IMG/VR virus record: IMGVR_UViG_3300021378_000116
Coordinates: 1 to 28,755 of that record
DNA from: a virus
DNA: 28,755 nucleotides
Strand: one strand, 5' to 3'
A program made the translations under genes and the position numbers. Under the pieces are notes generated by a model. That model made no database searches. It worked only from the letters and a program-made list of their open reading frames with translations, and was not told the origin of the DNA. The first letter of the stretch is position 1. Each line of letters starts with the position of its first letter. This document shows positions 1 through 28,755 of the stretch, piece after piece.

Positions 1-1
1 T

Positions 2-1057
2 CATAGTGGTTTGTCTAAAGACACTAAGCAGAAACGAGATGCACACTTTAAAGCAAAGAAAAGTGGACCTGCACCTGGTGATGATGAAGGTAAAACTAAG
101 AAGTCAGTTCATACTAAGAAGTTTGAGAAACAGTTTGGCGAAGAAACCGTGATAGTAGAAAAGATTACAGGTTTGGTAAACAAGGCAGAGAAATCAGGCA
201 TCTCATATGGTATTCTAAAGAAAGTTTACGATAGGGGATTGGCTGCATATAAGACTGGTCATAGACCTGGTACAACTGCACCACAATGGGCATTTGCCAG
301 AGTGAATAGTTTTATTACTAAAGGTTCCGGCACATGGGGTAAGGCAGACAAAGACCTCGCAAACAAAGTTAAGGGTGAATCATTTGTTGCAGACGAAGAC
401 TTCACAATGGATGAAGCATGTTGGGATGGTTACAAACAAGTTGGTACAAAAAAGAAAGGTGGAAAAGTAGTTCCTAATTGTGTACCAGAAGAGACAGAGA
501 TAGAAGAGAACGCAAAAGTCAAAGCAATGTTAAGTAAGATGAAAGGTGTTTCATCTGCCCAGGCACAATTAATTGCACAAATACCAATACCTGTATTGAC
601 TCAAATATCACAGGCATTAGGTCAGTTAGTAATGGGTGAAGAACTGGAAGAACGACATTCAGATGTAATGAGAAAGAGAACTCAGTCTCAACAAAAGGCA
701 CATCAAAAAGCAATGATGAAGTCCGCAAGAAAGTCTATCAAAGACTATGATGCAAAGAATAAGAATAAGAACGAAGAGTCTGAAGTAGAAGAAGATAGAG
801 ATTACAAAAAAGAATATGAAAACTATCAAGGTAAACCAGACCAAATCAAAAGACGAGCTGCAAGAAACGCCGCTAGAAATCAGTTAAAAGACAACAAAGA
901 CATAAAGGGTAAAGATGTTCATCATAAAGATAACAACCCAATGAATAATGATAAATCAAATCTATCGGTAGTATCTAAAAACTATAATAGAAAAGAACCT
1001 AGACTTAGAGAGAGACTAGTAAAACAGGGGATATTGAAAAATGGCAAACGGAAATAA
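2..1057 (+). CDS. DUF5872-like virion-associated protein with HNH-like C-terminus (5' partial)
   Basis: The frame is open to the left edge (His-Ser-Gly-Leu-Ser precede the first in-window TTG), so the true start lies upstream; the TTG at 11 is probably not a start. Visible length is 351 residues. A block at roughly residues 55-110 (KSGISYGILKKVYDRG, TGHRPGTTAPQWAFARV) is the pattern I associate with DUF5872 proteins of marine T4-like phages. Next comes a WDGYKQVG...VPNC motif, then a Lys/Glu-rich linker. The last ~70 residues contain VHHKDNNPMNNDKSNL, which has the His-His...Asn-Asn spacing of an HNH (beta-beta-alpha metal) nuclease core. The cysteine pairs of zinc-stabilised HNH proteins are absent. 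It overlaps the next gene by 17 nt. A packaged or structural role is inferred from context; nuclease activity is only a motif-based suggestion. Confidence 0.7.
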   Translation, partial: HSGLSKDTKQKRDAHFKAKKSGPAPGDDEGKTKKSVHTKKFEKQFGEETVIVEKITGLVNKAEKSGISYGILKKVYDRGLAAYKTGHRPGTTAPQWAFARVNSFITKGSGTWGKADKDLANKVKGESFVADEDFTMDEACWDGYKQVGTKKKGGKVVPNCVPEETEIEENAKVKAMLSKMKGVSSAQAQLIAQIPIPVLTQISQALGQLVMGEELEERHSDVMRKRTQSQQKAHQKAMMKSARKSIKDYDAKNKNKNEESEVEEDRDYKKEYENYQGKPDQIKRRAARNAARNQLKDNKDIKGKDVHHKDNNPMNNDKSNLSVVSKNYNRKEPRLRERLVKQGILKNGKRK

Positions 1058-1919
1058 AACAGACAATGGTGTTCATCTAATGGGCACAGATGAAATGCTT
1101 GCCGCTTACAAGGCAGACACACCAGGTGAATTAGAAACATCTTATACTGAAAATGTAGACAAGATGATTAAGATTCAAGGTAAGAAGAACAAAGAGGGCA
1201 AGAAGAATCATATGTCTATGTTGTTTGATAATCCTTTAAAGGGATATCCTTATAATGAGTCAGTAGAACTGAAAGAACTCGAAGAAGAACTCGATGCATT
1301 GATTTTATCTGAAGCATTATCTAAGAGAATGGACATCAAAAAGTACGCAAAGAGAGTTGCATTTGATAAAGAAGAACTGAAATGGATTGTAGACAACGAA
1401 GAAGAACAACATTACGAAAACAATAGTCCTATAAAAAGTTTTATTGCCCTATCATACCCAATTAGAACAGGTGATTACTACTTTGCATTTATTGGTGACA
1501 GAATGACCGAAGAACAAATCACTAAGGCAAATAACAAAATGAATGATGCCATGAGAAAGTATTTTCAAATGGGTCAAAAGAAACTAAACACATTCTATGA
1601 TGATGATGCAGAATACAGTAAGAAAGATATGCTTGCATCATACATGTGGAATGAAATGTCAGCAGAGTTTGAAAAACTACCTGCTAATCTAGGTGCAGGC
1701 GATACAATGACTAGAGAAGAATTGCATGGTGCTATCACACATATGACAGGCGATGGTGAGATTGTATTCGAACATACCACTATGGCAGATGACATAATCA
1801 ACGAAGGTATGTTTAAGAATCTTGCAAAAGGTATCATGGGTAGAATTAGAAACAAACTCAGAAAGGTTACCAAAAAGATTAAACTTAAGAAGAAAGCAAA
1901 AGATTTAATGGTGAAGTAA
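1041..1919 (+). CDS. conserved hypothetical, probable virion-associated protein
   Basis: A 292-residue protein that I do not recognise by function. It begins with a short polar segment, is strongly charged throughout, and ends in a very basic tail (RNKLRKVTKKIKLKKKAK). A central part around residues 95-165 (IKSFIALSYPIRTGDYYFAFIGDRM) looks like a folded alpha/beta domain. The ATG lies inside the end of the previous gene, and the stop overlaps the next start (TAATG), so translation is probably coupled. The charge composition and position among late genes suggest an internal or packaged protein. That is inference only. Confidence 0.6.
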   Translation: MANGNKTDNGVHLMGTDEMLAAYKADTPGELETSYTENVDKMIKIQGKKNKEGKKNHMSMLFDNPLKGYPYNESVELKELEEELDALILSEALSKRMDIKKYAKRVAFDKEELKWIVDNEEEQHYENNSPIKSFIALSYPIRTGDYYFAFIGDRMTEEQITKANNKMNDAMRKYFQMGQKKLNTFYDDDAEYSKKDMLASYMWNEMSAEFEKLPANLGAGDTMTREELHGAITHMTGDGEIVFEHTTMADDIINEGMFKNLAKGIMGRIRNKLRKVTKKIKLKKKAKDLMVK

Positions 1920-2326
1920 TGATTAAGGATTTCAGGTCTTTATTTGAAGAAGAATCTACACCAGAAGTAATTTCTGAGGTAGACTCTATACAAACTAGAA
2001 TGAAGAAACGCAGAGCGATGCGTAAGAATAGAGCGAAGATTGCCTTTGCACGAAAGAAGGCGATGAAGAGAAAGATTCTAGACCCTAAGAAACTTATGAA
2101 GAGGGCACAAAAACAGGCAAGAAGTAAGATTGCCTCTAGAATTCTTAAAGGTAAAAATAAAGCAGAATTGGGTATGGGTCAAAAGAGGGCTCTAGAAAAG
2201 ATACTCGATAAGAAAACAAAAGCAATATCAAAACTCGCCAAGAAGATGTTGAAAGTCGTAAGACAAAAAGAAATGAACAAAGGCAAGAAGACATTAAAAG
2301 ATATTGCACCAGGTAAAACCAAATGA
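1919..2326 (+). CDS. small highly basic protein, probable internal virion protein
   Basis: A 135-residue protein dominated by Lys/Arg (for example RMKKRRAMRKNRAKIAFARKK) with predicted helices and no hydrophobic segment. The N-terminus, MIKDFRSLFEEEST, is a short amphipathic stretch ending in Glu. It resembles the packaged-protein leader of T4, where a gp21-type protease cuts after Glu. The basic body would suit DNA binding inside a capsid. It starts at a TAATG overlap and shares 4 nt with the next gene. Similar small basic proteins occur in marine T4-like phages. No enzyme function is visible. Confidence 0.6.
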   Translation: MIKDFRSLFEEESTPEVISEVDSIQTRMKKRRAMRKNRAKIAFARKKAMKRKILDPKKLMKRAQKQARSKIASRILKGKNKAELGMGQKRALEKILDKKTKAISKLAKKMLKVVRQKEMNKGKKTLKDIAPGKTK

Positions 2327-2868
2327 AAATAAACACATTTAAAGGCATGGCTATCGATGACACATTGAGAGACTTGCAGATGACAGAAACAAATCTATTA
2401 GATAATCCATTCAGACTAGGTTCAATGATGTACTTTGAGGTAATCAAAGAGGCAAGAAAACTAGTTGCAGAAGGAAGATATAATCTTACAGAGATAGATA
2501 AACAAGTCTTAGAGACAAACTTAGGTGAGTATGATATCTATGAGAATGAACTTGTACCTTTAGATTGTCCTATGATGGAGATGACCGAAGAAGAAGATAA
2601 AGATGTTGCAATAGGTAAACCTAAATCAGGCGGGCCTAAGAAGTTCTATGTCTATGTTAAAGATGGTGACAAGACAAAGAAAGTCACATTCGGAGATACA
2701 TCAGGTCTATCAGTAAAATTTAAAGACCCTAAGGCAAGAGCATCATATGTCGCAAGACATAATTGTGATACTGCAAATGATAAAACCACACCAGGATATT
2801 GGTCATGTAGACTACCAAGATACGCAAAACAACTTGGTTTGAGTGGTGGTGGTTCATTTTTCTGGTAA
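2323..2868 (+). CDS. conserved marine-phage protein with RHNCD...YWSCR motif
   Basis: A 181-residue protein. The N-terminal ~85 residues are acidic and helical. After a Gly/Lys linker (GKPKSGGPKKFYVYVKDGD) comes a C-terminal domain with KVTFGD, RASYVARHNCD and GYWSCRLPRYA. This Cys/His set recurs in T4-like marine phage proteins, often as the last domain of larger structural or packaged proteins; it could bind metal, but only two cysteines are present here. The start overlaps the previous stop by 4 nt (ATGA). Biochemical role unknown. Confidence 0.6.
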   Translation: MKINTFKGMAIDDTLRDLQMTETNLLDNPFRLGSMMYFEVIKEARKLVAEGRYNLTEIDKQVLETNLGEYDIYENELVPLDCPMMEMTEEEDKDVAIGKPKSGGPKKFYVYVKDGDKTKKVTFGDTSGLSVKFKDPKARASYVARHNCDTANDKTTPGYWSCRLPRYAKQLGLSGGGSFFW

Positions 2869-2878
2869 AAAATAACAC

Positions 2879-2885
2879 CTAAATA
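2879..2885 (+). promoter_or_regulatory. T4-type late promoter, leaderless configuration
   Basis: CTAAATA matches the core of the T4 late consensus TATAAATA apart from the first base. Exactly five bases (TTTGT) separate it from the ATG at 2891, which puts the start codon at the expected +1. There is no Shine-Dalgarno sequence in the gap. Confidence 0.55.
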
Positions 2886-2890
2886 TTTGT

Positions 2891-3172
2891 ATGAAACCAT
2901 ACAGAGAACGAATAGAAGAACAGCATGGTACAGGTCGAGAGTTCATATACCGAACATTCGAACCAAATATATCAGATGACGAACTCGTTTGGCATAGAGA
3001 TAAAAAGAATCGATGTGTACATGTATTGAGTGGAAGTGGTTGGCAATTACAGTTAGATGACAAATTGCCTAAAGATTTAACAATAGGATTAGATTACTAC
3101 ATACCCAAGATGACTTATCATAGAGTCATCAAAGGCATTAATGACCTAGTCGTAAGGATTGAGAACATATAA
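2891..3172 (+). CDS. small cupin-like protein
   Basis: A 93-residue, beta-rich protein. The arrangement CVHVLSGSGWQLQLDD, then YIPKMTYHRVIKGINDLVVRI, matches the two half-motifs of a single-domain cupin: a beta strand with a Gly turn, then a Pro, a His and a final 'hydrophobic-x-I' strand. Only some of the usual metal ligands are visible, so it may be a non-catalytic cupin fold. It follows a late-promoter-like box with no leader, and its TAA stop lies inside the TATAAATA box that precedes the next gene. Small cupins of this kind occur among marine T4-like phage late genes. Substrate unknown. Confidence 0.6.
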   Translation: MKPYRERIEEQHGTGREFIYRTFEPNISDDELVWHRDKKNRCVHVLSGSGWQLQLDDKLPKDLTIGLDYYIPKMTYHRVIKGINDLVVRIENI

Positions 3173-3175
3173 ATA
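3168..3175 (+). promoter_or_regulatory. perfect T4-type late promoter TATAAATA
   Basis: An exact match to the T4 late consensus. It overlaps the TAA stop of the cupin gene (3170-3172). Eight bases follow before the ATG at 3184, so any 5' leader would be only about three bases. Confidence 0.7.
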
Positions 3176-3183
3176 ACTATATC

Positions 3184-3549
3184 ATGGAAAACAAAACTTG
3201 GAAAGATAAACTAGAAGAAGTAAGAGGTTTTAATAAAACCGAAACTTCTCCAGCAATTATAGATGAGAAATTAACATCTGATGAAATCGAGGAAATGCTC
3301 AAAGAAGAGTTTAAAGAACTCGCAGAGGGCGAAGAGAAGGCAGTGGAGTCACTCGAAGAAAAACGAGATAGACTTAAAGAAGAACTCGCACAAATAGAAG
3401 AAGAGATTGCTACATCAGCTGAGTCAGTTGAGAAAACCATAGAAAAATTAACAGAAAGAAATATGCTTGGCAGACTTGCTAAGTCTTTAAAACTTAATGA
3501 AACTGGTAAACAAAAGATGTTTGACTATTTCGAACAAGGGGAACTATAA
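3184..3549 (+). CDS. coiled-coil protein, probable late/virion protein
   Basis: A 121-residue acidic protein. Residues ~28-95 are almost continuous heptad-like helix rich in Glu/Lys/Leu (KEEFKELAEGEEKAVESLE and following), consistent with a coiled coil. No catalytic motif or membrane segment is seen. A perfect late promoter lies 8 nt upstream and the stop overlaps the next start (TAATG), so it heads a late transcription unit running at least to 4400. A scaffold or packaged role is possible but unproven. Confidence 0.6.
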   Translation: MENKTWKDKLEEVRGFNKTETSPAIIDEKLTSDEIEEMLKEEFKELAEGEEKAVESLEEKRDRLKEELAQIEEEIATSAESVEKTIEKLTERNMLGRLAKSLKLNETGKQKMFDYFEQGEL

Positions 3550-4400
3550 TGAAATTAACAGATAAAGGCGTATCAGACCAATTAGTTGCTGATATGAGAA
3601 CCATGTTAGAGGGTCATCTATCAGAAGAACCGTTTAATGCAAACGCAGCTTTAAAGAAACAAAGAATTAAGGGTATGCAAGACAAACTCGAAAATCTAAG
3701 AACACAAAGACAACGAGCTGATGATTCTGCTAAAGAGGCAAGAGAACAAGGTAGAGATGACGCCGCTGATGGTCATGAAGAAAAGGGCGATAGAATTAAC
3801 AACAATATCAGAGACCTTAAGTCAAAGATAAGAGATGAGATGAACGAAGATAACACCAACGACAAGTCAGACGATGGTGAAGGTCTAGATAAAGTTAAAA
3901 AAGATGCAGTTAAGAAGAAGTTTGCAGACCGTAAAGACAAAGATATCGACAACGATGGCGATACTGATTCTTCAGACGAATACCTTCATAAGAAAAGACA
4001 GGCAATCTCCAAGAAAATGGATGAGGGCGAATTACCACCTGCTCTTCAGAAAGCAATCGACAAGAAGAAAGGTAAAGACTCTGATGACGAAGACGAAGAC
4101 AAGGAAGAATCATATAGATCCGGTGGTGCTAATAGTGCGAGATGGGCTGCAAACAAAGCAAAAAACGCAAAAAACAAAAAAGAAGAAGTCAAAGAAGGTG
4201 AATTACCCCCAGCACTAAAGAAGGCAATTGCTAAGAAGAAAGGTGACGAGGATGAGAAAGAAGTCGAAGAAGGCAAAGACAAAATCAAATATCGTGGTAA
4301 TCTAAAAGATTTGAAGGCAATGAAAGAAGACTTCATGATAATCATAGAGAAGTATGGATTAGACCAAGTTAAGACTATTATCAACTCAATCGAGAAATAA
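3549..4400 (+). CDS. acidic/charged virion-associated protein with PPALKKAI repeats
   Basis: A 283-residue protein with very high Lys, Glu and Asp content. Around residues 130-150 it has DKDIDNDGDTDSSDEYLHKK, which resembles a calcium-binding EF-hand/dockerin-type Asp-rich loop. Two copies of GELPPAL[Q/K]KAI[D/A]KKKG occur near residues 159-175 and 216-232. Both signatures are common in marine T4-like phage structural or packaged proteins. The final ~35 residues form a hydrophobic/amphipathic helix (FMIIIEKYGLDQVKTIINSI). No enzyme motif. Low-complexity composition makes deeper assignment unsafe. Confidence 0.6.
   Translation: MKLTDKGVSDQLVADMRTMLEGHLSEEPFNANAALKKQRIKGMQDKLENLRTQRQRADDSAKEAREQGRDDAADGHEEKGDRINNNIRDLKSKIRDEMNEDNTNDKSDDGEGLDKVKKDAVKKKFADRKDKDIDNDGDTDSSDEYLHKKRQAISKKMDEGELPPALQKAIDKKKGKDSDDEDEDKEESYRSGGANSARWAANKAKNAKNKKEEVKEGELPPALKKAIAKKKGDEDEKEVEEGKDKIKYRGNLKDLKAMKEDFMIIIEKYGLDQVKTIINSIEK
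4024..4242 (+). repeat. two-copy protein-level repeat (GELPPALxKAIxKKKG)
   Basis: The copies lie at about 4024-4071 and 4195-4242, inside the 3549-4400 gene. The amino-acid sequence is kept but many codons differ (for example TTACCACCTGCT versus TTACCCCCAGCA), so the duplication is old or under protein-level selection. Confidence 0.7.
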
Positions 4401-4401
4401 C

Positions 4402-6084
4402 ATGAATCTGTTTCAAGAGGCAAAGTCAGTTTTAGATAAGGATGGTAAAGTAAACCCTTTAGGTCCTTACGGCAAACAAAAACTCACAGGTAGAGAAACA
4501 TCTGCCTATTTTCGTAGAAACAAAGTAAAACCAGGCGATATCAAGAAGGCAGTAGAAGTTGCACTTGATTTGGGTGGTGCTATGGATATCGCATCTAAAG
4601 AAATCAAAAAGTTCTTTGGTGATAAAGTTTTAAAGGCGAAAGAAGTTCAGAACGCATTAAGATATGCAAACGAAGAAACATTTAAAGATGACCTCAACGA
4701 TTTAGAAGAGGGTTCATTCTATGGTAGAGATGACTTAGTTAAACAGTTTGCAACACCTAAAAAAGACAGACATAAGTATATAAAATTAAGAAAAACCGAT
4801 TCTAAAGGCACATCAGGTGTCAGTATGAAGAGACAAGGCAACGAGAAGAAGATTGCTGATTACAAACGACAAGGGTACAAAGAAGTATCAGTCGAATCTG
4901 TAGAAGAGGGTTTCAAACCTTACAATGACAAACAGTATCCTAGATGTGTAGATTTCTACATTCAGTTCAGAGGTGGTAAAGGAGACAGAATCACTTCACC
5001 AGAGAATAAGAAAGACTATGAAACTGCAAAGAAGATGATTGATACATATTGCAGAACAAACAAAATCAAACAGAAACCAGTTTACTCAACACCTGAAGAG
5101 GGTTCAAGTGCATACAAAGTCGGTCTTATGATTGACAATACTTACAGTAAAACATCTGATTATAAAGACGGCAAAGACTTGCAACCTTTATATGTGTCAC
5201 TAAGTAAACTAAAGACCGCAGAAGACCACGGTGGTGGTTGGAGTCAAGCAGTAGTTAAAGAAGAAACTGTATCAGAAAATGCAGACATGGTACTCCATGT
5301 TGATGATAAACTTCAAACAAATCTTGTTGTTAAAATGGCAGGTAAATTCGGACTAAAATCAAAGAAAACTAAAATTTCTTGGTCAGGTAAAGACGGAGTT
5401 GTTGTATCAGGTGATTCAAATAAATTAAAGCAGTTTATGTCATCAGTTGAAAAAGTATTTAAAGAAGAAACAGATTTAACAGAAAACTACAGAAAACTCG
5501 CACAACATGGCATGGGTGCAGAGGCGAAGAAAGATATAAAAAATGGTACAGGTGTAGATTTCTATGAACCCAAACAAGGTAATAAAAGACAAGGTAAAGT
5601 CACTAAGATGACTGCTACTGGTTACTCAGTTAAAGATGAGAAAGATGGTAAAACATATACATTTATGTATCACGACAGAATGAAGGCAAAGAAACTTCTT
5701 CAGAAGAAAGATAAACTATCTAACATTATTAAGAAGAACACCATCAAGAAAGGTAAGTTCGCTGGGTACATGACTGATTCAGTAGAAGAGGCACAACAAG
5801 GTGCAAGACAGTCAGTTATGGACACATATAGAAATATATGGGAAGAAGATTTACGAGAAGAGATGATTACTTACAGAGTTAAGAAGATGCATCCTGCTGA
5901 AAAGAAAAAGTTCGAACAGTCAGGAAAGATGATGGGTCTAAAAGTCACCATGAATACTAACAAACAAGATACATTAGTTGTTATGAGTGGCACTAAAAAG
6001 AAACTCAGAGACTTTGATTCAGTTGCAAGGGGTAAATCATCATATGGTGATCCTTCAACAGTATCACACTTTGACGAGAAATAA
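4402..6084 (+). CDS. large conserved hypothetical, probable packaged virion protein
   Basis: A 560-residue, multi-domain, lysine-rich protein. Visible blocks are a helical N-terminal domain (~10-90, ending NALRYANEE); a possible folded domain at ~170-285 with Cys residues (YPRCVDFYIQFRGGKGD); and two related alpha/beta units at ~294-358 and ~486-545. Each unit runs 'helix, K-x-x-G-L-K, beta, hydrophobic-V-S-G, K-L-[K/R]-x-F'. The units are joined by 'VEEG/VEEA' linkers. The N-terminus (MNLFQEAKS) resembles a short packaged-protein leader. It begins 1 nt after the preceding stop. No enzymatic signature was found. Confidence 0.6.
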   Translation: MNLFQEAKSVLDKDGKVNPLGPYGKQKLTGRETSAYFRRNKVKPGDIKKAVEVALDLGGAMDIASKEIKKFFGDKVLKAKEVQNALRYANEETFKDDLNDLEEGSFYGRDDLVKQFATPKKDRHKYIKLRKTDSKGTSGVSMKRQGNEKKIADYKRQGYKEVSVESVEEGFKPYNDKQYPRCVDFYIQFRGGKGDRITSPENKKDYETAKKMIDTYCRTNKIKQKPVYSTPEEGSSAYKVGLMIDNTYSKTSDYKDGKDLQPLYVSLSKLKTAEDHGGGWSQAVVKEETVSENADMVLHVDDKLQTNLVVKMAGKFGLKSKKTKISWSGKDGVVVSGDSNKLKQFMSSVEKVFKEETDLTENYRKLAQHGMGAEAKKDIKNGTGVDFYEPKQGNKRQGKVTKMTATGYSVKDEKDGKTYTFMYHDRMKAKKLLQKKDKLSNIIKKNTIKKGKFAGYMTDSVEEAQQGARQSVMDTYRNIWEEDLREEMITYRVKKMHPAEKKKFEQSGKMMGLKVTMNTNKQDTLVVMSGTKKKLRDFDSVARGKSSYGDPSTVSHFDEK

Positions 6085-6085
6085 T

Positions 6086-6415
6086 ATGTCATATAAAAGT
6101 CTAGTACAAGTAATTAAAGAACACAATGATGGCAAAGAAGAAATCATTGAAAGAATAGACTTTCATAAGAAAAGTCCTGCTGAGAAAAAGGGTTCAGAGT
6201 TTAATAGAAAACAAGAAATCAATGGCTATAAAAAGATTTTAAAGACTGTTGAAAAACTTAACAAAGACCACGAGAAGTTTCAATATAACAATCGTGCAGC
6301 TCAAGGGCCAGACAAAATATTTAAAGGTCTACAACAAGTCGAAAGTGCATGTTATGACATGATACGACAAATTGAATCGGGCAAATGGGACGGTAAGGTA
6401 GACCTAGAAGACTAA
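6086..6415 (+). CDS. small helical hypothetical protein
   Basis: A 109-residue protein. I chose the ATG at 6086, one base after the previous stop, rather than an in-frame ATG further upstream inside the neighbouring gene. It is mostly helical and charged, starting MSYKSLVQVIKEHNDG, again a short amphipathic helix before a charged body. Its stop overlaps the next ATG by 1 nt (TAATG). No known domain recognised. Confidence 0.55.
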   Translation: MSYKSLVQVIKEHNDGKEEIIERIDFHKKSPAEKKGSEFNRKQEINGYKKILKTVEKLNKDHEKFQYNNRAAQGPDKIFKGLQQVESACYDMIRQIESGKWDGKVDLED

Positions 6416-6975
6416 TGGATAAAGTAGACGCCAGAACAAAGATGTTTAAAGAAAAGTTAAAGAGACTTAACTATAAAAAACATATTACAGATGCAATTGA
6501 AGCATCATCAAATGTCAAACAAGTAATGGAAAAGATTGCTGACTTTGGTATGATGTCAGATGCAGGTAATAAAAAAATTGCTCGTGCTGTTGCACAATCT
6601 AAGAATGAGAAAGATTTAAGAGCAAAGTTGTTGAAGATATCAACAATGGCAAAGGGTAAGTATGCAGAGGCAGAAGAGGATGAAGTCTTCAATCGTGCCA
6701 TGGATGCAATGCAATCAAAGGCAACTGGTGTACAGAATAGACCAGATGCAACGATGTTAATACAACTTCGTAAATTCAAAGATGGAACCAAAGATGGTGA
6801 AGTTAGAACAGATGATATGAAGAAGATTAAGGTCAAAAACGCAGATGCAGTCAAAGTTCATGACACTTTAATGAAGGTTCGAGCACCAATTCGAACTAAA
6901 TACTTACAACTATTACAAAAAGACAAAAACACTTTTAGTAAAACATTTAATGCAATCTTAAAGGTTGCGAAATAG
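6415..6975 (+). CDS. helical, lysine-rich hypothetical virion-associated protein
   Basis: A 186-residue protein that is predicted to be nearly all helix, with internal similarity between 'IADFGMMSDAGNKKIARAVAQSK' and later segments and no cysteines. It is translationally coupled to the preceding gene. It ends 9 nt before the next ATG, which has its own strong Shine-Dalgarno. Probably the last gene of the charged packaged-protein group. Function unknown. Confidence 0.55.
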   Translation: MDKVDARTKMFKEKLKRLNYKKHITDAIEASSNVKQVMEKIADFGMMSDAGNKKIARAVAQSKNEKDLRAKLLKISTMAKGKYAEAEEDEVFNRAMDAMQSKATGVQNRPDATMLIQLRKFKDGTKDGEVRTDDMKKIKVKNADAVKVHDTLMKVRAPIRTKYLQLLQKDKNTFSKTFNAILKVAK

Positions 6976-6984
6976 GAGAATAAA

Positions 6985-7530
6985 ATGGCATTATGGGGAA
7001 TTTCAGATGCAGACGAATCGAAACCTAAGTGGTTAACCGATGCAGATAAGAAGAAAGTTTACGCTGACGCTAGTGGTTGGAGATTTGAAAACCCTAAAAG
7101 TGGCGCAACAGACGAAATCTTATGTGCAGTAAGTGGACTTGCAGTTTCAATTGGTTCTGCTGATATTACAGAGATAGAGTTTATTTCAACAGCATTTGAT
7201 AAATCAGAGGGTGGTACATTATCTGTACGAGTCAGATTTAACGAGGCAGTTGCAGTCACAGGCACACCACAACTTACAGTTGTAAATGACCAAAGAACAA
7301 ATCACACATTATCATACGCAAGTGGTACAGGTTCTAACGAACTAGTATTCAGTCTTGTAATTGGTGCTGCTAACGCTGCTACAAATGCAGGTGATGTTCT
7401 AAGTATTGGTGCAAATGCGATGGCTCTAAACAGTGGTACTGTAAAAGATAACGGTACTTCTACAAACGCAACTATTACCAATATCGCAGGAATTGGTACT
7501 GCTGCTGGTACAATTACAGTAGCTGCATAA
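6985..7530 (+). CDS. beta-sandwich structural/decoration-like protein
   Basis: A 181-residue protein with composition quite unlike its neighbours: rich in Thr, Ser, Ala, Gly and Val, poor in charge. The N-terminus, MALWGISDADESKPKWL, followed by a 'VYADASGW' segment, is a signature I know from marine T4-like phage structural proteins. Residues ~60-175 read as a bacterial Ig-like beta sandwich (RVRFNEAVAVTGTPQLTV, LVFSLVIGA, TITNIAGIGTAAGTITV). A good Shine-Dalgarno (AGGAG, 7 nt before ATG) suggests high expression. A head-decoration or fibre-like role is inferred. Confidence 0.65.
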   Translation: MALWGISDADESKPKWLTDADKKKVYADASGWRFENPKSGATDEILCAVSGLAVSIGSADITEIEFISTAFDKSEGGTLSVRVRFNEAVAVTGTPQLTVVNDQRTNHTLSYASGTGSNELVFSLVIGAANAATNAGDVLSIGANAMALNSGTVKDNGTSTNATITNIAGIGTAAGTITVAA

Positions 7531-7540
7531 GGGAATAATT

Positions 7541-7804
7541 ATGAAAATTAAAGTATTAGGAACAGAGGCCGCATGTGGAGTATCTTCTACTAACGGTTCT
7601 AACTTTGGTAGTTCAACTGCCGTAAGATTAGTCAACACAGGCGCAACAGATAGGTTAGTGTCAATTGAGACTAGTGCTAATAGTTTAATTGGGACATTCA
7701 CTTTAAAAGCAAATACATCAGAGGTCGTATCAAAAGACGCCTCTGATGAAGTCTTTGCAGCCAACGCCGAAGTTAAAGGTGTTGGTGTTGCAATACAAGG
7801 ATAA
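7541..7804 (+). CDS. small beta-rich structural protein
   Basis: An 87-residue Gly/Ser/Thr/Val-rich protein with alternating beta strands (MKIKVLGTEAA, TAVRLVNTGATDRLVSI, GTFTLKANTSEVV, EVKGVGVAI). This is a small beta-barrel or sandwich typical of minor virion proteins that pair with the preceding Ig-like protein in marine myoviruses. The Shine-Dalgarno AGGGA lies ~7 nt upstream and the gap to the previous gene is 10 nt. Precise virion location unknown. Confidence 0.6.
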   Translation: MKIKVLGTEAACGVSSTNGSNFGSSTAVRLVNTGATDRLVSIETSANSLIGTFTLKANTSEVVSKDASDEVFAANAEVKGVGVAIQG

Positions 7805-7808
7805 AATT

Positions 7809-8228
7809 ATGAAAACATTTAACGAATATTTAATTGAAAATTTAGGTGGGGACTTTGGTTTAGACTCAACAGTACCTTATGACATAGATTCACAGGCAGT
7901 TAAGAACAAACTTAATGCAGTGTTGGGTCATGTTGCAGTATCAGAGTTTATGAATCCTCTCGCCGCTATTCAACAAATGGAATCAAAACTCTCTCAAATG
8001 GGTCTACATAAGAAAGTTCAATCAGACGGACATGGTGTAGTACAAGATGAAGAGTTCTCAGGTTCTGGTGAATTAAACTTAGAGTTTACTCAATTTGGTG
8101 GGGTGTTTGGTAAATCAGTAGATACACCTATCGATGAGATTGAGAAAGAAGAAAGAAACATTTCTCTCAAAGTTAAATATGAACAGTTAGAAACTGGTTC
8201 ATTCAAAGTTTACGGTTCAATCGTTTAA
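7809..8228 (+). CDS. probable packaged virion protein with T4 capsid-targeting-like N-terminus
   Basis: A 139-residue protein. I chose the ATG at 7809, 4 nt after the previous stop. The first ten residues, MKTFNEYLIE, match T4's IPI/IPIII capsid-targeting leader MKTYQEFIAE position by position with only conservative differences except Ile for Ala. In T4 the gp21 protease cuts after that Glu. The rest is a mixed alpha/beta domain with a long strand-rich C-terminus (GELNLEFTQFGG, RNISLKVKYEQ, GSFKVYGSIV). It closes the transcription unit; a strong inverted repeat follows. Confidence 0.65.
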   Translation: MKTFNEYLIENLGGDFGLDSTVPYDIDSQAVKNKLNAVLGHVAVSEFMNPLAAIQQMESKLSQMGLHKKVQSDGHGVVQDEEFSGSGELNLEFTQFGGVFGKSVDTPIDEIEKEERNISLKVKYEQLETGSFKVYGSIV

Positions 8229-8233
8229 ACTTC

Positions 8234-8275
8234 TTTAGTTGAGTCTACTAAATACTAGTAGACATAACAACTAAA
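8234..8275 (+). promoter_or_regulatory. long interrupted hairpin overlapping a late-promoter-like box
   Basis: TTTAGTTG (8234-8241) pairs with CAACTAAA (8268-8275), and inside it GTCTACT (8243-8249) pairs with AGTAGAC (8257-8263). This gives 15 perfect base pairs with a small internal loop and a 7-nt apex. CTAAATA (8248-8254) sits across the apex. No T-run follows, so it is not a classical intrinsic terminator. It may be a processing or stability element or a DNA-level regulatory site. Confidence 0.6.
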
Positions 8276-8285
8276 CAATTATATT

Positions 8286-8657
8286 ATGGGTCTATTTGAC
8301 AAAATCACAGCAAAAAACTTTAATGCATACGCACATAAGCATTATGATGATCCCCAATGTGAAGACATTGAGGACTTTAATGAAGACTTGCGTAGGTTTA
8401 GATATCTAAAACGACTGCTTCATCGTTACCATGAGAATGGTGAATTAAGAGAACGCCTCATGTTGAATCATATCATATGTTTATTCAATGTGTTTGGATT
8501 TGAGGCATGTATGAGAATGTTGCAGTTTAAGATTAAAGATGACGAACATTGGTCATCTATAAAGACTATGTTATTATATCTTGAACTCATACAAGAGGGT
8601 TGGTTAATAAACTATCCAATAGACGATAAACTTGCAGACAGATTGAGAGAATTGTAG
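8286..8657 (+). CDS. conserved T4-like marine phage hypothetical (helical)
   Basis: A 123-residue helical protein. The strings NAYAHKHYDDPQCEDIEDFNED, RRFRYLKRLLHRY and LNHIICLFNVFG mark a family widely conserved in T4-like marine phages (I believe DUF7207, from memory only). No enzymatic motif. It follows the 8234-8275 hairpin with a ~30-nt leader, unlike its leaderless neighbours, and is followed by its own spacer carrying the next late promoter. Confidence 0.65.
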   Translation: MGLFDKITAKNFNAYAHKHYDDPQCEDIEDFNEDLRRFRYLKRLLHRYHENGELRERLMLNHIICLFNVFGFEACMRMLQFKIKDDEHWSSIKTMLLYLELIQEGWLINYPIDDKLADRLREL

Positions 8658-8669
8658 TCATTCAGATTG

Positions 8670-8677
8670 CATAAATA
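8670..8677 (+). promoter_or_regulatory. T4-type late promoter, leaderless configuration
   Basis: CATAAATA differs from TATAAATA only at the first base. Five bases (GATAT) separate it from the ATG at 8683, placing the start codon at the predicted +1. No ribosome binding site lies between. Confidence 0.65.
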
Positions 8678-8682
8678 GATAT

Positions 8683-9303
8683 ATGGTCGGAAGAGTAATA
8701 GACAGTTTAATCGTATTCAGGATTCTTAAGATGTTGACAACACCTTTTGAGAAGACACCTGCCTATAAGTTTGGGTTCATTGACCAGAATGGTGTCAGAG
8801 TCAAGTTCATAACAGACCCAGACAATAAAAATCAAAAACTCGCAAACAACCCAAAATCAAAAGAAGAGAAGAACTCTCTCACACCTTTACATAGACTCGT
8901 ATTCAATCTAAAGAAACTAATTAGAAAAGTGCCTGGTGGTAAGTCACAATTGGCATCATATGCAGTCGCACTTGGTTTACTCAAAGAACATACTAACTTA
9001 GATTCTGAACAGGCAGACCAGTTATATGAAGACTTCTATAGATTACTGAAAGACGAAGATGCATTTCAACCAGAGATGATTGAAGAGGCACAAGACATTG
9101 GTAAATTAAAGATGAGTGATTCTGATTATCATCTAAGAACTCAAATCAAACAGAACTTTGATGAGAATGAAGAAATCAAAATATATCCAGAAAAATCAAC
9201 AGTCACCAATGTTGCAGAACATAGTATAGGTTATGGTGTACTAATATATGAGGGGTACATAGGGGAAGATAGAGTCCTGTTTACCGCAGAAGATGTATAT
9301 TAA
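8683..9303 (+). CDS. conserved T4-like marine phage protein, N-terminal hydrophobic helix
   Basis: A 206-residue protein. The N-terminus (VGRVIDSLIVFRILKMLTTPF) is a hydrophobic/amphipathic helix followed by FEKTPAYKFGFID. This pattern recurs in a conserved late protein of marine T4-like phages. The middle is charged and helical, with a GGKSQLASYAVALGLL segment. The last 40 residues are beta-rich. It starts immediately after a late promoter and overlaps the next gene by 11 nt. Role unknown; virion-associated by context. Confidence 0.6.
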   Translation: MVGRVIDSLIVFRILKMLTTPFEKTPAYKFGFIDQNGVRVKFITDPDNKNQKLANNPKSKEEKNSLTPLHRLVFNLKKLIRKVPGGKSQLASYAVALGLLKEHTNLDSEQADQLYEDFYRLLKDEDAFQPEMIEEAQDIGKLKMSDSDYHLRTQIKQNFDENEEIKIYPEKSTVTNVAEHSIGYGVLIYEGYIGEDRVLFTAEDVY

Positions 9304-11098
9304 CGAAGTATTATATCACATTGATGAAGACTACAAACAATATTGTGATGCAATAGACTCCATATGTGAAGAACTTCTAGTTGAAGAAGACAAAAAGAAA
9401 GATGCATGGTTCTTCGACATGTCGCCAGAGAAACAACAAGACTATCTCAAGTCACATCCAGATTCAGATAAGGCAAAAGAACTCAAAAGAAAACTACAAT
9501 CAATGCCCAAAAAGGGCGACCAAGGTGATACGAGACCGGCACCGGATAAAAAATCTCCGAAGGGGAATGTAGCGAAGACAAATCCCGACAAGGACGCCAC
9601 ACCTTCTGAGAAACCTAAGAACGATGTTGGTGGTTCATTACCAACTCAAGTTGCAGACTTGAAACAACACATAGGCGAATTGAAAGATGCAATAGGTTTA
9701 GATATCGCAACTATTGGTAAGGCATTTAAAGAACCTTCAGTATATAATACAGTCAAGGCGATTGGTGGTTCAATAACTGCAACATCTAAGACCATAATGG
9801 GTTCACTTAGAACTATAGGTAAAAGTCTTACTGTAGGGGGTGCTGCTATACATGATACTAAGACATTCCAACAGTTAGAAAAGGGTCTAATTAAAACAGA
9901 TGAGTTCATGCAGAAGAATAAAGTACTCGCAACAATGAGTGCTGTGGGTGTATCAAGTCTTGCAATAGGTCAATGGTTAAGAATGTCATTCTCTGGTGAT
10001 ATAGAATCAGATTTTGACTTGACTATTATACCACAGGCATTTGCAGGAAACGCTGGGTTCGCAGACTTGATTGCAACGCCAGATGGTATCAAGGGTATTG
10101 GTTTATTGAGTGCTGGTATGGCAACAGGTGGTCTACCTATATGGATGGGTGGTCCTGTTGGTCTTGCAATGGCATTAACATATTCTGGTTTAGTCAGTGC
10201 AGGTGATACAAAGAAAGGCGCTGAGATTAAAAAGAAAATGGTCGATTGGGCAGATAAGATGAGGTCATCAACTGGTGATGTACTGAAAAAGGTCGATAAG
10301 AAACTTGGTCTAACAACAGAGTCATTGATGAATCCATCGAACATAGATAAACTTCAATTCGATGTATTTGAGAAACTAAAGAAACCCAAATATCACAAAG
10401 TAGAAATATTTGAAGATGGTTGGTCAGAAATAGAAATGATATCCCCACCTACAAACAGTTCTAAAACAACTAAGTCAGAATTAGAAACAGTCATCAAAGA
10501 GTCAAACAACGCAACAGATGAAATCAAAAAGAAGTACATCAATTGTGCTGATGACCCATGTTATTACATCAAAGAATACATGGAAGACTCAGACTTAGAG
10601 TTTGATGAAGAGTATATGGATTACATCGTAGACCAATGTACACCAGTAATCAGACACTTTAAAAATTCATTCAACAGACCTAGACCATATCAAGTTGCAG
10701 AAGCACTTAATATGAAACTTAAAAAATGGAAAACAGGAACTGCAAACTCTCCTTCATATCCATCAGGTCATTCAATGCAACCATATCTGGTTGCAAACTT
10801 CTATGCAGAGAAATATCCAGAACATGAGGGTAATCTTAGAGATGCCGCTGATATATGTGCATATGGAAGAGTTCAAGCTGGGTTGCATTACCCAACAGAT
10901 TATAACGCAGGTATACAACTTGCAGATGAAATGGCAAAGTATCTTAAAGACGACTTAAAAGAAGATGCGCCAGTGAACGCTACAGGCAGTGCTGTATCAA
11001 CAGACACACCTTTAGTGAGAAGTAGAAACAAGTATCTAAAAAAGAATAAAGAAGATTCTAAGAAGATTTTCGGTCTTTTAAAAAGATACTCTAAGTAA
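9293..11098 (+). CDS. large virion-associated protein with C-terminal PAP2/haloperoxidase-type phosphatase domain
   Basis: A 601-residue protein. The N-terminal ~130 residues are charged and Pro/Lys-rich; residues ~130-330 contain helices and hydrophobic, glycine-rich stretches (ATMSAVGVSSLAIGQWL; GIGLLSAGMATGGLPIWMGG) that could insert into membranes. The C-terminal domain carries all three signature blocks of the PAP2/vanadium haloperoxidase family: K457-x6-R464-P465, P490-S-G-H493, and R526-x5-H532-x3-D536. These are the residues that bind phosphate, form the phospho-histidine and relay protons. The family dephosphorylates lipid or small phosphomonoesters. A free small-molecule phosphatase is equally possible; substrate not determinable. 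It overlaps the preceding gene by 11 nt, and the next gene starts 3 nt later. Confidence 0.75.
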   Translation: MYINEVLYHIDEDYKQYCDAIDSICEELLVEEDKKKDAWFFDMSPEKQQDYLKSHPDSDKAKELKRKLQSMPKKGDQGDTRPAPDKKSPKGNVAKTNPDKDATPSEKPKNDVGGSLPTQVADLKQHIGELKDAIGLDIATIGKAFKEPSVYNTVKAIGGSITATSKTIMGSLRTIGKSLTVGGAAIHDTKTFQQLEKGLIKTDEFMQKNKVLATMSAVGVSSLAIGQWLRMSFSGDIESDFDLTIIPQAFAGNAGFADLIATPDGIKGIGLLSAGMATGGLPIWMGGPVGLAMALTYSGLVSAGDTKKGAEIKKKMVDWADKMRSSTGDVLKKVDKKLGLTTESLMNPSNIDKLQFDVFEKLKKPKYHKVEIFEDGWSEIEMISPPTNSSKTTKSELETVIKESNNATDEIKKKYINCADDPCYYIKEYMEDSDLEFDEEYMDYIVDQCTPVIRHFKNSFNRPRPYQVAEALNMKLKKWKTGTANSPSYPSGHSMQPYLVANFYAEKYPEHEGNLRDAADICAYGRVQAGLHYPTDYNAGIQLADEMAKYLKDDLKEDAPVNATGSAVSTDTPLVRSRNKYLKKNKEDSKKIFGLLKRYSK

Positions 11099-11101
11099 AT
11101 T

Positions 11102-11920
11102 ATGGAAAAATTCTTAAACTATTTGGCTCTAGGTACCTCTCTCGTAATTGCAGGTATCGCCGCCTATTTCTCAGTTCTTGGTCTTGCAACCATATTCGCA
11201 GGTGCATGGTTATCAGTTGTCATTATGACTGGTGTATTAGAGTTTGGTAAAATAGTCACTGCCGCCTATCTACACTTATTTTGGGATAGACTCAACTACA
11301 TGAAGTATTATCTAACCTTATCAGTGTTCGTATTGATGTTGATTACATCATTGGGTATCTTTGGGTTCTTATCAAAGGCGAACATAGACCAGACACTCAA
11401 GGGTGATTCGTATTCACTTGAGATGTCAATCATAGAGAAGAGAATAGATGGTGAAGAGGGTAAACTAGAGAGACTAGAGACACGACTAGAGGGGTTAGAT
11501 TTAGTTATTAGTACTGCAAGACCCCAAGACAGAAACTACATTGACCGTAGACAAAAAGAAGAAAGGGACTTGATTGCACAAGATATGGATGTTATAATTG
11601 ACCAAGTAGTCAAGTACAATGAAGAATTGATGCCCCTTAAAAGAGAACAACTCATGCAAGAGGGTGAGATTGGTCCGATTAAGTATGTTGCAGAAGTGAT
11701 ATATGGTCAGGAAGAGAGTGTCAAGTACCTTGACAACGCTGTTAGGTGGGTGATTTTTGCACTCATCTTTGTATTTGACCCACTTGCGGTGTTATTATTA
11801 ATAACATCAACAAGTCTTATTGCAAGAAAAATTGAGAAAGATAAACCTAAGGTAGTTGAGAACAGATATGTCATTCAAGTACCCAAAAAGAAAGTTCCCA
11901 AAATCAACAAAACCGACTAG
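11102..11920 (+). CDS. membrane protein with internal coiled coil
   Basis: A 272-residue protein. Hydrophobic segments lie at ~7-49 (probably two helices), ~69-91 and ~214-241. Between the third and fourth is a ~110-residue charged coiled coil (EKRIDGEEGKLERLETRL and following). The C-terminal tail is strongly basic. This layout resembles DUF4407-like membrane proteins and is found in marine T4-like phages. Inner-membrane location is inferred. It starts 3 nt after the previous gene. Function unknown. Confidence 0.65.
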   Translation: MEKFLNYLALGTSLVIAGIAAYFSVLGLATIFAGAWLSVVIMTGVLEFGKIVTAAYLHLFWDRLNYMKYYLTLSVFVLMLITSLGIFGFLSKANIDQTLKGDSYSLEMSIIEKRIDGEEGKLERLETRLEGLDLVISTARPQDRNYIDRRQKEERDLIAQDMDVIIDQVVKYNEELMPLKREQLMQEGEIGPIKYVAEVIYGQEESVKYLDNAVRWVIFALIFVFDPLAVLLLITSTSLIARKIEKDKPKVVENRYVIQVPKKKVPKINKTD

Positions 11921-11940
11921 TATTTTGACCATAATTACTG

Positions 11941-11946
11941 TATAAT
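11941..11946 (+). promoter_or_regulatory. TATAAT box upstream of primase
   Basis: A consensus -10 hexamer ends 8 nt before the primase ATG. No good -35 is found at 16-18 nt. TTGACC at 11925 lies only 10 nt upstream, closer to the spacing of a T4 middle-promoter activator box, although it does not match the MotA sequence. Confidence 0.4.
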
Positions 11947-11954
11947 AAGTAGTA

Positions 11955-12989
11955 ATGTTATGGTTAGAGCGAAAATACTTGTCGATGGTTATGGTCTACT
12001 TAGACCGTGCCAAATGGACAAACGAGAATACGATGAATCACAGGTGCAATTACTGTGGCGATTCGCAAAAGAATGTATATAAGGCACGAGGGTTTCACTT
12101 CGTCAAAGAACAATCATTCATCTTCAAATGCCATAACTGTGGTAAGTCAACATCTTCGATAAACTTTATCAAAGACCATTGGCCATCAGTTCACAAAGAA
12201 TATCTGAAAGAATTTCTATCAGAAAAAGGTATGAAACCTAAAAGAAAAATGCCATCATCGAGCGCTTTTAAGTTCACCCCACGAACAGATAATCTAAATA
12301 AAACTGTGGTCAAAAAAGAGAACAGTCTCAAGGCAGTCGCCTTTCCTGTTCTCGAAAAGGCAATCGCAAAAAACTATCTTTTAGATAGAAAAATACCAGA
12401 ATCTTCAATGACTGATTTATGGTTCGTACAACAGGCACAAACTCTCAGTTTGTTATCTGATAAGTACAAAGATAGGGTTCTCGGTAAAGACCCTAGAATA
12501 ATATTGCCATTCTATGACGAGAATGGTGAATTGATTGGTGTATCTGGTCGTGCAATTAACGACTCACCATTAAGATATATGACCATGAGATTCAGAGATG
12601 ATGTACCACTTATCTTCAATCTTAATAAAGTGGACAAAACAAAGACAATCTATGTCACTGAGGGACCAATAGATAGTCTATTCCTACCGAATAGTATCGC
12701 AGTTGCAGGTAGTGATTTTAAAAAGATACAAGATGATATAAAAGATAACGCAATACTAATATATGATAACGAACCAAGAAACGCCGAAATAATCAAAAAA
12801 ATAGAAGAGGTCATTGACCTTGGGTATAAGGTGTGCATCTGGAACGATAGAAGAATAGAAGATTGCAAAGATATAAATGATATGGTTATAAGGGGTTTGA
12901 GTGAAAGTGAGATTATCGAAATCATCAATCGTAATACAGTTTACGGTCTCTCAGCAAAATTACAATTGATGGAGTATAAGAAAATATGA
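11955..12989 (+). CDS. 61: DNA primase, T4 gp61 family
   Basis: A 344-residue protein, close to T4 gp61 (342 residues). It synthesises RNA primers for lagging-strand replication with the gp41-type helicase. An N-terminal zinc ribbon uses C31-x2-C34 and C59-x2-C62 (CNYCGDS / CHNCG). The TOPRIM catalytic core shows E236 in the EGPIDSLF motif and D271-N-E273 in YDNEPR. The last residues, GLSAKLQLMEYKKI, parallel the T4 C-terminus GLMAKMRLSKYAKI. The ATG is 8 nt after a TATAAT box with no Shine-Dalgarno; a second in-frame Met at residue 11 would remove little. It overlaps nrdA by 4 nt (ATGA), linking primer synthesis to nucleotide supply in one transcript. Confidence 0.92.
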   Translation: MLWLERKYLSMVMVYLDRAKWTNENTMNHRCNYCGDSQKNVYKARGFHFVKEQSFIFKCHNCGKSTSSINFIKDHWPSVHKEYLKEFLSEKGMKPKRKMPSSSAFKFTPRTDNLNKTVVKKENSLKAVAFPVLEKAIAKNYLLDRKIPESSMTDLWFVQQAQTLSLLSDKYKDRVLGKDPRIILPFYDENGELIGVSGRAINDSPLRYMTMRFRDDVPLIFNLNKVDKTKTIYVTEGPIDSLFLPNSIAVAGSDFKKIQDDIKDNAILIYDNEPRNAEIIKKIEEVIDLGYKVCIWNDRRIEDCKDINDMVIRGLSESEIIEIINRNTVYGLSAKLQLMEYKKI

Positions 12990-15277
12990 ACGCAGAAATT
13001 AATGTTATAAAGAGTGATGGTTCAAAATCAATTATTGATTTAGATAAGATACATGTAATGGTTGAGAAGTCTTGTAGAGGCATTAATGGTGTTTCTGAGT
13101 CTTTAGTAGAGATGAACAGTGGTCTACAATTCTTTGATGGTATCACCACAAAAGAGATTCAAAAGATTCTAGTCAAAAGTGCAAGTGATTTGATATCACT
13201 TGAGAATCCTAATTATCAATTTGTTGCAGCCAGACTATTACTATTTGGAATTCAGAAACAAGTATTCAATACTAAGTGGAAAGACTCAGAGATTTATCCA
13301 CGCCTACAAGACTTGATTGAAAGAAACATAGACAAGGGTTTATACACAAAAGATTTAACAGCAAAATACTCAGACAAAGAATTAAAGAAACTCAATTCAT
13401 ATCTAAGACATAGTAGAGACTTTGATTTCACTTATGCAGGTCTACAACAAGTCGTAGATAAATATTTGGTTCAAGACAGGTCATCAGGTACATTGTTTGA
13501 GACACCTCAGTTCATGTACATGTTGATTGCAATGACACTATTTCAAGACTATGATTCAGACGATAGATTACTATATGTTCGTAGATACTATGATGCAGTA
13601 AGTATGTTTAAGATTAATATACCAACGCCAGTCATGGCAGGTGTTAGAACACCATTGAAACAGTTTGCATCATGTGTTCTGGTCGATACAGATGATTCAC
13701 TAGACTCATTATTTGCATCTGATATGGCGATTGGTAGATATGTTGCACAAAGGGCAGGTATTGGTATCAATGCAGGTCGTATCAGAGGTTTGGGTGCAAA
13801 GATTAGAGGGGGTGAAGTACAACATACTGGTGTCATCCCATTCTTAAAGAAATTCGAATCAACAGTAAGATGTTGTACTCAGAATGGTGTAAGAGGGGGT
13901 TCTGCTACAGTTCATTTCCCTATCTGGCATCAAGAGATAGAAGACATTATTGTTTTAAAGAACAACAAGGGAACAGAAGACAACAGAGTAAGAAAACTAG
14001 ATTACAGTATACAATTATCAGAATTATTCTATCAGAGATTCTTAAAGAACGAAGACATTACTCTATTCTCACCACATGAAGTACCTGGTCTATATGAGGC
14101 ATTTGGTACACCAGAGTTTGATGAGATGTATGAAAAGTATGAGAGAGCAACTTCAGTACCCAAAAGAAAAGTCAGTGCAAGAGAACTGATTACAGATTTA
14201 TTAAAAGAACGAGCGGAGACTGGTAGAATCTATATCATGAATATAGACCATAGTAATACTCATAGTTCATTTTTAGACAAAGTGAACATGAGTAATCTAT
14301 GTCAAGAAATCACATTACCGACAGACCCAATTGACCATATCGATGACCATGGTGGTGAGATTGCACTTTGTATATTGAGTGCTGTCAATGTGGGTGTAGT
14401 AAAAGATGATGAACTACAAGACATATGTGAACTTGCAGTGAGGGGATTAGAAGAACTGATTGATTACCAAGAGTATCCGGTTAAGGCGGCAGAGATGTCC
14501 ACACTCGCAAGAAGAAGTCTTGGTATAGGGTACATTGGTCTTGCACATTATCTTGCAAAAAATAGAGTCAAGTATTCGGATCCAGAAGCATGGCAATTAG
14601 TTCATGACTTGACTGAGAGATTTCAATACTACTTACTAAGGGCATCAAATCAACTCGCAAAAGAGAAAGGTGCATGTGATTACTTCGATAGAACAAAATA
14701 CTCGCAAGGTATTCTACCTATCGACACATACAAGAAAGATGTTGACACTATTGTAAAACCAGTGTACACTAGAGATTGGGAATACTTAAGAGCAGAGATA
14801 TTGACTCATGGTTTAAGACACTCAACACTCACAGCACAAATGCCAAGTGAATCGTCTTCAGTTGTATGTAATGCAACTAATGGTATTGAACCACCTAGAG
14901 ACCACTTGTCAGTTAAGAAGAGTAAGAAAGGTACATTGAAACAGATAGTGCCTCAATATTCTAATCTTAAGAGTGCCTATACATTGTTATGGGATATGCC
15001 AGACAACACTGGTTATATCAATATAGTTGCAGTGATGCAGAAGTTCTTTGACCAAGGTATTAGTGGTAATTGGTCATATAATCCAGAGAACTACCCAAAC
15101 AATGAAGTACCAGTATCAGTAATGGCGAAAGACTTATTGAACACCTATAAATATGGATGGAAAACATCTTATTATCAGAACACAATGGATGGTAAAGTTG
15201 AAGATGTTATGCAAGAAGAACTTGCACCATCACAAATTGAAGAAGGAGATGAAGACTGCGATGCCTGTGCCATTTGA
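12986..15277 (+). CDS. nrdA: ribonucleoside-diphosphate reductase class Ia, alpha subunit
   Basis: A 763-residue protein (E. coli NrdA has 761). It reduces ribonucleoside diphosphates to deoxynucleotides using a radical delivered by NrdB. An N-terminal ATP-cone (INVIKSDGSKSIIDLDKIH) suggests dATP/ATP allosteric control. Active-site residues are all present: the redox pair C230 and C462, and N437, C439 (thiyl radical) and E441 in SNLCQEITLP. The radical-transfer tyrosines are Y729/Y730 (SYYQN). The flexible C-terminal tail carries C758/C761 (CDAC) for re-reduction by glutaredoxin, whose gene lies 2.2 kb downstream. It begins inside the primase stop and ends just after the start of the next gene, so the operon is tightly coupled. 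No intein or intron interruption seen. Confidence 0.95.
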   Translation: MNAEINVIKSDGSKSIIDLDKIHVMVEKSCRGINGVSESLVEMNSGLQFFDGITTKEIQKILVKSASDLISLENPNYQFVAARLLLFGIQKQVFNTKWKDSEIYPRLQDLIERNIDKGLYTKDLTAKYSDKELKKLNSYLRHSRDFDFTYAGLQQVVDKYLVQDRSSGTLFETPQFMYMLIAMTLFQDYDSDDRLLYVRRYYDAVSMFKINIPTPVMAGVRTPLKQFASCVLVDTDDSLDSLFASDMAIGRYVAQRAGIGINAGRIRGLGAKIRGGEVQHTGVIPFLKKFESTVRCCTQNGVRGGSATVHFPIWHQEIEDIIVLKNNKGTEDNRVRKLDYSIQLSELFYQRFLKNEDITLFSPHEVPGLYEAFGTPEFDEMYEKYERATSVPKRKVSARELITDLLKERAETGRIYIMNIDHSNTHSSFLDKVNMSNLCQEITLPTDPIDHIDDHGGEIALCILSAVNVGVVKDDELQDICELAVRGLEELIDYQEYPVKAAEMSTLARRSLGIGYIGLAHYLAKNRVKYSDPEAWQLVHDLTERFQYYLLRASNQLAKEKGACDYFDRTKYSQGILPIDTYKKDVDTIVKPVYTRDWEYLRAEILTHGLRHSTLTAQMPSESSSVVCNATNGIEPPRDHLSVKKSKKGTLKQIVPQYSNLKSAYTLLWDMPDNTGYINIVAVMQKFFDQGISGNWSYNPENYPNNEVPVSVMAKDLLNTYKYGWKTSYYQNTMDGKVEDVMQEELAPSQIEEGDEDCDACAI

Positions 15278-16199
15278 AGACAAAACTATAGAATATAAGT
15301 GCGTAGACGAGAATATCGCTAAGTGGAAAGAACAGATGAAATCTGGTACACTTAGGGGTAAAACAAACCCAATGACATGGCAGTTTATGAAGAACAAATA
15401 TGTTGTTGTCAGAGACTTCTTACCACAACACATGATTGACTTTGCAATGGATGTATGGAAATCAGCAGAATACACCGATACTGCAACCACATTAGAAACA
15501 CATGACATTACATATAAGAACCCCCAATCATCTAGGGGAACGAGTTCTGGAAAGTATTGTTCGCCATGGGGCAATGCATTGTCTCATTACATACATGAGA
15601 AACTAAAAGACTGTTTTGACATGACTTTAGAAGAGACATATTCATTCACCAGAAAGTATGTTAGAGGTGCCTATCTTGGTTCACATACTGATAGACCTTC
15701 ATGTGAGGTCAGTGCAACTTTATGTTTAGATTACAAAACAGACGACAACACACCATGGACAATATGGTTAAGAAATGATAAGAACTATGCAGGTATTGAT
15801 GCAGAACAAGTTAAGAATGAATCACAAGATTTTAATCATAGAGACAGACTAAAGAATAATTGTATTGCAGTTGACTTAGAACCTGGTGATATATTATTGT
15901 ATCAAGGTCCTAATATACCACATTGGAGAGATGAATTCTTAGGTGATTACAGTTATCATATATTTTCTCATTTTGTGAATTCAAACTCTATGATGCAACA
16001 CATACCAGATTTTCATTATGGTCCTGAAAGACAACCCAAGACATCATTAAACCTAGATGGTAGAGAACATAGATGGTCAAATGACAATGAGACATATGGT
16101 GAACAATCAAAAATATTTAATGATAAATACTATGCCACAGATTATGGGCAATTCGTAAATTACTATGATGATTTAGAAGAAATAGAGAGTAAGAGATAA
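15261..16199 (+). CDS. 2OG-Fe(II) oxygenase-family protein between nrdA and nrdB
   Basis: A 312-residue protein. I chose the ATG at 15261: AAGGAG at 15243-15248 lies 12 nt upstream. Upstream in-frame codons only mirror nrdA, and the ATG at 15249 would sit directly against the Shine-Dalgarno. It has the iron-binding H142-x-D144 (LGSHTDRPSCE) and a distal His at H221 (PNIPHWRDEF) after GDILLYQG, the jelly-roll arrangement of 2-oxoglutarate/iron dioxygenases. A clear 2OG-anchoring Arg/Lys is uncertain; R223 is one option. It overlaps nrdA by 17 nt and nrdB by 1 nt. Similar insertions occur in marine T4-like phages. Substrate unknown; protein or nucleotide hydroxylation are both possible. Confidence 0.75.
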   Translation: MPVPFEDKTIEYKCVDENIAKWKEQMKSGTLRGKTNPMTWQFMKNKYVVVRDFLPQHMIDFAMDVWKSAEYTDTATTLETHDITYKNPQSSRGTSSGKYCSPWGNALSHYIHEKLKDCFDMTLEETYSFTRKYVRGAYLGSHTDRPSCEVSATLCLDYKTDDNTPWTIWLRNDKNYAGIDAEQVKNESQDFNHRDRLKNNCIAVDLEPGDILLYQGPNIPHWRDEFLGDYSYHIFSHFVNSNSMMQHIPDFHYGPERQPKTSLNLDGREHRWSNDNETYGEQSKIFNDKYYATDYGQFVNYYDDLEEIESKR

Positions 16200-17296
16200 T
16201 GACAGTTTTTAATAAGAAAAACATTGACTTCACAAAGAACAAGATATTCTTTGGCGAAGAATTAAACACACAAAGATTCGATGAGTTCAAGTATCCGATA
16301 TTTGATAAACTCACTCAGACACAATTAGGATTCTTCTGGAGACCAGAAGAAGTATCACTACAGAAAGATAGAAGTGATTACCAACAACTAACAGATGCAC
16401 AAAAACACATATTCACATCTAACTTAAGATATCAAACTTTACTTGACTCAGTTCAAGGCAGAGCGCCATCCATAGCATTTTTACCGTTTGTCACTCTACC
16501 TGAACTTGAGTCGTGTATTATCACATGGGACTTCATGGAGACTATTCATAGTAGAAGTTATACTCATATTATAAAGAACATCTATAGTGACCCTAGTGAT
16601 ATATTCGATACGATTATAGATGAACCTGCAATCGTTAAGAGAGCAGAGATGGTGACAGAGAAGTATGACCACTTCATTGAACTTGGTCGTAGAAGACTGT
16701 TAGGTTTAAAAGTAGATGATTATGAACTGTATAAGGCATTGTATCTCACATTGATATCAGTCAACATACTAGAGGGTGTAAGATTCTTTGTATCATTCGC
16801 CTGTAGTTTTGCATTTGGTGAACTAAAACTCATGGAAGGCAGTGCAAAGATTATCTCATTCATTTCCAGAGATGAAGCACAACACCTTGCAATCACCCAA
16901 CACATACTCAAATGTTATAAGAATCAAGAGAATGATAAACTCATGCATCAAGTTATGAAAGATTGTGAGAAAGAAGTATACACAATGTATGAAGATGCAG
17001 TCGCCCAAGAGAAAGAATGGGCAGAGTTCTTATTCAGAGAGGGTTCTATGATTGGTTTATCAATACCATTACTTGGTAATTACATAGAATACATTTGTAA
17101 TAAGAGACTTAGAGCGATTGGTTTAAACCCAATATTCAATGTCTCTTCAACTAACAATCCACTACCATGGACACAACATTGGTTCAACAGTAGAGGATTA
17201 CAAAATGCACCCCAAGAGACAGAGATTGAATCTTATGTCATCGGTGGCATTAAACAGGATGTCGATGATAACACATTTGACGATTTTAAATTATGA
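16199..17296 (+). CDS. nrdB: ribonucleoside-diphosphate reductase class Ia, beta subunit
   Basis: A 365-residue protein. It houses the di-iron tyrosyl-radical cofactor for NrdA. All expected ligands are visible: D83 (LLDSVQGR), E114 and H117 (METIHSRSY), E192 (ILEGVRFF), and E226 and H229 (SRDEAQH). The radical tyrosine is Y121. The C-terminal tail, ending TFDDFKL, matches the type that docks on NrdA. The start overlaps the preceding stop by 1 nt (TAATG), and its own stop overlaps the next small gene by 4 nt. Length and motifs agree with E. coli and T4 NrdB. Confidence 0.95.
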   Translation: MTVFNKKNIDFTKNKIFFGEELNTQRFDEFKYPIFDKLTQTQLGFFWRPEEVSLQKDRSDYQQLTDAQKHIFTSNLRYQTLLDSVQGRAPSIAFLPFVTLPELESCIITWDFMETIHSRSYTHIIKNIYSDPSDIFDTIIDEPAIVKRAEMVTEKYDHFIELGRRRLLGLKVDDYELYKALYLTLISVNILEGVRFFVSFACSFAFGELKLMEGSAKIISFISRDEAQHLAITQHILKCYKNQENDKLMHQVMKDCEKEVYTMYEDAVAQEKEWAEFLFREGSMIGLSIPLLGNYIEYICNKRLRAIGLNPIFNVSSTNNPLPWTQHWFNSRGLQNAPQETEIESYVIGGIKQDVDDNTFDDFKL

Positions 17297-17463
17297 TTGA
17301 TGTAGTAGTTCTAATTATGATAATATGGTTCGCCCTAGTATCTCTAGTCACATTTATATTCTTTAGTGAAGGCACCAAGGGTATAGAGAAAGAACCCTAC
17401 TATGGTAGAAAGACTGGTAAAGTATACACTGCAAAGTCAACAAGAAAGGATTATATACTATGA
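17293..17463 (+). CDS. 56-residue single-pass membrane protein
   Basis: This ORF starts in a 4-nt ATGA overlap with nrdB and ends in a 4-nt overlap with the glutaredoxin start, so it fills the gap precisely. Residues 3-24 are a transmembrane helix (VVVLIMIIWFALVSLVTF). The rest is a short basic/polar cytoplasmic tail (EKEPYYGRKTGK). The perfect fit between coupled genes argues that it is translated. No function recognised. Confidence 0.65.
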   Translation: MIDVVVLIMIIWFALVSLVTFIFFSEGTKGIEKEPYYGRKTGKVYTAKSTRKDYIL

Positions 17464-17693
17464 TAGAAATATATGGAAAACCCCAATGTCCATTTTGCGA
17501 CAGAGCAAAAGCATTATGTGAACAAAATGGATATGAATATACATACCAGTCATTAGGTACAGATTTCGGCAGAGAAGAGATGATGGAAATGTTTCCAACT
17601 GCCAGAACTTTCCCACAAATCAGAGTTCATGGTGAGAACATAGGTGGTTTCACTGAACTAGAAACATGGTCTAAAGGATATAGAAAGGTATAA
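17460..17693 (+). CDS. nrdC: glutaredoxin
   Basis: A 77-residue thioredoxin-fold protein. Its active site is C10-P-F-C13 (KPQCPFCDRA), followed by the cis-Pro motif TFPQIRVHGENIGGF that binds glutathione. Length is typical of small glutaredoxins. It most likely regenerates the C-terminal Cys pair of NrdA, encoded in the same operon. It overlaps its neighbours by 4 nt and 1 nt. The symbol follows the T4 position-equivalent reductant; grx would serve equally well. Confidence 0.88.
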   Translation: MIEIYGKPQCPFCDRAKALCEQNGYEYTYQSLGTDFGREEMMEMFPTARTFPQIRVHGENIGGFTELETWSKGYRKV

Positions 17694-17947
17694 TGAGAAC
17701 TGTACATCTTTATCTACAGAGAGAACGAGATTGGAATGCAATGGATTTGAGATTGAAACATATCTGTAATACATTGAACCGAGAAGATTACGAAGTTAGG
17801 GTATATGTGTTGGGGTTAGACTTTTATAAGACCGACAAGACTTTGCCCCATGTAGAGTTAGATGGTAAGAAAAAGTCAATAGACAATTTTTGGAATGAAA
17901 CAATAGGCGAAAGAAAACTAGATAATGGAGATTTACTGCAAGAATAA
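17693..17947 (+). CDS. small hypothetical protein
   Basis: An 84-residue protein with an alternating beta-alpha-beta pattern (RTVHLYLQRERD, helix LRLKHICNTLN, strand EVRVYVLGLDFY). This could be a degenerate thioredoxin-like half without a CxxC motif; only one Cys is present. It is coupled to glutaredoxin (TAATG) and overlaps the following gene by 23 nt. No confident function. Confidence 0.55.
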   Translation: MRTVHLYLQRERDWNAMDLRLKHICNTLNREDYEVRVYVLGLDFYKTDKTLPHVELDGKKKSIDNFWNETIGERKLDNGDLLQE

Positions 17948-18248
17948 ACTATTGTTAGAGAAGGCGATAGAGTATGCGAACACATTGGAAATCAGTGCGA
18001 TACCTTCTGTAATCTATATCAAACGACTCCCACCATCATTCACACAACAAGGGTTGATGGAACACCCACGAATCTTAGAGAAAAAACCCTACATTAATAT
18101 CTTTTTGAAACTAAACAAAGAACGATATATCACTCTAGCACACGAGATGATACATGTAAAACAGTACTTAAAAGGCGAAGAAATATGCGAAACTGAGGCA
18201 TATTTAAGAGAGAAAACCCTTGACAATAACCACCAAAAAAGACTATAA
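17925..18248 (+). CDS. minimal HExxH metallopeptidase-like protein
   Basis: A 107-residue protein. Residues 73-77 read H-E-M-I-H in the helical context ITLAHEMIHVKQYLKGE, a textbook zincin active site. E89 or E91 in ICETEAYLRE, 12-14 residues later, could be the third zinc ligand. The N-terminal 60 residues are beta-rich (IPSVIYIK, YINIFLKL), as in very small SprT- or Wss1-like or toxin-type peptidases. No signal peptide, so it would act in the cytoplasm. Its 3' end contains a consensus sigma70 promoter for the next gene. Substrate unknown. Confidence 0.6.
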   Translation: MEIYCKNKLLLEKAIEYANTLEISAIPSVIYIKRLPPSFTQQGLMEHPRILEKKPYINIFLKLNKERYITLAHEMIHVKQYLKGEEICETEAYLREKTLDNNHQKRL

Positions 18249-18249
18249 T
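18220..18249 (+). promoter_or_regulatory. perfect-hexamer sigma70-type promoter
   Basis: TTGACA (18220-18225) is followed by 18 nt and TATAAT (18244-18249). Both hexamers are exact. The ATG at 18256 follows after 6 nt, at the expected +1, with no Shine-Dalgarno. It lies inside the 3' end of the HExxH gene. Confidence 0.7.
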
Positions 18250-18255
18250 CCTACC

Positions 18256-18765
18256 ATGATGAAAGGAAAAGTAAAAAGAGTTTTTATTGATATGGACGGT
18301 GTACTTGCCGACTTCTTAAGAGGGGTCGAAGGTCCGCAGTATTTGGGTGAACCACTTACTAACGATGCAGAAGGTCACTCTACATATGACGATAGAAAAG
18401 AAGAACTAACAAACAAAAGACTGTTTGCAAATTTACCCCCAATGGTCGATATGTACGACTTACTCGCATATGTCAGACATTGTGAAGTACCATGGGAGAT
18501 ATTGACTGCCGCTGGTGAAGTCAACAGACATCTAGTAGTACATGACAAGAACGAATGGATTAAGAGACATGTAGACCCAACAGTTCCAGTCACTTGTACC
18601 TTTACTGGTACTCAAAAGGCGGCATATGCCTTTGAGGGTTCTGTATTGATTGACGACAGAAAGAAGAACATTGATGCGTGGGTCGAGGCAGGTGGTATTG
18701 GTATTGTCCATATAAGTGCAAGAGATACCATAGAACAATTAAAGTTGTTAAGAAATAACGACTAA
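18256..18765 (+). CDS. HAD-superfamily 5'(3')-nucleotidase-like phosphatase
   Basis: A 169-residue protein. I chose the start at the ATGATG pair (18256/18259), because an upstream TTG in frame coincides with a promoter -35 box. HAD motif I is F-I-D12-M-D14-G-V-L-A-D19. A Thr in LTAAGE serves as motif II, a Lys near KNEWIKRH as motif III, and LIDDRKKN as motif IV. This set and the NT5C-like 'DMDGVLADF' string fit deoxyribonucleotidases, which remove phosphate from dNMPs and would fit the neighbouring nucleotide-metabolism genes. Its TAA stop is embedded in the late promoter of the next gene. Confidence 0.75.
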   Translation: MMKGKVKRVFIDMDGVLADFLRGVEGPQYLGEPLTNDAEGHSTYDDRKEELTNKRLFANLPPMVDMYDLLAYVRHCEVPWEILTAAGEVNRHLVVHDKNEWIKRHVDPTVPVTCTFTGTQKAAYAFEGSVLIDDRKKNIDAWVEAGGIGIVHISARDTIEQLKLLRNND

Positions 18766-18768
18766 ATA
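18762..18768 (+). promoter_or_regulatory. T4-type late promoter, leaderless configuration
   Basis: CTAAATA includes the TAA stop of the HAD gene. Five bases (CAAGT) separate it from the ATG at 18774, again putting ATG at the predicted transcription start. Confidence 0.6.
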
Positions 18769-18773
18769 CAAGT

Positions 18774-19061
18774 ATGGAAAGATTAAAAAGATTGTGGAGT
18801 TGGATTCGCAAGACAACTAGATACATATATGAGAACATCAAATCGTTGTTCGTTAAGAGATATCTGGTTACAGTTTCATTCAACAATGTATATGGTGATT
18901 CAGACGATAGAAAATTTATCGCCAAGAAAATTATCGTACAGAAAGAAAAACATCTCAAATTTAGAGATGAAGACAGCAAAGTAGTCGAATACAGAAGTTC
19001 AGGTGGGCTGAACTTTATCATAGAAGATTACGAGTATGAGTATGGACAAGAGACCGAGTAG
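18774..19061 (+). CDS. conserved marine-phage hypothetical protein
   Basis: A 95-residue protein. A basic amphipathic N-terminal helix (MERLKRLWSWIRKTTRY) precedes a small beta-rich domain with VTVSFNNVYGDSDDRKF, KKIIVQKEKHLKFRDED and VVEYRSSGGLNFI. This pattern is shared by a conserved family in marine T4-like phages. No catalytic residues are evident. It is transcribed from a late promoter directly abutting its start codon. Confidence 0.6.
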   Translation: MERLKRLWSWIRKTTRYIYENIKSLFVKRYLVTVSFNNVYGDSDDRKFIAKKIIVQKEKHLKFRDEDSKVVEYRSSGGLNFIIEDYEYEYGQETE

Positions 19062-19119
19062 TGAAGACATATTGTTTTTGTTCTTGTTGTTAGGTGCATT
19101 ACTCATAGTTATATTATAG
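19036..19119 (+). CDS. 27-residue single-pass membrane peptide
   Basis: A tiny ORF overlapping the end of the previous gene by 26 nt and ending 9 nt before the next start. It has a short charged head (MSMDKRPSSEDI) then a Leu-rich transmembrane stretch (LFLFLLLGALLIVIL). An alternative start is the Met at 19042. It is placed just before the spanin pair, so a lysis-related role is conceivable. Coding status rests on composition and fit only. Confidence 0.45.
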   Translation: MSMDKRPSSEDILFLFLLLGALLIVIL

Positions 19120-19128
19120 GGAGTAAAT

Positions 19129-19512
19129 ATGAATCAATTATTTATTGGTATTATACTCGTACTTGGTTTAGGTGGTTACTATCTCTACAATGAGAATATC
19201 ACACTAAAAGAAAATAACGCCAAGTTAGAGTATGCAGTAGAAGAACAGAAAGCGGCAATGACCGCAATGAAAGAGTCTTATGAGAAACAAGGTAAGGCAT
19301 TGTTAAACATGTCTAGAGCAAATGCAGAGATAGAGAAAGAGAAGGCAGAGTATCTATCAATATTTGCACGACATAACTTAGATGTACTCGCACTAAAGAA
19401 ACCTGGCATGATTGAACTAAGATTCAATAATGCAAGTGAAAAGGTTATGGAGGGACTAGAAGATGATACAGAGAAACTTTACAATATCGGCGCTGATAAT
19501 ACTCCTGAGTAG
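19129..19512 (+). CDS. i-spanin-like inner-membrane lysis protein (Rz-like)
   Basis: A 127-residue protein. An N-terminal transmembrane helix at 3-20 (QLFIGIILVLGLGGYYLY) is followed by a periplasmic coiled coil (~27-85, ENNAKLEYAVEEQKAAM...). This is the class I/II topology of inner-membrane spanins. The next gene starts inside its 3' end in another frame and encodes a lipoprotein, matching the nested Rz/Rz1 arrangement. A Shine-Dalgarno, GGGAG, lies 5-6 nt upstream. It would join the o-spanin to fuse inner and outer membranes at the last lysis step of a Gram-negative host. Confidence 0.7.
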   Translation: MNQLFIGIILVLGLGGYYLYNENITLKENNAKLEYAVEEQKAAMTAMKESYEKQGKALLNMSRANAEIEKEKAEYLSIFARHNLDVLALKKPGMIELRFNNASEKVMEGLEDDTEKLYNIGADNTPE

Positions 19513-19984
19513 TTGTTCACTACTACCTGAACGAAAGGTAGAGATAGTCAGTAAACCCCTAGAGATAGAAATCATGCAACCTGATTTACCACGACCAGTA
19601 GAATTGACTGCACCCAAATGGTTTGTAGTATCTGAGGCACGAATAGTAAATCCATGTAAGAGAACATTATCATTTGAACCTAAGAAGTTTGACGAGAATA
19701 AGGTAGAACAACTTAAACGACCAAAGACATGTGAACTAGACCAGAGAGAGAATCCTGACTGGCCATTAGGTTATACATATCTTGACAGATTCTTAGATGA
19801 GATGAAAGAACAGAACAATGGCGAGGTGCTATTTGTTGCAACCTCAGTTGGCGATTACAAAGTCATGGCAGAAGACATGCAAGAACTAAAACGATACATC
19901 AAACAACTTGGTGAAGTCGTACTATATTATAGAGAAGTCACTACAAAGACTGAAGCGAAAGTTAATGAGACCAATAAAGACTAA
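19463..19984 (+). CDS. o-spanin-like outer-membrane lipoprotein (Rz1-like)
   Basis: A 173-residue protein. An N-terminal hydrophobic signal with lipobox L15-S-S-C18 (SALIILLSSCSLLPE) indicates signal peptidase II processing and a lipid-anchored Cys. The mature part starts Pro-rich (QPDLPRPVELTAPKW), as in o-spanins, and then has a conserved domain (VSEARIVNPCK, NPDWPLGYTYLDRFLDE, MQELKRYIKQLGEVVLYYR) seen in marine T4-like phages. That domain is longer than a minimal Rz1, so an extra function is possible. It overlaps the i-spanin gene by 50 nt in a different frame. Confidence 0.7.
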   Translation: MIQRNFTISALIILLSSCSLLPERKVEIVSKPLEIEIMQPDLPRPVELTAPKWFVVSEARIVNPCKRTLSFEPKKFDENKVEQLKRPKTCELDQRENPDWPLGYTYLDRFLDEMKEQNNGEVLFVATSVGDYKVMAEDMQELKRYIKQLGEVVLYYREVTTKTEAKVNETNKD

Positions 19985-20732
19985 TACATTAAAGAACACA
20001 TATGGACCGTGTAGAGGAGAGTATAAACAAACTTTCTCTACACCCATGTTTCAAGGTAAGGCAAACCTCAATCATGAAATTGTCGCAGAACACTGTAGAG
20101 ATGTAGTAGGTAGAATACCAAAGGGTAATACAGAAACAGAATACACAACCTACTTCGAGCACGATTTGAGAGAAGAGACACATAACCAACCATGGTTCAA
20201 CGACTTCGCAAATCAGATGAAAGATACTTACATCGAATTCATCCGTAAAATGTGGCATTTCGATGTGACTGGAATATCTCGACATGACATACACCTATTT
20301 TCATGGGTGAATGTATATAATGAACCACACTCCCATTCAGTTCATAATCATGTCAAGTCCAGACTATCTGGTACCTACTATGTCTCTACAGATTCTAATT
20401 CAGAACCAATTACCTTTTATCATCCTAACATGAGTTCTCTTTTTGGTCATGGCGCCAGTGATGGTCAACACGAAGATGGTCAATATACATTTCAAGGTAC
20501 GCCAGGTGGTCAGACAGAAATGGCATTTTATGCTGAAACTGGTGACTTCTTACTATGGCCCTCGTACTTGACCCATGCAGTACCACAGGGTCGGTCACGA
20601 GGAAAAGGATTAATAGGTGAGATTAAAGATTACGAAAGAATATCAATCTCTTTCAATTTACAACATGCAGAAGATTTAGGGTCATATCATCATGGTGACC
20701 CATTTGATTATGGAGTTTTGAGTAATGAGTAA
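19965..20732 (+). CDS. 2OG-Fe(II) oxygenase (2OG-FeII_Oxy_5-like)
   Basis: A 255-residue protein. I chose the ATG at 19965, which overlaps the o-spanin stop by 20 nt, over a further upstream in-frame ATG. A His-rich motif near residues 122-130 (EPHSHSVHNHVKSRLSGTYYV) supplies the proximal iron ligands. H204 in FLLWPSYLTHAVPQ is the distal ligand. ERISISFNLQH is the terminal strand carrying the 2OG-binding Arg. The 'LSGTYYV...LWPS..H.VP...RISISFN' arrangement is typical of the phage 2OG-FeII_Oxy_5 family. Substrate unknown. It is the first of four adjacent oxygenase genes. Confidence 0.75.
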   Translation: MRPIKTNTLKNTYGPCRGEYKQTFSTPMFQGKANLNHEIVAEHCRDVVGRIPKGNTETEYTTYFEHDLREETHNQPWFNDFANQMKDTYIEFIRKMWHFDVTGISRHDIHLFSWVNVYNEPHSHSVHNHVKSRLSGTYYVSTDSNSEPITFYHPNMSSLFGHGASDGQHEDGQYTFQGTPGGQTEMAFYAETGDFLLWPSYLTHAVPQGRSRGKGLIGEIKDYERISISFNLQHAEDLGSYHHGDPFDYGVLSNE

Positions 20733-21405
20733 ACCAATTATACTAGATGAACTATACAAAATGAAAGGTTCATTTGCAGATGCTAAGTTTGACGGTTTCT
20801 GTTTGACCATAGACGACTTCTATGAGAACGCCGAAGATTTGTATCAACACTTGACTAACAGAGATTACCCAATGTGGAAATATAATCCTGAATCACCAAC
20901 ACGAAATGGTGTAGACTATTACGACTGTAGAATAGTTGACAAGGTTGGTCACCCTACAAGAATCTATGAAACAGAACATCAAAGAATATTAGATGTATGT
21001 CGTAGATACTGGCACAAAGGTGACTACAACTGGTCACGACTATATGAGTTCAACTGTTTTAAAACTGGTGAGATTACAGACCCAAAGTATCAACACTATC
21101 CACACATCGATAGTAAATTAGATACGCCAGACAATTGTGCTACACTCAACATGCTGGTCTATCTTGACAAAGAAGAAGATGGTGGTACAGCAGTTTATGA
21201 TGGTGAATGGATTACTAATGACGAGAACATGAATGTGTTATATCCTGTAGAAGAGAGATTCAACATTCGAACTATGATTAAGGCGAAGTTCAATAGATGT
21301 GTTATATTTCCAGGTAATTATATGCACGGTGCTTGGATTGACAATTATGATAAATACATCGACAACTGGAGATTCACACAAGTGACTTTCTTCCACCCAA
21401 ATTAG
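20725..21405 (+). CDS. 2OG-Fe(II) oxygenase-like protein
   Basis: A 226-residue protein overlapping the previous gene by 8 nt. H127-x-D129 in HYPHIDSK, then NMLVYLDKEEDGGTAVYDG (the central jelly-roll strand and Gly-Gly turn), H201 in NRCVIFPGNYMHGAWI, and R216 in NWRFTQVTFFHPN form a complete 2-His-1-carboxylate plus Arg set with normal spacing. This subfamily is common in marine T4-like phages. It most likely hydroxylates a macromolecule, but nothing here identifies the target. Confidence 0.75.
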   Translation: MSKPIILDELYKMKGSFADAKFDGFCLTIDDFYENAEDLYQHLTNRDYPMWKYNPESPTRNGVDYYDCRIVDKVGHPTRIYETEHQRILDVCRRYWHKGDYNWSRLYEFNCFKTGEITDPKYQHYPHIDSKLDTPDNCATLNMLVYLDKEEDGGTAVYDGEWITNDENMNVLYPVEERFNIRTMIKAKFNRCVIFPGNYMHGAWIDNYDKYIDNWRFTQVTFFHPN

Positions 21406-21414
21406 GAGATAACA

Positions 21415-22203
21415 ATGGCAATTAACATGGGTTCATATACCGACACCAACTTAGGTGGTTCAAATGAACAAGACAACAAAGAAGTAGTAGAAAACAAGTA
21501 CACTGGTGAACAGTTCGAAATAGAACGCAATACAGACTTTATTACAATTCTACCAAACATAATCAATCCATTAGGATGCGAACACATAATGAATGTGTTT
21601 CATGGTTGTCCTATTGATGAAGATGCAGAATATAATCCAGACAATAGTGAGATAATTCCTAGTCAGAAAGTACAAGACCACAATCTATCTTACAAGTATA
21701 TTGCAGACATGAACAAGACACACTTGACATGTTCACCAGGTACAAGAGAGTTTGATGCATGTTTAGAAGTGTTCGAACATTTAATACCAGACCATCCAGA
21801 CTTCGACACAATAACATATATGCAAATTGTACACTATGCTCAAGATTCGATGTTCCCATTTCACAAAGATGTTGCAGAAGACACCGACTTTGGTACTATG
21901 ATATTACAATTGAATGAGGGATATAAAGGTGGTAGATTAATCGTAGATGGAAACTATATTGCAAAGAACGAGGGTACTGCTACATTCTTTAACAACTCAA
22001 CACAAATGTGGCATGGTGTAGAACCAGTCTATGAGGGTGACAGATATGTTTTACTTGTATGGTTTGGAAGAGATGAAGACTCTATGAGAGGAGAGGAAGA
22101 GAACAATGAATCAGAGAACAACGACAGTACCGACAGCGAAATGCAGTCAGTGTCAGAAACTACTGAAACTACAGGAAGTGAAGTACCACTCACCGATGAA
22201 TAA
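21415..22203 (+). CDS. 2OG-Fe(II) oxygenase with acidic C-terminal tail
   Basis: A 262-residue protein with a strong Shine-Dalgarno (AGGAG, 7 nt before ATG). The catalytic set is H150-K-D152 (MFPFHKDVAED), GGRLIVDG, H200 (QMWHGVEPVYEGDRY) and R210 in the final strand (RYVLLVWF). The spacing H200 to R210 matches prolyl-4-hydroxylase-like enzymes. The last ~35 residues are a Ser/Glu/Asn/Thr-rich unstructured tail whose DNA also encodes the start of the next gene in another frame. The SD suggests higher expression than the neighbouring oxygenases. Confidence 0.8.
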   Translation: MAINMGSYTDTNLGGSNEQDNKEVVENKYTGEQFEIERNTDFITILPNIINPLGCEHIMNVFHGCPIDEDAEYNPDNSEIIPSQKVQDHNLSYKYIADMNKTHLTCSPGTREFDACLEVFEHLIPDHPDFDTITYMQIVHYAQDSMFPFHKDVAEDTDFGTMILQLNEGYKGGRLIVDGNYIAKNEGTATFFNNSTQMWHGVEPVYEGDRYVLLVWFGRDEDSMRGEEENNESENNDSTDSEMQSVSETTETTGSEVPLTDE

Positions 22204-22288
22204 CGGTCATGTTGAACATGTCTGGTGTGATGCATATTGCAGTCATGACTGGCATTGTGAGAATAGACCAAGAAATAAAGGATTTTAA
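22106..22288 (+). CDS. 60-residue zinc-ribbon-like protein overlapping an oxygenase gene
   Basis: The first 98 nt overlap the 3' end of the preceding oxygenase in another frame; the rest is unique. A purine-rich Shine-Dalgarno-like tract (GAGGAAGAG) precedes the ATG. The protein has CSQC (residues ~13-16) and, later, WCDAYCSHDWHC, so four to five Cys and several His could form a zinc site. It ends directly at the next ATG (TAAATG). This tight fit supports it as real. DNA- or protein-binding is possible; function unknown. Confidence 0.6.
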   Translation: MNQRTTTVPTAKCSQCQKLLKLQEVKYHSPMNNGHVEHVWCDAYCSHDWHCENRPRNKGF

Positions 22289-22927
22289 ATGAATAATCAC
22301 CATAAGGGTCAAAGAGAATTATATAATGAAAATGGTTGGAAAGACCATGGTGACCACATCAAAACAATTGATGACTGTTTTGACCCAGGTTTGATAGATG
22401 ATTGTGTTGCAGTGTTTGATAATGCAGAAGACCATGGTCTAACAAAGACTAGAGTTGCAGACGGACATAGACAAGCAGGTAAATGGACAGGTGAAGATAC
22501 TTCAGTATACTGGAGTGCAATGGACACAATGATTAATCAACCCCTTAGAGAGTTGGGTGATGTGGTACAATATGAAATATTACCAAAATGGAGTGAAGAA
22601 TATCCACTTGTTGGTTCACAAATGGTCAAAGACATATATGTCAGTCAGTTGAAGATGCAGAAGACAAGACCAACAGAAGGTTATCATTCATGGCATTGTG
22701 AGTATAACAATCAACTACAAAATGTAAGAACAGCACTTGCATTTATGGTGTATCTCAATGATGTAGATGAGGGCGGTGAGACAGAGTTTCTATATCAGTC
22801 AAAGAGAATCGCCCCAAAGTTTAATAGATTTGTGGTCTGGCCCGCTGGGTGGACACATATACATAGAGGTAATCCACCTCTATCGAATGAGAAGTATGTA
22901 ATCACAGGTTGGGTAAGTATTGTATAA
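22289..22927 (+). CDS. 2OG-Fe(II) oxygenase with HxE-type site
   Basis: A 212-residue prolyl-hydroxylase-like protein. The proximal motif reads H136-C-E138 (HSWHCEYNN), with Glu where Asp is usual. The core strand ALAFMVYLNDVDEGGETEF follows, then H190 in VVWPAGWTHIHRGNPP and K202 in SNEKYVITGWV as the likely 2OG-anchoring residue. 'GGETEF...APKFNRFVVWPAGWTH' is a highly characteristic phage 2OG signature. HxE is tolerated in some family members, but the substitution deserves note. Last of the four adjacent plus-strand oxygenases. Substrate unknown. Confidence 0.78.
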   Translation: MNNHHKGQRELYNENGWKDHGDHIKTIDDCFDPGLIDDCVAVFDNAEDHGLTKTRVADGHRQAGKWTGEDTSVYWSAMDTMINQPLRELGDVVQYEILPKWSEEYPLVGSQMVKDIYVSQLKMQKTRPTEGYHSWHCEYNNQLQNVRTALAFMVYLNDVDEGGETEFLYQSKRIAPKFNRFVVWPAGWTHIHRGNPPLSNEKYVITGWVSIV

Positions 22928-22933
22928 AACCAC

Positions 22934-22962
22934 TTGTGCAATCATGCATAATATATTATAAT
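22934..22962 (+). promoter_or_regulatory. sigma70-like promoter, leaderless configuration
   Basis: TTGTGC (22934-22939), a 17-nt spacer and TATAAT (22957-22962). The ATG at 22970 follows after 7 nt. No Shine-Dalgarno precedes that ATG. Confidence 0.5.
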
Positions 22963-22969
22963 AGATTAT

Positions 22970-23314
22970 ATGGGTTATTTGAATTTAGGTACAAGTATCA
23001 AGTACGGTCCTCATGGTAAACGCCGTAAGACCAAGGCATTTAGTACCAAAAGTAAAATGACTAAATATAATGAGTTAATCGCAAGACAGCAAGTTCAATA
23101 TGACCAAGTGATGTCTGAGATAACAACAGAACAATATCCTTCGTATGTAAGTGACAACCTATGTGTCGGTAATCCAACACCACGCAGAGAAAGTCCTATA
23201 TACTCAGGTGAGAGAAAACTAATCGGTATCGGTGTTATGCATAAGTCTAACCTAGTACCGGTATTTGAAGAAGATAAACAATACGCCAAAGATTTGGCAC
23301 GAATGAGGAGATAG
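22970..23314 (+). CDS. conserved marine-phage hypothetical (MHKSNLVPV motif)
   Basis: A 114-residue basic protein. It starts MGYLNLGTSIKYGPHGKRRKTKAF, has a middle 'ESPIYSGERKLIGIGVMHKSNLVPV' block, and ends KDLARMRR. This N- and C-terminal combination is a recurrent, highly conserved small protein of marine T4-like phages, but I know of no established function. It is preceded by a good promoter and no ribosome binding site. Confidence 0.65.
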   Translation: MGYLNLGTSIKYGPHGKRRKTKAFSTKSKMTKYNELIARQQVQYDQVMSEITTEQYPSYVSDNLCVGNPTPRRESPIYSGERKLIGIGVMHKSNLVPVFEEDKQYAKDLARMRR

Positions 23315-23318
23315 AAAA

Positions 23319-24221
23319 ATGGCATTTAATGTTGCTACAGTATGTTTGAAAGACGACCCTACTACCACACCAGAGGATGTTATCAAACTAAAATTATCAA
23401 TGGACGCAAACCGTCTACTAGTACATGAGGGTATGCAGATTAGTGTACTGAATGTGTTCACCGACTATGAGAAATCAGACTTTCTTGCAGTTCAACCAAG
23501 GTGGGCAAGTGAAGAAACTGACCCAAATGTACCATCAAGCATGAGACTCACTACTATTGAGGGTACAGATAATCCAAGTCATGCAATTAAACACTTGTTT
23601 AGAAACGATAGATTTGGTGAACATGACAAAATCATGTACATGCATCCAAGAGTGAAGTGGAGAAATTTAGGTCATAGTATCATTTTCTCTACATTACCAG
23701 ACAAAGGTAATCCTAACCACTCATCATACACAATCAATGAAGAAGACAGAAAGTCAATCATTGAGAACAATTGGGCGACACTTAATCTTGCAATAGATTG
23801 GACAGAATCAGAAGATACTCAATTCATGCCTCAGTTCTTTCAGTTCAACTATGCAGAACATACAGACTTAACTGAGAAGATGTTCGATGGTACACTAGAC
23901 AAGTATGATTCATTCATGCATTTCGTAGAGGGTGAATACACTGAGTTTGTATTACCTATGATGCCTGCAACTCTTGGTAAATACTATGCATGTAATCATG
24001 ACAAGAACAAAGAACTCAATGAGATGTATGAGAAGAATGTTAGAGTATTATTTCCAGAACTATGGCGTGGTACAGGCGGCGATGAAGAGGCGAAGTTCTT
24101 ATCATTCAATCATGATTGGAGAGATATGACTAAACAATGTTCATTGTTATTCTTTGATGAGACAGATGGTCCTATTAGTGACGATTACTTTGCACAAATG
24201 TACCTAGTGTCTAATCCGTAA
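23319..24221 (+). CDS. hypothetical 300-residue protein
   Basis: The start is set by a strong Shine-Dalgarno (GAGGAG, 8 nt before ATG). The N-terminus, FNVATVCLKDD ... ISVLNVFTD, superficially resembles the first beta-alpha-beta of a GT-A fold, but the expected DxD motif is not convincing (DWTESED is the nearest). The middle has aromatic and acidic segments (FMPQFFQFNYAEHTDL, FMHFVEGEYTEFVLP). It is followed 18 nt later by a strong terminator. I cannot assign a function; a carbohydrate- or protein-modifying role near the oxygenases is speculation. Confidence 0.55.
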   Translation: MAFNVATVCLKDDPTTTPEDVIKLKLSMDANRLLVHEGMQISVLNVFTDYEKSDFLAVQPRWASEETDPNVPSSMRLTTIEGTDNPSHAIKHLFRNDRFGEHDKIMYMHPRVKWRNLGHSIIFSTLPDKGNPNHSSYTINEEDRKSIIENNWATLNLAIDWTESEDTQFMPQFFQFNYAEHTDLTEKMFDGTLDKYDSFMHFVEGEYTEFVLPMMPATLGKYYACNHDKNKELNEMYEKNVRVLFPELWRGTGGDEEAKFLSFNHDWRDMTKQCSLLFFDETDGPISDDYFAQMYLVSNP

Positions 24222-24239
24222 GTCATTGATTTGATTGAG

Positions 24240-24266
24240 AAAAGGGACGATATGTCCCTTTTTTTT
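24240..24266 (+). terminator. bidirectional intrinsic terminator
   Basis: AAAAGGGAC (24240-24248), loop GATAT, GTCCCTTTT (24254-24262), with eight consecutive T (24259-24266). On the minus strand the same hairpin is followed by TTTT. It sits between convergent gene ends at 24221 (+) and 24270 (-). Confidence 0.88.
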
Positions 24267-24269
24267 GGT

Positions 24270-25361
24270 TTACTTATATTTGAAGTCGCACATCATACGA
24301 GTAGGTTTACCATCTTTACCTTGCGTATCACGAATATTTAAACTGAACTTGTAAGTGGGTGATTCACATTCCATATTGATTCTTCTACCATCACCAGTCT
24401 TACCACCATAGAACAACTTCATTCTTCCTGTTCTTGCTGCCTTTTGCATTGACACTTTGTCCATCTTCTTTGATAAGACTCTACCATTAGTGAACTTATG
24501 TATGATATGATACCCATGACCAATGCCTGATTCAAGTAGTTTGTTGAGAGCACTCTTATCATACCCTACAACCTCTTTCTTACTATAACCTGGTGCGGTG
24601 TTCTTATCGCCCTTGAAGACTGAACAAAACTTATCTTGTTTGATTCCGAACATCTTTAAAAGTTTTAGACCATTCTTGTTGTTGATACCACCTGCCTCTA
24701 TTTCGTCTGGTGTGAGTACCTTTCTTACACCTACATTGAAGAAGGTCGTAGTAGGTCCGAACTTAAGTGATAAGTATATCTCTTTACCATCATCTTTCGT
24801 AAGAGTAATATCAGTGACATTCTTACCGACATCTGTACCAGTACCCTTTTTATTCTCTAGTATAATGTTAGAACCATACTTGATAGGTCTAGGTGTGTTC
24901 TCACCACCTTCTACTGATATCTTCAGTGTCGAAGAACTCTTTAAATCATATGTCTTGTTCAAGTCTTCTATCGCAAGGAGATGGTTCTTATCACCGACCT
25001 TCTCACCTGCCCACCATGACTCTAAGTCCTTTGCGAACTCTTCTTCAAACGCATTACCTTGATTCTTAGCACCCCTATTACCACTACTACCATTACCGAA
25101 CTTTAACTTAAGATTCTCAGCATTAGATAGATTAAGTATCTGATTGATGGTGATAGCGCCTTCTAATGCACGAGTGACATTGACCTCTGTTTTACTTTGA
25201 TTCTTCTTACCCAAATCGATATTGATAGGTGCATCAACCTTAGGGTACTTCTTAGTGAGTGCCTCATGGAGTTTAATCATATCTGCTACATTACCAGGTG
25301 GAAACTTGTCGCACTTAGTAAGTATCTCTTTGCTCTTTGTTGGGAAGAAGTCGTATGCCAT
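24270..25361 (-). CDS. nuclease-like conserved protein (PD-(D/E)xK-type candidate)
   Basis: A 363-residue minus-strand protein. A helix with NAFEEEFAKDLESWW (residues 103-117) is followed by YDLKSSSTLKI. Then D184 (NVTDITL), the hairpin KDDGKE and strand YLSLK200 form the 'D-x(n)-[E/S]-x-K' pattern of PD-(D/E)xK nucleases; S198 replaces the usual Glu/Gln, with E194 nearby. The C-terminal 150 residues are basic with GHGYHIIHKF and GRVLSKKMDKVS. A conserved family in marine T4-like phages; nuclease activity is inferred from motif only. It has its own late promoter, exactly 5 nt from ATG. Confidence 0.6.
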   Translation of the reverse strand: MAYDFFPTKSKEILTKCDKFPPGNVADMIKLHEALTKKYPKVDAPINIDLGKKNQSKTEVNVTRALEGAITINQILNLSNAENLKLKFGNGSSGNRGAKNQGNAFEEEFAKDLESWWAGEKVGDKNHLLAIEDLNKTYDLKSSSTLKISVEGGENTPRPIKYGSNIILENKKGTGTDVGKNVTDITLTKDDGKEIYLSLKFGPTTTFFNVGVRKVLTPDEIEAGGINNKNGLKLLKMFGIKQDKFCSVFKGDKNTAPGYSKKEVVGYDKSALNKLLESGIGHGYHIIHKFTNGRVLSKKMDKVSMQKAARTGRMKLFYGGKTGDGRRINMECESPTYKFSLNIRDTQGKDGKPTRMMCDFKYK

Positions 25362-25365
25362 AGTA

Positions 25366-26055
25366 TTATTTAGGCGGTTCGGGCCTTTTATACCAATTGT
25401 TGAAGAAATTTATATTCATAATAAACCTATCTGTATCACCTCCGACATATGAGTGATAACTATAATTACTTGCACGAAACAAATATGCCGTATTAATATC
25501 CCATGATATCATACGACCACTATCCATGTCAAACCTTTCCCCACCATGAAAGATGGTACTATTATTCACATCAGGATAGATAGGGACAAGTATCGTCATA
25601 AGTTTACCACCATCATTGTGTATAGGGTAATGAGGCATATTCTTAGGTGATGCCTGCATATGATGATTACAATACGCAGGGACATTATTCGCTCTCTTCT
25701 CTAAGTCCTTAGTATCAAAGACATACTTAACATCAGGCATTTCCAAAGACACTGAAAACGCTTCCCAATTTGACCACAACCAATCAATCTTATCCGTAAT
25801 CACACCAGTCATTATTCCGACAGAAGAATCTTCCGTAGACACTAAGGCGCTAGGAGGGTATCCATCAAACGAACTAATCCGTCTATTAGGGTACACATCC
25901 GAAGATACTTCACCGACCTCCAACGCCATAGTCCGTAGAAACTCAAGCTCGCTATCCGAATAGAAGTTAGGTATCATCATAAGACGACCCATTACAGACT
26001 CATCCCAGTCCATATAGTAGTTATCCCAAGGGAATAAAGTATTAGTGTTTTTCAT
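25366..26055 (-). CDS. 2OG-Fe(II) oxygenase-like protein (minus strand)
   Basis: A 229-residue protein. H146-N-D148 (HYPIHNDGGK) with the following strand LMTILVPIYP, then H201 in SNYSYHSYVGG and R210 in DTDRFIMNINFF, make a complete iron and 2OG site with correct spacing. This is the sixth such gene in the window and the only one on the minus strand. It resembles DUF6445-like phage oxygenases. It overlaps the upstream membrane-protein gene by 14 nt, so the two are co-transcribed. Substrate unknown. Confidence 0.72.
   Translation of the reverse strand: MKNTNTLFPWDNYYMDWDESVMGRLMMIPNFYSDSELEFLRTMALEVGEVSSDVYPNRRISSFDGYPPSALVSTEDSSVGIMTGVITDKIDWLWSNWEAFSVSLEMPDVKYVFDTKDLEKRANNVPAYCNHHMQASPKNMPHYPIHNDGGKLMTILVPIYPDVNNSTIFHGGERFDMDSGRMISWDINTAYLFRASNYSYHSYVGGDTDRFIMNINFFNNWYKRPEPPK
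25367..25373 (-). promoter_or_regulatory. T4-type late promoter (minus), leaderless configuration
   Basis: Read on the minus strand: CTAAATA, five bases (ATACT), then the ATG at 25361. It overlaps the end of the upstream oxygenase gene. Confidence 0.6.
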
Positions 26056-26329
26056 GTCTCTCCTCTATGTCATCGTATCTACCACTGAAGTACATACGAG
26101 TGTAGTATAACCTTATGTATGAGATAATGGTCATAGATGATATGTTAACCATACTGAGTACCCACCAATCGGATACATTGAATACCTCACGCATACAATA
26201 CATGATGAATACGATGATAGGTGCCTGTGTAATAAGTCCACTGAGTATAGTGAAAGATGTTTCTCTATGCGCCAGAGCCTGTTTCTTAGTGGGTTTGAAT
26301 ATTTTATTGAGTAGTGTCAGTAGGTTCAT
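26042..26329 (-). CDS. small two-helix membrane protein
   Basis: A 95-residue minus-strand protein. A basic N-terminus (LNKIFKPTKKQALAHRE) precedes hydrophobic segments at ~25-45 (FTILSGLITQAPIIVFIMYCM) and ~55-73 (WWVLSMVNISSMTIISYIRL), then a charged tail (GRYDDIEERHEKH). The general pattern, ending in a 'SxIRxYxxRxxF' motif after the second helix, resembles DUF7220-type phage membrane proteins (tentative, from memory). First gene of the leftward operon. Confidence 0.6.
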   Translation of the reverse strand: MNLLTLLNKIFKPTKKQALAHRETSFTILSGLITQAPIIVFIMYCMREVFNVSDWWVLSMVNISSMTIISYIRLYYTRMYFSGRYDDIEERHEKH

Positions 26330-26512
26330 AATATAATGTGTGCAGAAGTGTGTTAAAGTGTGTAATTATATTCGTATTTATGTGTTTCGTAGAACCAATG
26401 AATAAAAGCGGATAGCGTGAAGTGGTCAAGAGAAGCAGGACTACTTATAACCTGAGAGAACCTAAGAGAGGACACGAGAGAGACCGTCCCTCCTATAAGG
26501 GTTTCAGAGGGG
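26330..26512. other. non-coding divergent region with possible structured segment
   Basis: No ORF with a plausible start. It separates the leftward operon from the rightward early region. AAGTGGTC (26420-26427) can pair with GACTACTT (26439-26446) with one G-U pair, and CCCTC/GAGGG can pair across 26488-26510. The segment is richer in GAGAG and CCC runs than its surroundings. A minus-strand late promoter lies at its left edge. Confidence 0.4.
26375..26382 (-). promoter_or_regulatory. T4-type late promoter (minus)
   Basis: The minus-strand sequence CATAAATA would start transcription near 26369, about 40 nt before the ATG at 26329. A minus-strand TATAAT also lies at 26365-26370. Confidence 0.5.
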
Positions 26513-26542
26513 TTGACAGTGACCCTCACTTTTTGTTATGGT
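26513..26542 (+). promoter_or_regulatory. early sigma70-type promoter, copy 1
   Basis: TTGACA (26513-26518), an 18-nt spacer and TATGGT (26537-26542). The spacer contains CTCACTTTTTG, shared exactly with copy 2 about 203 nt downstream. Likely host-polymerase early promoter. Confidence 0.7.
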
Positions 26543-26607
26543 ATACCCATGATGAATTGACGAAGGTAACAGGCGAAAGACCCCATGTCTGAGAGGTCTA
26601 TGTGTTA

Positions 26608-26638
26608 ATGGTACTCCTGATATATAGTAGAGTACCAT
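26608..26638 (+). promoter_or_regulatory. 9-bp hairpin in the leader after early promoter 1
   Basis: ATGGTACTC (26608-26616) and GAGTACCAT (26630-26638) form a perfect 9-bp stem with a 13-nt A/T-rich loop. There is no T-run, so it is not an intrinsic terminator. It may stabilise or regulate the transcript. Confidence 0.5.
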
Positions 26639-26680
26639 GCATATCATCTCCACTCCATGTGTTTCTTATGCTATACAATG

Positions 26681-26703
26681 TATACTGGAGTGTACATTGG
26701 AGT
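26681..26703 (+). repeat. tandem TAYAYTGGAGT boxes (operator candidates)
   Basis: TATACTGGAGT (26681-26691) and TACATTGGAGT (26693-26703) are direct repeats with two differences, 12 nt apart (about one helical turn), ending 12 nt before promoter copy 2. A third exact TATACTGGAGT is at 28636-28646, before the last gene; the 13-mer TGTATACTGGAGT is identical at both places. Confidence 0.5.
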
Positions 26704-26715
26704 ATATACTAGGGG

Positions 26716-26745
26716 TTGACAATGGGTCTCACTTTTTGATAGGAT
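26716..26745 (+). promoter_or_regulatory. early sigma70-type promoter, copy 2
   Basis: TTGACA (26716-26721), an 18-nt spacer with CTCACTTTTTG, and TAGGAT (26740-26745). It is near-identical to copy 1, including the preceding GGGG. The predicted +1 coincides with the ATG at 26752. Confidence 0.7.
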
Positions 26746-26751
26746 ATCCAT

Positions 26752-26886
26752 ATGGTGAGAAAAGAGTTAAAGAGAAGATTTAGAAGATTCGACATATGGT
26801 TTTGCAACAGTTCGTTCTGTTGTTTTCTCTGTATGTTCGGCATACCATTTAGTTTAATAGGAGGAGTATCATGGTTAATGGGTTAA
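26752..26886 (+). CDS. 44-residue basic/hydrophobic peptide, possibly leaderless
   Basis: The ATG lies 6 nt after the -10 box of early promoter 2. The peptide has a strongly basic head (MVRKELKRRFRRF) and a Cys/Phe-rich hydrophobic body (CNSSFCCFLCMFGIPFSLIGG), like a small membrane-active protein. It overlaps the next gene by 16 nt. Head and body polarity look selected, but it could instead be the untranslated leader of the 26871 gene. Confidence 0.4.
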   Translation: MVRKELKRRFRRFDIWFCNSSFCCFLCMFGIPFSLIGGVSWLMG

Positions 26887-27089
26887 AAGGAGTACACATC
26901 GCATCTGGTATACCAGTTGAGATACCACTGAGTGGTAAAGAGATGCAACTGGCCATGTCCAAGGTGGATGTGAACCAGTGTTGGGATGACATGTGTTCTA
27001 GTGTCCTATCTAGGGGTGGTGAAGACATCATCGGCCAGGTAGACATAGAGTTCATAGTAATTAACGGAATAGATAAGGTATTCCACTAG
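26871..27089 (+). CDS. 72-residue hypothetical early protein
   Basis: A near-perfect Shine-Dalgarno (AGGAGG) lies 6-7 nt before the ATG, the strongest in this region. The protein is mixed, with GVHIASGIPVEIPLSG and DIIGQVDIEFIVINGIDKV strands and a central helix with Cys residues (VNQCWDDMCSSVL). It is driven by promoter copy 2. Its 3' end overlaps the -35 box of the next promoter. No family recognised; the position suggests an early host-takeover protein. Confidence 0.65.
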   Translation: MVNGLKGVHIASGIPVEIPLSGKEMQLAMSKVDVNQCWDDMCSSVLSRGGEDIIGQVDIEFIVINGIDKVFH

Positions 27090-27115
27090 ACATAGACTGC
27101 ATGCTGTAGTATAAT
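27087..27115 (+). promoter_or_regulatory. near-consensus sigma70 promoter for a structured RNA
   Basis: TAGACA (27087-27092), exactly 17 nt, then TATAAT (27110-27115). Only one of twelve bases departs from consensus. Predicted +1 is near 27122. No ORF follows for about 280 nt. Confidence 0.75.
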
Positions 27116-27121
27116 GGCTAT

Positions 27122-27380
27122 ATATTAAAGGGTTCATCTGAGAGTTACCTATAATATATCATGCATATGTGAAAGTCTCAGAGGGTAATGTCCGAACATT
27201 CGTGGAGGGGATGAGAACGCCCCTCCCACTTACTGCACTAGATAGGGTGTAGGGGTAGCATAGAGCGTCTTAGAATGTCTCTGAGTGAGCGTGGCAAACA
27301 GTCCATGTGAAATCCTCTGCGTTGGTCCACTAGTGTTAAGGCATCGGGATGACCTTGACGCCGTACTAAAAAATTTTTTT
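27122..27380 (+). ncRNA. rnpB: structured RNA; candidate reduced bacterial-type RNase P RNA
   Basis: No ORF longer than ~15 codons, yet ordered structure. AGGGU(U)CAUC (27129-27138) pairs with GAUGACCUU (27348-27356), closing the molecule like P1. CUGAGA (27138-27143) pairs with UCUCAG (27176-27181), like P3, followed at once by AGGGUAAUGUCC, close to the conserved GAGGAAAGUCC of bacterial RNase P. AUG-U-CC (27188-27193) pairs with GGCAU (27340-27344), leaving U27191 bulged as in universal helix P4. Between them are a GC-rich hairpin (27202-27229), AGGGUGUAGGGGU..AGAGC (27244-27266; compare AGGGUGAAAGGGU..AGAGC) and GGCAAAC (27293-27299). CACUAG/CUAGUG (27236-27241/27330-27335) gives an inner long-range helix. 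AAAAAATTTTTTT follows at 27368-27380. At ~235-260 nt it is shorter than usual (~350-400). P2, P15-18 and the standard GGCUUA are not found. Competing local hairpins exist, so identity is a candidate, not proven. Confidence 0.55.
27202..27229 (+). other. GC-rich hairpin within the RNA candidate
   Basis: GUGG-AGGGG (27202-27210) pairs with CCCCU-CCAC (27220-27229) around a 9-nt loop with one bulged C. This is the most stable local helix in the region, comparable in place to P8/P9 of RNase P RNA. Confidence 0.65.
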
Positions 27381-27406
27381 GGATATTTTTAAAGAAGGAA
27401 ACAAAA

Positions 27407-27667
27407 ATGTTATATATGGGATATCAAATGGAAGTAAGTGGTGACATGATTCTCTTTGACGATGAGATTCGTGCCGAAGATTTCTTTGCACGGCATCCTG
27501 AGATAGAAGAAGACACTCTTATGTGTATTCGTAATATCAATGGTCGTTTAGAGTTGCATGTCGAATACGAAGACGAACCAGACCCAGGTGATATAGATGA
27601 TTCTGTCTACACACCTGAAGAGAACATACTTGACTTTGTTAAGTTTAGAAAGTGGAATATTGCATAG
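27407..27667 (+). CDS. acidic 86-residue hypothetical protein
   Basis: The start follows an AAGGA Shine-Dalgarno (spacing 7 nt). The protein is acidic: MILFDDEIRAEDFFARHPEIEED, then CIRNINGRLELHVEYEDEP, with a beta-hairpin-like middle. It is the first gene after the RNA candidate and its A6T7 tract, and the next gene follows 11 nt after its stop. Could be a small inhibitor-like early protein; no family recognised. Confidence 0.6.
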   Translation: MLYMGYQMEVSGDMILFDDEIRAEDFFARHPEIEEDTLMCIRNINGRLELHVEYEDEPDPGDIDDSVYTPEENILDFVKFRKWNIA

Positions 27668-27678
27668 GAGCAATGATT

Positions 27679-27813
27679 ATGGAAACAGAAGTATCACAAA
27701 TTAGTAGTATCGCAGGTTTTGTCCTGTGTGTGATTATGATTACACTCACTTATGTGGGTATACATATCAATAAACCATTCCCTTGGGAGAAGAGGAGAGA
27801 TGAACACAAATAA
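27679..27813 (+). CDS. 44-residue single-pass membrane protein
   Basis: Two in-frame ATGs exist (27673 and 27679). AGGAG at 27666-27670 lies 8 nt before the second, so I chose it. Residues ~8-29 are hydrophobic (ISSIAGFVLCVIMITLTYVGIHI), followed by a charged tail (KPFPWEKRRDEHK). It overlaps the next gene by 14 nt. Function unknown. Confidence 0.6.
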   Translation: METEVSQISSIAGFVLCVIMITLTYVGIHINKPFPWEKRRDEHK

Positions 27814-28159
27814 AGAAGTCCTTAAAGAAGTTCTCGTTAATCGTGAGGTTCTACAGGAGATAGCGGAAACCGTTGAGTCTGTTCCGACTGCACCCCTTAC
27901 CACTAAGGAGCGTAAGGCAAGGCAGAAGGAACAACTTGCATGGTGGACAAAGTGGTTATCTAGTATTATAGTCATGATAGCAATGACACTAAGGAGTACT
28001 GGTGAACCTGCGTTGTTGATTTGGGACTTATATCTCAGCACCTTAGGTATCTTCGGATGGTTGATAGTCTCTCTCCTATGGAAAGATAGGGCGCTTATAT
28101 TACTCAATGCATTTGGGTTGCTTATATTGGCGTCTGGCGTGTTGAAGAATTTCTTTTAA
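27800..28159 (+). CDS. conserved membrane protein with charged N-terminal domain
   Basis: A 119-residue protein. The start is set by AGGAGA just upstream; a longer in-frame version would read through the preceding gene. The N-terminal 48 residues form a charged helix (NKEVLKEVLVNREVLQEIAE, TTKERKARQKEQ). Three hydrophobic segments follow: ~50-68 (WLSSIIVMIAMTL), ~75-95 (LLIWDLYLSTLGIFGWLIVSLLW) and ~98-117 (ALILLNAFGLLILASGVL). 'WWTKWLSS...GWLIVSLLWKDRALILLNA' is a conserved pattern in marine phages. Role unknown. Confidence 0.65.
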   Translation: MNTNKEVLKEVLVNREVLQEIAETVESVPTAPLTTKERKARQKEQLAWWTKWLSSIIVMIAMTLRSTGEPALLIWDLYLSTLGIFGWLIVSLLWKDRALILLNAFGLLILASGVLKNFF

Positions 28160-28171
28160 TATATAAATGTT

Positions 28172-28615
28172 ATGAACAAAATACAAATAGCAATGCAGAA
28201 AAAGGTGAATGGGGCACTCGGTGAGATAGAGTATCAGATTGACCAATTTATGGATAACGGTTATAAGAGTAAGTTTGATATGGTTAAGTATCTTACAAGT
28301 CTTGAGTATAAGCGTAAACTGGTTGAACTCATGCGAAACGAGTGGGATGGTTTGATTGCTGAACTTGAATCTACTGAAGAAGACTTCGTTGAGGCCTATT
28401 CTATGATGACTAAGGCACAAAAGAACCGTTTCATTAAGTTTCTTCGTGGTCTGGGTCAAGGGTGTGATGATTATATCGCATTGAATCAGGCAGAATGGGA
28501 TTCTATTACTGCCATGAAACGAATTCGCAACAAATCTAAGAAAAGAAATCAAAAACGAATCGAAGAAATCGGTAAAGGCACTGGTTATGCGAAAAGAAAA
28601 CGCAAAAGGGCCTAG
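28172..28615 (+). CDS. basic helical hypothetical protein
   Basis: A 147-residue protein. A helix-rich N-terminal two-thirds (GALGEIEYQIDQFMDNGYKSK, FVEAYSMMTKAQKNRFIKFLRGL) is followed by a very basic tail (KRIRNKSKKRNQKRIEEI ... KRKRKRA) that could bind nucleic acid. TATAAAT at 28162-28168 lies just upstream, too close to the ATG for a normal leader. No known domain identified. Confidence 0.6.
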   Translation: MNKIQIAMQKKVNGALGEIEYQIDQFMDNGYKSKFDMVKYLTSLEYKRKLVELMRNEWDGLIAELESTEEDFVEAYSMMTKAQKNRFIKFLRGLGQGCDDYIALNQAEWDSITAMKRIRNKSKKRNQKRIEEIGKGTGYAKRKRKRA

Positions 28616-28641
28616 AAATATCAGTAGCCCTCGTGTATACT
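28613..28641 (+). promoter_or_regulatory. probable promoter before the last gene
   Basis: TAGAAA (28613-28618), a 17-nt spacer and TATACT (28636-28641). The -10 overlaps the third copy of the TATACTGGAGT box. Confidence 0.45.
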
Positions 28642-28671
28642 GGAGTTTTAATAGGGGCATAAACCAATTAT

Positions 28672-28755
28672 ATGGTAAACTGCTCGGGTAAGGGGCAGGG
28701 AAACGAACATCACCAAGTCCACAATTTAATTCACGACATGCGTGAGAGTGTTTTC
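28672..28755 (+). CDS. 3'-truncated ORF at window edge
   Basis: An ATG at 28672 opens 28 codons without a stop to the window end (MVNCSGKGQGNEHHQVHNLI...). A purine run AGGGG lies 14 nt upstream, rather far for a ribosome binding site, and a plausible promoter is 30 nt upstream. Too short to identify. Confidence 0.4.
   Translation, partial: MVNCSGKGQGNEHHQVHNLIHDMRESVF

What the first reader, a model, noticed from the sequence alone, without database searches (positions are those of the whole stretch)
7809..7838. T4-like capsid-targeting leader on a marine phage protein
MKTFNEYLIE matches the T4 internal-protein leader MKTYQEFIAE, which directs proteins into the prohead and is cut after Glu by gp21. 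Weaker look-alikes start the genes at 1919 (KDFRSLFEE), 4402 (MNLFQEA) and 6086 (SLVQVIKE). This would identify the 1919-8228 block as packaged, ejected proteins.
Basis: partly seen in the sequence, partly recalled or inferred. Interest (0 to 1): 0.55.

Follow-up and report, generated by a model that had tools for sequence, protein, structure and literature searches.

The report
T4-type capsid-entry tag in marine phages
A short protein tag that coliphage T4 uses to load proteins into its head, from where they are injected into the host, also sits on a conserved unknown protein of an uncultured ocean phage and on enzymes found in particles of related cyanophages, so it may show what these viruses inject.

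Summary
The finding holds. The gene at 7809 starts MKTFNEYLIE. In 26 aligned sequences F4 and F/Y7 are invariant and I/L/V8 and E10 hold in 25, while positions 3, 5, 6, 9 and 11 onward vary and an indel-rich linker follows. In T4 IPIII positions 4 and 7 direct head targeting and 8 and 10 the gp21 cut (PMC9026906 passages). A near-identical relative encodes the gp21-type S77 protease and keeps an L-x-E|A site in its major capsid protein. The leader also begins unrelated proteins nearby. In three cyanophages with virion mass spectrometry, 6 of 9 leader-bearing proteins were detected, among them NMNAT-like enzymes, a SAM lyase and a kinase (P about 0.002). Against: 2 of 3 in S-SZBM1 and 1 of 2 in S-SCSM1 were not detected; a profile score weakens the S-CREM2 result; the HTVC008M lineage has a degenerate leader; I had no virion data for a 7809 homologue. 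Best reading: a genuine T4-type capsid-targeting propeptide on a new cargo family.

The parts
7809..7838 (+). leader MKTFNEYLIE: predicted capsid-targeting propeptide, predicted cut after E10 (codon 7836-7838)
   Evidence: F4 26/26, F/Y7 26/26, I/L/V8 25/26, E10 25/26; neighbouring positions vary
7839..8228 (+). predicted mature cargo protein, 129 aa, pI 4.7, no Pfam or PHROG family at the thresholds used; variable linker then a conserved domain
1919..2326 (+). 135-aa Lys/Arg-rich protein; possible shifted leader MIKDFRSLFEE, clearer in two relatives
   Evidence: L016 MKTFREFLED, L020 MNELKTFKELFED; profile score at background
6086..6415 (+). 109-aa protein; start MSYKSLVQVIKE has an I-x-E but no aromatic pair; one relative (L016) has MKSFKEYNQLNE in front of the same core
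4402..6084 (+). 560-aa modular protein; start MN[LI]F[QH] common among relatives and placed before different modules, but no L/I-x-E at 8-10
2..1057 (+). left-truncated gene (DUF5824, CWxGYK module, HNH_3 below cut-off) whose module matches the MS-detected virion proteins S-SZBM1 gp139 and S-CREM2 gp160; in relative G001 the NMNAT gene lies just left of the corresponding gene
8286..8657 (+). DUF7207 gene, no leader; homologues not detected in virions of three cyanophages
11955..12989 (+). DNA primase (gp61-type), right boundary of the block; nrdA and nrdB follow
   Evidence: synteny

Best explanation
The first ten residues of the 7809 protein are a capsid-targeting propeptide of the T4 type. 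Aromatic residues 4 and 7 dock the newly made protein onto the prohead scaffold core; the phage's own S77 (gp21-type) protease then cuts after E10 at L-I-E|N; the 129-residue remainder stays in the head with the DNA and is probably delivered into the host. Shown here: conservation at the T4 determinants, the same leader on unrelated proteins, the S77 protease and an aligned capsid-protein site in a near-identical relative, and virion detection of 6 of 9 leader-bearing proteins in three related cyanophages. Inferred: docking, cutting and packaging of this particular protein. Delivery into the cell rests on the T4 precedent only.
For: Conservation pattern equals the T4 IPIII mutational map (PMC9026906 passages). 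Scan bias is small: 2 of 26 aligned rows hold the scan peptide MKTFNEYL. The leader is on six unrelated families (blastp E 1e-5 after removing residues 1-12), plus one internal-Met chance hit; one is an adenylate kinase whose domain follows the leader within ten residues. S77 protease in 8 of 8 long contigs chosen from my loci, one of which (G007) is HTVC008M itself. Major capsid protein sites: T4 FLTE|A, S-CREM2 LLTE|A, S-SZBM1 ILTE|A, relative G001 VLSE|A, HTVC008M FLGE|I (alignment; that T4 gp23 is cut there is recalled). Virion MS: S-CREM2 4 of 4 regex matches detected (gp6, gp14, gp136, gp154; Fisher P 0.0029); three phages together 6 of 9 (P 0.0018-0.0019). NMNAT of the S-SCSM1 type: 20 of 23 distinct N-termini match, the other 3 have L at position 4 (47 of 49 loci used; 2 lack the N-terminus). 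Positive control: the exact pattern over the whole T4 record hits ipII, ipIII and gene 61.1 and nothing else.
Against: I had no virion data for a 7809 homologue. In S-SZBM1 gp191 and gp192 carry textbook leaders but were not among 30 detected proteins; S-SCSM1 gp30 likewise is not labelled virion. With the exact T4 residue set S-CREM2 gives 3 of 3 but S-SZBM1 0 of 2. With the profile score S-CREM2's top hit gp175 is not in virions and gp136 falls to 2.9. HTVC008M has no match in 198 genes; its 7809 homologue reads MKSFKDFQNVNE, and HTVC008M-type NMNATs match in 0 of 28 distinct N-termini (49 of 80 loci put in, some distant with uncertain starts). The pattern misses T4 ipI, and its reversed control hits 2 times in HTVC008M and once in G008. 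The S-CREM2 authors warn that non-structural proteins may be carry-over from infected cells. Mature 7809 is acidic (pI 4.7), unlike T4 IPs (7.9-9.7).
Confidence: 0.8

Rival explanations
1. The N-terminal helix is simply part of the 7809 fold (for example a docking or oligomerisation helix) and has nothing to do with head targeting.
For: AlphaFold model shows helix 4-12 (low confidence); no virion data for a 7809 homologue were at hand.
Against: The helix is followed by a low-confidence, indel-rich linker; the same decamer type begins unrelated proteins and matches T4's mapped determinants.
Confidence: 0.1
2. The leader targets the protein to the prohead core, but the protein is a scaffold or assembly component that leaves before maturation, not cargo.
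For: T4 core proteins are also cut by gp21; some leader-bearing proteins are not found in virions (S-SZBM1 gp191, gp192, S-SCSM1 gp30).
Against: The leader is followed by a conserved domain; leader-bearing enzymes are found in virions.
Confidence: 0.15
3. Chance or compositional resemblance of a Lys/Glu-rich start.
For: The other look-alikes in the window score at background.
Against: Expected 0.003 matches over 31 genes; E10 conserved in 25 of 26 aligned sequences; reversed-pattern control hits 0 in 6 of 7 named records and 2 in HTVC008M, 0 in 6 of 7 environmental records and 1 in G008.
Confidence: 0.03

Closest known systems
T4 internal proteins IPII and IPIII with capsid targeting sequence (CTS), cut by gp21
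   Same: Ten-residue N-terminal leader, aromatic 4 and 7, L/I 8, E 10; phage lineage with S77 protease and an aligned capsid-protein cleavage site
   Different: Mature part unrelated by the searches made and acidic, not basic; gene lies between helicase and primase, not beside lysozyme; Kyanoviridae-type phage; processing not demonstrated
T4 IPI
   Same: Starts MKTFKEF, the same first seven residues as some marine leaders
   Different: Lacks L/I-x-E at 8-10; the next such site in its sequence is I-T-E at 17-19
T4 gene 61.1 (54 aa)
   Same: MKTFKEFIKE leader and the same gp41-gp61 interval as the window block
   Different: Its remainder resembles the gp23 segment at the aligned cleavage site (46% over 37 aa), so its leader may derive from that site; annotated hypothetical
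Virion-associated NMNAT-like enzymes, SAM lyase and kinases of cyanophages S-CREM2, S-SCSM1, S-SZBM1, S-CRM01
   Same: Carry the leader and are reported in virions (S-CRM01 kinase by second-hand report); NMNAT lies in the syntenic block of the first three
   Different: Different mature domains; the papers do not mention a targeting leader in the parts read

Membership tests
T4-type capsid targeting sequence | Aromatic residues at 4 and 7 (targeting) | tested here: met
   26 of 26 at both positions
T4-type capsid targeting sequence | L/I at 8 and E at 10 (gp21 site) | tested here: met
   L/I at 8 in 24 of 26, V in one, Q in one; E at 10 in 25 of 26; the misfit row is HTVC008M
T4-type capsid targeting sequence | Transferable: same leader on unrelated proteins | tested here: met
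   six unrelated families; enzymes in cyanophages
T4-type capsid targeting sequence | Same phage encodes an S77 prohead protease | tested here: met
   8 of 8 chosen long contigs, incl. G001 and G002 whose 7809 homologues are 96% and 98% identical; the window itself, a 28.7-kb fragment, has no match
T4-type capsid targeting sequence | Protease uses L/I-x-E in that phage | tested here: inconclusive
   VLSE|A aligned with T4 gp23 FLTE|A in relative G001; sequence only, cutting not observed
T4-type capsid targeting sequence | Leader removed in mature virions | not testable with these tools
   needs N-terminal peptide mapping
T4 internal proteins | Protein present in the virion head | tested here: inconclusive
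   no proteome of a phage with a 7809 homologue at hand; 6 of 9 other leader-bearing proteins detected
T4 internal proteins | Small basic mature protein | tested here: not met
   pI 4.7, family 4.3-5.0; so it is not filed as an IP, though it may work like one

The most novel reading that the evidence does not exclude
The T4 targeting code is a transferable address used across marine T4-like phages to load an arsenal of enzymes (NMNAT-like, SAM lyase, kinase, adenylate kinase, GNAT-like, possibly a nuclease-like protein) and unknown proteins into heads, and the helicase-primase interval is an injected-cargo island. The cargo would act at the moment of entry, for instance by restoring NAD or removing SAM before host defences act.
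Probability: 0.45. Interest if true: 0.78.

Novelty: new member of a known kind. Interest (0 to 1): 0.6.

Why it matters
It gives a sequence rule for predicting which proteins marine T4-like phages carry in their heads. It offers a mechanism for the unexplained virion-associated enzymes of cyanophages, and it names a conserved unknown family as a likely injected protein. Each prediction can be checked by ordinary virion mass spectrometry.

Tried and rejected
Tried: structure of 7809 (mean pLDDT 59) and Foldseek against viral models. Four matches reached E <= 0.001; one is a 1134-aa protein named anti-CBASS Acb1. I treat this only as a lead because the model is weak. Pfam (E up to 0.01) and PHROGs (E up to 0.001) gave no family for 7809. 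Rfam (gathering scores) and tRNA scans of the window were empty. phmmer of 17 window genes against cyanophage proteins matched only the 2-1057 module and DUF7207, so I do not claim that 6985 is a homologue of S-SCSM1 gp95. A tblastn of the 1919 protein in named phages found nothing. A scan with S-CREM2 NMNAT found one locus. The profile approach weakens the S-CREM2 enrichment compared with the regex and is reported. The regex widens the T4 set by V, M and F at position 8 and by variable spacing. The combined P uses variable spacing for two phages and exact ten-residue spacing for S-SCSM1, whose CDS total was varied from 270 to 290. Hits rejected as internal or tiny frames: L002; L163, L164, L165, L173, L178 and L180, judged. 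That leaves 14 of 19 hits and 9 of 10 at plausible gene starts. Rejected: upstream start at 7746.

Rows dropped or selected: HTVC008M row left out of the profile training; one row with an extra residue after Met realigned; two of 49 S-SCSM1-type loci lacked the N-terminus, 2 of 13 window-relative loci gave no ATG start, and 49 of 80 HTVC008M-type loci were put in; the eight contigs were picked for length.

Literature: full-text searches 'cyanophage' + 'capsid targeting' (one paper, where cyanophage stands only in a reference title), 'capsid targeting sequence' (15 papers, listing), 'cyanophage/virion proteome/internal protein' (20 of 21 listed), 'cyanophage/prohead protease/internal head protein/ejection protein' (12 of 43 listed) and 'pelagiphage/HTVC008M/virion proteome/capsid targeting/internal proteins' (12 of 27 listed). 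No title or abstract start in these listings, and no passage I read, reports this leader in marine phages; most subscription papers are not held and supplements were not readable. Passages only were read of PMC9026906, PMC5694885, PMC3012670, PMC10229621, PMC9602691, PMC9964418 and PMC7029224; named sections of PMC10665884 and PMC9146016.

Full report
What the window is. It is a 28,755-base IMG/VR virus record and, by its gene content, a fragment. Gene order and matches (DNA primase at 11955, nrdA at 12986, nrdB at 16199) place it with T4-like phages of the Kyanoviridae (inference). A named phage with the same order is Pelagibacter phage HTVC008M, where the block lies between the gp41-type helicase and the primase. 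Host was not determined.

The observation. Bases 7809-7838 read MKTFNEYLIE. A scan of IMG/VR with the 7809 protein gave 48 loci. In 26 aligned sequences (window, HTVC008M and 24 loci) the first ten residues follow M-K-x-F-x-x-[FY]-[ILV]-x-E: F4 26 of 26, F or Y7 26 of 26, I/L/V8 25 of 26, E10 25 of 26; positions 3, 5, 6, 9, 11 and 12 vary, and the residues that follow are full of insertions and deletions. Codons at F4, F/Y7, I/L8 and E10 also vary synonymously, at F4 and E10 only in one or two of 24. Two of 26 rows contain the peptide used as one of the six scan patterns, so the scan did not create the pattern. The ATG at 7809 is the likely start: 43 of 48 loci have no in-frame start upstream.

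Link to T4. [quoted passage not shown] The conserved positions here are those four. T4 ipII and ipIII in record AF158101 both begin MKTYQEFIAE, and ipI begins MKTFKEF.

The machinery. The window has no match to the protease, as expected of a fragment. The S77 family is present in 8 of 8 long contigs that I chose from the fetched loci; G007 is HTVC008M itself, and G001 and G002 carry 7809 homologues 96% and 98% identical to the window's. In G001 the major capsid protein has VLSE|A aligned with T4 gp23 FLTE|A (that T4 is cut there is recalled).

The leader on other proteins. I examined up to four ATG starts in each ORF of 60 codons or more, both strands, in 131 sources (the window, L001-L050 and L064-L143): 6,891 starts, 90 matches, counting alternative starts of one gene separately. 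With the first 12 residues removed they fall into seven clusters; one is an internal-Met chance hit, the other six are unrelated at blastp E 1e-5, one of them an adenylate kinase. In G003 the NMNAT-like enzyme starts MKTFNGFLTEA and in G005 a 493-aa protein starts MKSFNEYLTE. In the close relative G001 the NMNAT has a possible start MKTLQSFISEA, with L at position 4, the same in 10 loci. NMNATs of the S-SCSM1 type match in 20 of 23 distinct N-termini, the other three having L at position 4; the HTVC008M type matches in 0 of 28.

Virion evidence. S-CREM2: 52 of 219 proteins detected (PMC10665884 Table 3, section 18 read); the four regex matches gp6 (SAM lyase, Pfam), gp14 (kinase, GTG start), gp136 and gp154 (cytidylyltransferase/NMNAT-like) are all detected (P 0.0029). 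gp13 (MKDLHSFLTE, one unique peptide) is also detected but falls outside the regex; gp12, annotated as Cas9-like, has RFASFMAE at residues 18-25, not at its annotated start. S-SZBM1: 30 of 218 detected (PMC9146016 Table 1); gp140, with one residue fewer before the first aromatic, is detected, gp191 and gp192 are not. S-SCSM1: gp91 labelled virion, gp30 not; those labels are GenBank notes, seen for bases 5,500-104,900 of 228,827, and the paper passages state 45 detected. Together 6 of 9, P about 0.0018. S-CRM01's kinase, said by PMC10665884 to have been found in virions, starts MISFDQFLSE. Weaker results: with the exact T4 residues S-CREM2 gives 3 of 3 and S-SZBM1 0 of 2; a profile trained on the 7809 family and T4 gives, at score 7, four S-CREM2 proteins of which three are virion, three S-SZBM1 proteins of which one, and none in HTVC008M.

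The block. In S-SCSM1 7 of 9 genes gp89-97 are labelled virion. In S-CREM2 4 of 7 genes gp154-160, and in S-SZBM1 3 of 10 genes gp133-142, were detected. The module in the window's first gene matches S-SZBM1 gp139 (E 8e-9) and S-CREM2 gp160 (E 9e-7), both detected. The DUF7207 gene at 8286 has homologues in all three phages, none detected. Thus the block is plausibly enriched in virion proteins, but membership has to be decided gene by gene.

T4's own interval. The exact pattern over the whole T4 record hits ipII, ipIII and gene 61.1, which lies between gp41 and gp61. Gene 61.1 resembles the gp23 segment at the aligned cleavage site (E 6e-9), so its leader may have that origin. A search for 'gp61.1' showed one paper holding it, among the five listed, seen only in the listing.

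Mechanism and function. The best-supported mechanism is a targeting propeptide. What the mature 7809 protein does is not known; delivery at entry is inferred from T4. The NAD and SAM ideas are hypotheses from the cargo's names; the NAD-defence literature was seen only as listings.

Noticed in passing
T4 AF158101 18966-19130 (L186): T4 gene 61.1 (54 aa) is a leader plus a segment resembling gp23 at its cleavage site; tblastn at E<=1 finds 1,438 phage records, which may include gp23 itself: 2 of the 20 rows listed are annotated major capsid protein.
   Followed up: partly
window 19962-22927: Four neighbouring genes match 2OG-Fe(II) oxygenase families, one of them (20725) below the cut-off; 25366-26055 (-) looks like a further one by eye only, with no Pfam match.
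   Followed up: partly
window 9293-11098: 601-aa protein with a C-terminal PAP2 phosphatase domain inside the block; several relatives start differently and may lack its long middle part.
   Followed up: no
window 26330-27400: About 1 kb with few ORFs and no Rfam or tRNA match; two similar promoter-like stretches (ggggttgaca...ctcacttttt) near 26510 and 26712, by eye.
   Followed up: no
L155 (G005); L166, L171, L176 (S-CRM01): Leader-bearing proteins include a GNAT-like acetyltransferase (MKTFDEFLTE, by eye), an NMNAT (MKLFNQFFKE) and a 219-aa unknown in S-CRM01, and a 493-aa unknown in G005.
   Followed up: partly
L181, L182 (G002, G001): A 101-aa unknown protein starts MSLFN[GD]YIEE in the two close relatives of the window.
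   Followed up: no
model of 7809, BFVD A0A6J5LTH6: Weak-model Foldseek match (E 8e-4) to part of a 1134-aa phage protein named anti-CBASS Acb1.
   Followed up: no
L134 132-704: Adenylate kinase (Pfam ADK E 7e-44) with a MKSFKQYFFE leader just before its P-loop domain.
   Followed up: partly
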